From Desulfobulbus oligotrophicus (lineage in GTDB: Bacteria; Desulfobacterota; Desulfobulbia; Desulfobulbales; Desulfobulbaceae): 64,000 bases of DNA. Positions within the stretch are counted from its first letter, which is position 1. Each line of letters starts with the position of its first letter. Positions 1 to 64,000 of this stretch are shown here, one piece after another. Below the pieces are notes generated by a model. That model saw only the letters and a list, made by a program, of their open reading frames with translations, made no database searches and had not been told where the DNA came from. The stretch spans positions 1,159,501 through 1,223,500 of the forward strand of contig NZ_CP054140.1 in NCBI RefSeq assembly GCF_016446285.1. The letters run 5' to 3'. The position numbers and the translations under genes are program-made.

Positions 1-42
1 GGTAGCGCCAAAGTTTACGCCGACAATCCGCGCATCGAATAA
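1..42 (+). CDS. 3' end of an unidentified protein (partial)
   Basis: The first 13 codons read open in frame 1 as GSAKVYADNPRIE and end at a TAA. The stop lies six bases from the stop of the convergent hydrolase gene, a normal tail-to-tail arrangement. Too little is visible to name a family, and this could be chance open frame. Confidence 0.35.
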   Translation, partial: GSAKVYADNPRIE

Positions 43-48
43 CCAGCA

Positions 49-792
49 TTATGCAGGCACGCTTTCCATGGCTGCCCAGCGTGGTTCATGCAAAGGCAGG
101 ATATGGTCAGCCAGGGTTTTGGCCCGCACCAGGGTTGCATAGGCCTCATAACTGTTGACATGGGTGCCCGGGGGAATGACCTCCATTTCCATGGCCGTCA
201 CAGCCTTGGGCGGGTAGAGATTTTCAAGAATGGTGCAGAACCCGCAGATCAACACGCTTCCTTGGCTCGTTTCCACACGGATGGACATGCCGCCTTCTGT
301 ATGCGCCGGTGTATGGATCATAGTGATGCCGGGCTGGATTTCCGTATCTTCAGACAGGGCGATAATCTGGCCATTCTCCTCCACCTCCTCAATATAATCG
401 ACCAGATAGCGAAAATCCAAAGGATGGGGATCATGGATGCGCTCCAGTTCTTTCTTGTGAACATATATTTTGGCATGAATGCATTTGTAGTCGTTTTCAC
501 AGTGGTCGTTGTGCAGATGGGTGTGCAGGACGATGTCTATATCTTCCGGAGTGAGCCCAAACTTGGCCAGTCCATCCTCAAAGGTGTAGATCCTGCCGCC
601 GATGGCCTGTTCCCGCGCTTCAGAAACAACCGGATGCATTTCTCCGGTATCCACCAGAATATTCGCATCACCGCCGGCAATATACCAACTGTAGAGAGGA
701 ATGGTGCAGGGTTTACCGTAGTCATGCTGATAGGTCATCATGCCTTTATCAACAATTTTGGTTCCCATGACAATGGGATGAATGATGTACAT
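49..792 (-). CDS. Metallo-beta-lactamase-fold hydrolase, AHL-lactonase-like
   Basis: A 247-residue soluble metallo-beta-lactamase-fold hydrolase. The metal-binding HxHxDH signature is visible as HTHLHNDH, with a further His in the HTPAHTEGG segment and another in the C-terminal LPLHEP segment, as expected for a dinuclear metal site. The N-terminal layout (YIIHPIVMGT, then IPLYSWYIAGGDANILVDTG) resembles the N-acyl-homoserine lactonase/AttM branch, but the substrate cannot be read from sequence; glyoxalase II-like or other lactonase activity is possible. The open frame extends upstream to 1008, but the ATG at 792 is preceded by a strong AAAGGAGG site about 5 bases away, so I place the start there. 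It is transcribed alone; a 464-base gap separates it from the NagB-like gene on the same strand. Confidence 0.85.
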   Translation of the reverse strand: MYIIHPIVMGTKIVDKGMMTYQHDYGKPCTIPLYSWYIAGGDANILVDTGEMHPVVSEAREQAIGGRIYTFEDGLAKFGLTPEDIDIVLHTHLHNDHCENDYKCIHAKIYVHKKELERIHDPHPLDFRYLVDYIEEVEENGQIIALSEDTEIQPGITMIHTPAHTEGGMSIRVETSQGSVLICGFCTILENLYPPKAVTAMEMEVIPPGTHVNSYEAYATLVRAKTLADHILPLHEPRWAAMESVPA

Positions 793-1256
793 GGAGCCTC
801 CTTTGCCTGAGTGGAACACATGAAGGACGGTTGTGTACAAGATGCTGGCCTGTATCTGCACCAGCATAACGCGGTCGCGTGCCAAAATCCAGCCCGTGAT
901 CACAGTTTTTCTCAGGATTTTGTGCCCAGCATAACCCTTGTCATTGCCGTGAGCTGCACGCACTGTCAGCTGATAGTGTTGTGGAACAGGCTGGCCAGTG
1001 GGATTCATTCACCCCTGGTACGTCGGTACTGCATTCGTCTGGTGAGCCTTTAAGGACGGGCTAAAAAGAGATTGCCGTCTTCCTGCTGATCAAGTTGGTG
1101 CAGGGGATGAAAAAAGCCATCGAATACCCCATGGGCAGCCCCTGAATGGACAGCCATGGGGTCGTTGGTATGTGGAGGCCGTAGACTTCCTTCTGAGAAT
1201 TCATCTGAAGAAAACACGACGCTTTGGTGAAATCAAGGTGGAGAGGTGTACAGGGT
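793..1256. other. Intergenic region without a convincing gene
   Basis: This stretch holds the promoter side of the hydrolase gene and the 3' side of the NagB-like gene, both on the minus strand. The upstream extension of the hydrolase frame covers part of it but is unlikely to be translated. A 9-bp inverted repeat at 1126-1162 is the only structure I see. A short open plus-strand stretch near 1065-1145 has no start codon. Confidence 0.5.
1126..1162. repeat. 9-bp perfect inverted repeat, possible weak terminator
   Basis: ACCCCATGG and CCATGGGGT are separated by 19 bases. Read on the minus strand, as transcription from the NagB-like gene would do, the stem is followed about 10 bases later by a run of six T. 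It may terminate that gene, but the distance to the T-run is large, so this is only a candidate. Confidence 0.3.
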
Positions 1257-2279
1257 TTATCCTAAAATACAAGTCTGAGGATTTCTGGAAAACATGATCT
1301 GTTCAACTTTTGCATAGGATTTATCTCGCAGATCCACAAGTGTGTGTCCTTTGTCCAGGAGAGCGTCCCGGGCCATCAACACCTCAAGGGCTGCAGGTTC
1401 GTCAAGAACGTAGATCATTTCTCCGCCGGCGGCAGCGTACTGCTGGCTGTAGCTTAACGGAACGTCACAGGTAACGCTGTCGAGTAGCGACCTGGCTATT
1501 GGTGAGGTTTTTCGAGGGCCATTGGCCAGGAGGAGAACTGTCTTAGCTTTAAAGACAAACTCAGTGCTCATTGAAATGGCATAATGAGGGCTGGCTGACT
1601 CAGAGGCAAAGCTTCCATCGGTCACGGCATTTTTGATGGTATCGTCATCGAGTTTAACCAGTATGACCGGAGAGCTGTCAAAGGGGATGCCGCTTTCATG
1701 AAAAGCCACATGGCCAAGTCCGCCCACTCCGATAACTTGCAGATCTATTCCTCCGGCCTCTTCTATTGTACGGACATAGGCATCTAAGACGTTCTGTTTG
1801 ATCTCACGCAACAACCCTGCTGCATCGGTATTGATTTCAATGGCCTGTCCACGGCTGTTACCGCGCATTGTATAGTATTCCGGATGAGCTATGAGTTCTT
1901 TTTCCAGTTGGGCCTGTTCGATTAACGAACCGTAGGGCACATAGGTCTCAATAAATTTCTGCTGCAGCAGTCCAAACAGCTCTGAGATCATAAAATAACT
2001 GTAGGACTTACTGTGCAAAGCTCTTTGCTGGGCGTTTTCACCGGGTAAACCAACGTACTCATCCAGATTAAAACTTCGTACCCGCTCGGCATCAAGGCGT
2101 TTGCTGTTGAAAGCTTTTGCCAGGTGCTTGTACAAGCCGGTGGGTGAATTGCCGGTGGCTAACCCCAGGTTTATGGTTTTTGCATTTGTCTGCATATGTC
2201 TGATTTTGAGCTCAGCAACTTGAGCGGCAACCTGGCTCATCTGATCAAAATCTTTTGTGATATAAATAGTCAGCGGCAT
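1257..2279 (-). CDS. NagB-like glucosamine-6-phosphate deaminase/isomerase homologue, divergent
   Basis: A 340-residue member of the NagB/6-phosphogluconolactonase superfamily. The sugar-phosphate loop LATGNSPTGLY (residues 40-50) and the NLDEY motif with Asp73 (71-75) are typical of glucosamine-6-phosphate deaminase, which converts GlcN6P to fructose-6-phosphate and ammonia. The second active-site motif is altered: where NagB has G-x-D/N-G-H-x-x-F-N-E-P, this protein has GVGGLGHVAFHES (184-196), so the acidic or amide residue before Gly-His is Leu188, while His190 and Glu195 are kept. About 40 extra residues (roughly 130-170) precede this motif, making it longer than the usual 230-270. The start at 2279 is chosen because the conserved region begins there and an AAAGAGA site lies upstream. 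The exact substrate is uncertain. Confidence 0.75.
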   Translation of the reverse strand: MPLTIYITKDFDQMSQVAAQVAELKIRHMQTNAKTINLGLATGNSPTGLYKHLAKAFNSKRLDAERVRSFNLDEYVGLPGENAQQRALHSKSYSYFMISELFGLLQQKFIETYVPYGSLIEQAQLEKELIAHPEYYTMRGNSRGQAIEINTDAAGLLREIKQNVLDAYVRTIEEAGGIDLQVIGVGGLGHVAFHESGIPFDSSPVILVKLDDDTIKNAVTDGSFASESASPHYAISMSTEFVFKAKTVLLLANGPRKTSPIARSLLDSVTCDVPLSYSQQYAAAGGEMIYVLDEPAALEVLMARDALLDKGHTLVDLRDKSYAKVEQIMFSRNPQTCILG

Positions 2280-2304
2280 AGGGTATCTCTTTGAGAAATG
2301 ATCG

Positions 2305-2442
2305 TCAAAACGACAGAGTCTGTTCACCTAATATTACATTATTTTCGTCAATTAACGTCAAGAATTTTATCGTCATTTGTCCAGAAAGGGTAATACATCC
2401 ATGCGCTGCCATGAAAGCGGTCTCCGGCTTATCTATAAACAT
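2305..2442 (-). CDS. Possible small protein upstream of the NagB-like gene
   Basis: A 45-codon frame ends 25 bases upstream of the NagB-like start and reads as a plausible hydrophilic peptide (MFIDKPETAFMAAHGC...). Its ATG has an AAAGGGGG site about 4 bases upstream. The frame stays open to an ATG at 2553, which has no such site. No family is recognised. It could be a leader peptide, a small regulatory protein, or chance. Confidence 0.35.
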   Translation of the reverse strand: MFIDKPETAFMAAHGCITLSGQMTIKFLTLIDENNVILGEQTLSF

Positions 2443-2956
2443 TATTCCCCCTTTGTCAGTGCTGCAGCCTGCCCGGGCAATCAAAGTCGAGTATGCTCTC
2501 AGAAGAGCATCTTTTCCGTCTTTATGGCAGAAGATATTTTTACGCTGTCGCACTATACAGACATCGAGTAAAGGCTGGGTCCATCAACCTTGGCAACAGT
2601 TGTTCCCATACAGAGAGACCGTCTGTCTCTTCACCACATTTTTCTTAACAATGTGCTGATTTCAGAGTTCTTTCTTTGATTATGTTGTTTTTTGTCGAGG
2701 GGTTATTAAAGTGGATTTTTTTGCGTCTCACTGAATCGATGAATTCCTGGTGTGTTGAAGGTTTTTAATCATATTGATGGTCGTGGTGTTCAGGTCAATG
2801 GAAGTGACGGGTACTGCTTTTTCGTCAAAAATAGACATGGTGCAGTTGTGAAAGGTCCGTCATCTTATTATAAAGAAGGCCGTGATAATTCCCTGGAAAA
2901 GGAAGACCGGGATACCCGGCGCAGAACCCGTTAATTCGCAACAAGGAGGCGGATAC
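2443..2956. other. Divergent intergenic region upstream of gdhA
   Basis: About 510 bases lie between the possible small ORF and gdhA. A short hairpin AGAGAC-CGTCT-GTCTCT sits at 2614-2630, and a small CCGGG-ATA-CCCGG hairpin at 2907-2919 lies about 40 bases before the gdhA start. The region should carry promoters for both directions, but I could not fix one with confidence. No convincing gene is present; the plus-strand frames here have no good ribosome binding site. Confidence 0.45.
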
Positions 2957-4318
2957 ATGTCAATTATTACAGATGTTATCGACAAGGTTAAACGAGTGGA
3001 TCCAGGTGAACCGGAATTTCATCAGGCTGTGACCGAGGTTTTGGAAACCCTGGAACCAACTGCTGAACGGCATCCGGAGTTTGTTAAAGCCAATATCTAT
3101 GAAAGAATTGTCGAACCGGAACGCACGATTATGTTCCGTGTCCCCTGGATGGATGATAAGGGGCAGATCTTTGTCAACCGTGGCTTTCGCGTCCAGTTTA
3201 ATAACGCTATCGGGCCGTTTAAAGGGGGCATTCGATTTCATCCGTCGGTCAATCTTTCCATCATCAAGTTTCTTGGTTTTGAGCAGATTTTTAAAAATGC
3301 TCTGACAACACTCCCCATGGGGGGTGGAAAAGGTGGTTCGGACTTTGATCCCAAGGGAAGATCGGACAGTGAGATCATGCGTTTTTGCCAGTCATTTATG
3401 GCAGAGATGTTTCGGCATATAGGACCGGAGACGGATGTGCCGGCCGGAGATATCGGTGTCGGCAGCCGTGAGGTCGGTTATATGTTTGGTTATTACAAGA
3501 AGATTCGCAATGACCACACCGGGGTTTTTACAGGCAAGGGGTTGGAGTACGGCGGCAGTTTGATACGACCGGAATCCACCGGCTACGGTGCTGTTTACTT
3601 TGCTGCTGAAATGCTGGCCACCCGCGGGCTTGATCTCAAAGGCAAGGTGTTTGCCGTGAGCGGTGCCGGTAACGTTGCCCAGTATGCCATTGAAAAGATC
3701 AATCAAATGGGGGGCCGGGTTATCTCAATTTGTGACTCGAGCGCAACGGTTATTGATGAGCAGGGCATAGATGCTGACAGGTTACTGTATCTGCAGGAGT
3801 TGAAGAACGTTCGCCGTGGTCGGGTAAGTGAGTACGCGAGCACATACAGTAACAATGTTACCTGTATAGAGGGCAAAAACGTCTGGGATGTGATTCGGGA
3901 TCAGGGCATTAAGGTGGATGTTGCTATGCCGTGTGCAACCCAGAACGAAATTAACGGCGAGCATGCCCGGGCCCTGGTGCAGAACGGTTGCTTCTGTGTC
4001 ACCGAAGGCGCAAATATGCCGTCTACTCCTGATGCAGTCCGCATCTATCGGGAAAACAATCTGCTGTACGGCCCAAGCAAGGCGGCCAATGCCGGTGGTG
4101 TGTCCACCTCCGGCCTGGAGATGAGCCAAAACAGCTTGAAGCTTTCCTGGAGTCGTGAGGAGGTGGATAACCGTCTGCTGCTGATTATGAAAAGTATTCA
4201 TAGATCCTGTCTTGATGCTGCTGAAGCGTATGGTCGGACAGGTGACTATGTGATGGGAGCGAATATAGCCGGGTTCACCAAGGTGGCGAAGGCTATGCTG
4301 GCCTATGGTGTTGTTTAA
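2957..4318 (+). CDS. gdhA: NADP-specific glutamate dehydrogenase
   Basis: Catalyses reductive amination of 2-oxoglutarate to glutamate, a cytosolic route of ammonium assimilation. The 453-residue length is that of the hexameric NADP-type enzyme. Visible family landmarks are the substrate-domain block GPFKGGIRFHP, the active-site lysine segment LPMGGGKGGSDFDPKG, the PAGDIGVGSREVGYM block, and the Rossmann-fold start VSGAGNVAQYA. The reading frame runs upstream to 2882, but the ATG at 2957 has a textbook AAGGAGG at 2943-2949 and fits the family N-terminus, so it is the start. The gene is monocistronic, with a strong terminator about 50 bases downstream. Confidence 0.97.
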   Translation: MSIITDVIDKVKRVDPGEPEFHQAVTEVLETLEPTAERHPEFVKANIYERIVEPERTIMFRVPWMDDKGQIFVNRGFRVQFNNAIGPFKGGIRFHPSVNLSIIKFLGFEQIFKNALTTLPMGGGKGGSDFDPKGRSDSEIMRFCQSFMAEMFRHIGPETDVPAGDIGVGSREVGYMFGYYKKIRNDHTGVFTGKGLEYGGSLIRPESTGYGAVYFAAEMLATRGLDLKGKVFAVSGAGNVAQYAIEKINQMGGRVISICDSSATVIDEQGIDADRLLYLQELKNVRRGRVSEYASTYSNNVTCIEGKNVWDVIRDQGIKVDVAMPCATQNEINGEHARALVQNGCFCVTEGANMPSTPDAVRIYRENNLLYGPSKAANAGGVSTSGLEMSQNSLKLSWSREEVDNRLLLIMKSIHRSCLDAAEAYGRTGDYVMGANIAGFTKVAKAMLAYGVV

Positions 4319-4364
4319 TTGAGAAGTGATCAGTGGGAGGGAACAGTACTGTATCCGATCCCAG

Positions 4365-4445
4365 AAAGAGAGTCGGGCTCCGTCAGGCCGGAGATGAAAG
4401 AGCATGATTGTTGTATATGCCCTGCTGGGACCCGGCTCTCTTTTT
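4365..4445 (+). terminator. Rho-independent terminator of gdhA
   Basis: AAAGAGAGTCGGG (4365-4377) pairs with CCCGGCTCTCTTT (4431-4443) with one G-U pair, followed by a T-rich tract TTTTTATTTT. The loop is unusually long (53 bases) and contains a small CTCCG/CGGAG hairpin. Confidence 0.75.
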
Positions 4446-4465
4446 ATTTTCAAATGACATCAAAA

Positions 4466-4524
4466 GACCGGTGAAAGATCTGTTTTGCAGCCTGTCTCTG
4501 CAGTTATCTTTTCCCTGTCCGGTC
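4466..4524. repeat. Nested inverted-repeat structure
   Basis: Three nested arms can be paired: GACCGG (4466-4471) with CCGGTC (4519-4524), AAAGAT (4474-4479) with ATCTTT (4506-4511), and GCAG (4487-4490) with CTGC (4498-4501). It lies in the 320-base gap between the gdhA terminator and the GT9 gene. It could be a structured leader of the GT9 transcript or a protein-binding site. Nothing else is visible in 4446-4765. Confidence 0.35.
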
Positions 4525-4765
4525 TGTAGATCCTTAACGTGCAGTACTGTGTGATTTACTGTGTGTCTCAGCAGTATTAATCAGAAAATCCCAGCGGATT
4601 GCCTGTTGATCATCACTTTATTTTCTGCAAGTATTTTTCCTGCAAAGACAGGATGGTCTGTATGGCATTGTTGATTCTGAAGCCGTATTTTATAGGCGAG
4701 CGGATGATTGCTGTCGATTTCAAAAAATACCCGTCCTTTTACCCTGACTGGAGAACGATCCTGCT

Positions 4766-5857
4766 ATGGAACTCGATGGAAAGCGGATACTGATCATCAA
4801 GCAAAGTTCCTTAGGGGATATCATCCATACATTACCTCTGGTGCATGCTGTTCGCCGACAGTATCCTTTGGTGTGTATCGGGTGGATCGTTGAACAGGGG
4901 TTTGCTGCCTTGCTGGAAAGAGACGATGCCGTGGATGTTGTTCACCCCATCCATATTCCATCAACCAGTGATCCTGGTGCAGGTAACACTGCCTATTGGC
5001 GAGCTTTTGCAGCTACTGTGAGCACGTTGCAGCGGTTGCGGCAACAGTTTAAGGCATCGCCATATGACCTTATTCTTGATCTTCATGCCTCATTTCGCAG
5101 CGGGTTGCTTGGTCTGGTCAATCCCGGAGGTCTTCGCATCGGTTTTAAGGACGCAAAGGAGGGAAATACCTGGTTTCAACACCGGCTGGTCAATAACGCT
5201 GCCGGATATCAGCACGCTGTTGATAAGAATTTACTTTTTTGTGAACAACTTGGCTGTGCGGTTGCAGCCGAGGACTTTTATCTGTGTACAGACCCGGATG
5301 ACCAGGCAAAGGTTGCTTCTTTTTTAAAAGAAGAGGGGATTCTGCCGCATGACCGCATCGTCTATGTGAATGCTACTGCCCGCTGGCAGTCAAAGTTCTG
5401 GTTCGTTTCACGGTGGAGTGAACTCTGTGACAGGCTCCTTGCCGCTGGAGTCAGACCTGTTTTGGGTGGCAGTAGAGCTGATCTTGCATATCTGACGGAA
5501 ATTGTCGAGAGTATGTCTGGAAAAAAGGCTGTGATAGCGGCCGGCCGGTTGAGTCTCCCGGAGTCAATAGCCCTTATGAAACGTGCTGATGTGTATGTGG
5601 GACTGGATACAGGCCCTATGCATGTTGCCGCCATGGTGGGTACACCGGTGGTCGCTCTGTTCGGCCCTACCCATCCGGAAAGGGTTGGTCCTTATGGTGT
5701 CCGGCATGTGGTGATGCGGGCCGAACACCTGGACTGTCTCTGCTGTCGCAAGCGTTCATGCGATCACCAGCGTTGTATGGAGGAGATTACAACTGATAGC
5801 GTGTTTGCGCAGGTTATGAATTTTATTGAATCAGAGGGGCTTACGAGACCCGCTTAA
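4766..5857 (+). CDS. Glycosyltransferase family 9, heptosyltransferase-like
   Basis: A 363-residue GT-B enzyme of the ADP-heptose:LPS heptosyltransferase family, acting at the cytoplasmic face of the inner membrane on the LPS inner core. The N-terminal IIKQSSLGDIIHTLPLV is the classic acceptor-side start. The C-terminal nucleotide-sugar domain has DTGPMHVAAMVGTPVVALFG followed by PTHPERVGPYG. A cysteine-rich stretch near the end (LDCLCCRKRSCDHQRCM) is common in bacterial GT9 proteins. It is closer in look to heptosyltransferase I, but the acceptor position cannot be decided. The start uses the ATG before the conserved block, with GGAG 12 bases upstream. The last 17 bases overlap the tail of the convergent GT2 gene. 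Confidence 0.88.
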   Translation: MELDGKRILIIKQSSLGDIIHTLPLVHAVRRQYPLVCIGWIVEQGFAALLERDDAVDVVHPIHIPSTSDPGAGNTAYWRAFAATVSTLQRLRQQFKASPYDLILDLHASFRSGLLGLVNPGGLRIGFKDAKEGNTWFQHRLVNNAAGYQHAVDKNLLFCEQLGCAVAAEDFYLCTDPDDQAKVASFLKEEGILPHDRIVYVNATARWQSKFWFVSRWSELCDRLLAAGVRPVLGGSRADLAYLTEIVESMSGKKAVIAAGRLSLPESIALMKRADVYVGLDTGPMHVAAMVGTPVVALFGPTHPERVGPYGVRHVVMRAEHLDCLCCRKRSCDHQRCMEEITTDSVFAQVMNFIESEGLTRPA

Positions 5858-6638
5858 GCGGTGGGGAGGCAGGAGGCGTTGCTTTGATGTGCAGCTCGTA
5901 GAATTTTGCATACTTATAAAAGGTGCTCTCAAAATTATACAGAGCAATGATAAACCCCGGCCATCCGTCGAGGATCCCACGTTTGAGGAAGTAGGTGTGA
6001 AAAAATGACCAGAGTCCATGTGTCAGGGCTGTCCAGACTGAGCAGGGACGCCGGTTGTTTAGAACAAGTTTGTCAGCCCCTAATGTCGAGTACTTGTTGG
6101 CCTTATGCATTAACTCATCAAGACGTTTAAAAGGCATCTGCCAGATGGCATGGCGGAAGTAGCCCACAGGTCTTTGTGTGTTGATGGTGAACTCCTCATG
6201 GACCGGATCGTCCTCTCTGAAAACAAGAGTTCCTTTTTTAAACAGCTGGGGCTGCCGATAGTCGGGGTAAAAACCGGAATAGCGAATCCAGCGTCCCATG
6301 AAATAGTTTTTACGGGGAACATAGTAGGCATCGGCCTGCGGATTGCTGAGACAGGCTAAAATCTCATCTCTTGCTTCCGGAGTACACCGTTCATCTGCGT
6401 CCAGAGAAAATATCCAATCGTGTGTACAGGCTGCCATGGCCCGGTTTCTGAGGTCGCCAAAACTCTTGAACGGGATCTGCACTACTTTGGCGCCCAGTTC
6501 TTCAGCCAGTGCAGCGGTGTTATCCTGGCTGTTCGAATCAGCAACAATGATCTCATCTGCCCAGAGAACAGAGTTGATGGCATCCCGGATTTTGTCAGCT
6601 TCGTTAAAGGCAATGATGTAGACGGAAATTTTGTTCAT
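5841..6638 (-). CDS. Glycosyltransferase family 2, LPS core WaaE/KdtX-like
   Basis: A 265-residue GT-A glycosyltransferase. It opens with ISVYIIAFNEADKI, has the nucleotide-binding ADSNSQDNT segment, and carries the metal-binding acidic motif LDADER. This pattern and the length match the WaaE/KdtX group that adds glucose to the LPS inner core. It begins with a 4-base ATGA overlap with the upstream PilB-like gene, so the two are translationally coupled. Its 3' end overlaps the convergent heptosyltransferase-like gene by 17 bases. A functional link with that gene in LPS core assembly is likely but inferred. Confidence 0.85.
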   Translation of the reverse strand: MNKISVYIIAFNEADKIRDAINSVLWADEIIVADSNSQDNTAALAEELGAKVVQIPFKSFGDLRNRAMAACTHDWIFSLDADERCTPEARDEILACLSNPQADAYYVPRKNYFMGRWIRYSGFYPDYRQPQLFKKGTLVFREDDPVHEEFTINTQRPVGYFRHAIWQMPFKRLDELMHKANKYSTLGADKLVLNNRRPCSVWTALTHGLWSFFHTYFLKRGILDGWPGFIIALYNFESTFYKYAKFYELHIKATPPASPPLKRVS

Positions 6639-8833
6639 GCCTGACGTATTACCTGTGGGGGACGAACTTTAGTGGCACTGGCCAATTGGACCACGATGCG
6701 GTCGGTTTTGTGCAGACGCCCGACCAGTGTACGAAAGAGATGCCTTGAGACGTCCGGGTATTTTTCAATGAGTTCCGAGAGTTTGTCTCCCGGATATCGT
6801 TTGATGGTGCAGCGGCCGACAGATATGATGGATGCTGAACGCGGTTCCTCTAAAATGGCGGCCATCTCCCCGAAGTACTCTCCGGGTTCAGTGATCTCCG
6901 CTATCTTCTTTCCGGACCGAAGGACAGCTACTTTACCGCGGATCAACTTGAAAAAATCTTTATCCTTGTTGCCTTCCTGGATAATAATATCACCATCCTC
7001 ATATTCTTCGACATCAGGATTGACAAGATAAGCAGGGAGGCTGTCCTCATGGGCAACCGTGCGTCTGAGTACCTCTTCAAAACTGGTGATTCCTTCACGG
7101 GCCTTCTGTAAGGCGGCCTCGCGCAGAGTAAACATACCTTCCTGGATAGCTACTTTCCGCAACTGCTCTTCAGACACTTCCGCTTGAATAGCCTCAGCCA
7201 CAGCCTCGGTAACTTCCATCAGCTCAAAGAAACCGACCCGACCCCGATACCCCATACCATTGCATTCCGGGCAACCTTTGGCTTTGTACAGTTTAAGCTC
7301 ATCGAGCTCACTCTCTTTAAAACCCGCATTAAGGAGTGTCCGCTGGTCGTACTCTGCCGGTGTTTTGCACTGCTGACACAGGCGCCTGCCCAAACGCTGG
7401 GAGAGGACCATTGTCAGCGAGGAGGCGAGGATATAAGAAGGGATGCCGATGTCCACCATACGACTGACAGTGGCCGGAGAATCGTTCGTATGCAGTGTGG
7501 AGAAGACCAGGTGCCCGGTCATGGCGGCCTTCATCGCAATTTCAGCGGTCTCTATATCCCGGATCTCGCCGACCATGATAATGTCCGGGTCCTGGCGAAG
7601 AAAAGCCTTAAGCGCTGCGGCAAAGGTCATACCGACTTCAGGGTTGACGTTGACCTGGTTAATACCCTTGAAGTTGAATTCAACCGGATCTTCAGCCGTC
7701 AGGATCTTGATATCTTCGGTGTTCAGCGAGTTGAGTGCGGAATATAAGGTCACAGTTTTTCCGGATCCGGTGGGGCCGGTGACCAGCAACAGCCCCTGTG
7801 GCCGGTTGAGACAGCGTCTGAGAGCAGCAAAGGTGTCCTTGGTGAACCCGAGTTTGGTGAGGTCGACATTGAGTGAGTTTTTGTCAAGAATACGAAGGAC
7901 AATACCTTCACCGTGGAGCAGCGGAAGGGTGGAGACTCGGAAATCCACAGCCCGGTTTCGGCCCAGTCTGATTTTGATGCGGCCGTCCTGAGGAACACGA
8001 CGTTCGGTGATATTAAGCCCGGCCAGAATTTTCATGCGGGCTGCCATGGCATTTTTGATGGTCAACGGCAGGTTCATCGATTTAAACAATGAGCCATCTT
8101 TACGATAACGAACCTGCATTATCTTTTCAAATGGTTCGATGTGGATGTCACTTACCCCTTCCTGAACAGCTTTGACCAGAATGCCGTTGACCAGTTTTAT
8201 GATCGGAGCATCTGAGGCCGAGAACTGCTCGTACGCTCCTTCTTCCTGGCCGTCACTTTCGATTTCAAAATCATCGGCAGCATCGGCCACCAGGGCACCG
8301 AAATCGTCAATTTCAGTAACGGATTCTTCTTCGACTTCTCCTTCAAATTTGAAGAATGACTGATACTCTTCTTCGTTGATGCGGTAGTGTTTTTTATAGG
8401 CATCTATGATGTCCTTGGCAGTGGAAACACAGATGGAGAGATTTTTCTGGACGATATCCTGGAGCTGCTCCACTTCAACGGTATCTGTGGGCTCCACCAT
8501 GGTTACCTGCAGGGTGTCGCCGGAGATCCGTAAAGGAAAAGCCATGAACTGTTTGGCGGTTTCATACGGAATCAGCTGTAGAACTTCTTTGCTTGGTACC
8601 TCCTTTTCCAGCACAACCAACGTGTAGTTATGCATCCGGCTCAAGAAGTTGGCAATGGTATCCTGCTCAATGACGCCGCTTTCAAGCAGGATGCGGCTTA
8701 ACCGCTTTTTGGTTTTTTTCTGGGTAACCTTGGCTTCTTCAAACTGGGTTGAGGTGATGTAACCGGCCTTGCTCAGCAACTCACCGATTTTCAGTTTTCC
8801 CGCGCCGGACTGGTCTTTGACGGTCTTTTTCAT
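6635..8833 (-). CDS. PilB/GspE-family secretion ATPase with C-terminal cyclic-nucleotide-binding domain
   Basis: A 732-residue type II/IV pilus assembly ATPase. In order: an N-terminal MshEN/GspE-N domain (about 15-135), an acidic linker (about 165-200), and the T2SSE ATPase core (about 205-590) with SDIHIEP, Walker A GPTGSGKT (353-360), the Asp-box with EDPVEF, the Walker B region DPDIIMVGEIRD (415-426) and the His-box STLHTND. Paired cysteines CQQC and CPEC (486-489, 521-524) form the usual zinc site. Unusually, residues about 609-714 form a complete cNMP-binding domain with phosphate-binding cassette GEYFGEMAAILEEPRSASI. The frame opens at 8881, but the ATG at 8833 has a GAGAGGG site a few bases upstream, while 8881 has none. 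The system it powers is not encoded nearby; the type II locus in this window has its own gspE. Confidence 0.9.
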   Translation of the reverse strand: MKKTVKDQSGAGKLKIGELLSKAGYITSTQFEEAKVTQKKTKKRLSRILLESGVIEQDTIANFLSRMHNYTLVVLEKEVPSKEVLQLIPYETAKQFMAFPLRISGDTLQVTMVEPTDTVEVEQLQDIVQKNLSICVSTAKDIIDAYKKHYRINEEEYQSFFKFEGEVEEESVTEIDDFGALVADAADDFEIESDGQEEGAYEQFSASDAPIIKLVNGILVKAVQEGVSDIHIEPFEKIMQVRYRKDGSLFKSMNLPLTIKNAMAARMKILAGLNITERRVPQDGRIKIRLGRNRAVDFRVSTLPLLHGEGIVLRILDKNSLNVDLTKLGFTKDTFAALRRCLNRPQGLLLVTGPTGSGKTVTLYSALNSLNTEDIKILTAEDPVEFNFKGINQVNVNPEVGMTFAAALKAFLRQDPDIIMVGEIRDIETAEIAMKAAMTGHLVFSTLHTNDSPATVSRMVDIGIPSYILASSLTMVLSQRLGRRLCQQCKTPAEYDQRTLLNAGFKESELDELKLYKAKGCPECNGMGYRGRVGFFELMEVTEAVAEAIQAEVSEEQLRKVAIQEGMFTLREAALQKAREGITSFEEVLRRTVAHEDSLPAYLVNPDVEEYEDGDIIIQEGNKDKDFFKLIRGKVAVLRSGKKIAEITEPGEYFGEMAAILEEPRSASIISVGRCTIKRYPGDKLSELIEKYPDVSRHLFRTLVGRLHKTDRIVVQLASATKVRPPQVIRQA

Positions 8834-9081
8834 CGACCCTCTCTGGGTGCCGGTAGTTTGTTGTTCTGGTTTAGATGCCATTGTTGCCGTGGTGTTATTC
8901 TAAGGGTCGATAAAAGTTATTTTCAAGTATTGTACAATAAACACGGATGCTGGTCAAAAAAGAACGGTATGGTTTCCATGAAGCATCAGCCGACCGGAAT
9001 CGGTCTGCCCATGCCTTGATTGATCAACGCATACCTGGCCGGGAGTCCACACAACTCTCGGCAGATTATCAGGAGTAATGA

Positions 9082-10014
9082 TTAAAAAATCATTGGATAG
9101 CGACGTTCCAATTCCTTTGCCAGGGGCATCATTACCTCTCGCATTGATGGTTCGGCTGCGGCTGAGGTGCGCAGGGAGAGTATATGCTGCCATTCAAGAA
9201 GATTGGCATAGGCAATGATCTCAGTTTTGCAGGAATTGGGCAGAACTGTTCGGGCCGCCTGCGGGGAAGAAGTTGTTAACAGGTGGAAGTATTGCTTCTC
9301 CATTGCCTGCATAGCCTGCTCCCATACCGAGAACTCTTCACTACCCTCTTCAAAGAATACAGGTTTGATAAAGGTGATCTCGTTGCCGAATTTGTCAGCC
9401 GAATATCGACAGTACCGTTGACTCTCCTGCAGGAAACTGCAGGGGCGGTGACGAACGAGTTCATGGGTGACTGCCCGGTTAACAACGAACTTAACCGCCA
9501 GATACCGGTGTTTTGCACACACAGGTGCGCTGAGCTGCTCCACCTGCTGTACGTCCATTTTGTCAACAAGGATACGGGAAGGGGTGGAATCCGGTGCCTG
9601 AAGGGGGAGCCCTTCAAAAAAATATGGGTGTTTCCGGGCAAGGAAACCGGCAATTGCCTGTGCAATGGCGTCTCCAGTGTGCAACTGAAGCATCTCACGG
9701 AAGGCGCGGATAGATCCGGTAATGAGTAATGTGGAGTTACTCAGCCGGTCTGCCTGCAGGAATTTGGGTTGGAGAAAAAAGAAATCTTTGATGGGGGCAT
9801 CGGTCGGGCAGGTGACGATGACCGTGACAACACCCATTTCCAGGACGGAGTTGTGCCCGTTTTCCACCATTTTTCTCACAAAGGGAATGGCAGAGTCGCT
9901 GCTTATCCGATCTTCACTTTTGTAGCAGATCCGACCACAGTACTCTATACGAACCGGCAATGACTGTCGGTCAAGCTCATCAAGGATTGTGAAGCTTGGC
10001 TTTATTGTACGCAT
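9082..10014 (-). CDS. thyX: FAD-dependent thymidylate synthase
   Basis: ThyX makes dTMP from dUMP using methylenetetrahydrofolate and reduced FAD. The diagnostic RHRx7S motif is present: RHR at 188-190 and Ser198 in RHRPCSFLQESQRY. GHNSVLEMG near residue 53 is the expected early flavin/dUMP block and LRTSAAAEPSMREVM the C-terminal one. At 310 residues it is longer than typical ThyX (220-260); the extra length lies between about 110 and 165. It sits 72 bases downstream of nifS on the same strand and is probably co-transcribed. No strong ribosome binding site is visible before the ATG. Confidence 0.93.
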   Translation of the reverse strand: MRTIKPSFTILDELDRQSLPVRIEYCGRICYKSEDRISSDSAIPFVRKMVENGHNSVLEMGVVTVIVTCPTDAPIKDFFFLQPKFLQADRLSNSTLLITGSIRAFREMLQLHTGDAIAQAIAGFLARKHPYFFEGLPLQAPDSTPSRILVDKMDVQQVEQLSAPVCAKHRYLAVKFVVNRAVTHELVRHRPCSFLQESQRYCRYSADKFGNEITFIKPVFFEEGSEEFSVWEQAMQAMEKQYFHLLTTSSPQAARTVLPNSCKTEIIAYANLLEWQHILSLRTSAAAEPSMREVMMPLAKELERRYPMIF

Positions 10015-10086
10015 GAAATTTTATGATGATATGGGGACGACGAAGCATATGATACCGGGTCTGATGTTCTTGCAAATGGTAGCATC

Positions 10087-11271
10087 TTATTCATCTTCCC
10101 AGAAGGGGGAGAGCTCTCGCAACTTAGCAATAATTGAAGGCATGGTGGCAAGCACGAAATCGACCTCTTCCTCAGTGTTGTATACAGACAGGCTGAAACG
10201 AATGGAACCATGGGCGGCCGTGAATGGTACACCCATTGCCCGCAGTACATGCGATGGCTCCAGGGAACCGGAGGTGCAGGCAGATCCGGAGGATGCACAG
10301 ATGTTATACTGATTCATATGCAGCAGTATGGCCTCTCCCTCGACATATTCAAAACTGATGTTCGTCGTGTTGGGCAGACGTTCCTCAGGGTGGCCGTTGA
10401 GCAAAGATTTCGGAATTGAGCGGAGTAAACCCTGTTCGAGCCTGTCACGAAGCATCTTTACCCGGGTGTTTTCTGCCCCCATGTTCTCTGCAGCCAGGGT
10501 GCAGGCTTTACCAAGCCCAATGATGGAGGCAACATTTTCAGTGCCGCCACGTCTGCCGAACTCCTGGTGACCACCGTTCATGAAGGGGATGAAAGGCGTT
10601 CCCTTGCGAACATACAACACGCCAATCCCTTTGGGAGCATGCAGTTTATGTCCTGACAGGGAGAGGAAGTTGATGTTTGTCTCTTTCAGGTTGATCGGCA
10701 TCTTACCAACGGCTTGCACTGCGTCAGTATGGAAAAGAATATCACGTTCTTTGGCGATATCAGCCATTTCTTCGACAGGAAAGAGGACCCCTGTTTCATT
10801 GTTGGCCCACATGACGCTGACAATGGCGGTGTCGTCGGTGAGGCTGTCTCTGAACTGTCGAACATCGATGGTGCCGTCACTGGCAACAGGAAGTCGGGTT
10901 ATATGGTATTTACGGCCGGTGAAAATTTCCAGGTTGTCGCATAGGGTTTTCACCGCAGGGTGCTCAACCCTGGTGGTCACAATATGATTTTTTTCGGGAT
11001 ACGTCTGCAGGGCGGAGAGAATGGCGGTGGAGTCACTTTCAGTTCCACAGCTGGTGAACACAATCTCTTCAGGAGCCGCACCAAGCAGGTCGGCAATTTC
11101 CCGGCGGGCCTGTTTGATCGCCAGACCGACCTGGCCGCCAAAAGTGTGCATGGAAGAGGGGTTGCCATAGTAGTCGGTTAAGTAGGGCATCATGGCATCA
11201 ACCACCTCGGGTGCTATTCGGGTGGTTGCATTGTTATCCATATAGATAACTTTATCAGGGGAAGCAGACAT
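10087..11271 (-). CDS. nifS: Cysteine desulfurase NifS
   Basis: A 394-residue PLP-dependent cysteine desulfurase that supplies sulfur for Fe-S cluster assembly. The N-terminal YMDNNATTR, the pyridoxal lysine in SLSGHKLHAPKG and the catalytic cysteine loop SSGSACTSG are all present. The start overlaps the nifU stop by one base (TAATG) and carries a strong AGGAGG site seven bases upstream, so NifU and NifS are coupled. No nitrogenase genes are seen, which fits a housekeeping role as known in bacteria lacking the ISC operon. Confidence 0.96.
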   Translation of the reverse strand: MSASPDKVIYMDNNATTRIAPEVVDAMMPYLTDYYGNPSSMHTFGGQVGLAIKQARREIADLLGAAPEEIVFTSCGTESDSTAILSALQTYPEKNHIVTTRVEHPAVKTLCDNLEIFTGRKYHITRLPVASDGTIDVRQFRDSLTDDTAIVSVMWANNETGVLFPVEEMADIAKERDILFHTDAVQAVGKMPINLKETNINFLSLSGHKLHAPKGIGVLYVRKGTPFIPFMNGGHQEFGRRGGTENVASIIGLGKACTLAAENMGAENTRVKMLRDRLEQGLLRSIPKSLLNGHPEERLPNTTNISFEYVEGEAILLHMNQYNICASSGSACTSGSLEPSHVLRAMGVPFTAAHGSIRFSLSVYNTEEEVDFVLATMPSIIAKLRELSPFWEDE

Positions 11272-12107
11272 TACCTATCCTCCTCAACAACGAGACTTTC
11301 AAGAACCTGTTCGCGTAATTTTTTCTCAATATACTCTTTTAAGGTGGTCCGTGATGAGTAGCAGTTTGCGCAGGCCCCCCGTAGTGAAACCGTGACAAAG
11401 TCACCGTCCACATCAATAAGTTCAATGTCGCCGCCGTCTTTTTTTAAAGTCGGTTTAACTTCGCGCTCGATAACCTCTTCGATCTTTTTTATTTTTTCTA
11501 AGGTCGTCATGCGCTTGCGTCGTTTTTTGTCTGCCGGCTTATCACTGATGCCCTCCACGGTCTCGGCAAGAAGCTCTTTCAGTTTCCCTACACACTTGCC
11601 ACATCCACCTCCGGCCTTGGTGAAGTTAGTGATCTCTTCGACCGAAGTCAGTGCGTTTTCCTTGATCGCACGGATGACCTCCAGGTCGGTTACTCCGAAA
11701 CATTCACAGACGACTTCTCCCTGGGCCATCGGCAAGGTAATGCCGGTATAATCGGCAATTGCGGCTTCCAGTGCCTCACGTCCCATGACCGAACAGTGCA
11801 TTTTCTCTTTTGGTAAACCACCCAGGGCTTTGGCGATATCGTCGTTGGTCAGCTTCTTGGCATCTTCCAGTTTCATCCCCTTCAGCATTTCTGTGAGTAC
11901 GGAGGATGAGGCAATCGCTGAAGCGCAGCCGAACGTTTTGAATTTGGCGTCGGTGATAACCTGATTTTCATCAACCTTGATGGTCAGTCGAAGGGCATCA
12001 CCGCAGGCAATGGAACCGACATTGCCCACACCGTCAGCATTTTCAATTTCACCAACGTTTTTCGGATTGATGAAATGTTCCTGGACCTTGTCTGTATATT
12101 CCCACAT
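11271..12107 (-). CDS. nifU: Three-domain Fe-S scaffold protein NifU
   Basis: A 278-residue modular NifU. The N-terminal IscU-like scaffold (about 1-125) has its cluster cysteines in SIACGDALR, KTFGCASAIA and KMHCSVMG. A central BFD-like [2Fe-2S] domain (about 130-180) has cysteines in VVCECFG and GGGCGKC. A linker rich in Lys/Arg leads to a C-terminal Nfu domain with GACANCYSS. It works with NifS, encoded immediately downstream. The full three-domain form is found in nitrogen fixers and in some delta/epsilon groups where it is the general scaffold. Confidence 0.96.
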   Translation of the reverse strand: MWEYTDKVQEHFINPKNVGEIENADGVGNVGSIACGDALRLTIKVDENQVITDAKFKTFGCASAIASSSVLTEMLKGMKLEDAKKLTNDDIAKALGGLPKEKMHCSVMGREALEAAIADYTGITLPMAQGEVVCECFGVTDLEVIRAIKENALTSVEEITNFTKAGGGCGKCVGKLKELLAETVEGISDKPADKKRRKRMTTLEKIKKIEEVIEREVKPTLKKDGGDIELIDVDGDFVTVSLRGACANCYSSRTTLKEYIEKKLREQVLESLVVEEDR

Positions 12108-12187
12108 AGTAGTTCTCAGCGAAGATGGTTGGTAATGAAAAGCTATGGTCTGGTCGCATGCAACGCAGACAAATTCAATTCTTTACA

Positions 12188-13945
12188 TTAGGGCAGGAGG
12201 CCGATTTCGGCAAGCATCGATTTTGCAGTTTTTACGAGTAACGCGGTCTCGTCGCTGGTTCGGCCCTCCACATAAAAACGAACTTTTGGTTCGGTACCGG
12301 AGGGGCGGATCATAATCCAGGAGCCATCTTCAAATATCATCTTGCGGCCGTCAATATCAATGACCGAGGCAATGGTTCTGCTTTGTTCACCAACTGTAAC
12401 CTTGCTGCCCGGACTGTACCTGCTGAGCTGATTGAGAGCCTGGAGCAGGCTGTCGCCCTGCAACGAGACAACAACAGCATCACGATCAGGGTAATAGTGA
12501 CCGAACTGTTCTTCAATTGCAGCAAGGTAGGAGCCGAGCGGTTTTTTCAGGGTAAGTATCATATCTATAGCGAGAATAAGACCGATGAAAGCGTCTTTTT
12601 CCGGTGTATGGCCGATTATGGAGATACCATCGGACTCTTCGAAATAGACCAGTGCCTTGTTGATCACCGGTTTAAACTCCTTGAACCCGACTCTCGGCTC
12701 AAAAACCTTCTCACCCAGCTGAGCGGCAATCCCATTGGCAAGATTGCTGGAGGCCACTGTTTTGGCAACCATCCCCCGTTTACCCTTTACCTCGTGGAGG
12801 AAATGATAGGCCATCGCACCGAATTGATTCATGGAAATTTCAATGGTGCCGTCAGTGAAGCGGATGCGGTCGCCGTCCGGATCAATAACTGCTCCGATTT
12901 TAAGGGGTTCCGGGCGCGCAACCAGTGCAGCAAGCGCAGGTTGCATGTTGGCTGACGACGGTTCCGGGGCAATACCGCCAAAGGTCGGGTCCGCGGTTTT
13001 ACGAAGCAGGATAAGCCGCTCGTCGGGCGGGTTGTTGAGCAGCCTCTGCAGGTATAAACGAGATGCCCCGTGGACAGCATCAATGCAGACAACGACCTGA
13101 TCGTTGGCTGCAAGTTCTTTGAGCAGCCGATCGTATTCGATGCCATGTTGGGTACTTCCGGCGCGGATGAGCTGCTGCCAGCTCTCCAAAGCATCTTCCA
13201 TGATAATTTTTGATGATGCCTCAACCGGTTGCAGCAGATCAAGTTCCGCCGGGATCATTGGGATCTGATCCAGCTGGATATACTGTCGGGCGAGGTTGGT
13301 GATGGTGTCTGTGAGAATGGGGGCTGCCGGGCCGGCATCAGCCGCATTATATTTAAATCCGCCATACTCCAGCGGATTGTGGCTGGGGGTGAGGTTGATG
13401 GAAAAAGCAGCCTTATGGATGAGTACAGAGGCGGAAAGTGCCCCTGTTGTTGCCTCGCCTGCATAGTAGATCTGTACACCATTGGCCTGAAGAACGTTGA
13501 CGGCAGCACGGGCCAGCAGGGAACCGCCGAAGCGGTTGTCAAAACCGATCACACAGCCACGGGCCTGCACTTCCTTAAAGTCGGCCACTCCCAGCGCTGT
13601 ACGGAGTTCTTCACTGTCTTGAGCGTTCTGATACATCCCCAGGATTGCGGCAGTCACCACCGCCACGGTGTGGACACTGAGATCTTTGCCCAGGGTTCCA
13701 CGCCATCCTGAGGTCCCAAAAGAGATGGCTTTAGTGGGTGGGGCGGTATTGTGGAGGATCTCGTCTTCGACCAGCTGATATATCTGGTCGATGGCCTGCT
13801 GCCATTTTTGACGTTCGGCTGTACCTTCGGCTGCATTCCGCCCTGCGACCAATGCCTTGATTGCATCGAAGTAGCGACTTTCCTGATGATTTCCTGAGAC
13901 AATATGCTGCTGACGTAGGGAGGCGATCGCAAGTTCAACCGTCAT
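12188..13945 (-). CDS. Alpha-D-phosphohexomutase (phosphoglucomutase/phosphomannomutase)
   Basis: Interconverts sugar 1- and 6-phosphates in the cytosol, feeding glycogen and cell-envelope sugars. The 585-residue protein shows all four family sites: the phosphoserine loop NLTPSHNP, the metal loop DPDGDRIR, the sugar-binding EESDG, and the phosphate-binding RPSGTEPK near the C-terminus. Length and early FGTSGWRG block fit the phosphoglucomutase-like branch. The frame opens at 14059, but the ATG at 13945 has GGAG six bases upstream and starts the conserved region. It diverges from ppsA and may be the first gene of the minus-strand run through nifU, nifS and thyX. Confidence 0.9.
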   Translation of the reverse strand: MTVELAIASLRQQHIVSGNHQESRYFDAIKALVAGRNAAEGTAERQKWQQAIDQIYQLVEDEILHNTAPPTKAISFGTSGWRGTLGKDLSVHTVAVVTAAILGMYQNAQDSEELRTALGVADFKEVQARGCVIGFDNRFGGSLLARAAVNVLQANGVQIYYAGEATTGALSASVLIHKAAFSINLTPSHNPLEYGGFKYNAADAGPAAPILTDTITNLARQYIQLDQIPMIPAELDLLQPVEASSKIIMEDALESWQQLIRAGSTQHGIEYDRLLKELAANDQVVVCIDAVHGASRLYLQRLLNNPPDERLILLRKTADPTFGGIAPEPSSANMQPALAALVARPEPLKIGAVIDPDGDRIRFTDGTIEISMNQFGAMAYHFLHEVKGKRGMVAKTVASSNLANGIAAQLGEKVFEPRVGFKEFKPVINKALVYFEESDGISIIGHTPEKDAFIGLILAIDMILTLKKPLGSYLAAIEEQFGHYYPDRDAVVVSLQGDSLLQALNQLSRYSPGSKVTVGEQSRTIASVIDIDGRKMIFEDGSWIMIRPSGTEPKVRFYVEGRTSDETALLVKTAKSMLAEIGLLP

Positions 13946-14089
13946 GGCGGCTCCAGGTATAAGGTATTCTCTCCGTTCAAAAAAACAGTAGTGAGAAGAC
14001 AGTATAGCCTTAGGAATAAATATTGGCAAGAAATGCTCATTCGTACGGTCTTTCAGCACTGATGAGCGGGTGGAACAGGGATGTTTCAG

Positions 14090-14118
14090 TTGACCCTCAG
14101 CCGGAATTTATTTAGTAT
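14090..14118 (+). promoter_or_regulatory. Predicted sigma70-type promoter of ppsA
   Basis: TTGACC (14090-14095) and TAGTAT (14113-14118) are separated by exactly 17 bases. The -35 matches five of six consensus positions and the -10 four of six. The start of transcription would leave a leader of roughly 85-90 bases before ppsA. It lies in the 267-base divergent gap with pgm. Confidence 0.45.
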
Positions 14119-14212
14119 TTCGCTGTTCAGCATTCAACTTGTCGGTTACTGGAAAAATATTGGCAAAACTGACCGATGTAGCCGTGGTTTTCTTTTAAGA
14201 GAGGAGTTCACG

Positions 14213-16663
14213 ATGGACAGCACACATGAAACAGCACTGATTCTCTGGTTTGATGAAATTGGTATCGAAGACGTGCCAAAGGTTGGCGGGAAGAACGCCT
14301 CTCTGGGGGAAATGCATCAGAAGCTGACCTCAAAGGGTGTTGCTGTCCCCAACGGCTATGCCATTACCGCCTATGCCTACCGCTATCTTCTCAAAGAAGC
14401 CGGTGTTGAAGCGGCTATTCGGGAAACTCTTGCAGATCTTGATACCCATGATCTGTACAATCTGCAGGAAAGAGGGGCCAAGGTGAGGGCGATCATCCGC
14501 AATGCCGAATTTCCGGAGGATCTGCGGGAAGCCGTTATCAACGCCTACCGTCAAATGGAAGAGGAGTATGGGCCCGACGTTGATGTAGCGGTCAGATCTT
14601 CAGCCACAGCGGAAGACCTGCCGGATGCCTCTTTTGCCGGGCAACAGGATACCTACCTGAATATCCGTGGTCCGGAAGCACTGATAGACGCCTGTAAGCG
14701 TTGTTTTGCCTCACTGTTTACCGATCGGGCCATCTCCTATCGCCACGACAGGGGGTTTGGGCAGTTTGATGTCTATCTGTCTATTGTTGTCCAGAAAATG
14801 GTTCGCTCTGATTCTGCCTGCTCAGGCGTCATGTTTTCCATTGATACTGAATCCGGTTTCGAGAATGCCGTATTCCTGACCGGTGCCTGGGGCCTGGGGG
14901 AAAATGTTGTGCAGGGTGCAGTGAATCCCGATGAGTTTTATATCTTTAAACCAACGCTGCATCAGGGGAAACGCCCCATTGTCGGCAAGCGCGTCGGGAC
15001 AAAAGAGATCAAGATGATCTACAACACCGATGCCGATGCCGAAGAACCGGTCAAAAACGTTGATACTACTGAGCAGGAGCGAAACTCCTACATCCTCAGT
15101 GACGATGAGATTCTTGAGCTGGCCCGTTGGGCCTGCATCATTGAAGATCATTATAACCGGCCGATGGACATCGAGTGGGCCAAGGATGGGGATGGTGTTC
15201 AGGTGGGGACAGGGAAGCTGTTCGTTGTTCAGGCCAGGCCGGAGACAGTCCACTCCCAGGCCAGCAAGCGGACCATGGAAACGTATATTCTTAAAGAGAA
15301 AGGGACGTTGCTGGCCAGTGGACAGGCGGTTGGTGCTAAAATTGGACAGGGAGTTACCCGTATTCTGCATGATGTCAGTCAGATCCATGATTTCAGGGCA
15401 GGGGAGGTCCTGGTCACCGACATGACCGACCCGGATTGGGAACCGATTATGAAAACCGCCGGCGCAATCGTTACCAACCGGGGTGGCCGAACCTGCCATG
15501 CCGCCATTATTTCCCGTGAACTGGGTATTCCCTGTGTTATCGGCACGGAAAATGGCACCTCAAAGATAAAAGATGGTCAACAGGTGACGGTTTCCTGTGC
15601 TGAGGGAGAAACGGGTCACATCTATGAGGGACTGCTTGAGTTTGTGCTGGAAACCCTGGATCTTGATAATATTCCCGCCACGCGAACAAAGGTGATGATG
15701 AATGTCGGTTTGCCTGAAAAAGCGTTTACCGAGGGGCAGTTGCCAAACGAGGGAGTCGGTTTGGCACGGGAAGAGTTCATTATCAACTCACACATCGGTA
15801 TCCATCCGCTGGCCCTGATCAACTACGAAAAACTGTGTGAACAGGCTGAACATGATGATGAAATCCTCGACATTGTCGAAGCAATTGACGAGCGCACGAG
15901 TGCGTATGTCGGTGATAAGCGTCAGTATTTCATCGATAAACTGGCGGAAGGCGTGGGGAGAATCGGGGCAGGATTCTATCCGAAGGATGTGATTGTCCGT
16001 CTGTCTGATTTTAAATCCAACGAATATGCCAACCTGATCGGCGGCCATCTCTATGAACCGGAAGAATCCAACCCCATGATCGGTTGGCGTGGTGCTTCAC
16101 GATACTATGATCCCCGCTATCGGGCTGCTTTTGATCTTGAATGCGAGGCTTTGCTCAAAGTGCGCAATGACATGGGATTAACCAATGTCAAGCTGATGGT
16201 ACCGTTCTGCCGAACTCCGGAGGAGGGGCGCAAGGTTATTGACGTCATGCGGGAAAACGGATTGGTACAGGGGGAAAACGGACTGGAGGTCTACGTGATG
16301 TGTGAAATCCCGTCCAACGTCATTGCCGCAGATGCGTTTTGCGATGTCTTTGATGGTTTTTCCATCGGTTCCAACGATCTTACTCAGTTGACCCTTGGTC
16401 TGGACCGTGACTCCGACCTGGTGGCCCACATCTACAATGAGCGGAATGAAGCGGTTAAGACGCTCATTAAGATGGTGATTACCACTGCCAAGAAACGGGG
16501 TCGGAAAATCGGCATATGCGGGCAGGCGCCTTCAGATTTTCCGGACTTTGCAACGTTTCTGGTGGAGGAGGGTATCGACTCGATCAGTCTGGTTTCCGAC
16601 ACGGTGGTGAAGACGAGATTGGCCATTGCTGCGAAAGAACGGGAGCTGGGCATTACGCCATAA
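14213..16663 (+). CDS. ppsA: Phosphoenolpyruvate synthase
   Basis: Converts pyruvate and ATP to phosphoenolpyruvate, AMP and phosphate; the entry to gluconeogenesis. The 816-residue protein has the N-terminal ATP-grasp domain (VGGKNASLGEM; VAVRSSATAEDLPDASFAGQQ), the central phosphohistidine domain with NRGGRTCHAAIISRELG, and the C-terminal PEP/pyruvate TIM barrel with GSNDLTQLTLGLDRD and ICGQAPSD. The frame runs upstream to 14081, but the ATG at 14213 has GAGGAG at 14200-14205 and begins at the conserved region. A shared terminator follows. Confidence 0.96.
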   Translation: MDSTHETALILWFDEIGIEDVPKVGGKNASLGEMHQKLTSKGVAVPNGYAITAYAYRYLLKEAGVEAAIRETLADLDTHDLYNLQERGAKVRAIIRNAEFPEDLREAVINAYRQMEEEYGPDVDVAVRSSATAEDLPDASFAGQQDTYLNIRGPEALIDACKRCFASLFTDRAISYRHDRGFGQFDVYLSIVVQKMVRSDSACSGVMFSIDTESGFENAVFLTGAWGLGENVVQGAVNPDEFYIFKPTLHQGKRPIVGKRVGTKEIKMIYNTDADAEEPVKNVDTTEQERNSYILSDDEILELARWACIIEDHYNRPMDIEWAKDGDGVQVGTGKLFVVQARPETVHSQASKRTMETYILKEKGTLLASGQAVGAKIGQGVTRILHDVSQIHDFRAGEVLVTDMTDPDWEPIMKTAGAIVTNRGGRTCHAAIISRELGIPCVIGTENGTSKIKDGQQVTVSCAEGETGHIYEGLLEFVLETLDLDNIPATRTKVMMNVGLPEKAFTEGQLPNEGVGLAREEFIINSHIGIHPLALINYEKLCEQAEHDDEILDIVEAIDERTSAYVGDKRQYFIDKLAEGVGRIGAGFYPKDVIVRLSDFKSNEYANLIGGHLYEPEESNPMIGWRGASRYYDPRYRAAFDLECEALLKVRNDMGLTNVKLMVPFCRTPEEGRKVIDVMRENGLVQGENGLEVYVMCEIPSNVIAADAFCDVFDGFSIGSNDLTQLTLGLDRDSDLVAHIYNERNEAVKTLIKMVITTAKKRGRKIGICGQAPSDFPDFATFLVEEGIDSISLVSDTVVKTRLAIAAKERELGITP

Positions 16664-16697
16664 CAGAGGCCTGCAGGTTCTTGCAGACATCTTCACG

Positions 16698-16740
16698 AAA
16701 AGAAGACCGACACGGTGGATCAGCCATGGCGGTCTTCTTT
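16698..16740. terminator. Bidirectional Rho-independent terminator
   Basis: AAAGAAGACCG (16698-16708) pairs perfectly with CGGTCTTCTTT (16730-16740). It serves ppsA on the plus strand, with a short T-run built into the stem. On the minus strand the same stem also ends in a T-rich run. It overlaps the last codons of the convergent UPF0434-like gene. Confidence 0.65.
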
Positions 16741-16917
16741 GTCGTCCTGTCCTCTCAGTGGTTTAGCCTCGTCAATGAGCATAATCGGAATGTTGTCGCG
16801 GATTTCATACACGAGCCGGCAGGCACGACAGACAATACTGTTCCCCTCGATATTTAATTCGACCATTCCTTTACATTGCGGACAGGCAAGGATTTCCAAG
16901 AGCTCCTGTTTGATCAT
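16720..16917 (-). CDS. Trm112-like UPF0434 family small zinc-ribbon protein
   Basis: A 65-residue protein with the pattern LLEILACPQCKG...SIVCRACRLVYEIRDNIPIML, the signature of the YcaR/Trm112-like UPF0434 family. The two CxxC pairs suggest a bound metal. Eukaryotic Trm112 activates methyltransferases; the bacterial role is not settled, and in many Gram-negatives the gene sits near LPS or lipid A genes. Here it stands alone, convergent to ppsA. Its 3' end lies inside the terminator stem. Confidence 0.85.
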   Translation of the reverse strand: MIKQELLEILACPQCKGMVELNIEGNSIVCRACRLVYEIRDNIPIMLIDEAKPLRGQDDKEDRHG

Positions 16918-17464
16918 GATCAGTCTCCAGTATTTTGCATGAGAGTTAAAAGTCTCAAGGATAAGTCAACGGATAGTAATGGTGCGCTGATTTGTATCAC
17001 TATGCTCTGTACGATTCAACGAAGATCGGTTTTTAATTGCCGATTCCATACCGTATTGTTCTCTGTCCATTATAGTCGCTACTGCCTGTTTGTTCACTGA
17101 CGCAATCGTTATCCAGTTCTCATGCAGTACAACCTGAGTCAGGATGATGTATCAGTCTGGTTGAATCGATACCGATTAATGGTTATTTTTAAAGCTTGTG
17201 CCGCGGCCTGTTAATCGACAGGAAAGCACTGTAATGGCCTTGACGTATACTGCCCGGCAAGAGGGATGAACGTGTCTGTATCGCCGGTTTGAGCGGTTGG
17301 TGAATTGGGAGGATGTTTTGTTTGTAACTGGCTGCCCGGAGGGGGTGTTTTTGACCAAAATAGATCCGGTTGTGGGGAATTGTGTTTTTGTTAATTTTCA
17401 ATGTGGTATACAGTTACACCGTTAAAGAACAGCAGGCCCGAATCGTGCCAATGAGGGCGTGGTC
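16918..17464. other. Intergenic region upstream of the secretion locus
   Basis: About 550 bases with no convincing gene, tRNA or riboswitch. The minus-strand frames at 17176-17401 have no ribosome binding site and no recognisable product. The stretch should carry the divergent promoters of the UPF0434-like gene and the type II secretion locus. TATACA near 17407 could be a -10 element, but no good -35 partner is visible. Confidence 0.5.
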
Positions 17465-19900
17465 ATGTTGAAAGTACACACCCAGGTGAAGTGGTGGTGT
17501 CTTATTCTTGGGTGCCTTTACAGCACTGTTGCTGTGGCGGTCACCGGTCTTGATACCTCCTTTGGGGTCAACGGCCGGCTCGCCATTGAACTGGGTCACA
17601 AGAATAATGGGTATGCGGTACTGGTGCAACCGGATGGGAAAATTGTAATGGCAGGTTCCTCCGGCAAAAGCGGTGATCTGAATTTTTCTCTTCTTCGCTT
17701 TCATCCCGACGGTTCCCTTGACCCATCCTTTGATGGAGACGGCTCGGTCCTGACGTCACTTTCCGATGGTGATGATGAGGCCCTGGCCCTTGCTTTGCTG
17801 GATGATGGTCGTATCATTGCTGCCGGTTACAGCTATAACGGCAAGGACCGCGATTTTGCAATAATCTGTTACCGTCAGGATGGTTCTCTGGACAGAAGTT
17901 TCGGCGACAGAGGTGTGGTGTTGACTGCGATCGGTAACGGCAATGAGGAAATTACCGCGGTGGTCGTGGGTGAATCAAACACTATTACTGTGGCAGGTTC
18001 AACCGAAGGAACAGTGGGCAGGATTGTGGCGGTTGCACGCTATTTTATTAATGGAGAATTAGACAGAAGTTTTGGTGAGCATGGTATCAGTTTAATCGGT
18101 GTCGGCGAAGACGCCTCTGCTGAAGGTGTGCTTCAACGGAGTGACGGAAGCCTGGTTGTTTCCGGTTCGACATTGCAGCAGCAAAAATCTTCTTTCCTGT
18201 TGGTAGGGCTGGATAGATACGGTACTTTAGATCCGGGTTTCGGGCATAACGGTGTGACTGTGGCTCCGGAACATTTTGATCCAAGTGAAGGGTACGGCCT
18301 GGCCTTCGATGACAAGGGGAGGATCTATGTGGCCGGAGCGGTCGGTTCACCCGACAATCGTGACAGTGCGCTGTTCCGATTCACACCCCAGGGAGAGCCG
18401 GACACCTCCTTTGGTGAACAGGGTGCGGTGATCACCGGAATGAGCAGTGAAGACGATGTCTTGTACAGTGTAAGTGTCAGCAAGCACGAGGTGGCAGCGG
18501 GCGGGTTCACCACCGATGCCGGTACACGGCAGATGCTTCTTCTTTCATACCCGCTGGAAACAGAGATTGTTGCCGAGACAAAACAGCAGCCTGTTTTTCG
18601 TATTGTCTCTCAGGACAATGCCGATGACACATCGGTACAGGAGTCATCCTACAAGAGCAAGACCCGTTTACTCATCAGGCAGCTGCAGATGTGGAACAAC
18701 AGGCTTCGGATTCATGACCTCCAGATTTCCGACTCAATCACCTCTCCTTCCGCCCTTGTGCCGGCAGTGAAAAGGGCTCGCCATGGTACGATTTTATCTT
18801 CTGTTGAAAATCGACCTCTTTATTTCCGGTGTACAGATGGTACAATGGCCCTGAGACTGTCAGGGTATGTACAACAGATCAGTCATTTCCTTCTTCCCCA
18901 GGCTATGGCCGCACCAGGCATGCAATCAAATCCTTCAGAACGGGAGACATTTGCCGCTCCGAAAGTTTTTTCCACTTCGTTTAGTGAGGGAGAGTCTGTT
19001 GGTTTTGCAGTCGTTTCAGACCGAGATGGCAATATCCTTGTCGTTGGTACGGCGGAAGGAGTTGAAGCAAGCTCTATGGTTGCCACCCGTTTTTCCGCAG
19101 AAGAACTCGTTGATCGTATTACCGATACTCCGGGGCGGCGCCACAGGGGGATCATAACGACCATGCCCACGAAGATTACGCAGACTTCCATTACCAGCGG
19201 CGGCGAGATCGATGCGGAATTTGAAAAAGATGTTGTTGGCCGTGGTCTTGTTTTCAGTCTACATTCCGGGCCGGTGCATCCGGAGATAGCCTTTGAGGAC
19301 GATCTCCCGGCGTCCATGTTGCCGGCCGCTGCTTTTGCTGCTCAGGATTCTGGTGACCAGGTCAGGAATAAGGCGGTATCAGCGGGTCAGGATCTTTCTG
19401 TGCCGTTCACCAAAGGAGGACATGTCGAGAGTGGTGAGGGAACAGGGACTTTTGTCGTTCAGATCGACCATCTTCTGCCGGGGTCTCTTTATTACCTTCG
19501 CTCCTATGCCCGTACTGTCGGTGGTGATGTGTATTATGGAAACCAGCTTGCTGTCAGAACAGCGGATGCCTGCTTTATCGCCACGGCCTCCTTTGGTGGC
19601 TTTCTGCACCCGGCCGTTGGTATTTTGAGAGAATTCCGTGACCGCGTTCTCTATCAATACAGTCCGGGACGATGGCTGATTGAAGTATACTATTCCTTTT
19701 CGCAACCAGTGGCAGAGGTTATCGCTGAGCACACATCTCTTCGCTGGACGGCTCAGGTGCTTTTGCTCCCCCTTGTCGGATTTTCGTGGCTGGCTCTTAA
19801 AGTCGGCCTTGCTGCTGCTGTCTGTTCTCTTTTGGCCATCGCCGTAGCGGTGCACTGGTTGTTCAGCCGTGTTCGGCACGGTGTACAGGGCTCTTTATGA
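17465..19900 (+). CDS. Secreted delta-60-repeat beta-propeller-like protein with CFI-box C-terminus
   Basis: An 811-residue exported protein. An N-terminal hydrophobic signal (about 8-25) is followed by about six degenerate 50-60-residue repeats (about 30-360) with the pattern DGS-LDxSFGxxG and DGKI-xxAG, the delta-60 type likely to build a propeller. A middle part of unknown fold follows. Around 560-700 is a fibronectin III-like segment ending LPGSLYYLRSYAR...YYGNQLAVRT. The C-terminus (703-811) begins CFIATASFGG, continues ILREFRDRVL and GRWLIEVYYSFSQP, then has a hydrophobic stretch and basic tail; this matches the CFI-box C-terminal region seen on surface proteins. It ends 54 bases before gspG, so it may be a substrate or surface partner of this secretion system. 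The ATG at 17465 follows GAGGG at 17453-17457. Confidence 0.8.
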   Translation: MLKVHTQVKWWCLILGCLYSTVAVAVTGLDTSFGVNGRLAIELGHKNNGYAVLVQPDGKIVMAGSSGKSGDLNFSLLRFHPDGSLDPSFDGDGSVLTSLSDGDDEALALALLDDGRIIAAGYSYNGKDRDFAIICYRQDGSLDRSFGDRGVVLTAIGNGNEEITAVVVGESNTITVAGSTEGTVGRIVAVARYFINGELDRSFGEHGISLIGVGEDASAEGVLQRSDGSLVVSGSTLQQQKSSFLLVGLDRYGTLDPGFGHNGVTVAPEHFDPSEGYGLAFDDKGRIYVAGAVGSPDNRDSALFRFTPQGEPDTSFGEQGAVITGMSSEDDVLYSVSVSKHEVAAGGFTTDAGTRQMLLLSYPLETEIVAETKQQPVFRIVSQDNADDTSVQESSYKSKTRLLIRQLQMWNNRLRIHDLQISDSITSPSALVPAVKRARHGTILSSVENRPLYFRCTDGTMALRLSGYVQQISHFLLPQAMAAPGMQSNPSERETFAAPKVFSTSFSEGESVGFAVVSDRDGNILVVGTAEGVEASSMVATRFSAEELVDRITDTPGRRHRGIITTMPTKITQTSITSGGEIDAEFEKDVVGRGLVFSLHSGPVHPEIAFEDDLPASMLPAAAFAAQDSGDQVRNKAVSAGQDLSVPFTKGGHVESGEGTGTFVVQIDHLLPGSLYYLRSYARTVGGDVYYGNQLAVRTADACFIATASFGGFLHPAVGILREFRDRVLYQYSPGRWLIEVYYSFSQPVAEVIAEHTSLRWTAQVLLLPLVGFSWLALKVGLAAAVCSLLAIAVAVHWLFSRVRHGVQGSL

Positions 19901-19954
19901 CGGCATTGGTGGAAGAGGAAAGAGAGATCATCTGTTGAACCTTAAGAGGATTGT

Positions 19955-20413
19955 ATGCGACAACAAAAGGAAGAATCGTATAAAATATCAGATTGTCGGG
20001 GTTTTACTCTTATAGAGCTGATGGTGGTCATGGTTATTCTCGGTATTCTTGCCGGCCTCATTGTGCCACGGATCATGGATCGACCCGAAGAGGCTCGCCG
20101 AACAAAGGCGGAAATCCAGATACAGTCGATTGAACAGGCACTGAAGCTGTATAAACTCGACAATGGGCAATATCCGACCACAGAGCAGGGGCTGCTGGCT
20201 CTGGTACAGCCTCCCGCGACCGGCACTCTTGCTAAGAAATGGCGTACAGGCGGTTATCTTGAAAAGGGTAAGGTGCCCAAAGACCCCTGGGACAATGAAT
20301 TTGTCTATATCTCTCCTGGTGTGCACGGTGATTATGATCTCAGCTCCTACGGTGCCGATAATCAGCCCAGTGGTGAAGGAAAAGATGCGGACATTAACAG
20401 CTGGGAGCTGTAA
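19955..20413 (+). CDS. gspG: Type II secretion major pseudopilin
   Basis: Forms the body of the periplasmic pseudopilus that pushes folded substrates through the secretin. The prepilin signal RGFTLIELMVVMVILGIL, with cleavage after Gly and Glu at +5, is followed by the GspG-specific QYPTTEQGLLAL and DPWDNEFVY blocks, and by the GYLEKG and YGADNQPSGEG loop that binds calcium in relatives. The 152-residue length is normal. It is the first machinery gene of the G-H-I-J-K-L-M-N-C-D-E run. Confidence 0.97.
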   Translation: MRQQKEESYKISDCRGFTLIELMVVMVILGILAGLIVPRIMDRPEEARRTKAEIQIQSIEQALKLYKLDNGQYPTTEQGLLALVQPPATGTLAKKWRTGGYLEKGKVPKDPWDNEFVYISPGVHGDYDLSSYGADNQPSGEGKDADINSWEL

Positions 20414-20445
20414 AAGTACAGCCAGGGTTTGGTCTTAGCCCGGAT

Positions 20446-20973
20446 ATGCAGTCGTCACACCTGAAAACCAACGGGTTTACCCTGGTTGAGCTGATCGTGG
20501 TCATGTCTCTCATCGCGGTGATGGCCGCTTTTGCCGTACCACAGGTTGCCGGTTTTTTGTTTGCTGATCAACTGAAAGGGAGTGTTCGCAAGCTGGTCGG
20601 ATTGATTCATCGAACCTCGCAACTTGCGCAACAGCAACAGGTTCCTTATGTACTGGTCTATCATCAGAAGGAGCGGACTTTTACCGCGCTTCCGGAAAAA
20701 ATCGACCCAGACAGTCTGGTTGAGCAAAAAAACAATCAGCTGCAACTCGGTGACGCAGTGGATGTTCGTGATTTCTGGTCCTGGTACGGAGGAACGCAGC
20801 AACCCGATACCTATGCTATCCGTTTCACCGAAGCCGGTTATGTTGAACCCACGATTATCCATGTCAACAAAGACGATGATGCAGCATTTTCAGTTATTCT
20901 TTCACCTTTTTCAGGGAAGGTTCAGGTCATAAGTGGCCATGTACAGCCGGACAATACACTGCTGTTTCAATAG
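20446..20973 (+). CDS. gspH: Type II secretion minor pseudopilin GspH
   Basis: A 175-residue minor pseudopilin. The prepilin motif NGFTLVELIVVMSLIAVMAAFAVP lies at residues 9-32 with Glu at +5, followed by a globular beta-rich domain as in GspH/FimT. Its place directly after gspG supports the assignment. It is expected to join GspI-J-K at the pseudopilus tip. Its 3' end overlaps the start of gspI. Confidence 0.9.
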   Translation: MQSSHLKTNGFTLVELIVVMSLIAVMAAFAVPQVAGFLFADQLKGSVRKLVGLIHRTSQLAQQQQVPYVLVYHQKERTFTALPEKIDPDSLVEQKNNQLQLGDAVDVRDFWSWYGGTQQPDTYAIRFTEAGYVEPTIIHVNKDDDAAFSVILSPFSGKVQVISGHVQPDNTLLFQ

Positions 20974-21394
20974 AACAGCCCGGCAGCGGTGTGATCGGGG
21001 CACAGCCGGGTTTACCCTGCTTGAAGTCATGATCGCTGTGGCACTTATTGCCATTGCCCTTGTTACTCTGATCGGGGTCCAGGCACAGAGTGTGGCCATT
21101 GCCAGTGGCTCCCGGTTTGATACTATGGCTTCCCTGCTGGCCCAATGGAAGTTGACAGACGTGCATGTCCATGATTTTGAGGGGCTGCAGAGTTCCAGCG
21201 GTGATTTTGGTGAACTGTATCCGCAGTTTTCCTGGAAAATACAGGTGGAGGAGACAAGGGGGGCAGAGATCGGACTCCAGGGAACAGGCGGAATGCTCAA
21301 GACGGTTGATGTGACGGTGTTACATGATCAGGACCGATCACAGGCTTTGACAGTCCGGACGGTTGTCTGCAAAAAGGCGGCCATTGATCGATGA
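20939..21394 (+). CDS. gspI: Type II secretion minor pseudopilin GspI
   Basis: A roughly 151-residue minor pseudopilin with prepilin motif AGFTLLEVMIAVALIAIALVTL and the short GspI-type globular domain. The start is uncertain: a GTG at 20933 or ATG at 20939 gives a 23-25-residue basic leader, long for a prepilin, and both lie inside gspH. No in-frame alternative lies nearer the cleavage site. The stop overlaps the gspJ start by four bases (ATGA). Confidence 0.88.
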   Translation: MYSRTIHCCFNRTARQRCDRGTAGFTLLEVMIAVALIAIALVTLIGVQAQSVAIASGSRFDTMASLLAQWKLTDVHVHDFEGLQSSSGDFGELYPQFSWKIQVEETRGAEIGLQGTGGMLKTVDVTVLHDQDRSQALTVRTVVCKKAAIDR

Positions 21395-22089
21395 AGGGAG
21401 ATCGCGGTTTTACCCTGCTGGAGGTTCTGCTGGCGACCACCGTACTTGGAGTGGTCATGGCCATGTTAACCCTTTCCCTGTCGGCAACGTTTCGTACCGT
21501 TGAGACAACAGAGGAACAGGAGGCAATCTTCTCCCAGGCGCAGGCGGCCCTGCGTTTGATAAGTGAAGATCTTACCGCCGCTGTTGTTGTACAGGATCTT
21601 CCTTTTACCGGAGGGAGCAGTGCAGACCACACGCAATCGGGCATACAGGTAACTTTTCCGTCTCAATCGCACCTGGTGTTGAATCCGAAGAAACAACGTC
21701 CCGCTCTGGCGGTAATTCGCTATCAGGTAGTGGAAGAGGATGAGGATAAGCGGCGATTGAAGCTGCTGCGTTCAGACACCCCTGTTTTACCCGGTATTTC
21801 GTGGCAGGAGGGCATGGACAGTGCTGAAGATCCCGGGTCGGCTTTTCTGGTTGTTGAAGGGCTGCGTGCAGTTGAATGGAAGTACTTTGATCAGCAGGGA
21901 CAGGAGTTTGACAGCTGGCAACAGGATCGGGATATCGGTGCAACAGACAACGAAACGACTTTACCGGCTGCGGTACAGTGTACGCTTGAGTTCTGGGTTG
22001 ATGCCGACAAAGAGCTCTCCCAGCCGTTCACAACTCGCGTTCTGATCCCCACAGAGGTTGAAGATGAGCAGCAGCCGCAGCATCACTGA
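21391..22089 (+). CDS. gspJ: Type II secretion minor pseudopilin GspJ
   Basis: A 232-residue minor pseudopilin with a short leader and the motif RGFTLLEVLLATTVLGVVMAML (Glu at +5), then a large globular domain of the GspJ size. It overlaps gspI by four bases and gspK by 26, showing tight translational coupling. GspJ joins GspI and GspK in the tip complex. Confidence 0.92.
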   Translation: MKGDRGFTLLEVLLATTVLGVVMAMLTLSLSATFRTVETTEEQEAIFSQAQAALRLISEDLTAAVVVQDLPFTGGSSADHTQSGIQVTFPSQSHLVLNPKKQRPALAVIRYQVVEEDEDKRRLKLLRSDTPVLPGISWQEGMDSAEDPGSAFLVVEGLRAVEWKYFDQQGQEFDSWQQDRDIGATDNETTLPAAVQCTLEFWVDADKELSQPFTTRVLIPTEVEDEQQPQHH

Positions 22090-23050
22090 CCAACGGGGGA
22101 TGGCTTTGGTGTTGACGTTGTTGACGATCAGCTTTTTAGTTGCTGTTACCTTGCAACTGATGGCAACTGTTGATCGGCAGTCTGCCGCTGCTGCCACCCA
22201 GCGGGAGATGGTTCGGCTTGACGGCATGGTCCTTGCCGGGCTCAGTCTTGCCCGCGGGGCATTGACTGCTGATCTGAAGGAGAATGAGCATGAGTCTCCC
22301 CATGATCTTTGGGCGCAGTTCCACGAGGATAAGCTGAAAGCTGTTTCTGAGGAGGTGGCATTAGCCGTTAAAGTGACCGATCTTGGCGGTCGCCTGCAGG
22401 TGCATGCGCTGGGAGATCCTGTCAAAGAGGCATACCGTCAGATTTGGCTGCGGCTGTTATTGTCCGGTAGATTTGCCATCAGTGATCAGGACGAGGCCGA
22501 AGCTTTACTTGATGCTATTGGTGACTGGGTTGATGAAGACGATGATGAACGACCATCCGGTGCGGAAGAGAGTTATTATCAGGGGCTTCAGCCACCCTAT
22601 TCGTGTCGCAATGGGGCTGTACCGGCTGTCGAGGAGCTGCTGCTTGTTAAAGGCATGACCACTGAGCTCCTGTACGGTGATGCTGAATATGAGGGGTTGG
22701 CTGAATATATCAGTATAGTGGGTGATGATGGCAGGATACACCTTAATACGGCCCCGGCCCCGGTTCTGCAGGCCATGTCCGACGATATGACGCCTGCGCT
22801 GGCACAGGAACTGATAGATTTTCGGGAAGATCCGCAGAATGCGGAGCTGTTGACAACAGTGGACTGGTACCGTCAGGTCAGCGGACTTCCGGCATCCATT
22901 GATATTGAACAGGATCTGCTGGCCGTGGTGGGGAAGTATTTTGAAATTAAAGTCAGAGCAACGTACCATCAGTTTACTCGACATGGAACCGGCATTCTTT
23001 TGCGGGACAATGAGCAGAAACAGACGCTGTTGCAATGGAAACAGGAATGA
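22064..23050 (+). CDS. gspK: Type II secretion minor pseudopilin GspK
   Basis: A 328-residue pseudopilin capping the pseudopilus. The prepilin segment is QRGMALVLTLLTISFLVAVTL, lacking the +5 Glu as is typical of GspK. The large domain contains the GspK hallmarks DAIGDWVDEDDD, a YxGLQPPY-type loop and HLNTAPAPVLQAM near helix-hairpin-like segments. The ATG at 22064 is chosen over the TTG at 22058 because GAGG at 22054-22057 is correctly spaced. Confidence 0.93.
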   Translation: MSSSRSITDQRGMALVLTLLTISFLVAVTLQLMATVDRQSAAAATQREMVRLDGMVLAGLSLARGALTADLKENEHESPHDLWAQFHEDKLKAVSEEVALAVKVTDLGGRLQVHALGDPVKEAYRQIWLRLLLSGRFAISDQDEAEALLDAIGDWVDEDDDERPSGAEESYYQGLQPPYSCRNGAVPAVEELLLVKGMTTELLYGDAEYEGLAEYISIVGDDGRIHLNTAPAPVLQAMSDDMTPALAQELIDFREDPQNAELLTTVDWYRQVSGLPASIDIEQDLLAVVGKYFEIKVRATYHQFTRHGTGILLRDNEQKQTLLQWKQE

Positions 23051-23094
23051 ACAGCATAGCGAACCAAACAGTTGCGGTCGAGAGATAGTCTGAA

Positions 23095-24597
23095 ATGTAT
23101 TCACTGGGCATTGACATAGGCGATAGTGACGTCACAGGTGTAGTCCTGGAACAGCAACGTAAAACCGTGGTGCTGAAGGCCTGTGCCACCCTGCCGCTGC
23201 AGGATGTCAATGATCCGGCAGAGCAGATCGAGCTGTTATGCCGACAGCTTGACTGGCGCGAAGGAGTTGTTGTCTGCGGTTTGCCGCTTTCGTTGTTCAG
23301 TATTCGAAACATAACCCTGCCGTTTACGGACTCAAAAAGGATTGCCCAGATTCTTCCGTTTGAGCTGGAAGAGCAACTTCCGGCTCCGATAGATACCTTA
23401 CTTACCGAGTTCGTTGTCAGTCGAAGAGAGAAAACCGGCAATATGGTTGTCGCTTTTGCGTTGGAGCAGCACCTGCTGGAGAACCTGCTGACACGGACCG
23501 GTAGCAGTGTAGACCCCGATATTATCGTGCCCTCCATGGTTTCTCTGGCTGTGCTGCTGACCCGGCTTGAAAAAACATGGTCTGATTTTCTCCTGATCCA
23601 CACTGATCAGCAATCCTGCTCCCTGGTGTTTGTTCTGGATGGACAGGCCCAGCTGTACCGCTCTCTCGCCTACCCCGAACAGCTGGCTGCTCATTTGTCC
23701 GGTCACGACAACGGTAATGACCTCCCGGTATCTGACGTTGCTGTGGCCAGAGAGCATATCAGACACCTCTGTCGCTTAATTGAGCAAAGTCTGCAGTACT
23801 TTCAGATTGAGCAGAAGGAAAATCGTCACCCCAAACGTATCATTCTGTCCGGTCCTCTGGCCGGCGTAGAGTGTGTTCGTGAAGAGATGGCGTCTGTGTT
23901 CTCTTTGCCGGTTGAATCGCTTGCTCTCATGACAGACACAGCTCTCTTCTGTGGGGAAGGGACAGGTGCGCAGCAGGAGGAACAGCAGTACGGCTGCGCC
24001 CTTGCCCTTGCCATGCAGGGATTTAAACGGCCGGAGATCAATTTTCGTAAAGAACGGTTTGCCAAGAAACGCAATATTTTTAAAACTCGAAGACAGCTGC
24101 AGGGTGCTCTCGTAACAACGGTGCTGTTGCTCGTCGGTGCGTTAGGGTTTCTGTGGTACGACTACCATACCTTACAGCAGCGTAATCAGGCGCTGGGCGA
24201 TGAGATGACCGCTATCTTTCAGCAGACGTTTGCGGGTGTACCGGTGGTGCGGGATCCGTTTGCCGAGATGCAGGCCCGTGTCAAATCTGCAACCGGTCCA
24301 GCATCACCATCGTCCCCGCTGCTTCACAATGACAGGCGGGTTCTCGGGCTGCTGACAGATATTTCCAGACGTATTCCAAGCTCTGTTCACCTTCGGGTCA
24401 ACCGTCTGACCATTGATCAGGAGACCGTGGTGATTAAAGGGACGACCGACACCTTCAATGCGGTGGAAACCATGAAGAGTGTGCTGGCCGGATCACCGCA
24501 CTTCAAGTCGGTTCAGATCGTGTCGGCAGCAGCTGACAAGGCTGACAAACATGGCGGCATCCGTTTTGAGATGCAATTACTGCTAGAGGACGTATGA
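23095..24597 (+). CDS. gspL: Type II secretion inner-membrane protein GspL
   Basis: A 500-residue bitopic protein. The N-terminal actin-like cytoplasmic domain begins YSLGIDIGDSDVTGVVL, PilM-like, and should dock GspE. A single transmembrane helix lies near residues 340-358 (VTTVLLLVGALGFLWYDY), followed by a coiled-coil-prone stretch and a PilN/GspL-type periplasmic ferredoxin-like domain. It overlaps gspM by four bases. Confidence 0.9.
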   Translation: MYSLGIDIGDSDVTGVVLEQQRKTVVLKACATLPLQDVNDPAEQIELLCRQLDWREGVVVCGLPLSLFSIRNITLPFTDSKRIAQILPFELEEQLPAPIDTLLTEFVVSRREKTGNMVVAFALEQHLLENLLTRTGSSVDPDIIVPSMVSLAVLLTRLEKTWSDFLLIHTDQQSCSLVFVLDGQAQLYRSLAYPEQLAAHLSGHDNGNDLPVSDVAVAREHIRHLCRLIEQSLQYFQIEQKENRHPKRIILSGPLAGVECVREEMASVFSLPVESLALMTDTALFCGEGTGAQQEEQQYGCALALAMQGFKRPEINFRKERFAKKRNIFKTRRQLQGALVTTVLLLVGALGFLWYDYHTLQQRNQALGDEMTAIFQQTFAGVPVVRDPFAEMQARVKSATGPASPSSPLLHNDRRVLGLLTDISRRIPSSVHLRVNRLTIDQETVVIKGTTDTFNAVETMKSVLAGSPHFKSVQIVSAAADKADKHGGIRFEMQLLLEDV

Positions 24598-25145
24598 AGC
24601 TGCAACAGTTAAGTCGGCGTGAACAGCTTGCGGTATATATCGCTGGAGGAGCGCTTGTCCTCTTTGTTGTTGTGCAGTTTTTGATCTTTCCACTGATCGA
24701 CGGGCGGTCAACCTTACAGAAAAGACTGCAGACTCGTGAAATGGCCATTGTAGAGATGCGAGAGCTGCAGCAACGCTACCAGCGGATCAACCGACATTCC
24801 GGTTCCCTCTCCACCCTGCTGGAGCAGCGTGAACCCGGCTTCAGTCTGTTTTCCTTTGTTGAACAAAAAGCTACGGACAGTGGAGTAAAAGAACTGATTA
24901 CGTACATGAAACCAACAGAGTCGATGGAGGACAAGCAGTTTAAACAGAGCCAGGTTGAAATGCGGTTGCAGGGTGTCAGCCTTGGTAAACTCGTTGAGTT
25001 TCTTGAACAGGTTGAAGCGCCGAAACAACTGGTCGGTATCAGCAAGGTTGCAATCCAGGAAAATGGCAAAGAGCTGGGGACACTTGATGTGACCCTGCAC
25101 CTGATGAGCGTGGATCAGGCAGATGGGCCGTCAGCACGTGAATGA
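24594..25145 (+). CDS. gspM: Type II secretion inner-membrane protein GspM
   Basis: A 183-residue bitopic protein. A short cytoplasmic N-terminus (KLQQLSRREQLAV), one transmembrane helix (about 14-33), a coiled coil and a C-terminal ferredoxin-like domain match GspM, the partner of GspL in the inner-membrane platform. The start overlaps the gspL stop (ATGA). Confidence 0.88.
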   Translation: MKLQQLSRREQLAVYIAGGALVLFVVVQFLIFPLIDGRSTLQKRLQTREMAIVEMRELQQRYQRINRHSGSLSTLLEQREPGFSLFSFVEQKATDSGVKELITYMKPTESMEDKQFKQSQVEMRLQGVSLGKLVEFLEQVEAPKQLVGISKVAIQENGKELGTLDVTLHLMSVDQADGPSARE

Positions 25146-25160
25146 GGGGCGGGCGGGCCT

Positions 25161-26090
25161 GTGGTGAACAGAATCCGTCGATGGCTGCGTGCCGGCATCG
25201 GGTATCTCCTGTATGTGACAGGGGTACTGGTTCTGTTTCTGTGGCTGTTGTTTCCTCAGGAGACGGTACGCCGTGCAGTTGAAGGTGAACTTGGACAGAT
25301 GTGGCCTGCATCGTCCTGGCGGGTTGGCGCCTTGACCTTTGCTTTGCCGGCGAATCTGATACTGCATGATGTGGAAGGATATGACCGGGGAGAGCAGGGC
25401 CGAAAACTGGTTGGAATAGATCGGCTGATCTTGTCTGTGCAACCCATTGCGTCACTGCGTCTGCGGCGACTGCAGGCCGGCTGCAGGATTGAGATGGATA
25501 AGGGTACGGTTGATGGTTTTTTATCAAAATCATTAAGCAAAAATGATGTACAGGTACAAGGAGCCTTCCAGGCAATCAATATAACGCAGCTGTCTTTCTG
25601 GCAGCAGGCATTGGGCAGAGAGGTGCAGGGGGTTGCTTCCGGCAGTTTTTCGGTAGCAGTGCAGGGCGGGACCCTGTCTTCTCTGGATGTTGATCTTGAA
25701 GTAAAAAATGGGCGTATTGGTCTGAAAAGACCTGTTTTGAACCATTCGACGCTTCCTTTTACTGCAATAACTGCTACTCTGCACGGTCGGGGTGGAGCGC
25801 TGCAGATTGAGCACGGTCTGGTGAAGTCGGAGCTGTTCGATGGGCGTTTTTCCGGAATGATCAGGGCACACTCTCCTCTGTTGCTCAGTGAGCTGGACAT
25901 CGAAGGTGAGATGGATCCGCAGAGCGATTTTTTTGTCGGGGTGGAAAATACCCTTGCTTTTGAAGCGTTACATCTGCAATTAAAAGACAAGGCTCTCCCT
26001 TTTAAGATTTCAGGGACACTTTTGGATCCAGGTCTTCATTTTCAGGAGTATGCGGTTTTGTTTCAAAAACTAGAACAGGAGTTACACTGA
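25161..26090 (+). CDS. gspN: Type II secretion protein GspN
   Basis: A 309-residue protein with one N-terminal transmembrane helix (about 12-32) and a beta-rich periplasmic domain of the AsmA/GspN kind, as in deltaproteobacterial secretion operons. The start is a GTG at 25161, with GTG at 25164 as an alternative; GAGGGGCGGG lies upstream. GspN is dispensable or absent in many systems and its exact role is unclear. Confidence 0.82.
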   Translation: MVNRIRRWLRAGIGYLLYVTGVLVLFLWLLFPQETVRRAVEGELGQMWPASSWRVGALTFALPANLILHDVEGYDRGEQGRKLVGIDRLILSVQPIASLRLRRLQAGCRIEMDKGTVDGFLSKSLSKNDVQVQGAFQAINITQLSFWQQALGREVQGVASGSFSVAVQGGTLSSLDVDLEVKNGRIGLKRPVLNHSTLPFTAITATLHGRGGALQIEHGLVKSELFDGRFSGMIRAHSPLLLSELDIEGEMDPQSDFFVGVENTLAFEALHLQLKDKALPFKISGTLLDPGLHFQEYAVLFQKLEQELH

Positions 26091-26094
26091 TCCA

Positions 26095-26817
26095 GTGGTT
26101 ATGACTGCGCTTCGTCTAACGATCATTGCTCTTCTTGTCTATGCCGGTGTGTCGTTCTGGTATGGCCGGCTTGAGGAGCGTTTTCAGAAACCTCTGCCGA
26201 CGGTGTCGACCGGGAAGCAGGAAGAGCTTCCGGAGGTGGAAGAGGCAGGGGAGGACTCGGAGAAAATTGAGGAGGGAAATTACCGAATCATTTTAAAGAG
26301 AAACATCTTCCAATCCTTGGTTGGTGAACGAGACGGACTCTCCTCTGCCGATGTGGATGATCTGGCGGAGACCACGTTGCAGCTTGCACTGTTGGGGACG
26401 ATAACCGGAGAAAAAGATGATGCCCGGGCAATTATCCGGAATGAGAAGAACTCCCTGGAAGAGTTGTATCCGGTGGGAGCGAGTGTGCAGGGTGCGGTGA
26501 TCAGTCATATTACCCGGGGCAAGGTTGTTTTGTTGGTCAACGGTCGTGAGGAAGTGCTGACCATAAAGGCTCCGGAAAACGATGATAACGAGCCGAGGGT
26601 GTCCCCCCGTCTGGACGGCAGGATCATGCAACAGACTGGAGGGTTGTCAGAGGGAGGCGACACCATCAAGGTTCCGGAAGCGCAGCCTCGCAGGCGTATC
26701 AGTTTTCGCAATACAGCTCCATCTCAAGAAACAAAACAGTTCAATCAGCAACCCCCGCCAGTACCGGAATCTGCACAGGAAACCGGTAAACAGTCACCGT
26801 CTGCTGCATCGCAGTGA
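26095..26817 (+). CDS. gspC: Type II secretion protein GspC without a visible PDZ domain
   Basis: A 240-residue inner-membrane protein linking the platform to the secretin. A transmembrane helix (about 4-21) is followed by a Pro/Glu-rich linker and the homology region (about 60-160), with IILKRNIFQSL and LQLALLGTITG typical of GspC. After this there is only a Gln/Pro/Ser-rich tail and no PDZ domain. The start is a GTG at 26095 or the ATG at 26101. The next gene is its partner secretin. Confidence 0.85.
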   Translation: MVMTALRLTIIALLVYAGVSFWYGRLEERFQKPLPTVSTGKQEELPEVEEAGEDSEKIEEGNYRIILKRNIFQSLVGERDGLSSADVDDLAETTLQLALLGTITGEKDDARAIIRNEKNSLEELYPVGASVQGAVISHITRGKVVLLVNGREEVLTIKAPENDDNEPRVSPRLDGRIMQQTGGLSEGGDTIKVPEAQPRRRISFRNTAPSQETKQFNQQPPPVPESAQETGKQSPSAASQ

Positions 26818-26908
26818 CGATGGTGATGGCAGGAGACGGATTATGAGAACCGTACGGTTTGAGTGCAGGCAACGAACGGACTGACAATTATCGGCAGCAT
26901 ATAATTTT

Positions 26909-29167
26909 GTGAAAAAAATGATGAGAACATTCTTGATCTACGGTTTTTCTGCGGCCCTATTTGCAAGCTGCCTGCTGTGCGGCATCTCTCCCCTATGTGC
27001 AGCCAGCCCTAAGGTGACCCAACAGACCGGAGGAGCGCAGCGTTATGTCACAATCGACTTTAACGATGTTGATATAAATATTTTTATAAAATATATCAGC
27101 GAGCTGACCGGGAAAAACTTCGTTGTTGACCGTGAGGTCAAAGGCAAGGTGACGATTATTTCACCGACCCGTATTTCGGAAGAGAATGCTTACCGGGTTT
27201 TCGAATCCGTTCTGGAAGTCCATGGCTTTGCCGCTGTGCCCAGCGGTTCCATCATTAAAATCGTCCCATCAGTGGTGGCTCGATCAAAGAACATCGCGAC
27301 CTTGCACGACAGCGATATGACTTTGGATGGAGACGATCGCGTTGTCACCCAGATCGTCTCTCTGAAACATGCGAATGCCGAAGAAATAAAAAATATGCTC
27401 ATCCCCCTGGTGTCCAAGACCAGTGTCATTATTTCTCATGCTGGTTCGGGTATGCTGATTCTCACTGATTTCCAGTCCAATATCTCCCGTCTGATGGAGA
27501 TAATAAGGACCGTTGATGTACCGGCGGATGGCGATGAAATGTTCATCATTCCACTGCATCGCACTTCGGCGGAAAGCATTTCCAGGGCCATCGGTCAACT
27601 GTTCACCGGGGTGCAGGCACAGAAAGGTCAACGTCCGGAAGCCGTCAAGATTATCCCCTTTGAACGCACAAATGCTTTGATTGTTGTCGCTCCCAAAGAG
27701 TTGATGCCGCGAATTCGTGCTCTTGTAACGAAACTGGATGAAGATGTTCCCAGGAAGGATGGGAATCTCCATGTTATCTACCTCCAGCATGCCAATGCCG
27801 AAGAGATGGTCAAGGTGCTGACGAATCTTCCCGGCGAGGCCCTCAGCGGGAAAGCAGCGCCGGGCGGGGCATCCGGGGGAGGCACTGTTGCCGGAGGTGC
27901 CATCTCTGCAGAAATAAAGATAGTGGCCGATACGGAAACCAACGCCCTGGTCATCACCGGTCCGCGTGAAGAGTATGAAGCTGTTGAAAATCTTGTCAAG
28001 AAACTGGATATTCCGCGGCGGATGGTCTATCTGGAGGCCCTGATCATGGAGGTAAAGGTAACCAAGGACTTTGCCATTGGTGTGCAGTGGGCCGACGGCA
28101 GAGGATCGGTTGTCGGCGGCTTCAGTGGCAGGCCCGGTTCTGCCGCTTACGATAATCTTACCGGCATGACAACTGATCCGGGACGGCTGCCCGCAGGTTT
28201 CACCTTGGGGGTTCTTGATAAGGGAATCAGGATCGGTGATGTGACTTTTCCAAATCTGGGCGCCGTCGTCAATGCGTATAAAAGTGACGATGATGTCAAT
28301 GTTATTGCCACGCCGCAGATCCTCACCACAGACAATAAAAAGGCAACGATCAAGGTGGGCGAGAACGTACCGTACATCACCAGCAAGAATACAACTTCCG
28401 GTACACAACAGGATTACACCAATTACGAATACAAGGACGTGGCCACAAGTCTGACCATCACCCCTCAGGTGAACCAGGCGGAAATCGTTCGTCTGGAAAT
28501 CGGAGTTGAAGTGATCAAACTCAAGACCGACAGTGCCGTCGGCACCCCGACGACCTTTACCCGGACCGCAGATACCACCGTTATCATTCATAATGAGCAG
28601 ACTGTGGTCATCGGCGGTATGATAGGCGAGGATACGACACAAGGCGAGTACAAGGTGCCTCTGCTCGGAGACATTCCGGTCCTGGGATGGATGTTTAAGT
28701 CAAAAAGTACAAGCAATGAAAAGACCAATCTCTATATCTTTATAACCCCTCGTATTGTTGAAAATCCGGCAGAGCTTGCCGAATTGTTTCATAAGAAAAG
28801 AGAAACCATGGAAAAAGTGCATCGTGTTCCCGGAGATGCGGCTGATCAGTTCCTGCGGCCGGTGGCCACCAATCCGGCGCACAGTGTAGCTCTGTCGGAT
28901 ATCGGCTTTGCGAAGATGCAGCAAAAGGACCTGCTTCGCGCCCGGCAGTACTTTAACCAGGCGTTGAAGATTGATCCCGATAATGCGGCGGCTCTGGTCA
29001 ACCTTGCCACCTTGAATGAAATGGAGGGAAAGAGAGATGAGGCCGCATCGCTGTACAGGCAGGTGCTGGAGTTGCCGCCATCGGAAGGTGGTGCAGACAA
29101 CCACGAGGCCGCATCGGAAGATCCTTATAAGGCCTTGGCCAGGGCCGGATTAAACCGTCTGCAGTAG
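26909..29167 (+). CDS. gspD: Type II secretion secretin GspD with C-terminal TPR extension
   Basis: The 752-residue outer-membrane channel. A signal peptide (about 6-32) is followed by the N0 domain (VTIDFNDVDINIFIKYISELTG), three N1-N3 repeats with a Gly/Ala-rich insertion in N3 (about 310-330), then the secretin core (about 370-630) with VNVIATPQILTTDN, VGENVPYITSKN and VPLLGDIPVLGWMFKS. After the usual end (IFITPRIV) the protein continues with a TPR-like segment at about 659-725 (ARQYFNQALKIDPDNAAALVNLA). This replaces or extends the S-domain. The start is a GTG at 26909 with a weak ribosome binding site; ATG codons at 26918 and 26921 are alternatives. Confidence 0.95.
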   Translation: MKKMMRTFLIYGFSAALFASCLLCGISPLCAASPKVTQQTGGAQRYVTIDFNDVDINIFIKYISELTGKNFVVDREVKGKVTIISPTRISEENAYRVFESVLEVHGFAAVPSGSIIKIVPSVVARSKNIATLHDSDMTLDGDDRVVTQIVSLKHANAEEIKNMLIPLVSKTSVIISHAGSGMLILTDFQSNISRLMEIIRTVDVPADGDEMFIIPLHRTSAESISRAIGQLFTGVQAQKGQRPEAVKIIPFERTNALIVVAPKELMPRIRALVTKLDEDVPRKDGNLHVIYLQHANAEEMVKVLTNLPGEALSGKAAPGGASGGGTVAGGAISAEIKIVADTETNALVITGPREEYEAVENLVKKLDIPRRMVYLEALIMEVKVTKDFAIGVQWADGRGSVVGGFSGRPGSAAYDNLTGMTTDPGRLPAGFTLGVLDKGIRIGDVTFPNLGAVVNAYKSDDDVNVIATPQILTTDNKKATIKVGENVPYITSKNTTSGTQQDYTNYEYKDVATSLTITPQVNQAEIVRLEIGVEVIKLKTDSAVGTPTTFTRTADTTVIIHNEQTVVIGGMIGEDTTQGEYKVPLLGDIPVLGWMFKSKSTSNEKTNLYIFITPRIVENPAELAELFHKKRETMEKVHRVPGDAADQFLRPVATNPAHSVALSDIGFAKMQQKDLLRARQYFNQALKIDPDNAAALVNLATLNEMEGKRDEAASLYRQVLELPPSEGGADNHEAASEDPYKALARAGLNRLQ

Positions 29168-29248
29168 CATGAGCACACAGAGGCGTGAACCGGAAGTGAA
29201 CAATGGGTTTAATATACGGACATACTCCGGAGTGGTGGTGAGGTGAGC

Positions 29249-30940
29249 ATGCGGCAGCTGGGTGAAATCCTGCAACAGAATTTTGGGGTTTCAGCGGAAA
29301 GTATAGAGAACGCGTTGACACTACAGCGCGAAAGGGGTGGACGGATCGGTGAGATCCTGGTGCAGCAGCGTGAAATTTCAGAAAATGACCTGTTGCAGGT
29401 ACGCAGTGTCCAGTGTGGTCTGGATGTTGTGTACACTCTACCTCAGGACTTTGAGCCTTTTTTCGTGTCACGGATTCCCATTGGTTTTTTAAAGAAGTTT
29501 AAGATGGTTCCTGTTGCGACACGTTCAGACGCCTATATTGCTGTGGCGGAACCGTTTTATTTCCAGCAGCTTGACGACCTGCAGCGCTTACTTGACTGGA
29601 AGGGGATCAAGGTGGTGCTTGCACCGCAAAATGAAATTTTTGTTGCTATCAATTCGGCCTATGACATGACCAGACAGGATGTTGCTGATCAGGTCATGCA
29701 GGATATGGACGAGGAGAACCCGGAGAGCATTCTCTCAGAGATCGAGGAAACTTCCGACCTGCTGGATGATACCAGCGATGCGCCGGTCATCAAGCTGGTT
29801 AATCTGGTTCTCTCCCAGGCAGTCCGCGACAATGCAAGTGATATCCATATCGAATCCTATAAGGATCGTGTCAAGATCCGTAAGCGGGTCGACGGCATTC
29901 TCTACGACATGTACTCTCCTCCCCGCCATGTGCAGGGCAAGCTGATTTCACGCGTTAAAATCATGGCGAAAATGGATATTGCAGAGAAACGATTACCCCA
30001 GGACGGGCGAATCGAAATCCGAATCGCTGATAAAAACGTGGATATCCGCGTCTCCACCTTACCCACTTCGTTTGGTGAGCGGGTCGTCATGCGTCTGCTT
30101 GATAAGTCAACGTCGCTTGTCCCTTTGGAAGATCTGGGGCTCTCTGAAGAGGATATGGACAACTTTCTCAAAATGATCAGAGCGCCGCATGGGATTATTT
30201 TAGTCACCGGACCAACCGGAAGCGGTAAAACAACAACCCTGTATTCGGCCTTAAGTATCCTTAATCAATCTGATATCAACATTATTACTGTTGAAGATCC
30301 GATTGAATACCAGATGCAGGGGATCAGCCAGGTGCAGGTCAATCCAAAAATCGGCCTGACCTTTGCGAACGGGTTGCGGACTATTGTCCGTCAGGATCCG
30401 GATGTTATTTTGGTTGGAGAAATTCGTGATCTGGAAACCGCTGAAATTGCGATTCAGTCGGCATTAACCGGTCACCTGGTCTTTTCAACCCTGCATACCA
30501 ACGATGCGGCCAGTGCCGTCACCCGTTTAATCGATATGGGGGTGGAGCCGTTCCTGGTCTCTTCAGCGGTCAATGCGATCATGGCACAGCGTCTGGTACG
30601 GAAAATCTGCCCCCATTGCAAAGAGGGTTATGTGCCGCCGGATGCCTTTCTGGAACGGGTCGGTCTTTCACCCATAAAGTTTGCCGGCAGAGAGCTGTAC
30701 AGAGGCGTTGGCTGTGCGCAATGTTTACAAACCGGATACAAGGGGAGGATCGGCATTTTTGAGCTGATGCGTCTGACACCGGCGCTGAAAAATTTAATTC
30801 TCACCACCTCGGATGCAGGTCAGATCAAGAAGCAGGCCCTTGCCTCTCTGGAGTCCGGTACCAGAACCCTGCGCCAGGACGGGCTGCGTAAGGTTCTGGC
30901 AGGTTTGACGACCCTGGAGGAGGTCTTCCGGGTCACCTGA
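29249..30940 (+). CDS. gspE: Type II secretion ATPase GspE
   Basis: A 563-residue hexameric ATPase powering pseudopilus assembly. The N-terminal GspE-N domain (about 1-140) is followed by SDIHIESY, Walker A GPTGSGKT (321-328), EDPIEY, the Walker B region DPDVILVGEIRD and STLHTND. The zinc site pairs CPHC and CAQC follow. The ATG at 29249 has GAGG five bases upstream; the GTG at 29243 is an alternative. The 3' end overlaps the convergent gspF by eight bases. Unlike the paralogue at 6635-8833, it has no cNMP domain. Confidence 0.95.
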   Translation: MRQLGEILQQNFGVSAESIENALTLQRERGGRIGEILVQQREISENDLLQVRSVQCGLDVVYTLPQDFEPFFVSRIPIGFLKKFKMVPVATRSDAYIAVAEPFYFQQLDDLQRLLDWKGIKVVLAPQNEIFVAINSAYDMTRQDVADQVMQDMDEENPESILSEIEETSDLLDDTSDAPVIKLVNLVLSQAVRDNASDIHIESYKDRVKIRKRVDGILYDMYSPPRHVQGKLISRVKIMAKMDIAEKRLPQDGRIEIRIADKNVDIRVSTLPTSFGERVVMRLLDKSTSLVPLEDLGLSEEDMDNFLKMIRAPHGIILVTGPTGSGKTTTLYSALSILNQSDINIITVEDPIEYQMQGISQVQVNPKIGLTFANGLRTIVRQDPDVILVGEIRDLETAEIAIQSALTGHLVFSTLHTNDAASAVTRLIDMGVEPFLVSSAVNAIMAQRLVRKICPHCKEGYVPPDAFLERVGLSPIKFAGRELYRGVGCAQCLQTGYKGRIGIFELMRLTPALKNLILTTSDAGQIKKQALASLESGTRTLRQDGLRKVLAGLTTLEEVFRVT

Positions 30941-32162
30941 TAAGCTGGTTCATTTCAAAGATGGGCAGCAGTATGGAGATCACGATAAAACTGACCACAA
31001 TGCCCATGGAAAGAATCATGATCGGTTCGATCATTGAGGTCAGGCCCAGGATTTTGGCTTCGACTTCTTTTTCATAACTGTCAGCTGCCTTGGCAAGCAT
31101 CTTGTCCAGGGTCCCGCTCTGTTCCCCGACTGCCATCATCTGTATCAACATGGGAGGAAACCAGGCGTTGCCTGTGAAAAAGTGCGAGAGACTGCCTCCC
31201 TTTTCCAGCGCATCACAGGCATCGTTGATCAGTTCGGTTAACAGCACATTGTCAACGATGTTTTTAACGATCTGCAGGGAAGTGATCAGAGAAACACCGG
31301 ATTGCAACAGGCTGGCAAGGGTGCGGCTGAAGCGGGCGGATGCAGTTTTAATGCTGAGGTCGCGGATGCCGGGTGCCGACAGTTTCAGCAGGTCCCACCG
31401 CCGTCTGCCGTCAGGAGTGTTGATATACCAGCGGAACGTCGCCAGGCCGCTGAAAGTGAGCAGGAGCACCGCCCACCAGTACTGCCGCAGTATGGTGCTG
31501 GTCGCAATGAGGAACACTGTCGGTAGTGGCAGTGCCTGTTGCGTGCCTTCAAAAACCGCAGTGATGTTTGGTACAATGAAGGTGATCAGGAGAAAGAGGA
31601 CAGCTATGCCGACAACAGCCATAAAGATCGGATAGAGCAGGGCAGCCTTGATGCGTGAGCGGATCGCATGCTGGTTTTCCCCAAACTCGGCTAACCGTTC
31701 TAAGATGACGTCAAGGGATCCGGATGCCTCACCGGCACGAACCATGTTAACGTAAATCTTTGAAAAAAGACGGGGATGGTCATTGAGTGCGGTGGTCAGA
31801 GAGTTCCCCTCATTGACTGCATCCTTGATCTGGGCAAGCACAGTCTTTAAGGAATGGTTGGCGGTCTGTTCAATCAATCCGTTGAGAGCTGATACCAGTG
31901 GAATACCGGCACCAAGCAGGGTGGCCAGCTGCCGGGTGGCGATATGGATGTCATGCTGTTTAACGGGCTGACCAAGATGAAACCGTTTCGAGAAGAACGG
32001 GACGCCGGTTTTGTCCGCTTTCACGGAGGTCTCTTGCAAATGAACCGGATATTGGCCCTGGCCGCGGATCTTTTGCCGGGCAGCGGTCAGAGAGTCGGCA
32101 TCTATAATCCCTTTTATTTTTTTGCCGGTACTGGTGAGAGCGGTGAATTCATAAACAGGCAT
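30933..32162 (-). CDS. gspF: Type II secretion inner-membrane platform protein GspF (inverted)
   Basis: A 409-residue polytopic platform protein with an N-terminal YEFTALTSTGKKIKGIIDAD segment and two T2SSF repeats (about 70-195 and 270-395). Each repeat has the RQLATLLGAGIPL or SRTLASLLQSGVSL motif and the VRAGEASGSLD or MAVGEQSGTLD motif, with three hydrophobic helices in total. It completes the machinery but lies on the opposite strand, tail to tail with gspE. On its own strand it follows the DtxR-type regulator by 117 bases. Confidence 0.95.
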   Translation of the reverse strand: MPVYEFTALTSTGKKIKGIIDADSLTAARQKIRGQGQYPVHLQETSVKADKTGVPFFSKRFHLGQPVKQHDIHIATRQLATLLGAGIPLVSALNGLIEQTANHSLKTVLAQIKDAVNEGNSLTTALNDHPRLFSKIYVNMVRAGEASGSLDVILERLAEFGENQHAIRSRIKAALLYPIFMAVVGIAVLFLLITFIVPNITAVFEGTQQALPLPTVFLIATSTILRQYWWAVLLLTFSGLATFRWYINTPDGRRRWDLLKLSAPGIRDLSIKTASARFSRTLASLLQSGVSLITSLQIVKNIVDNVLLTELINDACDALEKGGSLSHFFTGNAWFPPMLIQMMAVGEQSGTLDKMLAKAADSYEKEVEAKILGLTSMIEPIMILSMGIVVSFIVISILLPIFEMNQLIR

Positions 32163-32279
32163 TGCCAGCTATTACCTTACAGTCAGAGAGAAGAGAGGTA
32201 TCCCTTGCGTGGGGTGGGTGTTATGCTAAAATGATGACGCCTTCCCCTGGGAAGAGAAAAGCCTGGCCACTGGCTGGGA

Positions 32280-32792
32280 TTAGTCAACTTGCTCGTTGAT
32301 CTGTCCCTGCATACATTGAGAGATACAGTTGAGGCAGTTTTCGGCAGTCTGCCCCTGTTGACAGAAGTTGGCAAATCCGGCGATTAAATCTTTGCCACCG
32401 CGAGGACAGACTTCTAGGAAGTTGATGAAATCAACCATTCTCTTGATTATTTCAGGTGGTGCGGTGTGTTCGATTTTACAGGCGGCTTCCTCGGCAAGCG
32501 AGACATCAATGGCAAGAACGTCGGTAAAAAACTGTTTGAGCGAATTGTGACGGCGGACGACATCTTCTGCGACCTGCCGACCCTCTTCGGTCAGGGTAAC
32601 GACTTCATAAGGAGCATAGTTAATGAGACCTCGCCTGGACAGGGCACGAAGAGCTTCAGTGACCGATGCACCACTGACGGATAAACGTTGAGCAATATCC
32701 TTGCCTCTGGCGACCTGTTTTTCAGCAATAATATGATAAATAGTCTCGATATAGTCTTCAAGGCTGGCGCTTAACTGTTGCAGTTCAGACAT
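32280..32792 (-). CDS. DtxR/MntR-family metal-dependent transcriptional regulator
   Basis: A 170-residue regulator. An N-terminal winged helix (about 5-65; SLEDYIETIYHI, SGASVTEALRALSRRGLI) and the family dimerisation block (VVRRHNSLKQFFTDVL, ACKIEHTAPPEIIKRMVDFI) are clear. After the family CPR motif the C-terminus carries further cysteines (NFCQQGQTAENCLNCISQC), five in total. It likely senses iron or manganese. The ATG at 32792 follows GGAG by 10 bases. It diverges from recN across 113 bases containing a perfect inverted repeat, a possible autoregulatory site. Confidence 0.88.
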   Translation of the reverse strand: MSELQQLSASLEDYIETIYHIIAEKQVARGKDIAQRLSVSGASVTEALRALSRRGLINYAPYEVVTLTEEGRQVAEDVVRRHNSLKQFFTDVLAIDVSLAEEAACKIEHTAPPEIIKRMVDFINFLEVCPRGGKDLIAGFANFCQQGQTAENCLNCISQCMQGQINEQVD

Positions 32793-32819
32793 CTCTCGAC
32801 TCCAGAATTTAAAATTTAC

Positions 32820-32841
32820 TTGTATCTTCAAGACGATACAA
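32820..32841. promoter_or_regulatory. Perfect 7-bp inverted repeat, candidate operator
   Basis: TTGTATC and GATACAA flank an 8-base spacer, giving 22 bases of symmetric site. It is 27 bases upstream of the DtxR-type gene and 64 bases upstream of recN. The position fits an operator for autoregulation or for recN control. It does not match the textbook DtxR or MntR boxes by eye. Confidence 0.45.
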
Positions 32842-32905
32842 CTTTGAATGGGTGTCGTCAAGGAGAATGTCGCCAGATTGTGTGAACCTAGAAAGTATAA
32901 AAACC

Positions 32906-34600
32906 ATGTTACATGAACTTCGAGTGTCTAATCTTGCCCTGATCGATTCTCTTCATCTCGACCTTTCGACACTGGAGAATGGTCTGATCGTTTTGACCGG
33001 AGAAACCGGAGCGGGCAAATCCATTATCCTGCAGGCCCTGAACCTGCTGACCGGCGGGAGAGGAGCCGCCTCCTGGGTGCGAAACGATTGCAATCAGGCG
33101 GATATTGAGGCTGTCTTTTCTGTTCGTCCCGATCATGCTGAGTTGAATGAACTGCTTGAGCAACATCTTCTTACAGATGGAGACACGTGCATCGTCCGGC
33201 GTGTGCTGGCACATGAGGGGCGATCGCGTATCTTTATAAATGATCAGGCTGTGACCAGTCGCCTGACCGGTGATGTGACAGCCTCCCTGGTTAACATTGC
33301 CAGCCAGCACGATCAGCAGCAACTGCTGAACGTCCGTTATCATCTGGAATATCTGGATACTTTTGGCGAGCTGAAGGACATGCGTCGGCAGTTCGGTCAA
33401 CTTTTTTTGCAGTGGCAGCAGCTCTTTGCAGAATTACGCCGGTTACAAAAGCTGGAGGTTGAGAAAGAACAGCAGCGTGACTACTTACGGTTTCAACTCG
33501 AGGAAATTCGAAAATGTAACCCATCACCAGGCGAGGACGAGCAGTTGCTGCGTGAGCGGGATCGTTTGAAATCGGCAGATGCACTGTTGCGGTTGATCGG
33601 CAGCTCCCAGCAGCAGCTCGAACAGATCAGCAGTGGGATTTTAATTGAGATCAGGAAAGGGGTTGAACAGGCGGTTCAGCTTGATCAAAGTCTTCTCCCC
33701 ATAGCTGAACGACTGGCCTCATCCGGTTATGAGTTGAGCGATATATCTGAAGCGCTGCGTTCCTATCTGCAGTCCTTGTCTTTAGATCCCGAACAGCTGG
33801 ACGCCATCAATGAACGATTGGTGCAGATAAGGCAGTTGCAGCGGAAGTTTGGTCCGACGCTCCAGGAGGTGGTGGAGTTTGCGCAACGAGCTGAGTCCGA
33901 GCTGGCTGTCCTGGAGAGTCTGGAAGCAAAAATTTCCACCTTGGAACTTCAGGTGAAAAAAGTTGCTGCCGAGGTCATGGACAGGGCCGTTGCCTTGAGC
34001 CGGGAGAGGCAGAAAGTTGCCGCTCAACTGGAACAGGGCTTAACAGAAGAGTTGGCTGCCCTGAGTTTCCCGCAGGCGGTTTTCCGGGTGGCGGTGAACT
34101 CGTCAAAGGCGCTGGATATGGAGGGTGTGCACAGTAATGGCCGGGATCAGGTTGAATTTTTGTTTTCAGCCAATCCGGGCGAACCCGTCAAACCTCTGGC
34201 CAAGATTGTCAGTGGCGGAGAGCTGTCACGATTGATGCTCGCTATGAAGTGTCTGCTTGCCCGTCGCGACCAGGTGGATACGATAGTGTTTGATGAGGTC
34301 GACGCGGGAATCGGAGGCCAGGCAGCCGAAGCTGTGGCAGGAAAGATCAGCGAACTGGCAGAACACCATCAGGTGCTCTGCATCACGCATCTGCCGCAGA
34401 TCGCTGCACGGGCAGATCTCCATTTTAAAGTGGAAAAGCGGGTGGAAGAGGGAAGAACCAGAACGGTTATCAATTCGTTAACCGCAGAGGAGCAGCTTGC
34501 AGAGTTGGCGAGAATGCTGGGTGGGGACCATCCCACAGCCCAGACGTTGGCCTTTGCTGCAGATTTAATGGAGCGGAAAAGGAAGAGAACGTCAGTATGA
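32906..34600 (+). CDS. recN: DNA repair protein RecN
   Basis: A 564-residue SMC-like ATPase for double-strand break repair. Walker A GETGAGKS (32-39), a central coiled coil (about 160-370), the ABC signature SGGELSRLMLAMK and Walker B TIVFDEVDAGIGG are all present. The ATG at 32906 begins the conserved MLHELRVSNLALID start; the frame extends upstream to 32852. The stop overlaps the next gene by four bases. Confidence 0.95.
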   Translation: MLHELRVSNLALIDSLHLDLSTLENGLIVLTGETGAGKSIILQALNLLTGGRGAASWVRNDCNQADIEAVFSVRPDHAELNELLEQHLLTDGDTCIVRRVLAHEGRSRIFINDQAVTSRLTGDVTASLVNIASQHDQQQLLNVRYHLEYLDTFGELKDMRRQFGQLFLQWQQLFAELRRLQKLEVEKEQQRDYLRFQLEEIRKCNPSPGEDEQLLRERDRLKSADALLRLIGSSQQQLEQISSGILIEIRKGVEQAVQLDQSLLPIAERLASSGYELSDISEALRSYLQSLSLDPEQLDAINERLVQIRQLQRKFGPTLQEVVEFAQRAESELAVLESLEAKISTLELQVKKVAAEVMDRAVALSRERQKVAAQLEQGLTEELAALSFPQAVFRVAVNSSKALDMEGVHSNGRDQVEFLFSANPGEPVKPLAKIVSGGELSRLMLAMKCLLARRDQVDTIVFDEVDAGIGGQAAEAVAGKISELAEHHQVLCITHLPQIAARADLHFKVEKRVEEGRTRTVINSLTAEEQLAELARMLGGDHPTAQTLAFAADLMERKRKRTSV

Positions 34601-35640
34601 ATAAACGTGTGGCCCTGGGCCTTTTTTCAGGAGGATTGGATTCGATTCTTGCGTGTCGTCTTGTGGCTGCTCAAGGAATACGGGTCATTGGTCTTCAATT
34701 CGTCACTCCGTTTTTTAATGAGGAGCTGCCGGCCCGACAAAAGGAGTATGCAGGTGAGGTCTACAGCAGGTACGGTCTGGAAGTACAGCTTGTTGACATG
34801 AGCTCTGATTATATGCATCTGCTCGACAAACCGGTTTATGGTTTTGGTAAACACTTTAATCCGTGCATTGACTGCAAGATCATGATGCTGTCTAAGGCAC
34901 GTGAACTGTTGCCACGATATGGAGCATCCTTTCTTGTCAGCGGTGAAGTGATCGGGCAACGGCCCATGTCACAGCGGCGGGATGCTCTACGTGTGATTGA
35001 GCGTGATGCCGGCTGCGACGGTTTACTCTTGCGACCGCTTTGTGCGCAGCTGCTGCCGCCGACCCGCCCTGAAATCGAGGGGATCGTTGATCGCAACCAG
35101 CTGTACGCTTTTTCCGGACGAGGACGAAAGCAGCAGCGGCAGCTTGCCGAACAACTCGGTGTTACTGATTATCCTGCACCTGCGGGTGGTTGCATGCTGA
35201 CTGATCCCAACCTGGCTAGACGGTTCAGGCAGTACTACAGTGGTGTTTTCCCCTGTGGCGAGCAGCGAAGTGCTGAGGATATCCGTTTGTTGACCTTTGG
35301 CCGTCAGTTTAAGCTTGATAAGGATGTCTGGTTTATTCTCGGCAGAGACGAGCGTGAAAACAATCGGTTGGCATCTTTGCGCGGTATCGATGACTGGCTT
35401 GTGAGCATGACTTCACGTCCCGGTCCCCTTGGTTTAGTCCGTCATGCGCAAAGCATGCTGGCACGGTCCGCTGCAGAAAGGGAGATGATCCCCCGCTTGG
35501 CCGGCCTGGTTGTGCGTTTTGGGAAAAAGGGATGTGATGGCCGGGAAAGCGCGGAAGTGGTTTTTGATAAAGGTGATGAGCAGGAGCTCGGCATCTTTTC
35601 ACCTGTAACAGAGGAAGAAGTCAATTCATGGCGAGTGTAG
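34597..35640 (+). CDS. PP-loop ATPase, ThiI/MnmA-like tRNA-thiolation family
   Basis: A 347-residue protein. The N-terminal PP-loop SGGLDS (residues 11-16) is that of tRNA 2-thiouridylase/ThiI-like adenylating enzymes. Cysteines in NPCIDCK and in PAGGCML, plus the FGKHFNPC and VSGEVIGQRPMSQ segments, fit a tRNA-thiolating enzyme. The C-terminal part (about 230-347) is not part of MnmA and may be an RNA-binding domain of NFACT-R type. Such genes in related bacteria are often labelled ThiI or thiouridylase. The start overlaps recN (ATGA) and the stop overlaps the next gene by 13 bases. Substrate not proven. Confidence 0.7.
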   Translation: MNKRVALGLFSGGLDSILACRLVAAQGIRVIGLQFVTPFFNEELPARQKEYAGEVYSRYGLEVQLVDMSSDYMHLLDKPVYGFGKHFNPCIDCKIMMLSKARELLPRYGASFLVSGEVIGQRPMSQRRDALRVIERDAGCDGLLLRPLCAQLLPPTRPEIEGIVDRNQLYAFSGRGRKQQRQLAEQLGVTDYPAPAGGCMLTDPNLARRFRQYYSGVFPCGEQRSAEDIRLLTFGRQFKLDKDVWFILGRDERENNRLASLRGIDDWLVSMTSRPGPLGLVRHAQSMLARSAAEREMIPRLAGLVVRFGKKGCDGRESAEVVFDKGDEQELGIFSPVTEEEVNSWRV

Positions 35641-37160
35641 ACGCACCGGTAATGCCCCGGCTTACCGGGGAGCAGGTTCTTGCAGTCTTGCCGCAGGAGA
35701 TGAAAAAAGCGCTGTCAGCGTTGCAGCAGCAGTTTGGAGGACCTCTGTATCTGGCCGGGGGAGTGGTGCGAGATCTGTTGCGCAAACATATCCCTGTGGA
35801 TATTGACCTGACGGTAGCCGCAGGTGCGTCCATCCGGGCTGAACGTCTGGCCGAACTGCTTGGAGGCACTTTTGTATCTCTGAAACAGGAAGAAGATACC
35901 GCACGAGTTGTCTACCACAACATGACGGTTGATTTTTCCGCCTATCGTCAGGAAACAGCGACTATTGTTGAAGATTTAAGGTGTCGGGATTTAACGATCA
36001 ATGCCCTGGCAATACGATTGGACACACTTTTGGAAGCATCTCCTGAACTGTGGCCCAACCCTGTTGTGATCCTTGATCCCTCCACCGGACTTGCCGATTT
36101 GCAGCAAGGAGTGCTCCGGGTCGTACATGCAGAGAGCTTTTCCAGTGATCCTCTTCGGCTGCTGCGGGTATTCCGCTTTGCCGGCACCCTGGGATATACC
36201 GTGGAGCACGAAACAATGGACCTGGTACGCCGGCAGTGCTCCATGATAGCAACAGCTGCCGCGGAACGCATTGCCCATGAGCTGGATCTGATCATGTCCG
36301 GTTCAAGAGCGTATGCAACGGTGGCCCTGATGGCAGAGTGTGGACTGCTCTGGCATATTATTCCGGACCTGGCGACAGGTATCGGTATGGTGCAACCTGA
36401 AAGCCATCATCTCGATGTCTGGAACCACAGCCTGGAAACACTTCGTCAGGCGGAACGTGTGCTTGCTGAACCAGACACCTTTTTTCCTGCAGCAGGTGAG
36501 ATCATGGCAGCGTATCTCAACAGCGCAACTCGTTGCTTAGAGCTGAAATGGGCTGCTCTGCTGCATGATCTCGGCAAACCAGCTACGCATGCGCTGCAGA
36601 CCGACAACGGAAATCGCATCACCTTTTACCGGCATGATCAGGTCGGCTCGCAGATGTTTGATGACCTGGCTCGGGGGTTACGATGGAGCAATGAACAGAG
36701 AACACGGGTAGGGCGATTGATTGCGGAGCATATGCGTCCATTTCATCTTGCAAACCTTGCCCGGGCCGATGGATTGACTCTACGGGCTGCCATCCGCATG
36801 ATTCGCAAGAATGAAGAGCAGCTTCCGGGGTTGTTTGTTCTGGCCATGGCTGATAGTCTGGCCGGGCAGGGGGTGGGGTGCATCAAGAGTATGGAGGCTG
36901 AACTGGCATGGTTGTACCGGCATCTGGAGAAGATTCGGCAACTGCACATTGTTCCTCAGAAAACAGTTCCTCCGTTACTGACAGGCAATGACCTCATCAG
37001 GGAACTGCATCTCAGTCCCGGCCCACTGTTTAAACGGATTTTGGATACAGTTGAAGAAAGACGCATGACAGGCGAGGTGACGGACAGAGCCACTGCCCTC
37101 AATTTGGCAAAAAACCTGGTCGACCGTCAGATGTCCGACCGTAACGTGAATGAGGGATAA
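35628..37160 (+). CDS. CCA tRNA nucleotidyltransferase/poly(A) polymerase-type enzyme with HD domain
   Basis: A 510-residue class II nucleotidyltransferase. The head domain has GGVVRDLL followed by the catalytic VDIDLTV and the RDLTINALA block; the SSDPLRLLRVFRFAG neck is typical. A C-terminal HD domain with ALLHDLGKPATH (about 305-320) follows. Full length with an HD domain suggests CCA end repair, but a poly(A) polymerase role cannot be excluded. It overlaps the PP-loop gene by 13 bases, grouping tRNA-processing genes. Confidence 0.85.
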   Translation: MASVDAPVMPRLTGEQVLAVLPQEMKKALSALQQQFGGPLYLAGGVVRDLLRKHIPVDIDLTVAAGASIRAERLAELLGGTFVSLKQEEDTARVVYHNMTVDFSAYRQETATIVEDLRCRDLTINALAIRLDTLLEASPELWPNPVVILDPSTGLADLQQGVLRVVHAESFSSDPLRLLRVFRFAGTLGYTVEHETMDLVRRQCSMIATAAAERIAHELDLIMSGSRAYATVALMAECGLLWHIIPDLATGIGMVQPESHHLDVWNHSLETLRQAERVLAEPDTFFPAAGEIMAAYLNSATRCLELKWAALLHDLGKPATHALQTDNGNRITFYRHDQVGSQMFDDLARGLRWSNEQRTRVGRLIAEHMRPFHLANLARADGLTLRAAIRMIRKNEEQLPGLFVLAMADSLAGQGVGCIKSMEAELAWLYRHLEKIRQLHIVPQKTVPPLLTGNDLIRELHLSPGPLFKRILDTVEERRMTGEVTDRATALNLAKNLVDRQMSDRNVNEG

Positions 37161-37165
37161 CGCAG

Positions 37166-37777
37166 GTGCGTAAAGTACAGGACTATTATTTTAAGAAAGC
37201 CAAAAAAGACAACTACCCGGCCCGATCCATCTACAAACTTGAAGAGGCACAACTCAAGTACAAGTTCTTGAAACCAGGCCAACGGGTACTTGATGTCGGC
37301 TGCCATCCCGGGAGCTGGAGCCTCTATTCAGCCTCTGTTGTTGGTGAGCATGGTCTCGTGGTGGGGGTTGATCTGCAGCACACGGAGATAGTGGTACAAA
37401 AATCGCATGCTGAAATTCATTGGCTTTGTTATGATGTGTGTTCCGTAGAATTTGTCGATTATGTACGGGAGCATTGGCCCGGTTTTCATGTGCTGCTGAG
37501 TGACATGGCACCGCGTACCACAGGAACCCGGCATGCCGACCATCAACAGTCGCTCAGGTTGGCCCGACGTGTAACAGAATTGGCATCTTTCTTCTTGTAT
37601 GACAACGGTACGTTGTACTGCAAGGTCTTCCAGGGTGAGGACTTCCCTGTTTTTGTGCAGGAATGCAAAGAGATGTTTGCAACTGTAAAGGTGGTAAAAC
37701 CGAAAAGTTCGCGTCTGGAAAGCCGGGAAGTTTTTGTTTTGGGCCAAGGTTACCGGAGGATGACGTGTTGTGGCTAG
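37166..37777 (+). CDS. rlmE: 23S rRNA 2'-O-methyltransferase RlmE (FtsJ/RrmJ)
   Basis: A 203-residue SAM-dependent enzyme that methylates U2552 of 23S rRNA in E. coli. The tetrad K-D-K-E is visible in ARSIYKLEE, LLSDMAP, YCKVFQG and SREVFVLG. The SAM loop is VLDVGCHPGSWS, where Gly-Cys-His replaces the more common Gly-Ala-Ala/Ala-Pro. It starts with GTG five bases after the preceding stop. Confidence 0.92.
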   Translation: MRKVQDYYFKKAKKDNYPARSIYKLEEAQLKYKFLKPGQRVLDVGCHPGSWSLYSASVVGEHGLVVGVDLQHTEIVVQKSHAEIHWLCYDVCSVEFVDYVREHWPGFHVLLSDMAPRTTGTRHADHQQSLRLARRVTELASFFLYDNGTLYCKVFQGEDFPVFVQECKEMFATVKVVKPKSSRLESREVFVLGQGYRRMTCCG

Positions 37778-37811
37778 AATAACCGGAATTTGATTTCAAA
37801 GGAGTTTGCAC

Positions 37812-38561
37812 GTGGCAGGACATTCGAAGTGGAGTACGATTAAACGCAAAAAAGGGGCTAATGATGCCAAGCGCGGTAAGATCTTCACCAAGCTGATCAG
37901 AGAGATCACCATTGCTGCCAAGACAGGCGGAGGTGATCCGGAGGGGAATCCGCGTCTGCGAAGTGCCATTACAGCAGCCAAGGGTGAGAACATGCCCAAG
38001 GACAACATCGATCGTGCCATTAAAAAAGGTACCGGAGATCTTGGCGGCGCTGTCTATGAGGAGATTATGTATGAGGGGTATGGCCCCGGCGGTGTGGCGG
38101 TTCTCGTTGAAACCATGACCGATAATAAAAATCGGACCGTTGCCGATATCCGCCATTTTTTTGCCAAAAGCGGTGGGAATCTCGGGGAATTCGGTTGTGT
38201 GGCCTGGATGTTTGACAGAAAGGGAACACTCACTGTTGATAAGGATGCTGCCAGTGAAGACGAGCTGATGGATGCGGCCCTGGAGGCCGGCGCTGAAGAC
38301 GTGGTGGAAGAAGAAGAATCCTTTCAGGTTATTACCTCACCGGAAACCTTTAACGATGTTGTTGAATATCTGGAAAAGGCAGCGGTTTCCTTTACGGGTG
38401 CGGAATTAGCCATGATTCCCAAGAATACCGTTGAAGTGGTCGAAGAGCAGGCAGCGAAATCATTGCTGCGCTTACTTGAAAGTCTTGAAGATCACGATGA
38501 TGTGCAGAAAGTACACGCCAACTTTGATATTTCCGACGATTTAATGGAACAACTGTCGTAG
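37812..38561 (+). CDS. YebC/PmpR-family protein
   Basis: A 249-residue member of the YebC/TACO1 family, with the N-terminal [21 protein letters not shown] block and [11 protein letters not shown]-like [16 protein letters not shown]. Members act as transcription regulators or as translation factors for proline-rich stretches. It uses a GTG at 37812 with AAAGGAG seven bases upstream; the frame opens at a TTG at 37806, too close to that site. It lies directly before ruvC, as in many genomes. Confidence 0.93.
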
Positions 38562-38576
38562 ACGGTTTTGGTCTGG

Positions 38577-39128
38577 ATGCGAATATTAGGTGTTGACCCC
38601 GGGTCACGGACAACAGGTTATGGAGTCGTTGCCGCCGAAGGATCAAAGGTTTCGTTTATTGCCTGCGGCACTATTCGTACCGGAAGAGAAACCGATTTTT
38701 CTCGTCGACTTTTAACCATCTTTCAAGATCTGTGTGCAGTGATCAGCCAGTACAGCCCTGATGTAGCTGCGGTCGAGGATATGTACGTTGATCGCAACCC
38801 GCGTTCTGCATTGAAACTCGGTCAGGCTCGTGGTGCTGCGGTGGTTGCTGCTCAGCACTGCAATCTGTCTGTTTATGATTATCCTGCCCGGCTCGTCAAG
38901 CAGTCTGTCGTGGGGTACGGACGTGCAGACAAGGACCAGGTACAGCATATGGTCCGCGTCCTGTTGGGGTTGAACAAAACTCCTTCTACCGACGCTGCCG
39001 ATGCTTTGGCTGTTGCCATCTGTCATGCCCATCGGGCCCCGATACTGAGCCGTTCACAGGGAGGACAGCCCGGCGACGCTGCCTTTGATCGTTTATCCCA
39101 TTGTTATGCAGTCACAAAACAACGATGA
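38577..39128 (+). CDS. ruvC: Holliday junction endonuclease RuvC
   Basis: A 183-residue resolvase. The four acidic catalytic residues are visible as Asp7 (ILGVDPG), Glu67 (AAVEDMY), Asp139 and Asp142 (STDAADALA). The start ATG at 38577 gives the conserved MRILGVDPG N-terminus; the frame opens at a TTG at 38568. The stop overlaps ruvA by four bases. Confidence 0.96.
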   Translation: MRILGVDPGSRTTGYGVVAAEGSKVSFIACGTIRTGRETDFSRRLLTIFQDLCAVISQYSPDVAAVEDMYVDRNPRSALKLGQARGAAVVAAQHCNLSVYDYPARLVKQSVVGYGRADKDQVQHMVRVLLGLNKTPSTDAADALAVAICHAHRAPILSRSQGGQPGDAAFDRLSHCYAVTKQR

Positions 39129-39751
39129 TAGCTTCACTCAACGGTAGTCTCCTTGCCAAAAGCCCTGGGACAGTGGTTGTTGATGTCGGGGGTGTCGGTT
39201 ACGAGGTGTTTATCTCCAGCCGTACCTATGACATGCTTCCGGAAAATGGGCAGGTCTGTTCTCTTTTTATTCAAACAGTGGTTCGTGCAGATGCCATCAA
39301 CCTCTTTGGTTTCAGTAAAAAAGAGGAGAAAGAACTGTTTCTGCTGTTGATAGCTGTTTCCGGAATAGGGCCAAAGCTGGCGTTAACCATTCTTTCCGGT
39401 ATTGGTGTGGGTGAGTTTTGCCAGGCAATTATGGCAAAAGATCTGGCACGCCTGACCACATTTCCCGGGATCGGCAAGAAAACCGCGCAGCGGCTTTGTG
39501 TTGAGCTGGCGGAAAAAGTAGACGGTTTGTCCGGTTCTGACGCCGGCGCTTCGGCTGTACCCCGGATGTCGGACACACCGACAATAAATGTTATGGGTGA
39601 TGCTGTCTCGGCTTTGATCAATTTGGGGTATCCTCAGGCAACGGCCTGGCAGGTTCTGCGAACTGTTGAAGAACAGCTTGCCGGCGAGGTTGAGTCGCCG
39701 CCGGTTGAAGAGCTCATCAGGCGGGCGCTTCGTTTATTGGCAGCGCGCTAG
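39125..39751 (+). CDS. ruvA: Holliday junction branch-migration protein RuvA
   Basis: A 208-residue RuvA with N-terminal OB fold (MIASLNGSL...VDVGGVGYEV), two helix-hairpin-helix motifs (VSGIGPKLALTIL, FPGIGKKTAQRL) and the C-terminal RuvB-binding domain (SALINLGYPQATAW). It starts at the ATG overlapping the ruvC stop. Confidence 0.97.
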   Translation: MIASLNGSLLAKSPGTVVVDVGGVGYEVFISSRTYDMLPENGQVCSLFIQTVVRADAINLFGFSKKEEKELFLLLIAVSGIGPKLALTILSGIGVGEFCQAIMAKDLARLTTFPGIGKKTAQRLCVELAEKVDGLSGSDAGASAVPRMSDTPTINVMGDAVSALINLGYPQATAWQVLRTVEEQLAGEVESPPVEELIRRALRLLAAR

Positions 39752-39783
39752 GTGGCTTGGCAGCGCAGTAAAGAGAAGGGGCC

Positions 39784-40851
39784 ATGAAACAGGAAGAAAA
39801 CCTGATCAGTAACCGGTTGGTAAGCGGCGACTCCCTGCAGGAAGATCTGCAGTTGGGTGTCGACATTCGACCGAGGCGTTTAGACGAGTATATCGGTCAG
39901 GATCAGGTGAAAAAAAATCTGCAGGTTTTTATTCAGGCAGCTCTCCAGCGTCGTGAAGCACTTGATCATGTGTTGTTTCATGGTTTCCCCGGTCTTGGCA
40001 AAACCACGTTGGCTTACATCATTGCCAACGAGATGGGGGCAGGTATCAAGGTGACCTCGGGCCCGGTGATTGAACGACCTGGGGATCTTGCCGCTATCCT
40101 TACCGGCCTGCAGGTCGGTGATGTTCTTTTCATCGACGAAATTCACCGTCTTAACCATGTGGTTGAGGAGATCCTTTACCCGGCCATGGAAGATTTTCAG
40201 CTTGACCTGGTGATTGGTCAGGGACCGGGAGCCAGATCTGTCAAGATGGATCTGCCGCCTTTCACGCTTGTGGGGGCTACAACCAGAGCCGGTTTGTTGA
40301 CGCCGCCGCTTCGTGATCGATTCGGTGTCATGTTGCGACTTGATTACTATTCACCGGAGCAGCTGGTTACGATAATACAGCGTGCCGCCCGCGTCTTTAA
40401 CATAAAAATTGATGACGATGGCGCCATGGAACTGGGGCGCCGTTCCCGTGGAACGCCACGAATTGCCAATCGATTGCTGCGCCGGGTTCGTGATTTTTCC
40501 GAGGTTGGTGGACATGCCGTAATTTCGCGGGAGGTCGCTGATCAGGCTTTGCGTATGCTCAATGTTGATCCGCTTGGACTTGATGAGATGGATCGTAAAA
40601 TCTTGCTGACACTGATGGAGAAATTCCAGGGCGGACCCATTGGTCTGGAGACCCTGTCAACCGCTGTGTGTGAAGAAAAAAACACCCTGGAAGACGTGTA
40701 TGAACCTTTTCTCATCCAATCAGGCTTTCTGATGCGCACTCCCCGTGGACGTGTGGCAACTCCCCTTGCCTACGAACATTTTGGTCTCCCGGTTCGTGTC
40801 AATACACAGCAACAACCTGGTCTGTTTGACGATCCTGAAGAAAATTTATGA
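39784..40851 (+). CDS. ruvB: Holliday junction branch-migration helicase RuvB
   Basis: A 355-residue AAA+ motor. Residues include [16 protein letters not shown], a Walker [11 protein letters not shown], Walker [12 protein letters not shown], sensor 1 LVGATTRAG and the arginine-finger region [14 protein letters not shown]. The Walker A loop has Phe in place of the usual first Pro of HGPPGLGKTT. An AGAGAAGGGGCC stretch precedes the ATG. Confidence 0.97.
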
Positions 40852-41087
40852 AGTAGTTCTCCTATTTTTTTATACACCCCCTTCTCTTTTCCCTCCCATT
40901 CTTTACAGTTTTCCCCATCCATAAGTCTCTACCCCTCGCCACCCCAGTACTGTTCCTTCTGTTCAGCGCGAACGATTGCTGTCTAAAGCCAGCTCCTGTT
41001 TTGACATTGTTCTGAATTTCCGTTTCTTTTACGCATGTGTGAGCCAGGGGATCGGGTAGTCTGTTTTTTGGAGGTCAGTATTTTTTC
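40852..41087. other. Intergenic region between ruvB and the dcw promoter
   Basis: No gene is visible. The plus strand just after ruvB is pyrimidine-rich (40860-40920). The minus-strand frame at 40983-41279 overlaps the promoter, operator and mraZ start and is rejected. No clear ruvB terminator is seen. Confidence 0.4.
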
Positions 41088-41114
41088 TTGACTCCAAAGT
41101 CGTGTTCGTATACA
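41088..41114 (+). promoter_or_regulatory. Predicted promoter of the dcw cluster
   Basis: TTGACT (41088-41093) and TATACA (41109-41114) are 15 bases apart, slightly short for sigma70. It lies 15 bases before the MraZ-type repeat array, so a repressor on the array would block the early transcribed region. Confidence 0.45.
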
Positions 41115-41128
41115 AAGTGACCGTGAGG

Positions 41129-41163
41129 TGGTGGAAAGTGGTGCAAAATGGGTTAGAGTGGTT
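41129..41163 (+). promoter_or_regulatory. MraZ operator: four TGG repeats at 10-bp spacing
   Basis: TGGTG (41129), TGGTG (41139), TGGGT (41149) and TGGTT (41159) start at exactly 10-base intervals with 5-base spacers. E. coli MraZ is known to bind direct TGGGN repeats separated by five bases in front of its own gene. The array sits 40 bases before mraZ. Confidence 0.7.
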
Positions 41164-41202
41164 TTTGAGCCCAAGCTCTTCTGTTGAGGAAGCAAAGACA
41201 CA

Positions 41203-41655
41203 GTGTCGCGGTTTCGGAGTCTTTCGAGGCATACCCTGGATTCCAAGGGTCGGTTAATTATCCCGGTACCATTGCGCAAGGTGCTTCGCGATCGCTACGA
41301 CTCTGAAGACCTGATTGTAACACATTGGGTTGAGTGTCTCCGTGTCTACCCGGTTGTTGAGTGGGAGGCGGTCGAAGAAAGGCTGTTGACAGGCGAAAGT
41401 GCTACTCCGGAATTTGCGCAATTTGCCCGTTACGCCATAGCCGGTGTCTGCGAGTGCTCTGTGGATAAACAGGGTCGCATCCTGGTGCCTCCGACTTTAC
41501 GTTCTGAAATGGAAATAGGGAAGGAAGTGGCGGTTGTCGGCATGCTGAGGCATTTTGAGATCTGGGACCAGCAGGCATGGCATGCAGAGGCGGCAGATGC
41601 CAAGCAGAATTACCCCATTGTGAAACCAGACCTTCAGCGTCTCCGTATTTTTTGA
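41203..41655 (+). CDS. mraZ: Division/cell-wall cluster regulator MraZ
   Basis: A 150-residue AbrB-like regulator with two MraZ repeats, each with the DxxxR signature: LDSKGRLIIPVPLR and VDKQGRILVPPTLR. It begins with GTG; GAGGA lies 12 bases upstream. It is the first gene of the cluster and likely represses it through the TGG array upstream. Confidence 0.94.
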   Translation: MSRFRSLSRHTLDSKGRLIIPVPLRKVLRDRYDSEDLIVTHWVECLRVYPVVEWEAVEERLLTGESATPEFAQFARYAIAGVCECSVDKQGRILVPPTLRSEMEIGKEVAVVGMLRHFEIWDQQAWHAEAADAKQNYPIVKPDLQRLRIF

Positions 41656-41668
41656 TTGTTCGTCTTCT

Positions 41669-42562
41669 ATGTACCATGCGCAACGACCTGTTCATACTCC
41701 TGTGCTGCTGGATGAGGTGGTTGCATGGTTGCAGTTGCGACAGGATGGTCTGTATGTTGACGGCACAATTGGCCTGGGGGGACATGCCGAAGCGATCTTG
41801 GATGGTTCCGGTCCGAATGGGCACCTCATCGGTTTTGAATGGGACCGGAATGCTGCTGCCCTGGCAATAGATCGGTTGTCTCGTTTTGGTGACCGGGTGC
41901 AGGTTGTTCAGACCTCCTATGTTAACCTGGTGAGTGAGCTCGCCCGTTTGGGAGTGCAGGGCATTGACGGTTTGGTTGTTGACTTAGGTGTTTCTTCGCT
42001 GCAGCTGGACAGTCCTGAGCGCGGGTTCAGTTTTCAGCTGGATGGTGCACTTGACATGCGGATGGATCAGCGTAATCCGCAAACTGCTGCTGCTCTGGTT
42101 GCCCGGCTTTCAGAGGGACAGCTGGCGGATGTTTTCTACCACTTTGGGGAAGAGCGACAGGCCCGTCGGATAGCCCGTTTTTTGGTGCAGGCCCGGCAAA
42201 AAGAGCCGATCACGACAACGGCCCGGTTGGCAGCGATTGTGGCTGAAGCAATTCCAAAGAGATATCATCCGCTGAAAGTGCACGTAGCAACGAAAGTGTT
42301 TCAGGCTCTTCGGATTGCCGTCAACACCGAGCTGGTTAACCTGGCCGACCTTCTTGCCGGCGCCCCGGAGGTTTTGCGTAAGGGGGCTCGGATTTGTGTG
42401 ATCACCTTTCATTCGTTGGAGGATCGCATGGTCAAACGGGCCTTTGCAGACAATCCGGCATACAGGGTGCTTACCAGACATCCGGTGGAGGTTTCGCGTG
42501 CAGAAGTTGAACGAAATCCACGTTCACGGAGCGCCAAGTTGCGGGTTGCCGCTCGGGTCTGA
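41669..42562 (+). CDS. rsmH: 16S rRNA (cytosine1402-N4)-methyltransferase RsmH
   Basis: A 297-residue SAM-dependent enzyme (MraW). The motifs HTPVLLDEVV, VDGTIGLGGHAEAIL, VDLGVSSLQLD, the ERGFSFQLDGALDMRMD block and ICVITFHSLEDRMVK are all diagnostic. It follows mraZ by 13 bases. Confidence 0.96.
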   Translation: MYHAQRPVHTPVLLDEVVAWLQLRQDGLYVDGTIGLGGHAEAILDGSGPNGHLIGFEWDRNAAALAIDRLSRFGDRVQVVQTSYVNLVSELARLGVQGIDGLVVDLGVSSLQLDSPERGFSFQLDGALDMRMDQRNPQTAAALVARLSEGQLADVFYHFGEERQARRIARFLVQARQKEPITTTARLAAIVAEAIPKRYHPLKVHVATKVFQALRIAVNTELVNLADLLAGAPEVLRKGARICVITFHSLEDRMVKRAFADNPAYRVLTRHPVEVSRAEVERNPRSRSAKLRVAARV

Positions 42563-42615
42563 AGAGAGTGGCGAGAGAAAAGCCATGGAGACAAACGAAT
42601 TTTGGAGGTGAGTTT

Positions 42616-42978
42616 ATGACACCAACTGTTGGCGTGCAAACATTCAAACCCCGGCAACAGATTTTTACTCAAGAGCGCACTCAGGTGTCATCACAGTTTT
42701 GTTGCATCCTGTCGATTGTACAGACCAGAGTTTTTGCAGTTGTCGCCCTTGTCGTTCTGGTGCTCGGTATTGGTCTGACACAGATTATACAGACTGCAAT
42801 GAGTGATCTGCAGGAAAGAGCGAGCCATCTGCGATCTGGAAATATAGCTGTTGCAAATGAAAATGTTCGTCTGTTGGCTACCCGGGCCCAGTTGTCTTCA
42901 AAGGCACAGGTGATAGCTCTCGCCGGAACCAGATTGCACCTGTTTGAACCTGATCAAAAGCAGGTGCGTCGGATGTAG
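42616..42978 (+). CDS. ftsL: FtsL-like division protein
   Basis: A 120-residue bitopic protein with one transmembrane helix (about 37-58) followed by a heptad-like periplasmic stretch (SDLQERASHLRSGNIAVANENVRLL), as in FtsL. Sequence alone is weak; position between rsmH and ftsI-like carries the call. The start is the ATG at 42616, with GGAGGTGA at 42604-42611. The frame opens upstream at 42568. FtsL normally forms FtsQLB and activates FtsWI. Confidence 0.8.
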   Translation: MTPTVGVQTFKPRQQIFTQERTQVSSQFCCILSIVQTRVFAVVALVVLVLGIGLTQIIQTAMSDLQERASHLRSGNIAVANENVRLLATRAQLSSKAQVIALAGTRLHLFEPDQKQVRRM

Positions 42979-42984
42979 TTGAAA

Positions 42985-44811
42985 ATGGCAAGATCCATCA
43001 GAGCCAGAAGAAAGAGTAGCCGGTGGTACGTATTTTTACCCATTTTTGTTATTTTGCTGACGGCAGCTGGTATTGTCCTGTATAGCATTCCTCCCTCCCT
43101 CCAGGATATAGGCAGGGCGGTACAGTCTGCAGTCAGCAAAATTTCAATTCGCTCAGCGGGCCAGTCGCCCGCTGAACCTGTTTTAAGAGGCACAATATAC
43201 GATCGGAATTGGCGTGAGCTGGCAGTGTCGTATCAACTGTTTTCGGTTGTGATTAATCCGGCTGAGTTACATGACAGGAAGGAGACGGTAGAAAAGTTAG
43301 CCGCTATTTTCGAAGAGAAACCGGAACGGTTGGCCGCTCGTTTGAAGAACGCTCAGGATTCATTCGTGATTAAAGCAGATGTGGATCAGTTTCAAGTTGA
43401 ACAGATCAATGGCCTGCACTTGCGCGGGGTAGTCTGCAAACCGGAAGAGGTGCGGTTTTATCCCGGGCATGCCACGGCTTCTCATGTCCTTGGTTTCATG
43501 GGTGATGGTGTGGGGCTTGCCGGTGTTGAGGGGAAATATGATGCCGTGCTGCGGGGCGGAGGGTTCGGGGACGTCAATATTCCTGATATTAACTTCCAGG
43601 GGCAACAGCGACTGGGTATTACGGGCAGTGATCTGCTGCTTACCCTGGATATCAATTTGCAGAAACAGCTGGAAAGCCGATTTCGCAATTATCTGGCAAC
43701 GACCAATGGGATTGAAAAAGGAATGGCGCTGCTGGTTGAGCCCAGCAGTGGGCGCATTCTTGCCCTGGTCAATCAACCCTCATTCAATCCAAATTATTTT
43801 TGGAAGGCCAGTGAAAGTAACCGGATTAACCGAATATACAACCATGTGCTCAGCAAAGAGCTGATTCGACCGGTTCTGGCACGAGCAGCAGCTATTGAGC
43901 GTGAAGGTATTGAGGGGCCGGGGCTACTGCCGGTAACCGTTGCCGCTCCTGACTATGGCTTTTCACCTGAAAAACTGGATGCATTTGAACACCAGATTCA
44001 GCTGTACGGCTCTGTCTTCGGTAACTGGGAGCCGGGGTCCGGTGCTGCACAGGAACCGGAGGCTGAACCGGTTGTGACTGGAGTTCAGGTCGGGGTTACC
44101 CTTGCCAGTCTGGTCAATGGTGGGTGGCGGATTACACCTTATGTTGTTGATTCTGTATATGATTATCAGACATCTAAACGTTATGGCCGTAACAGTGATG
44201 CCACCGAAAAAATTCATGTGCTTGATCCGGCCCTTGGTGTGAAGATACGCAGGGAGCTGTTTCAGGACTGGATTTCGGCGCAGGATAATCTCATGGCGTA
44301 CACTGCGGATTATACGCAGGTCCGCAAGAAGGACGGTCTGGCCCATTTTTCTATACAAGACCTGTTTGTAGGTTTTGCTCCGGCTAAACAGCCACGGTTT
44401 TTCCTGTTGATCGCCGTGGAGCAGGATTACCTGAATCCTCGAGATCTCAACAAGGGCAGCAGTCTGACGGCAATGGAGCAGATGGGGAGGGAATTACTAG
44501 GGCAATTTACAAAGACAACTGTTGCCCAAAGTGTTTCTGAAAAGCCGCCTGAGCGCAACAAGGAGAATATGCGGCAATTCTTTATCAGCAAACGTCTGAA
44601 TTTTAAAGAGTCCCCCGGCAAGATAACCGAGTCGACCCCCCGTATGCCGAAGGTCCGGGGAATGAGCCTTCGCAAGGGGCTGCAGCAGTTAGACAGGTAT
44701 AATATAAAGATGCGGATTAACGGCAGTGGACGAATCATCGCTCAATATCCACTTCCAGGCCAATCTTTGATCGGCATAGAAGAATGCATGCTGACCCTGG
44801 AACCCAGGTAA
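42985..44811 (+). CDS. FtsI/PBP3-like protein lacking the penicillin-binding catalytic motifs
   Basis: A 608-residue homologue of the septal class B penicillin-binding protein. Present are a transmembrane helix (about 16-33), the PBP dimer-type start (AEPVLRGTIYDRNWRELAVS), GVEGKYDAVLRG, ALLVEPSSGRILALVNQPSFNPN, the VGVTLASLVNGG block and DLFVGFAPAKQPRFFLLIAV. A PASTA-like domain ends it (about 552-608). At the SxxK position (after NRINRIYNHV) the sequence is LSKELIRP. The region that should hold SxN is about 60 residues shorter. The KTG position reads YTADYTQVRKKDG. The open frame is intact with normal surroundings, so this is not simple decay. The SPEK further on does not lie where the catalytic Ser-Lys belongs. 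It may be a non-catalytic scaffold or activator of the divisome. The start is the ATG at 42985, with TTG at 42979 as alternative. Confidence 0.85.
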   Translation: MARSIRARRKSSRWYVFLPIFVILLTAAGIVLYSIPPSLQDIGRAVQSAVSKISIRSAGQSPAEPVLRGTIYDRNWRELAVSYQLFSVVINPAELHDRKETVEKLAAIFEEKPERLAARLKNAQDSFVIKADVDQFQVEQINGLHLRGVVCKPEEVRFYPGHATASHVLGFMGDGVGLAGVEGKYDAVLRGGGFGDVNIPDINFQGQQRLGITGSDLLLTLDINLQKQLESRFRNYLATTNGIEKGMALLVEPSSGRILALVNQPSFNPNYFWKASESNRINRIYNHVLSKELIRPVLARAAAIEREGIEGPGLLPVTVAAPDYGFSPEKLDAFEHQIQLYGSVFGNWEPGSGAAQEPEAEPVVTGVQVGVTLASLVNGGWRITPYVVDSVYDYQTSKRYGRNSDATEKIHVLDPALGVKIRRELFQDWISAQDNLMAYTADYTQVRKKDGLAHFSIQDLFVGFAPAKQPRFFLLIAVEQDYLNPRDLNKGSSLTAMEQMGRELLGQFTKTTVAQSVSEKPPERNKENMRQFFISKRLNFKESPGKITESTPRMPKVRGMSLRKGLQQLDRYNIKMRINGSGRIIAQYPLPGQSLIGIEECMLTLEPR

Positions 44812-44823
44812 GAAAATACGGTT

Positions 44824-47800
44824 ATGATGACCCTGGCGTACATCGTTGAAAATCTGTCGATACTTGAGGCCGACCATTTGTCTGAAGCGGCCTTGGGTAC
44901 GAAGATTGTTTCAATCACCGCTGATTCCAGACAGGTGGTGCCGGGCAGCCTTTTCATAGCTGTTTGTGGCGGGAAAACCGATGGACGGTTGTTTGTCCCA
45001 GAGGCAATAGAGCGCGGTTGCGTTGCCGTGGTCATGGAGGGACGCCACTGGGCAGGAGAGTGCCGGGTGCCGCTTGTTTTTACCGAGGACAGTCACGCTG
45101 CGGTGAGCGAGATAGCTGCCTGCTGGCACGGTTATCCGGCTGAGCAGTTGTGCCTTGTTGGTATTACCGGGACAAATGGGAAAACAACGACGAGCTGGTT
45201 GATCGAAAGCATGCTGACGGCAGCGGGCTTCAGGCCCGGAGTGATCGGTACTGTCAACTATCGATACTGTGATCGCAAAGGCATTGTCCATGTCATTCAA
45301 GACGCACCACTGACAACCCCGGATCCTCTAGCGCTGCAGAGTTTATTTCGTCGTATGGTTGATGAGGGCGTGACCCATGTCATCATGGAGGTCTCCTCCC
45401 ACGCGTTGGCGCAGAAGCGATTGGGGCGGACATGTTTTGATGTGGCCCTTTTTACAAACTTGAGCCACGATCATCTCGACTATCATCGTTCGATGGAGAC
45501 ATATTTTGCTGCCAAACAGCGGTTGTTTCAGAAGCATCTCAAGGCAACCGGCAGTGCAGTGGTGGTCAAAGACGTGATTTCCGGCGACACGGATTGGAGC
45601 GAAGAGATGTGTCGTGCAGTGCCGGCCAATTCACTAATCCGTTGCGGCCTTTCAAAAAAAGACTGTCAGGTCAGTGCTGACAAGGTTGTACAGACTGTGG
45701 ATGGATTCCACTGTCAGCTTGATCTTAAGGGCGCACAGGTTGAGTTTTTTTCCAGACTGTCCGGTGGCTACAATGTGCTTAACGTGCTGGCTGCCGCCGG
45801 AGTGGGTTTGGGTTTGGGCATTCCTCCCGAGCAGATCTGTGATGGGTTGATGCGGGTCGAGCGTATTCCCGGACGTCTGGAACGGGTCTGTCTGCCGGGG
45901 GTATTGTCAGGAGCAGGGCCGACAATTTTTGTTGACTATGCCCATACACCCGATGCCCTGGACAATGTGCTGCGTACCTTGCAGCCACTGACCACCCGGC
46001 GCCTGATCTGTGTGTTTGGGTGCGGCGGTGACCGTGATCGGAGCAAGAGACCGCAGATGGGTTCTATTGCTGTTCAGTATGCCAATGTTACCATTATAAC
46101 CTCGGATAACCCCCGTTCAGAACAGCCGGAGGCTATTATCGACGAAATCGTGCCGGGAGCGGCTCAGGGCGGACGACCGCACTGCAGTGTCGCCGCGCTC
46201 TTTGATCCCGCCAACCCTGAGGATGGGTACACTGTTTTTGTTGATCGTCGTACGGCCATTGCCACGGCCTGCAGTTTGGCGCAATCTGGAGATACTGTGC
46301 TTATTGCCGGTAAGGGCCATGAGAACTACCAGATTCTCGGAACCGTCAAGCAGTACTTTGATGACCGTCAGGAGGCGATCAATGGGCTGCTGCGCTGGAA
46401 TCGGCATCATTTACTTGCGGCCACCGAAGGTGTGGTGATTGCTGACTCTAAAGCCGGAATTTTCGAAAATATTTCAATAGATTCCAGAACGCTGCGCACC
46501 GGCGATGTGTTTGTTGCTCTGAAGGGAGAGTCTTTTGATGGGCATCACTATATTGATGCAGCCGTACAGGCGGGCGCTGCTGCAGTGGTTGCCGAACAGG
46601 CGCCGGTTGAATGTACTTCCGGTGTCCTCTACATCCAGGTGCGGGACAGCCTGCAGGCATTGGGACAGTTGGCAGCGTACAGGCGACAGCTGCTGAAAGG
46701 TTCGCTGAAGGTGGCTGCCATCACGGGCAGCTCAGGTAAAACAACGGTGAAGGAGCTGGTGGCCGCAATTTTTAACGAGGCGTTACTGCCTGTACGTTGC
46801 GGAGTAGATCCTCTTTTGAAGACAAAGGGAAACTTCAATAATCTCGTTGGTCTTCCTCTCTCTCTCCTTCCCGCGGAAGCCGGGCATCGGCTGGCTGTTC
46901 TTGAGATGGGCATGAATGCCCCCGGAGAGATCGCACAACTTACCAAAATAGCAGATCCTGATATCGGCTGTATCAACAATGTGCACCCGGCCCATCTGCT
47001 GGGGTTGGGAGATCTGCACGGGGTGGCGGCTGCCAAAGGTGAACTCTTTACCGGTATGCGGACCGATGCCGTCCGGGTGGTAAACTGTGATGATCCCCTT
47101 GTCAGGAGTCTGGCTGACCGGGCAAAGGGAAAACAGATCGGTTTTGCCGCGAGTGCGGCTGGGCGTCGATACAACCCGCTGGTTCGATCGACTCGGCAGG
47201 TCAATCTGGGGGAGCAGGGAATGCGATTTACACTGCATATCGGCTCCTGGAAACGCCGAATCACCGTATCACTTCATGGAAGCCACAACGTCAGCAACTG
47301 TTTGGCGGCGGCAGCTGTCGGCCATGCTGCAGGCATCGGTTCTGAAACCATTGCGCATGCCCTGATAAACCATGCGCCGGCAGGGGATAAACGCCTGGCA
47401 ATCGCAGAGCTGCCCGGCGGATTAAAGGTGGTCAACGATGCCTACAATGCCAACCCGGCATCGATGGCGGCCGGCTTGCACACGGTGGCATCCTTTGGTG
47501 CTCAGTGTCGCCGTGTTGCTGCTTTGGGCGACATGCTTGAGCTGGGGCCTTCTTCAGAGCGTCTCCATGCCGATATTGGTTCACTTGTTGCGCAACTGGG
47601 GTATGATCGTCTGCTCCTTACCGGGTCTTTTGCAGGAGCAGTGGCAGATGCGGCACGTAAAGGAGGGATGAACACCGAAAACATTCAGATCTTCCCCTCT
47701 CCTCAGGCCATGGCTGATGCAGTGTGGCGGATGCTCGCAGAAGGAGCACTGGGAAAAGGTGACTGGCTGTTGATTAAAGGATCACGCGGCATGCGCATGG

Positions 47801-47847
47801 AGCAGCTCTTCGATGAACTGCTGCACCGAATAACAGCTCCGGCATAA
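44824..47847 (+). CDS. murEF: MurE-MurF fusion: DAP-adding and D-Ala-D-Ala-adding ligases
   Basis: A 1007-residue bifunctional cytosolic enzyme of peptidoglycan precursor synthesis. The MurE half (about 1-520) has ATP loop GTNGKTT (116-122) and the DNPR motif (428-431) that marks meso-diaminopimelate specificity. The MurF half (about 527-1007) has GSSGKTT (635-641), LEMGMNAPGEIAQL and NDAYNANPASM. Both lack signs of decay. The halves are joined by a short linker with no stop. MurE-MurF fusions are known in Bordetella and annotated in Desulfobulbales. The fusion keeps the normal gene order. Confidence 0.95.
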   Translation: MMTLAYIVENLSILEADHLSEAALGTKIVSITADSRQVVPGSLFIAVCGGKTDGRLFVPEAIERGCVAVVMEGRHWAGECRVPLVFTEDSHAAVSEIAACWHGYPAEQLCLVGITGTNGKTTTSWLIESMLTAAGFRPGVIGTVNYRYCDRKGIVHVIQDAPLTTPDPLALQSLFRRMVDEGVTHVIMEVSSHALAQKRLGRTCFDVALFTNLSHDHLDYHRSMETYFAAKQRLFQKHLKATGSAVVVKDVISGDTDWSEEMCRAVPANSLIRCGLSKKDCQVSADKVVQTVDGFHCQLDLKGAQVEFFSRLSGGYNVLNVLAAAGVGLGLGIPPEQICDGLMRVERIPGRLERVCLPGVLSGAGPTIFVDYAHTPDALDNVLRTLQPLTTRRLICVFGCGGDRDRSKRPQMGSIAVQYANVTIITSDNPRSEQPEAIIDEIVPGAAQGGRPHCSVAALFDPANPEDGYTVFVDRRTAIATACSLAQSGDTVLIAGKGHENYQILGTVKQYFDDRQEAINGLLRWNRHHLLAATEGVVIADSKAGIFENISIDSRTLRTGDVFVALKGESFDGHHYIDAAVQAGAAAVVAEQAPVECTSGVLYIQVRDSLQALGQLAAYRRQLLKGSLKVAAITGSSGKTTVKELVAAIFNEALLPVRCGVDPLLKTKGNFNNLVGLPLSLLPAEAGHRLAVLEMGMNAPGEIAQLTKIADPDIGCINNVHPAHLLGLGDLHGVAAAKGELFTGMRTDAVRVVNCDDPLVRSLADRAKGKQIGFAASAAGRRYNPLVRSTRQVNLGEQGMRFTLHIGSWKRRITVSLHGSHNVSNCLAAAAVGHAAGIGSETIAHALINHAPAGDKRLAIAELPGGLKVVNDAYNANPASMAAGLHTVASFGAQCRRVAALGDMLELGPSSERLHADIGSLVAQLGYDRLLLTGSFAGAVADAARKGGMNTENIQIFPSPQAMADAVWRMLAEGALGKGDWLLIKGSRGMRMEQLFDELLHRITAPA

Positions 47848-47862
47848 CTGCTTGAGACGTCT

Positions 47863-48942
47863 ATGTTTTATAATTTTTTATACCAGTTCCATACCGAGTT
47901 GAGCCTGTTCAACGTTTTTCGGTATATCACCTTTCGTTCCATTGGCTGCAGTGTGACTGCCTTTCTGATCGTAGTCCTTGTTGGGCCCAGTTTTATTGCC
48001 TGGTTGCAGAAGAAACAGATCGGCCAGGTTATTCGTGATGATGGTCCGGAGACACATTTTTCAAAAAAGGGGATCCCCACCATGGGGGGGCTTCTGATAC
48101 TCTTTGCGATAACCGGTTCAGCCCTGCTATGGACTGACCTGCGCAGCGGACTGGTCTGGGTGCTGATAGGTATCAGTGTATTTTTTGGGGCTATCGGTTC
48201 TGCAGACGATCTTAAAAAAATCAGAAAAGGAAACGCAAGGGGACTCAGCGCTAAAGAAAAATTAGTCCTGCAGATTTGTGGAGCCTTAGCGGTTGGTATC
48301 TTTCTTTTAGTGACCCGCAGTCATGACGGTGTCCTCAGTTTTCCGTTTTTCAAGACCTTTCATCCTGATTTAGGATGGTGGTACTTACCTTTTGCCGTGT
48401 TTGTGATCGTCGGTGCTTCCAATGCCGTCAACTTGACAGACGGTCTTGATGGTTTGGCAGCCGGACCGATCGTCATCACTGCCTCAACGTATCTGATTTT
48501 TTCGTATGTGGCAGGCAATGCGGTGGTGGCCAGTTATTTACAGATCCCCTTTGTTCCCGGCGCCGGCGAGGTCACCGTATTTTGCGGCGGCATTGTGGGG
48601 GCCTGTCTCGGTTTTCTCTGGTTTAACTGTTATCCAGCGGAAATTTTCATGGGTGACGTTGGTTCCCTGTCACTGGGCGGCACGTTGGGAGTGGTATCGA
48701 TAATCACAAAACAGGAGTTCCTGCTGGTCATCGTGGGTGGCATTTTCGTGATGGAAGCAACCTCGGTGATTCTGCAGGTCGGGTATTTCAAGATGACCGG
48801 TGGTAAGCGGATTTTCCTTATGGCTCCATTCCACCATCACTTTGAAAAAAAAGGGTGGTTGGAACCAAAGGTGGTGGTCCGTTTCTGGATCATCTCCATT
48901 ATTTTGGGTTTGATTGCCCTTGCTACCCTTAAGTTGAGATAA
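47863..48942 (+). CDS. mraY: Phospho-MurNAc-pentapeptide translocase MraY
   Basis: A 359-residue polytopic enzyme that makes lipid I at the inner membrane. Visible motifs include KKGIPTMGGLLIL, GSADDLKKI, the NAVNLTDGLDGLAAGP catalytic block, the EIFMGDVGSLSLGG block and the MAPFHHHFEKKGW histidine loop. The N-terminus and ten-helix hydrophobic pattern are complete. Confidence 0.97.
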   Translation: MFYNFLYQFHTELSLFNVFRYITFRSIGCSVTAFLIVVLVGPSFIAWLQKKQIGQVIRDDGPETHFSKKGIPTMGGLLILFAITGSALLWTDLRSGLVWVLIGISVFFGAIGSADDLKKIRKGNARGLSAKEKLVLQICGALAVGIFLLVTRSHDGVLSFPFFKTFHPDLGWWYLPFAVFVIVGASNAVNLTDGLDGLAAGPIVITASTYLIFSYVAGNAVVASYLQIPFVPGAGEVTVFCGGIVGACLGFLWFNCYPAEIFMGDVGSLSLGGTLGVVSIITKQEFLLVIVGGIFVMEATSVILQVGYFKMTGGKRIFLMAPFHHHFEKKGWLEPKVVVRFWIISIILGLIALATLKLR

Positions 48943-48945
48943 AAA

Positions 48946-50331
48946 ATGGATATCCAACCAGGGACACAGGCATTGATCATCGGCTTGGGAGCAGCAGGGC
49001 TGTCAACGGTGCGCTATCTGACAGCCATGGGTGTCCGGGTGAAGGTTTCCGATCAACGCAAGATTGATCAGATTGAGCCCGCAACCATCGACCTGCTGCG
49101 GTCGGCAGGGATTGCCCTGGAAACCGGCGGGCACAGTCTTGATCAGCTCACCGGCATGGATGTGGTCATCCCCGGGCCGGGCGTTCCGCTTGATGTGCCC
49201 GTGCTGCAGGCTGCCCGCAAACAAGGTCTCCCCGTTCTTGGTGAACTGGCGCTGGCAGCCGGTCGGTTTTCCAGCCCGGTAATCGCGATTACCGGTTCCA
49301 ACGGGAAGACAACTGTCACCGGTCTGCTCGGTCATCTGTTGCAGGCTGCAGGCAAACATCCCTTTGTTGGTGGCAATATTGGTACACCGCTGCTCGACTA
49401 CTTTGCAGCCCCGGAAGCGTATGACGTGGTGGTTCTTGAACTGTCGAGCTTCCAGCTCGATCTGGCTGGTGCGTTCCGACCGGACACAGCCCTCTTGCTG
49501 AACATCTCACCTGATCATCTTGACCGGCACGGATCACTGGCAGCATACAGGAGTACCAAGATGCGGATCTTTGCCAACCAGATCCAGGGAGATACGGCGA
49601 TTCTCGGTGCTGACGATCCGGTGGTTGCACATGCCTGTATCTGTTCCGGGGTTAACCGGTACATGTTTGGCCGGGATCCGGTGTGCGCGGCGAGAATTGT
49701 TGATGACAATATCCTGCTGCGCCTTGAGCAGAACGGCAACTCTCGTCAAGAAGAGTACCGTCTCAGCCGGACAAACCTGTTTTCTTCGGTCAATCAGTTG
49801 AATGCCGCGGCAGCGCTTTTGGCGGCAGCTGTGCATGGCTGCCGGTACGAAGATCTTGCCCGGGGTTTGGCCACGTTCATACCGCCTCCACACCGGATGG
49901 CCGAGGTGGCTGTTATCGATGATGTCCGTTTTATTAACGATTCCAAGGCAACGAATATCGGGGCATTGGCAGCGGCTTTGAACAGTTGTCCGGCTCCGGT
50001 TGTCCTCATTGCCGGCGGGCGTGACAAGGCCAGTGATTTCACCCTGTTAAAGGAAACAGTGGCTCGCAGGGTGAAGCGTCTGATCCTGATCGGTGAAGCA
50101 GCAGATGCAATGGAGGCCGCTTTGGGATCAGCCGTTGGCACAGAACGGGCAAAAACCATGGAAGATGCTGTCCGCCGGGCAAAAGCCGTTGCCGGCAGTG
50201 GCGACATTGTCTTGCTTGCTCCTGGTTGTGCAAGTTTCGATATGTTTTCCGGGTATGCCGAAAGGGGGACGGTCTATGAACAACATGTGCTGCGACTTTC
50301 CCGGGAATGTGGAGTCAACGTATGCGGCTGA
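48946..50331 (+). CDS. murD: UDP-MurNAc-L-alanine:D-glutamate ligase MurD
   Basis: A 461-residue Mur ligase. ATP loop GSNGKTTVTGLLGHLL, the ELSSFQLD block, NISPDHLDRHGS and FINDSKATN are diagnostic for MurD. It starts four bases after mraY and overlaps murG by 10 bases, leaving no room for ftsW, which usually stands here. Confidence 0.96.
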   Translation: MDIQPGTQALIIGLGAAGLSTVRYLTAMGVRVKVSDQRKIDQIEPATIDLLRSAGIALETGGHSLDQLTGMDVVIPGPGVPLDVPVLQAARKQGLPVLGELALAAGRFSSPVIAITGSNGKTTVTGLLGHLLQAAGKHPFVGGNIGTPLLDYFAAPEAYDVVVLELSSFQLDLAGAFRPDTALLLNISPDHLDRHGSLAAYRSTKMRIFANQIQGDTAILGADDPVVAHACICSGVNRYMFGRDPVCAARIVDDNILLRLEQNGNSRQEEYRLSRTNLFSSVNQLNAAAALLAAAVHGCRYEDLARGLATFIPPPHRMAEVAVIDDVRFINDSKATNIGALAAALNSCPAPVVLIAGGRDKASDFTLLKETVARRVKRLILIGEAADAMEAALGSAVGTERAKTMEDAVRRAKAVAGSGDIVLLAPGCASFDMFSGYAERGTVYEQHVLRLSRECGVNVCG

Positions 50332-51413
50332 TTGTAGCAGGAGGAGGGACCGGTGGGCACCTTTTTCCCGGTATTGCGGTGGCCTCAGAAGTTTTGGCCC
50401 GAATTCCGGATTCGCGGATACTCTTCATCGGGACACCTCGTCTCCTCGATCAACAGGCACTTGTCGGCCTGGGATTTGAATTGGCAACGTTGCAGTGCGG
50501 TGGTGTCAAGGGGTTAAGTGGTGGGGCGCGGATTCGCAGCTTACTGATGATGCCGGGGGCGATTGTTGAAGCCCTGCGTATGATCCGCAGGTTCAAGCCG
50601 GATCTGGTCCTGGGAGTCGGCGGATATGTGACCGGGCCGGTGATGTTGGCGGCAAAGCTGGCAGGGGTGCCGATAGTGATTCATGAGCAGAATTCAGTGC
50701 CCGGCATGGCTAATCGGCTGGCCGGAAAGTTGGCGGACAGGGTTTTGATTTCTCTGCCATGCAAACCTCCGTTTGCAGCCAAAAAAACTGTTCATAGCGG
50801 CAATCCGTTGCGGAAAGAGATTCTTGAAGCTGCCGCACAGTCCCGGCAGACGGAAGAACCGCCGACAGTGCTGGTGCTGGGCGGTAGTCAGGGAGCACAT
50901 CGGATAAATATGCTGATGATGGAGGCCGTGGAATATTTGAGTGTGCAGGGGATACCTGTTCGGCTTATTCATCAGACCGGATCAGTCGATGAGGAGAGGG
51001 TTGCCAACTGGTATGCTCAGCTTGGCACCATGGCCGAAGTAACCGCCTTTATCCGTGACATGGCAGCTGTTTATACACGGGCTGATCTGGTGGTTTCCAG
51101 AGCCGGCGCCACCACACTGGCGGAGTTGGCGGTGATGGGCCTGCCGGCGCTTTTGATTCCATATCCCTACGCAGCGGATGATCATCAGGTAACCAATGGA
51201 GAATATTACGCAAAAGCAAACGGTTGCCGGGTGTTGCGTGAATCAGGGCTTACCGGTGAGATTCTTGCGGCCACCATCAGGGAGCACTTGCAGAACCGCG
51301 AGGAGTTACATACAATGGCGGCCAATATGAAGACCATGGCGATTCCGGATGCAACAGACCGGATCGTGGACGAATGTGTTCGACTCGTGGCGCAAAAGAG
51401 ACGAAAAGATTGA
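50322..51413 (+). CDS. murG: Lipid II-forming N-acetylglucosaminyltransferase MurG
   Basis: A 363-residue GT28 enzyme adding GlcNAc to lipid I. The N-terminal MRLIVAGGGTGGHLFPGIAVA, GVGGYVTGPVMLAA, the HEQNSVPGMANRLAG block, LGGSQGA and SRAGATTLAELAVMGLPALLIPYPYA are all present. The start is the ATG at 50322, inside the end of murD; the frame opens at 50307. Confidence 0.96.
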   Translation: MRLIVAGGGTGGHLFPGIAVASEVLARIPDSRILFIGTPRLLDQQALVGLGFELATLQCGGVKGLSGGARIRSLLMMPGAIVEALRMIRRFKPDLVLGVGGYVTGPVMLAAKLAGVPIVIHEQNSVPGMANRLAGKLADRVLISLPCKPPFAAKKTVHSGNPLRKEILEAAAQSRQTEEPPTVLVLGGSQGAHRINMLMMEAVEYLSVQGIPVRLIHQTGSVDEERVANWYAQLGTMAEVTAFIRDMAAVYTRADLVVSRAGATTLAELAVMGLPALLIPYPYAADDHQVTNGEYYAKANGCRVLRESGLTGEILAATIREHLQNREELHTMAANMKTMAIPDATDRIVDECVRLVAQKRRKD

Positions 51414-51438
51414 TTTTTTATTGGAAGTAGGCGCGTTC

Positions 51439-52824
51439 ATGTACAGAAAAACCAAGCACATCCACTTTGTCGGTATCGGTGGGATTGGTATGTCCGGAAT
51501 TGCTGAGTTGCTGCTGAGCCTGGGGTACAGGGTCAGCGGTTCTGACCAGGCGGTCACGGATATAACCAAAAGGCTTGTGGAGATGGGCGCGACGATTCAC
51601 CATGGCCATAAGGCGGCGTGGATTGACGGTGCTGATGTGGTGGTTACATCAACAGCTATTCCTGCTGACAACCCCGAGGTCATCGCGGCCAAGGATGCGT
51701 ATGTACCGGTGATTCAGCGGGCAGAGATGCTGGCAGAGCTGATGCGTCTGAAAAAATACGGGATAGCTGTTGCCGGCAGTCATGGCAAGACCTCCACCAC
51801 CTCAATGGTTGCGGCTGTTTTGGCCGAGGCCGGATTGGATCCAACAGTGGTTGTCGGCGGTAAGGTCCATGGGTTCGGGAGCAACGCTCGACTGGGAGAA
51901 GGTGAGTTTTTAGTCGCTGAAGCCGATGAGAGTGACGGGTCGTTTCTCAAGTTATCACCGGTGATTGAGGTGGTGACCAACATTGATTTCGAACATCTCG
52001 ATTTTTACCGGGATATAGAGCAGATCAAAGATATCTTTCTGGAGTTCGTTGATCGTTTACCTTTTTATGGCGTAGCTGTGGTGTGCATTGACGACGATAA
52101 TGTCGCCCAGATTCTGCCCCGTATCAAGAAACGGATCCTTACCTATGGTCTTACTGAGCAGGCTGATCTGCAGGCGGTGAAAATTGTTTCAGGGAATGGT
52201 ACCTCGACGTTTACGGTTCGAACGCGTACTGCGGAGCTGGGAGTCGTCAGGCTTAATCGTCCCGGCCGGCATCTGGTTTATAACAGTCTGGCGGCCATCA
52301 GTGTCGGTTTGGAGCTGGAAATCGATTTTGCCGTGATCGCGCGTGCACTCGAACAGTTTAAAGGCGTGCAGCGTCGTCTTCAGGTAAAAGGCGAAGCCGG
52401 TGATGTCCTGGTGGTGGATGATTACGGGCACCATCCCACGGAAATTAAAGCAACCCTGGAGGCGGTTCGTGAAGGGTGGCCGGAACGAAGAGTTGTGGTG
52501 GCTTTTCAGCCACATCGTTATAGTCGGACCAAAGGGCTGTTTGATGATTTTATAACTTCGTTTCGTCGAGCCGATGTGTTGATTCTGACCGATATATATG
52601 CTGCCAGTGAAGAACCGATTGCAGGGGTTGACTCCGAGACCCTCCTGGAGGCCATCAAAGAGCACGGCCAGCGTCAGGCCTGTTTCATTGCTGAATTGGT
52701 CGAACAACCGCAAAGTCTGTTGCCTCTGTTGCAACCCGGAGATCTGTTGCTCACTCTTGGTGCCGGTAATATTGTAAGAGTCGGTGACGAGGTTTTGGAA
52801 CTGCTGCAGGCTTCCAGCCGTTGA
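51439..52824 (+). CDS. murC: UDP-MurNAc:L-alanine ligase MurC
   Basis: A 461-residue Mur ligase. HFVGIGGIGMSGIAELL starts the Rossmann domain; GSHGKTSTTSM is the ATP loop, with EADESDGSFL and the YGHHPTEIKATL block following. The start at 51439 is chosen because GGAAGTAGG precedes it and it begins the conserved region. The frame opens at 51349 inside murG. Confidence 0.96.
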   Translation: MYRKTKHIHFVGIGGIGMSGIAELLLSLGYRVSGSDQAVTDITKRLVEMGATIHHGHKAAWIDGADVVVTSTAIPADNPEVIAAKDAYVPVIQRAEMLAELMRLKKYGIAVAGSHGKTSTTSMVAAVLAEAGLDPTVVVGGKVHGFGSNARLGEGEFLVAEADESDGSFLKLSPVIEVVTNIDFEHLDFYRDIEQIKDIFLEFVDRLPFYGVAVVCIDDDNVAQILPRIKKRILTYGLTEQADLQAVKIVSGNGTSTFTVRTRTAELGVVRLNRPGRHLVYNSLAAISVGLELEIDFAVIARALEQFKGVQRRLQVKGEAGDVLVVDDYGHHPTEIKATLEAVREGWPERRVVVAFQPHRYSRTKGLFDDFITSFRRADVLILTDIYAASEEPIAGVDSETLLEAIKEHGQRQACFIAELVEQPQSLLPLLQPGDLLLTLGAGNIVRVGDEVLELLQASSR

Positions 52825-52835
52825 GAGGTGTATGT

Positions 52836-53795
52836 GTGGAATCTGGTCATACTGATACATTGTTTATGAATGATTGTCAGCGCAGCGAGTTGATCAGACT
52901 GTGCCCGAACATTCGTTGGAATGTTGATATGGCGACCTATTCTACATTTCGTGCCGGTGGTACGGTCGAGGCGTTGGTGGATATCAATGCAATCGACAAA
53001 TTAAAGGCAGTGCTGCGATACCTGCACGCACAGCAGATTCCATGGAACATCGTTGGCGGCGGCTCTAATATTCTGGTTTCCCGGCGTTGTCATGTCGGTG
53101 TGTTCATCCGGCTGCGTAGTTCGATTCGGGAGATTACCCGCAGACCTTTGGTTACAGCTGCAGGTGAGCGCTGTTGCCTGCGGGTCCATGCCGGATGCAC
53201 GTTGGCATCACTGATCGGCTGGTGTATTCATAACAATGTAAGTGGACTGGAGTTCATGGCCGGAATACCCGGCAGCGTCGGCGGTGCTATCCGCATGAAT
53301 GCCGGTGCTTTTGGGCATGCCATCGGCGAGGTGTTGTCTTCTGTACAAATAATGGACGGTTTGGGGAATGTTGAAGAAGTCCCCAGGGAAAAGGTGTCCT
53401 TCACATATCGATCCAGCCGTTTTCCCGGCGAACCGGCGGATAAAGTGCTGATTACCAGTGGTGAGTTCTGCCTGCAACCTGCTGATGGCAGGGAAGTGGC
53501 CAGGCGTTGTCGGGAGATTATCGGTTTGCGTCGAGGCAGCCAGCCTAAAGGAGTCGGATCTGCCGGTTCTTTTTTTAAAAATCCGGAAGGTGACTTTGCG
53601 GGCAGGCTTATCGAACAGGCAGGATTAAAAGGTTTGCGGATTGGCAGGGCCATGGTCTCTGTCAAGCATGCCAATTTTATTGTCAACACCGGAGGCGCTG
53701 CTCCTGATGATATTATCCGACTCATGGAGGAGGTGCAGCGGCATGTGTTGCAGCATTCAGGTGTGTTGCTTGAACCTGAGGTTCATATTTACTAG
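52836..53795 (+). CDS. murB: UDP-N-acetylenolpyruvoylglucosamine reductase MurB
   Basis: A 319-residue FAD enzyme completing UDP-MurNAc synthesis. The FAD domain shows VGGGSNILVS and MAGIPGSVGGAIRMNAGAFG; the catalytic serine is in GSAGSFFKNP and the glutamate in LLEPEVHIY at the C-terminus. The GTG at 52836 has GAGAGG six bases upstream; ATG 52866 is an alternative. No ddl gene follows, unlike many clusters. Confidence 0.94.
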   Translation: MESGHTDTLFMNDCQRSELIRLCPNIRWNVDMATYSTFRAGGTVEALVDINAIDKLKAVLRYLHAQQIPWNIVGGGSNILVSRRCHVGVFIRLRSSIREITRRPLVTAAGERCCLRVHAGCTLASLIGWCIHNNVSGLEFMAGIPGSVGGAIRMNAGAFGHAIGEVLSSVQIMDGLGNVEEVPREKVSFTYRSSRFPGEPADKVLITSGEFCLQPADGREVARRCREIIGLRRGSQPKGVGSAGSFFKNPEGDFAGRLIEQAGLKGLRIGRAMVSVKHANFIVNTGGAAPDDIIRLMEEVQRHVLQHSGVLLEPEVHIY

Positions 53796-53813
53796 ATCAG
53801 GAAATGTTGGGAG

Positions 53814-54755
53814 ATGCCGATTTATACTCCCCGTCAGTCATCGTCGCGTTCTCGGAAAGGGGGGCGAAAGTTTAAAATAGCCCGTGGGATACTCGCTGCT
53901 TTTGGGGGTAAGAAGGCTGCTACGCTTAAAACCGCACAGTCGCAGACCCTGGTCATCAGTGCGCAACGGGCCTGGAAGTGGAAGTTACTGTGGAAAAACC
54001 TGCTGTTCGTCTGTATTCTTGTCGGTGTCGTTGGCTGCGGTTTGTGGGTCGGAGTCCAGTTGCTGTTGCAGTCGACCGTTTTTCGTCTGACTGATATCAA
54101 GATAGCAGGGAATCGTCATGCAAGTCAGCGTCAGGTCTTGGATCTTGCCGGACTGCAGCAGGGAGGGAATCTTTTCCACTTTGATAGTAAGGCGGCTGTT
54201 GCACGTATTGAAACGCATCCATGGATTGAGCGGGCGGAGATTAAAATCAACTGGCCCTCTGCCGTGGAAATAACTGTCAGTGAACTGCAGCCCTTTGCAC
54301 TGATCAATGTTGAGCATGGGAAGGAGCGGCGTCTCCGCTATCTGAACCGTGCCGGCCGCATTTTTTCTGAAGCCGGCCAGGGGCAGGAGATAGATTTTCC
54401 CGTTATCACAGGTGCGCACCATGAAAAAGATCTGGCAGTCGATCACCTGGTTGCAGGCAGTATGGCAAAGGCGGCATGTCAACTGCTTGACCTGGCCTCC
54501 CGGGGGAACGCTATTGTCCCGATTCAGGCGATCTCTGAAGTGCACCTTGATGCAGAGCAGGGGATCATCCTCTACCTGGTGGACCGGCCGTTCCCGATCT
54601 ACTTCGGTACGGATCGATTACAGGTCAAATACAATCGTTTGGTCAAGGTGCTTGGGCAGTTGTATGCAAAAAAACAGATCGATGCTGTTAAAGAAATACG
54701 GATGGATTATTTAGATGATAAAGTCTTGGTTACCGGAATCCAAAGTGATGGATGA
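53814..54755 (+). CDS. ftsQ: Cell division protein FtsQ
   Basis: A 313-residue bitopic protein. A basic cytoplasmic tail (about 1-60) precedes a transmembrane helix (about 62-85), the POTRA domain (VFRLTDIKIAGNRHASQRQVLDLAG) and a beta domain with WIERAEIKINWPSAVEITVSE. It is expected to act with FtsL and FtsB. It overlaps the ftsA start by eight bases. Confidence 0.94.
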   Translation: MPIYTPRQSSSRSRKGGRKFKIARGILAAFGGKKAATLKTAQSQTLVISAQRAWKWKLLWKNLLFVCILVGVVGCGLWVGVQLLLQSTVFRLTDIKIAGNRHASQRQVLDLAGLQQGGNLFHFDSKAAVARIETHPWIERAEIKINWPSAVEITVSELQPFALINVEHGKERRLRYLNRAGRIFSEAGQGQEIDFPVITGAHHEKDLAVDHLVAGSMAKAACQLLDLASRGNAIVPIQAISEVHLDAEQGIILYLVDRPFPIYFGTDRLQVKYNRLVKVLGQLYAKKQIDAVKEIRMDYLDDKVLVTGIQSDG

Positions 54756-55983
54756 GGAAATGGAAGAGCCGGTTCTCCGCGAGCCCGGTGAACTTGTCGC
54801 TGGTCTGGACATAGGGACGACCAAGGTCTGTGCCATGATCGGCGAGATCTTTGATGATCAGATTGAGATTATCGGTGTGGGTACTGCGGCTGCTTCAGGC
54901 ATGAAGAAGGGCGTAGTGGTCAACATTGAGTCTACGGTCAAGTCAATTCGTCAGGCTGTGGGAGCTGCATCGGATATGGCTGGTTGCGATATCCAGTCGG
55001 TTTTTGTCGGCATAGCCGGCAACCATATCAAAGGTTTCAACTCACCCGGTATCATTGCCATTAACAATCAGGAAATTCGCGAAAAGGATATCGCAGCGGT
55101 CATTCAGGCTGCTCAAACGGTTAAGATATCGGATAATCAACAGATTATTCATGTCTTGCCCCAGGAGTACATGGTTGATGACCACACCGGCATCCAGAAT
55201 CCGCTCGGCATGACCGGTGTCCGACTGGTTACCAATGTTCATATCGTCACCGCCGACAACACAGCTCTGCATAATCTGGTGACCAGTTGTAACCGTGCTG
55301 AACTGAATGTGGCTGAAATAGTGCTCGAATCAGTGGCCTCGTCGTTGACGGTTCTGACGAAGGATGAGATGGAGCTGGGTGTGGTTTTGATTGACATCGG
55401 CGGGGGAACAACAGATGTCGCCATTTTTTGTAACGGTACGATTAAACACACCTGGGAGTTGGCCCTGGGTGGCAACAATCTGACCAGCGATCTGTCTGTA
55501 GGGTTGCGTACGCCGCTTCAGGAGGCGGAAGAGCTCAAGTACCTCTATGGTGGTGCCCTGTCCGCGATGATCAAGGAAAATCATATTATCGAGGTGCCAA
55601 CGGTCGGCGATCGCAAGCCGCGGAAGGTATCACAGCGGATTATGGTTGAAATCCTTGAGGCGCGAATGGAGGAGATTCTCCAGATGGTCAACAAGAACAT
55701 CTGTGGTTCAGGGTATCGTAACCGGATTAATGCCGGTATTGTTATCACCGGAGGCACCGCACTTTTGGCCAACGTTGTGGAGATGGCAGAGCAGATATTT
55801 GATCTGCCGGTCCGAATCGGATACCCGCAGGGAGTGAACGGTAGAGTTGAAGAGATCCAGTCGCCTCGTTGTACCACCGGGGTCGGCCTGGTATTGTATG
55901 GCAGTAAAACAAAGACCTATGTGCCGAAGGAGAGTGGGGACATGGTCAAAAGAGCAAAAAAGTGGATAAAAAAATTTTTTTAA
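54748..55983 (+). CDS. ftsA: Cell division actin-like protein FtsA
   Basis: A 411-residue actin-fold protein that tethers FtsZ to the membrane. VAGLDIGTTKVCAMIGE begins the ATPase core; DIGGGTTDVAIF and GIVITGGTALLANV are the phosphate and adenosine motifs. The C-terminal DMVKRAKKWIKKFF is the membrane-targeting amphipathic helix. The start is taken at the ATG overlapping ftsQ; the ATG at 54760 is also possible. Confidence 0.96.
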   Translation: MDEEMEEPVLREPGELVAGLDIGTTKVCAMIGEIFDDQIEIIGVGTAAASGMKKGVVVNIESTVKSIRQAVGAASDMAGCDIQSVFVGIAGNHIKGFNSPGIIAINNQEIREKDIAAVIQAAQTVKISDNQQIIHVLPQEYMVDDHTGIQNPLGMTGVRLVTNVHIVTADNTALHNLVTSCNRAELNVAEIVLESVASSLTVLTKDEMELGVVLIDIGGGTTDVAIFCNGTIKHTWELALGGNNLTSDLSVGLRTPLQEAEELKYLYGGALSAMIKENHIIEVPTVGDRKPRKVSQRIMVEILEARMEEILQMVNKNICGSGYRNRINAGIVITGGTALLANVVEMAEQIFDLPVRIGYPQGVNGRVEEIQSPRCTTGVGLVLYGSKTKTYVPKESGDMVKRAKKWIKKFF

Positions 55984-56004
55984 CGTAACCGATTTCTCTT
56001 TTGG

Positions 56005-56024
56005 TACCATCGGATTCGATGGTA
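56005..56024. repeat. Perfect 8-bp inverted repeat between ftsA and ftsZ
   Basis: TACCATCG (56005-56012) and CGATGGTA (56017-56024) flank a 4-base loop. No T-run follows, so it is not a typical terminator. It lies 44 bases before the ftsZ start and could be an operator, an RNA-processing hairpin or an attenuator. Confidence 0.5.
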
Positions 56025-56067
56025 TGTTAATGGAAAGTTTACGGAAAATTTTTCTTGGGAGAGAATC

Positions 56068-57288
56068 ATGCCTTTCAGGATGGCCGAAGAAGAAACAGTT
56101 GCCGTGATCAAGGTGATCGGAGTCGGCGGAGGTGGCGGCAACGCTATCAATACCATGGTCGAGCGTCGACTGGCAGGCGTACAGTTTATTGCCGCCAATA
56201 CCGATATGCAGGCTTTGGAGAAATCTCGAGCTGACATCCGCTTACAGTTGGGGCCTGGCATTACGAAGGGAATGGGCGCCGGTGCTGACCCGGAAATGGG
56301 CCATGAGGCGGCACAGGAGAGTCATGAGGATCTGCAGGCCGTTATCAAAGGTGCTGACATGGTTTTTGTTACCGCCGGATTGGGCGGCGGTACCGGTACC
56401 GGAGCAGCACCAACCATTGCCAAGTTAAGTAAAGAGGCGGGTGCCCTGACAGTGTCTGTTGTTACCAAGCCGTTTTATTTTGAGGCAAAAAAACGGATGC
56501 GTAATGCCGAAGCGGGTTGGGAGAAGCTGAAAGAGTTTTCAGATACCATCATCACTGTACCCAATGACCGTCTGCTGAGCCTGATGAACAAGAACTCCAC
56601 CCTGGTGGACATGATGCAGATGGTTGACAATGTACTGTTTCAGGCAGTCAAGGGTATTACGGATCTGATTAATTTACCCGGGCACATCAATGTTGACTTT
56701 GCTGATCTCAAGGCCGTTATGAAAGAGGTCGGTCCTGCAATCATGGGTACCGGATCAGCAGTGGGTGACAACCGTGCCACCGAGGCGGCTAAACGGGCTA
56801 TTGACAACCAGCTGCTGGAGGAGGTGGGGATTGATGGTGCCCGTGGCATCCTCATCAATATTTCAGCAGCCAGAGAAACACTGACCATGAACGAGTTCAT
56901 GGAAGCCTCGGCTTTGATCCAGGAAAAAGCGCACGACGATGCCAACATCATCATTGGTGCTCTGTTTGATGAATCCCTGGGAGAAGAGTTGCGGGTTACG
57001 GTTATTGCCACCGGCATATCAAGTATAGAAGAACCGGAGGTTTCGCAGCTGGAGGTGGTACGGACGACGCGTCAGAACCTTGCCGGTTCCTCCCTGCCCG
57101 GGTCCAAGTCCAAGTTGTCCCGGCTGCTTGAAGAGGACATCAGTCTTCAGGAAAACACGACGGCAACCATTGCTAAGCCGAACCCCCTTCCCAAGGGGTT
57201 GCCGCGTATGCCCAAACCTATCTTTGATGAGCATGATCTTGGTAGTGAACTTGACGAACCGGCCTATCTTCGCAAAAAGGCCAACTGA
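56068..57288 (+). CDS. ftsZ: Tubulin-like cell division GTPase FtsZ
   Basis: A 406-residue FtsZ that forms the division ring. The GTP loop GGGTGTG (106-112), [12 protein letters not shown], the T7 loop NVDFADLK and a short linker are present. It ends in a normal conserved C-terminal peptide, [12 protein letters not shown], for binding FtsA and partners. GGGAGAG lies before the ATG. The 84-base gap after ftsA holds an inverted repeat, and a hairpin follows the gene. Confidence 0.97.
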
Positions 57289-57344
57289 AAGCACTATCCG
57301 GCCGGCAAGAAACAAACCGGCATGGACGTTATTGCAAACGGGGG

Positions 57345-57372
57345 GGTATCCTGGGATACCACCTCGTTTTTG
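57345..57372 (+). terminator. Possible terminator after ftsZ
   Basis: GGTATC and GATACC form a 6-bp stem around CTGG (57345-57360), flanked by more partly pairing G/C, followed seven bases later by TTTTT. It ends the cluster about 55 bases after ftsZ. It also argues against starting the next gene at 57322. Confidence 0.4.
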
Positions 57373-57435
57373 TTTGATTTTTCTGTTGAAAATGACGACT
57401 GTAACGCAATCTTTGACAAAACTGTTCTCTTCCTC

Positions 57436-59190
57436 ATGATGCGGACTATGCCGTCAGTGCTTATCAACGAAATCGGTACAGTACGTAAAAAATGGACAGA
57501 CAGACTGCCTGTCGCCCTCCTTTATCCGAATATCTATTCAGTTGCGGTGTCCAATCTCGGCTTTCAGCTCGTTTACTCCTTACTCAACCGTATCGATGGT
57601 GTTGTCTGTGAACGGTTTGTGTATCCTCGAGCCGGAGAACCGTTCCGTTCGCTCGAGTCATCCCGTCCGTTGCGTGATTTTCCGTTAGTTTTCGGATCTG
57701 TCAGTTTTGAACACGATTACCCGCGGCTGGCCGCCATGTTGGCGGCTGGAGCGATTGCACCTTTTGCTGAGGATAGAGCATCCGTCATCAGTCCGGGAGA
57801 ACCGGTGGTGGTTCTGGGCGGCGTGGGCGTCTTCATGAACCCGGAACCACTTGCTCTGTTTGCAGATGTCATGGTCATAGGTGAGGCTGAAGCTGTTCTT
57901 GAGCCGCTGATCGGGCTCTTGAGACATTTCACGACAAGCAGTCGCGCAGATCTCACAATGACGATCGGTACCTCTGTTCCCGGCTGCTATATCCCGGGGG
58001 CATATCATTTTTCCTGGAAAGAGAATGGGGCGGTTGCAGCTGTTACCCGGCCGTTGGCGTTGCCGGCACGTGTGACCAAGGTGGTTGCTCCGGTTATGGA
58101 TACAGCGGCCCACTCGACCTTGCTTTCGCCGGATGCAGAACTGGGGATGTATATGGTCGAGCTGGGAAGAGGGTGCAGTCGGGGGTGCCGGTTCTGTGCA
58201 GCAGGATTTATTTATCGTCCACCACGATTGTGGAGTGCTGAGGCCATTGTCCAGGGCCTGAAGGAGCGTCCGGATCAGATGGACCGTGTCGGTCTGCTTG
58301 GCATGGAAATGGCTTCCGAAGCAACTACGGATGTAATCGCTGCCTATCTGCACGGGGATGGGTGCTCTCTCTCGTTTTCTTCACTGCGGGCCGACCGGAT
58401 TTCCGAACAGACGATGCAACTTCTGGCCGACTCACAACTGAAAAGTGTAGCCATTGCAGCGGACGGCTGTTCGGAACGATTGCGTACGCTGATCAACAAG
58501 GGGTTAAGCCGGGCAGATCTTCTTTCTGCGGCTGTCCGCCTGGTGACCGCCGGGATCTTCCAGCTTAAACTCTACGTCATGATCGGCCTGCCAACCGAAA
58601 CCTATGATGATCTGGATGAGTTCGTTGCACTTGTTGATCAGCTGCAGGCAAGTATCTTACCGATCGGGCGGGAAAGAGGCCGGGTGACAGAGCTGACGTT
58701 GTCTATCAACTGTTTTGTTCCCAAACCCTGGACCCCTTTCCAATACTGTGCTTTTGGTGGATTAACGGCTGCTGAGGCGGCAGTCACAAGCACCGGACCG
58801 GCTTTGACTGCCTTGAAAGGGAAGGTAAAATACCTGCGTAGAAAGCTGGCTGCCAAGGCCAACCTGCAGCTTAAATTCGATCATCCGGAGCAGGCCCTGC
58901 AGCAGGCTGTCTATGCCCGTGCCGATCGTCGGATCGGCCCGGTGCTGCTTGATATCGGCAGTGGTCGATATACGTTCAAGCAGGCCCTGCAGCGACACGG
59001 GCTCAATCCCTGGCAATATGCCGTACGAGCCCGCAATTATGACGAGATGATGTGCTGGGAGGTGATCGATCACGGCATACATGCACAGTATCTGTGGGAG
59101 GAGTACGAACGTGCCTTACAGGGACGTCTGACCGCGGCCTGTCAGCCGGACATCTGCCGTCGATGCGGGGTGTGTCATGCTGCACCGTAA
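57436..59190 (+). CDS. B12-binding-type radical SAM protein
   Basis: A roughly 584-residue member of the radical SAM family with an N-terminal B12-binding-like part (ALLYPNIYSVAVSNLGFQLVY; VLGGVGVFMNPEPLALFADV). The cluster motif CxxxCxxC is GRGCSRGCRFCAAGF (Cys247, Cys251, Cys254). A C-terminal CRRCGVC tail may hold another cluster or metal. The layout recalls the TIGR03960-like family with unknown function. The frame opens at 57322, but the hairpin lies there and the homology begins near LINEIGTV, so I use the ATG at 57436; 57448 is also possible. It overlaps the kinase gene by 14 bases. Confidence 0.8.
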   Translation: MMRTMPSVLINEIGTVRKKWTDRLPVALLYPNIYSVAVSNLGFQLVYSLLNRIDGVVCERFVYPRAGEPFRSLESSRPLRDFPLVFGSVSFEHDYPRLAAMLAAGAIAPFAEDRASVISPGEPVVVLGGVGVFMNPEPLALFADVMVIGEAEAVLEPLIGLLRHFTTSSRADLTMTIGTSVPGCYIPGAYHFSWKENGAVAAVTRPLALPARVTKVVAPVMDTAAHSTLLSPDAELGMYMVELGRGCSRGCRFCAAGFIYRPPRLWSAEAIVQGLKERPDQMDRVGLLGMEMASEATTDVIAAYLHGDGCSLSFSSLRADRISEQTMQLLADSQLKSVAIAADGCSERLRTLINKGLSRADLLSAAVRLVTAGIFQLKLYVMIGLPTETYDDLDEFVALVDQLQASILPIGRERGRVTELTLSINCFVPKPWTPFQYCAFGGLTAAEAAVTSTGPALTALKGKVKYLRRKLAAKANLQLKFDHPEQALQQAVYARADRRIGPVLLDIGSGRYTFKQALQRHGLNPWQYAVRARNYDEMMCWEVIDHGIHAQYLWEEYERALQGRLTAACQPDICRRCGVCHAAP

Positions 59191-60748
59191 ACGGATGGTA
59201 ACCCGCAGGGGCGAGCGACCGCAGCTGCCCGTTCTGACAAATCTTCTCCAGGTTCTGGACAGGCTGCGCCAGAAGATCACCGGCAGTATATCTGACTATG
59301 TTTCGCTCTGGAGACGACTTCGCTACCGGGGGCTCAGAACCGCCCTGCTTCCATTCGAACTGGTCAAGTACTTTGCCTTTACCTCACTGCTGCTTATCCT
59401 GCTCGCCTCTTTTCTGCTTTCCTGGATGCTGGCCGCCAATGCCAAAGCCGTTCTTCTGCAGCGGAGTGAGGCCTACTCCCAACTGTTTGCCGAGTACGTT
59501 AACCGGCAGGTTTTTCTTCAGTTTGTTCTGCCGACAGTGGTTCGCTACGGCAAGATAGCGCTGTCTGAGCACGAACAGTTCGAACGACTTGATAAGATTA
59601 TCTCCAATATCACCCGGGGTATGCGTATCGAATCCGTCACCATCTTTGAACCGCTTCAAAATCGCATCGCCTACTCCACCATAACCGAACTGATGGGAAA
59701 GAGGGATATGGGCGGGCTGGAGTACCAGAAGGCGGCCAAGGGAGAAAGCGATTCCGTGCTGATCAGTGGTGGCAGTCTGCTGAGCCTGCTTCCGGGCATG
59801 CCCGAAATCTCGTGCACTCTCAAGACCTATGTCCCGTTCCGGCACGAAAATAAGTTGGGCCAGCGCACTGGTGAGGTCATGGGGGTGATCGAGGTGATTC
59901 AGGATCTCTCCGAAGATCTTGAGGCAATCATCCGGTTGCAGGGCCGGGTTATAGTCATGTCACTGATCGCCATGTCGATCCTGTTTACCATACTCAGCCT
60001 GATCGTCGTACGGGCGAACCGGATTATGGCCGAACGGGCTGAAGAGCGACTGCGCCTGGAAGAGGAGCTCAATGAAGCGCAGCGCCTTGCCTCGCTGGGT
60101 AAGATGGTGGCTGCAGTTTCGCATGAAATAAAAAATCCATTGGGTATCGTCCGTTCAACCGCTGAAATTCTCGGTAATCGGATCAGTAAGGTGGCTCCGG
60201 GTAATGAGAAGTTAGCGACCATCATTGTGGAGGAGACGTCCCGTCTGGACGGTATTGTTCGTGAGTTTCTCGATTTTGCCAGGCCCCGCGAGCTCCGCAA
60301 GTCTGCAGGATCGCTCAATGTGGTGATCGATCGCCTTCTTCGCTTCATCGAGCCGGAGTTACAGCAAAAGGGAGTGAAGGTGCACAGTGAGCTGGCCGAG
60401 GATCTCCCGGAGATACTCTTTGACAATGAGCAGATCTACCAGGTCATTCTGAACATCGTGATCAACGCTATTCAGGCCATGCCCGAAGGGGGGTTCATGA
60501 CACTGACCACCACTGAGCAGAACGGTGAGGTGGTTCTTGAGATAACCGATACCGGTCTTGGTATTCCCCCCGAAAACATCGAACAGGTCTTTACTCCCTT
60601 TTATACCGGAAAAAATCGTGGTACAGGCCTCGGGCTGTCCATTGCAAAGGGTATTGTTGATAAACATCATGGTACACTCACGGTGAACAGTTGTTTCGGT
60701 GAGGGCAGCACCTTTCGCCTGACCCTGCCCCCGGGTGAAGAGGTGTGA
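59177..60748 (+). CDS. Membrane sensor histidine kinase
   Basis: A 523-residue kinase. A first transmembrane helix (about 64-86), an extracytoplasmic sensor domain (about 90-255), a second helix (about 257-279), the HisKA domain with His316 (AAVSHEIKNPLG) and HATPase with NIVINAIQAM, DTGLGIPPENI and GTGLGLSIAKG follow in order. No response regulator is beside it. The ATG lies inside the end of the radical SAM gene, so they are co-translated. Confidence 0.92.
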   Translation: MLHRKRMVTRRGERPQLPVLTNLLQVLDRLRQKITGSISDYVSLWRRLRYRGLRTALLPFELVKYFAFTSLLLILLASFLLSWMLAANAKAVLLQRSEAYSQLFAEYVNRQVFLQFVLPTVVRYGKIALSEHEQFERLDKIISNITRGMRIESVTIFEPLQNRIAYSTITELMGKRDMGGLEYQKAAKGESDSVLISGGSLLSLLPGMPEISCTLKTYVPFRHENKLGQRTGEVMGVIEVIQDLSEDLEAIIRLQGRVIVMSLIAMSILFTILSLIVVRANRIMAERAEERLRLEEELNEAQRLASLGKMVAAVSHEIKNPLGIVRSTAEILGNRISKVAPGNEKLATIIVEETSRLDGIVREFLDFARPRELRKSAGSLNVVIDRLLRFIEPELQQKGVKVHSELAEDLPEILFDNEQIYQVILNIVINAIQAMPEGGFMTLTTTEQNGEVVLEITDTGLGIPPENIEQVFTPFYTGKNRGTGLGLSIAKGIVDKHHGTLTVNSCFGEGSTFRLTLPPGEEV

Positions 60749-61021
60749 TATCCGCTGTACAGATGATGGTAGACTGAAAAACCGGTGGGAATCGCCGCCT
60801 GTGATCTTCGCGTGAAACCGACGGCGTGTCTGTTGCAAGAACCGGAGCGACTCTGCAACTATTGACCTGTCGAGCCCGGTCAGCACTTGTTAGTTTTTTG
60901 GGATGCCTGGGGGTGTTGTTGCACTGCTGATTGTTTGCTGTTGATGTGATTTTTTTGTGACGAGAAAGGTTTTTTTGCGGGAACCTTTTGCATCTGGTTA
61001 CTGTCCATTGATTTTTCGCTT
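60749..61021. other. Intergenic region between the two kinases
   Basis: About 270 bases without a gene. A weak TGACC/GGTCA hairpin followed by a T-run near 60865-60900 could end the first kinase transcript. I looked for riboswitch signatures and saw none. Confidence 0.3.
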
Positions 61022-62797
61022 ATGCTGAAAGCCAACCTTCATAGCCGATTACATGTTTCTCTGAAAGTTGCTGGTGTGTATCTGGTGGTGGCCGCTCTCT
61101 GGATGCTTTGTTCTGAGCAGCTCGTTCGGTTTTGGATACAGGATCTCGAATGGGTTCTGAGGGTACAGCGCATCAATGGACTGTTGACTGTCATCGTAAC
61201 TGCTGCGCTGTTGTATGTTTTGTTTAAACGGGAGATCACCTCCTCGGTTGTCACAACCGATCACCTGCGAAAGAACAGACAGGAGTTGCTGGATATTCTT
61301 GATGCCATGCCGGTCGGGATTGTGCTCACCGATGGCACGGTCATCGAGTATATGAATATCAACTTTTCCGAACGATTCGGTTACAGTCTGGACGAGATAC
61401 CTACTCGTGAACAATGGTTTTTGCTTGCTTATCCCGATTCGGTTTATCGACGTGAACTCATTGACACGTGGTATGATGGAGTTGAAAATGCAGGAAGGAA
61501 CGGGACGTTGATTCCAGCTGTCGAAACCAAGGTCACCTGCAAGGATGGTAATGTTCGGCAAGCCATTGTGAACACTCAGGTTATTAATGATCGAATAGTG
61601 ATTATTTACACTGATATCACTGAGCGGGAGTTGTTGCGCAATGAACTTATCAAGATCCAGAAATTAGAGTCCATTGGGGTGCTGGCTGGAGGGATCGCCC
61701 ATGATTTCAATAATATCCTGACTGGAATCATGGGCAGTGTGAGTCATGCCCGTACGCTGATTGCTCCAGAACACGGTGCGAGCCAACCGCTTATGGCCGC
61801 CGAGAAAGCAACCGGGCGTGCTGCCGAACTGACCAGACAGCTGCTGACGTTTGCCAGTGGCGGTGAACCGGTAAAAAAGGTTATTGCCGTTCAACCCATG
61901 GTCGAGGAGGCCGTCACTCTGATGCTGCGTGGTACCAACGTACGCGACGAGATACAGGTGGATGAGGATGTTCAGGCGATAGAGGCTGATGAAGGACAGA
62001 TAACCCAGGTTCTGCATAATGTCATTATCAATGCTGTGCAGGCAATGACGACCGGTGGGGTTTTGCGGGTGAAGATCGGCAATCAGCGGATTGACAGCAG
62101 CACTGGGGATCTTCCTGCCGGTAATTATGTGCAGATCTCCATCACCGACGAAGGAGACGGCATCCCTCCGGAGATTCTGGAACGTATTTTTGATCCGTAT
62201 TTCACCACCAAAGACTCTGGCAGCGGTTTGGGGCTTGCCTCAGCCTACTCGATCATGACTCGGCACGATGGTCACATCCGTATTGAATCAACTGGTGCCG
62301 GCGGCACAGTATGTACGCTTCTGCTGCCGACCACTGAGAAGCCGCTATCGGTACCGATGGCTCCGGCTTCCTTGCGGGAGCTGCATCACAGCGGGCAGGC
62401 AAAAAAACGACATCCCATTCTGGTCATGGATGACGAACCGATCATCCGTGATATGACCACTGCCATGCTCAGCTATCTGGGATATACGGTTCACGCCTGT
62501 GAAGACGGTGAAACAGCTGTACAGCTGTACAAAAAGGCCCTGGCCGAGGGAGCCGGATACAGCGCGGTGCTCATGGATCTCACCGTGCCCGGTGGGCTGG
62601 GGGGGCTGGAAACGTCACGTCAGATTTTGGCCCTTGATGAGGATGCCTGTCTTGTGGTGTCCAGCGGATACAGTCAGGATCCGATCATGGCTGACTGTCA
62701 GGCCTACGGTTTTGCAGGCGTGCTGCCTAAACCGTACACCATGGCAAATCTTGAACAGACGATGACGGCAGTCCTGGCGACACGGTCTGCGATTTAA
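61022..62797 (+). CDS. Hybrid sensor histidine kinase with PAS and receiver domains
   Basis: A 591-residue membrane protein. Two helices (about 14-32 and 51-68) are followed by a PAS domain (about 85-205), the HisKA domain with His227 (GGIAHDFNNILTG), HATPase (INAVQAM, DEGDGIPPEIL, GSGLGLASAYS) and a C-terminal receiver (about 455-590) with the acceptor Asp in AVLMDLTVPGG and Lys in LPKPY. No output domain is visible, so it likely passes the phosphate on or acts as its own sink. Confidence 0.92.
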   Translation: MLKANLHSRLHVSLKVAGVYLVVAALWMLCSEQLVRFWIQDLEWVLRVQRINGLLTVIVTAALLYVLFKREITSSVVTTDHLRKNRQELLDILDAMPVGIVLTDGTVIEYMNINFSERFGYSLDEIPTREQWFLLAYPDSVYRRELIDTWYDGVENAGRNGTLIPAVETKVTCKDGNVRQAIVNTQVINDRIVIIYTDITERELLRNELIKIQKLESIGVLAGGIAHDFNNILTGIMGSVSHARTLIAPEHGASQPLMAAEKATGRAAELTRQLLTFASGGEPVKKVIAVQPMVEEAVTLMLRGTNVRDEIQVDEDVQAIEADEGQITQVLHNVIINAVQAMTTGGVLRVKIGNQRIDSSTGDLPAGNYVQISITDEGDGIPPEILERIFDPYFTTKDSGSGLGLASAYSIMTRHDGHIRIESTGAGGTVCTLLLPTTEKPLSVPMAPASLRELHHSGQAKKRHPILVMDDEPIIRDMTTAMLSYLGYTVHACEDGETAVQLYKKALAEGAGYSAVLMDLTVPGGLGGLETSRQILALDEDACLVVSSGYSQDPIMADCQAYGFAGVLPKPYTMANLEQTMTAVLATRSAI

Positions 62798-62930
62798 TCG
62801 TCAACTCTTGGTTAGAGTCCCGTTGAATCAGCAGTCCTGCCCCTTCATGATCTACTCGTTGATGGTCTTCAGAAATCTTGAACAGTCGGTTGTCGACAAT
62901 CAGCACCAATATCGGTGTAAGAGGGAAGTA

Positions 62931-64000
62931 GTGACCAGTCTTTTTAGAAAACTTGGGGAGCATTTTCCCCCTATTATTTTTTTATTGGCACTGCTGTCTG
63001 CCTTTCCGCCGTTGGCGACAGACATGTACCTGCCGGCCTTACCTTTGCTGCAACATCAGTGGCAGGTCCCTCTGGTGACGATCAACTTCACTCTGGTTAT
63101 TTTTTTCCTCACGTACTGTGCCTTTATCTTAGTATACGGACCGCTGTCTGATCGTTACGGGAGAAAACCACCTCTGCTTGTCGGTGTGGGGGTGTTTGTT
63201 GTTGCCTGTCTCTTCTGCGCCATGGCACAAAGCCCCGGCATGTTGATTGGCGGCCGCTTTGCTCAGGGTGCCGGTGCTGCGGCCGCCTCAGCAATTGTCT
63301 TTGCTATCTGTAAGGACCGGTTTACCGGGCAACAGCGACAGCGGATCTTTATTCAGATCGGGGTTATCGTTGCGGCCGCACCGATGATCGCTCCTGTTCT
63401 CGGTGGCTGGATCTTGGCATTGTGGTCCTGGCGTTGGATTTTTTTACTGCAGGCTGCTCTCGGCACATTGGCGTTTATCGGCGTGGTACGCATGAGAGAG
63501 TCGTTGCAGTCAGAGATAATGCCCAGTTTTTCCGAGGTGGCCGGGAGCTATTTTCGTCTCTTTGGGAACAGCCGATATATCTTATTGCTCGCCACCTTTT
63601 CCTGTACCTGTGTGCCGATTTTTTCTTTTATCGGCGGTTCTCCCGATCTGTATATAACCCGGCTGGGGTTTACTGAACAACAGTTCAGCTATTTTTTCGG
63701 ATTTAATGCCCTGGCCTTTATTCTGGCCCCACTCAGCCTTTCTCGACTTGTTCCGTACGTTCCTGTGACCAGGATTATGCCCGGTGCCTTTATCGGTATG
63801 CTGATTGCGTCCCTGTTTTTATTGTGCCCTTTGCTTTCACTGCCATGGCGATTGACGTTGCCGATGTTTTGTCTGACCTTCTGCTTTTCCTTTTGCCGGC
63901 CGGCCGGAAACAACCTGATACTTGAACAGGTGCAGCAGGATACCGGCGCTGCCTCGTCTTTCATGGTTTTTTGTTACTTTATGATCGGGGCGCTGTCTAT
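62931..64000 (+). CDS. Bcr/CflA-type MFS drug-efflux transporter (partial, cut by window end)
   Basis: An open frame of 356 codons with no stop before the window ends. It begins with GTG at 62931, with GAGGGA about six bases upstream. The protein reads MTSLFRKLGEHFPPII, then AFPPLATDMYLPALP, the MFS signature LSDRYGRKPPLL, and GRFAQGAGAAAASAIV, with many hydrophobic helices. These are the marks of the Bcr/CflA family of drug:H+ antiporters. Confidence 0.88.
   Translation, partial: MTSLFRKLGEHFPPIIFLLALLSAFPPLATDMYLPALPLLQHQWQVPLVTINFTLVIFFLTYCAFILVYGPLSDRYGRKPPLLVGVGVFVVACLFCAMAQSPGMLIGGRFAQGAGAAAASAIVFAICKDRFTGQQRQRIFIQIGVIVAAAPMIAPVLGGWILALWSWRWIFLLQAALGTLAFIGVVRMRESLQSEIMPSFSEVAGSYFRLFGNSRYILLLATFSCTCVPIFSFIGGSPDLYITRLGFTEQQFSYFFGFNALAFILAPLSLSRLVPYVPVTRIMPGAFIGMLIASLFLLCPLLSLPWRLTLPMFCLTFCFSFCRPAGNNLILEQVQQDTGAASSFMVFCYFMIGALS

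Follow-up and report, generated by a model that had tools for sequence, protein, structure and literature searches.

The window, a stretch of 64,000 nucleotides from the closed genome of Desulfobulbus oligotrophicus (3,102,012 bases), contains a dcw cluster whose genes run in the order mraZ, rsmH, an FtsL-like ORF, the ftsI slot, a fused murE-murF, mraY, murD, murG, murC, murB, ftsQ, ftsA, and ftsZ, with some of these names given by eye. The features given here with coordinates are on the + strand, and their positions are those of the window. The FtsL-like ORF (42568..42978) lies directly upstream of the ftsI slot and gives a weak match to Pfam FtsL (17.2 bits, cut-off 22.9) and no match in NCBIfam. 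The gene in the ftsI slot (42985..44811) has an ATG start and 608 codons plus a stop codon (coding part 42985-44808, 608 amino acids); a TTG codon lies in frame ahead of this ATG at 42979. With the reservation that the ftsL assignment is weak, the gene sits between ftsL and murE, the dcw position of an FtsI-type gene. Further downstream, murD (48946..50331) and murG (50307..51413) overlap by 25 bases, and the dcw genes ftsQ (53814..54755), ftsA (54715..55983), and ftsZ (56068..57288) follow. The ftsI-slot protein has named close relatives in Desulfobulbus species (D. elongatus DSM 2908 and D. alkaliphilus DSM 24258 among them) and MAGs; NCBI taxonomy places Desulfobulbus in the Desulfobulbaceae, Desulfobulbales, Thermodesulfobacteriota. 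We refer to the protein as pseudo-FtsI, a class B PBP that is catalytically degenerate as judged from its ORF, Pfam, alignment, AlphaFold2, and a family HMM.

Pseudo-FtsI has the predicted architecture of a class B PBP, namely an N-terminal membrane helix, a pedestal, and a transpeptidase fold. The helix (residues 14-34, 43024..43086) is present in the AlphaFold2/DSSP assignment, and its predicted membrane location follows from its hydrophobic letters. The pedestal is matched by Pfam PBP_dimer (residues 65-191, 43177..43557, 1.2e-17). The transpeptidase-like domain, which is without SxxK, SxN, and KTG, spans residues 216-515 (43630..44529) and is delimited by Pfam, alignment, AlphaFold2, and the family HMM; its Pfam Transpeptidase match comes in two stretches with a total of 33 bits, the best of which places profile positions 163-282 at residues 365-482. 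The protein ends in a PASTA domain (residues 551-608, 44635..44808), one of the best conserved parts of the protein in the order, where the Pfam match covers residues 553-595 at 24.2 bits against a cut-off of 23.2. The NCBIfam matches of the protein are all far under their cut-offs. The AlphaFold2 model has a pLDDT of 88.2 and a pTM of 0.78, and its best structure match among the matches listed is SpoVD (7rcz_B, Z 34.3, 3.5 A, 416 residues). PBP3-type structures match the model at Z about 31-32, and the FtsI of the FtsWIQBL complex (8bh1_B) matches it at Z 31.3, 5.0 A, over 405 residues.

From the pedestal onward, the pseudo-FtsI family tracks P. aeruginosa PBP3 and C. difficile SpoVD in profile alignments with solved class B PBPs. 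When pseudo-FtsI is aligned in this way with P. aeruginosa PBP3, SKELIRPVL is the stretch opposite the conserved EPGSTVKP block, about 60 residues carrying SxN are absent, and there is no equivalent of KTG. The letters ELIR occupy residues 292-295 (43858..43869), where the catalytic SxxK is expected, and the FNPN landmark at residues 267-270 (43783..43794) is retained upstream of the lost active site. An earlier note on this DNA had read ELIR in place of SxxK, an SxN region about 60 residues short, and a missing KTG, and the alignment bears out all three. The same note had described a frame complete at 608 codons with a PASTA-like end and retained non-catalytic landmarks; these descriptions also stand, the PASTA match being above the Pfam cut-off and the landmarks being FNPN and the pedestal invariants. 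The comparison with a predicted fold that it had proposed returned a class B PBP fold in which the catalytic motifs are absent.

The family HMM was built from the intact FtsI proteins of 15 dcw clusters from the same phylum, all of which include a SEDS gene. Ser..Lys, SSN, and KTGT are present in 15/15 of these controls, which are the HMM's own members, and the same HMM finds S..K, SCD, and KTGT in the genome's own PBP2. Pseudo-FtsI has no residues aligned to the SxN or KTG columns. The placement of ELIR differs by one residue between the two methods (S>L and K>P in the HMM, S>E and K>R as read from the profile alignment), and neither placement yields a Ser..Lys. Thus, judged from its sequence, pseudo-FtsI is a catalytically degenerate class B PBP that has lost all catalytic motifs.

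This loss is conserved across the Desulfobulbales, a point that the earlier note had left as a check. At the respective HMM columns, the catalytic Ser and Lys of SxxK are found in 0/127 ftsI-slot proteins of the order (one per genome), as are SxN/D (0/127) and K[ST]G (0/127); 125 of the 127 alignments cover all three motif sites. At the nucleophile column a gap, L, E, or G predominates, and Ser does not occur. The 127 loci represent 11 of the 15 families of the order. (Families are cited by the f-codes of the searched genome set, genomes by G-codes, and loci by L-codes.) In the remaining four families (f2, f8, f10, and f11), which were added later, the motifs are likewise missing, with f2 and f11 known only from short or partial frames. 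Outside the order, the degenerate loci give 0/23 for each of Ser..Lys, SxN, and KTG, one protein having the Ser but no Lys; 10 of these 23 proteins span all three sites and the others are too short to do so. Regular expressions pick out motif-like strings in a few proteins (KTGT in L034 and L118, KSGS in L137, KSGT in L150, and PGTSLK- and GTVLK-like strings in L124 and L137), all of which lie off the active-site columns. A sequencing or frame error is excluded, since family members at 35-82% identity have the same open frame and the same loss.

We next consider selection on the gene. Relative to the nearest relative (82% identity), dN/dS is 0.097 for the whole gene and 0.028 for residues 270-345, the former active-site region. 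Six more distant relatives give whole-gene values of 0.08-0.15, with synonymous sites saturated in parts; all of these ratios were calculated by the Nei-Gojobori method. These ratios exclude a pseudogene, and the ftsI-slot protein is under strong purifying selection. In an alignment of 91 of the 122 available order proteins, the invariant residues are mainly R68, D73, R157, Y159, P160, G177, L178, G180, and E182 in the pedestal and M554, P555, R563, G580, G582, and P589 in the PASTA domain. The transpeptidase-like part has only G256, P265, and N270, none of which is a nucleophile or a general base. The proposal of a pseudo-transpeptidase maintained by selection is therefore supported by the order-wide loss, a dN/dS of about 0.1, and a confident AlphaFold2 model.

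These same data bear on two other readings of the protein. Pseudo-FtsI could be a relict that operon inertia alone retains while it is being lost, as the ever shorter slot proteins of sister lineages (248-569 amino acids) would allow, and as would the ftsI-slot genes of G051 and G208, two single-contig genomes in each of which the gene is split into two ORFs by what may be a sequencing error or real decay. We regard this reading as very improbable, given a dN/dS that is lowest over the former active-site region, open frames that are complete across the order, invariant pedestal and PASTA residues, and a confidently predicted fold. The slow evolution of the lost-site region, which is the slowest evolving within the genus (omega 0.03 relative to the nearest relative), could instead mean that a new active site with another nucleophile has arisen there and that pseudo-FtsI is still an acyltransferase. 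Neither a nucleophile nor a general base is among the invariant residues of the transpeptidase part, however, and the nucleophile column is without Ser throughout the order, so this is the least credible of the readings that we considered.

FtsW-FtsI is regarded as the core engine of bacterial cytokinesis. A PF01098 search finds one SEDS protein in the closed genome, which scores 402 bits against NCBIfam RodA (cut-off 336.7) and 290 bits against FtsW (cut-off 337.5). Its gene is the last of an mreB-mreC-mreD-PBP2-RodA run outside the dcw cluster (names partly by eye), and NCBIfam likewise names the genome's other class B PBP as PBP2. The closed genome yielded no FtsW that could serve as the cognate polymerase of pseudo-FtsI, and the 25-base overlap of murD and murG leaves no space in the window for ftsW at its customary place. 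By sequence, then, the genome has no functional FtsW/FtsI pair. Because FtsW is absent in addition to the degeneration of FtsI, what has been lost would be the whole septal SEDS-bPBP synthase and not just one active site. The earlier note had missed the absence of FtsW.

By our count, exactly one SEDS match is present in 177 of 193 genomes of the order, with none in 8 and more than one in 8; many of the assemblies used here are fragmented into numerous contigs. Among the latter, the extra match is a RodA frameshifted into two frames in G018 and a partial tandem PBP2-RodA copy in G024; in G011, G071, G141, and G175, short C-terminal pieces accompany one good or almost complete RodA (the piece of G141 lying inside a long contig), and G112 and G172 have two partial SEDS pieces each. 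G029, which is 99% complete, has no SEDS match, and its PBP_dimer match is in the FtsI-slot protein only; we presume that the rod operon is missing from this assembly. The other seven genomes of the order with no SEDS match complete the count.

We then sampled the phylum with 246 genomes at a completeness of at least 95%, 13 of them from the order. Among the 233 genomes outside the order, the number of SEDS matches is two in 183, one in 48, and three in 2 (our count). Retrieval of dcw clusters from 40 genomes of both SEDS kinds gave, with the window, 41 clusters. Fifteen of these contain a dcw SEDS gene, and FtsI is intact in 15/15; in the remaining 25, and in the window, the ftsI-slot protein is degenerate and the stretch examined contains no SEDS gene. 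The cluster of L184 ends in murD, where the ftsW position cannot be judged, which leaves 40 judged clusters. In 40/40, an intact FtsI accompanies a dcw SEDS gene and a degenerate FtsI accompanies none (24/24 fetched degenerate loci that extend past murD, and the window), although the 41 clusters are related by descent and do not represent 40 independent events. One slot ORF of 334 amino acids (L191, f35) is unmatched by the family HMM and was called degenerate from its place and letters. Inspection one by one covered part of the 48 genomes outside the order with one SEDS match, namely those other than the lone genomes of f28, f34, f38, f40, and f41, all of f52 (in which rsmH was not found), and some of the remainder. 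In f27, f31, and f88, the lone SEDS gene is located within the dcw cluster or close to it, together with an intact FtsI that is the only PBP_dimer protein found; these families have lost the opposite half and not the septal pair. G405 (f57) is an exception to the one-SEDS pattern of the degenerate lineages, as a further, distant SEDS/bPBP-like pair is encoded elsewhere in this genome.

The G405 pair, and a multi-helix protein of about 268 amino acids in the ftsW slot of f32 and f57, would be expected if a diverged FtsW and a septal transpeptidase were present but had been missed by the profiles. This explanation seems very unlikely to us, as the same PF01098 and PF03717 settings recover two SEDS proteins and two class B PBPs in 13/13 comparison genomes, murD and murG overlap in the window, and the f32/f57 slot protein has no detectable likeness to RodA. 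The identification of that protein as a degenerate FtsW is unsupported (hhalign probability 0.1), and its model, at pLDDT 59, is too poor for fold comparison.

Besides pseudo-FtsI, the PBP set of the closed genome comprises PBP2, two class A PBPs, and a DD-carboxypeptidase-like match. The whole-genome search with PF00905 omitted pseudo-FtsI itself, despite its 33 bits by hmmscan, so class B PBPs were counted by PF03717. With neither profile did the closed genome show a second class B PBP of the division type, and among 73 family genomes searched there are at most two PBP_dimer proteins per genome. The search for another class B PBP with SxxK, SxN, and KTG that the earlier note had called for returned PBP2 only, whose motifs are intact (STYK, SCD, and KTGT). 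Its suggestion that the real septal transpeptidase lies elsewhere has to be corrected, as no second division-type class B PBP was found. The candidate septum makers of the closed genome are RodA-PBP2 and the two class A PBPs, and the catalytic motifs of these three transpeptidases are complete. The larger class A PBP (1115 amino acids) has STFK at 519, SEN at 576, and KTGT at 961, and the smaller (617 amino acids) has SAFK at 381, SSN at 439, and KTGT at 561, so that SxN and KTG are 385 residues apart in the former versus 122 in the latter. The gene of the 1115-residue enzyme adjoins those of a TPR protein, with an N-terminus that by eye resembles a lipoprotein, and of an SLT-LysM protein. The 1115-residue enzyme is found in 7/8 genomes of the order that were tested, not in G109, and in 0/40 others; given its absence from G109, its role as an obligate substitute is unsupported as a general rule. 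At least one class A PBP-like match is present in 32/32 genomes tested from the degenerate-FtsI lineages and also in 16/16 comparison genomes; since class A PBPs are so widespread, finding them here counts for little.

Taken together, these results suggest that pseudo-FtsI is conserved as a structural part and that other enzymes build the division wall. With moderate confidence, we propose that the septal FtsW-FtsI pair was dismantled in the Desulfobulbales lineage, that FtsI was kept as a non-catalytic part of the divisome, and that a class A PBP is the likeliest maker of the septum. The loss of FtsW and of FtsI catalysis would have removed the dedicated septal wall synthase. Pseudo-FtsI would sit on FtsL/FtsB/FtsQ via its pedestal, its PASTA domain would read septal peptidoglycan or lipid II, and it would recruit or switch on the septum-making enzyme. 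That enzyme would most likely be a class A PBP, which combines polymerase and transpeptidase, in the manner of C. difficile PBP1, and RodA-PBP2 would be reserved for elongation. The role of scaffold or activator that the earlier note had suggested for the protein is plausible. For the order and its sister lineages together, we consider it somewhat probable that FtsW was deleted and that FtsI became a pseudoenzyme, retained but gradually trimmed, which is bound to FtsQLB, bears a PASTA domain, and switches on a class A PBP or, alternatively, RodA-PBP2.

Another possibility is that RodA-PBP2 carries out both elongation and septation, in which case pseudo-FtsI would be an adaptor guiding this one SEDS-bPBP pair to the septum. 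RodA-PBP2 is the only such pair found in the closed genome and the motifs of its PBP2 are intact; in the six genomes of f36, f58, f69, and f85 that have just one class A PBP-like match, a larger share of the load may fall on the pair. The pair is encoded, however, within an intact mreB-mreC-mreD-PBP2-RodA elongasome operon, and in C. difficile, the best studied case without FtsW/FtsI, the authors assign RodA-PBP2 to elongation and PBP1 to septation (PMC10693644). We therefore hold this alternative as possible but doubtful. By analogy with C. difficile, we favour a class A PBP as the septal synthase, with pseudo-FtsI as its divisome-side partner.

Three known systems can be set beside this proposal. 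In the P. aeruginosa FtsWIQBL structure, FtsL contacts both the pedestal and the transpeptidase domain of FtsI (PMC7614612); the pedestal is thus the FtsL-contacting surface there and is also a part that the order conserves. Pseudo-FtsI resembles P. aeruginosa PBP3 and the FtsI of 8bh1 in its dcw place after an ftsL-like gene, its membrane helix, its pedestal, and its transpeptidase fold (Z about 31), and differs in the absence of SxxK, SxN, and KTG, in having no FtsW partner that we could find, and in its PASTA domain. In C. difficile, the class A enzyme PBP1 makes the septum without FtsW/FtsI (PMC10693644), and the class B enzyme PBP3 promotes division without catalysis in a complex with PBP1 (PMC12539705; see also PMC12713402). 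The two divisomes would share the absence of FtsW/FtsI function, an available class A PBP, elongation by RodA-PBP2, and a class B PBP whose role needs no catalysis, the last being our proposal in the case of pseudo-FtsI. They differ in that, as described in those papers, the dcw-encoded SpoVD/SpoVE of C. difficile became sporulation enzymes and catalysis by its helper PBP3 is merely dispensable, whereas here the dcw FtsI is itself degenerate, across a whole order of other bacteria.

B. subtilis PBP2B, like pseudo-FtsI, ends in PASTA domains. PMC5656894 describes for PBP2B a structural role in divisome assembly that is independent of catalysis, as we propose for pseudo-FtsI. The native B. subtilis enzyme is nevertheless active; according to the same source, only an engineered mutant is dead, and PBP3 is then essential.

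The absence of FtsW is already known for four genomes of the Desulfobulbaceae: the available part of PMC7873302 reports that two Electrothrix and two Desulfobulbus genomes lack zipA, ftsW, and ftsN, and it places the cable bacteria in the same family as Desulfobulbus, the Desulfobulbaceae. Our genome agrees in the absence of ftsW. In that part of the paper, FtsI is taken as present, septal synthesis by FtsI activity is described on the E. coli model, and the loss of the active site goes unmentioned. No report of FtsI inactivation or of phylum-wide co-loss was found among the titles and abstract openings of the open-access literature, so that, within this reach, four things are apparently new: pseudo-FtsI, its conservation across the order, the co-loss, and the graded erosion.

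To our knowledge, the septal SEDS-bPBP machine has been thought near-universal. Here, a large clade keeps FtsZ, FtsA, FtsQ, an FtsL-like protein, and the body of FtsI with neither FtsW nor FtsI in working form. If our reading is correct, it represents a natural split between the chemistry of FtsI and its role in structure and signalling, and the long-standing question of what FtsI does besides crosslinking becomes directly testable, the few enzymes able to build the septum now being named. The reading also predicts that PBP3-specific beta-lactams would have no target in these bacteria, and it bears on the cable bacteria, reported to be without ftsW (PMC7873302).

The slot proteins outside the order form a graded series that shows which parts of FtsI are dispensable. 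With lengths given from stop to stop, the slot protein has 643 amino acids in f26, where RNRAVTDIYE ahead of the lost PGSTxK is still legible, 526-569 in f58, f64, f70, f81, f85, and f93, 412-457 in f36 and f69, 334-389 in f35, and 248-344 in f32 and f57. A quick-search tree of seven dcw marker proteins gathers the three Desulfobulbales rows and f35, f36, f58, f64, f69, f70, f81, f85, and f93 into a single starred group that comprises 17 degenerate rows, with f32 and f57 together, and f26, elsewhere. The degenerate label needs 3 changes on this tree versus an average of 12.4 in shuffles. In tests that left out 8 of the 41 rows, joining f26 to the large degenerate group (without f32/f57) was not rejected and gave a higher likelihood (p-AU 0.663), and a single clade of all degenerate rows was not clearly rejected (p-AU 0.109). 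The trees, all from quick searches, are compatible with one to three independent losses, and the separation of the role of FtsI from its chemistry could have evolved repeatedly in the phylum. In f32 and f57, almost no PBP part is left, and a membrane helix and a PASTA-like C-terminus remain recognisable, with a PASTA match of 16 bits, under the cut-off, in L187 and none in L193. Because the PBP part is nearly gone there, any role that these two families share with the others must reside in the membrane helix and the PASTA domain.

In f32 and f57, two families outside Desulfobulbales with a degenerate ftsI slot, the ftsI-slot protein is cut to 248-344 aa, keeping a membrane helix and, at its end, a PASTA-like region (loci L187, L188, L192-L196 and L200; for example, L187:12076-12819 and L188:11850-12644). 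The ftsW slot of these families, between murD and murG, is filled by a protein of ~268 aa with many predicted helices (L187, L188, L193, L195, L196 and L200). The one member that we scanned had no Pfam match, no likeness of this protein to RodA was detectable, and its structure model is of low confidence.

The reverse of the FtsI/FtsW loss is seen in genomes G390, G226 and G230. An intact FtsI and a SEDS gene lie in or near the dcw cluster of these genomes (L169, L171 and L172), and PBP2 was not found in any of the three. PBP2 and RodA are partly duplicated in tandem in the closest relative (G024:C371; L228 and L236). In G405, a member of f57, a distant class B PBP-like ORF adjoins a second SEDS-like gene that is itself distant (27% to RodA; C91, L237). 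The ftsI-slot protein of G405 is truncated.

The ftsI-slot gene is broken into two ORFs in two single-contig genomes (G051:C1:2301939-2303815 and G208:C1:747811-749642), reflecting either sequencing error or real breakage. When synonymous differences were compared with seven relatives, the first 64 codons of the window's ftsI-slot gene (42985-43176) gave a pS of 0.27-0.45, versus 0.48-0.88 for other regions, possibly indicating a regulatory or overlapping constraint.

The D. oligotrophicus locus L274 encodes a class A PBP of 1115 aa with a long SxN-to-KTG stretch (3902-7249, + strand). It is flanked by a TPR protein, a possible activator whose start resembles that of a lipoprotein, and an SLT-LysM protein; these neighbors occupy 7566-9272 (+) and 1640-3418 (-).

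Downstream of the window's ftsI-slot gene, murE and murF are fused into a single 1007-aa ORF (44824-47847). Long murE-F ORFs (982-1074 aa) likewise occur in L202, L183, L184, L218, L220 and L221; murE and murF are separate genes in other lineages.
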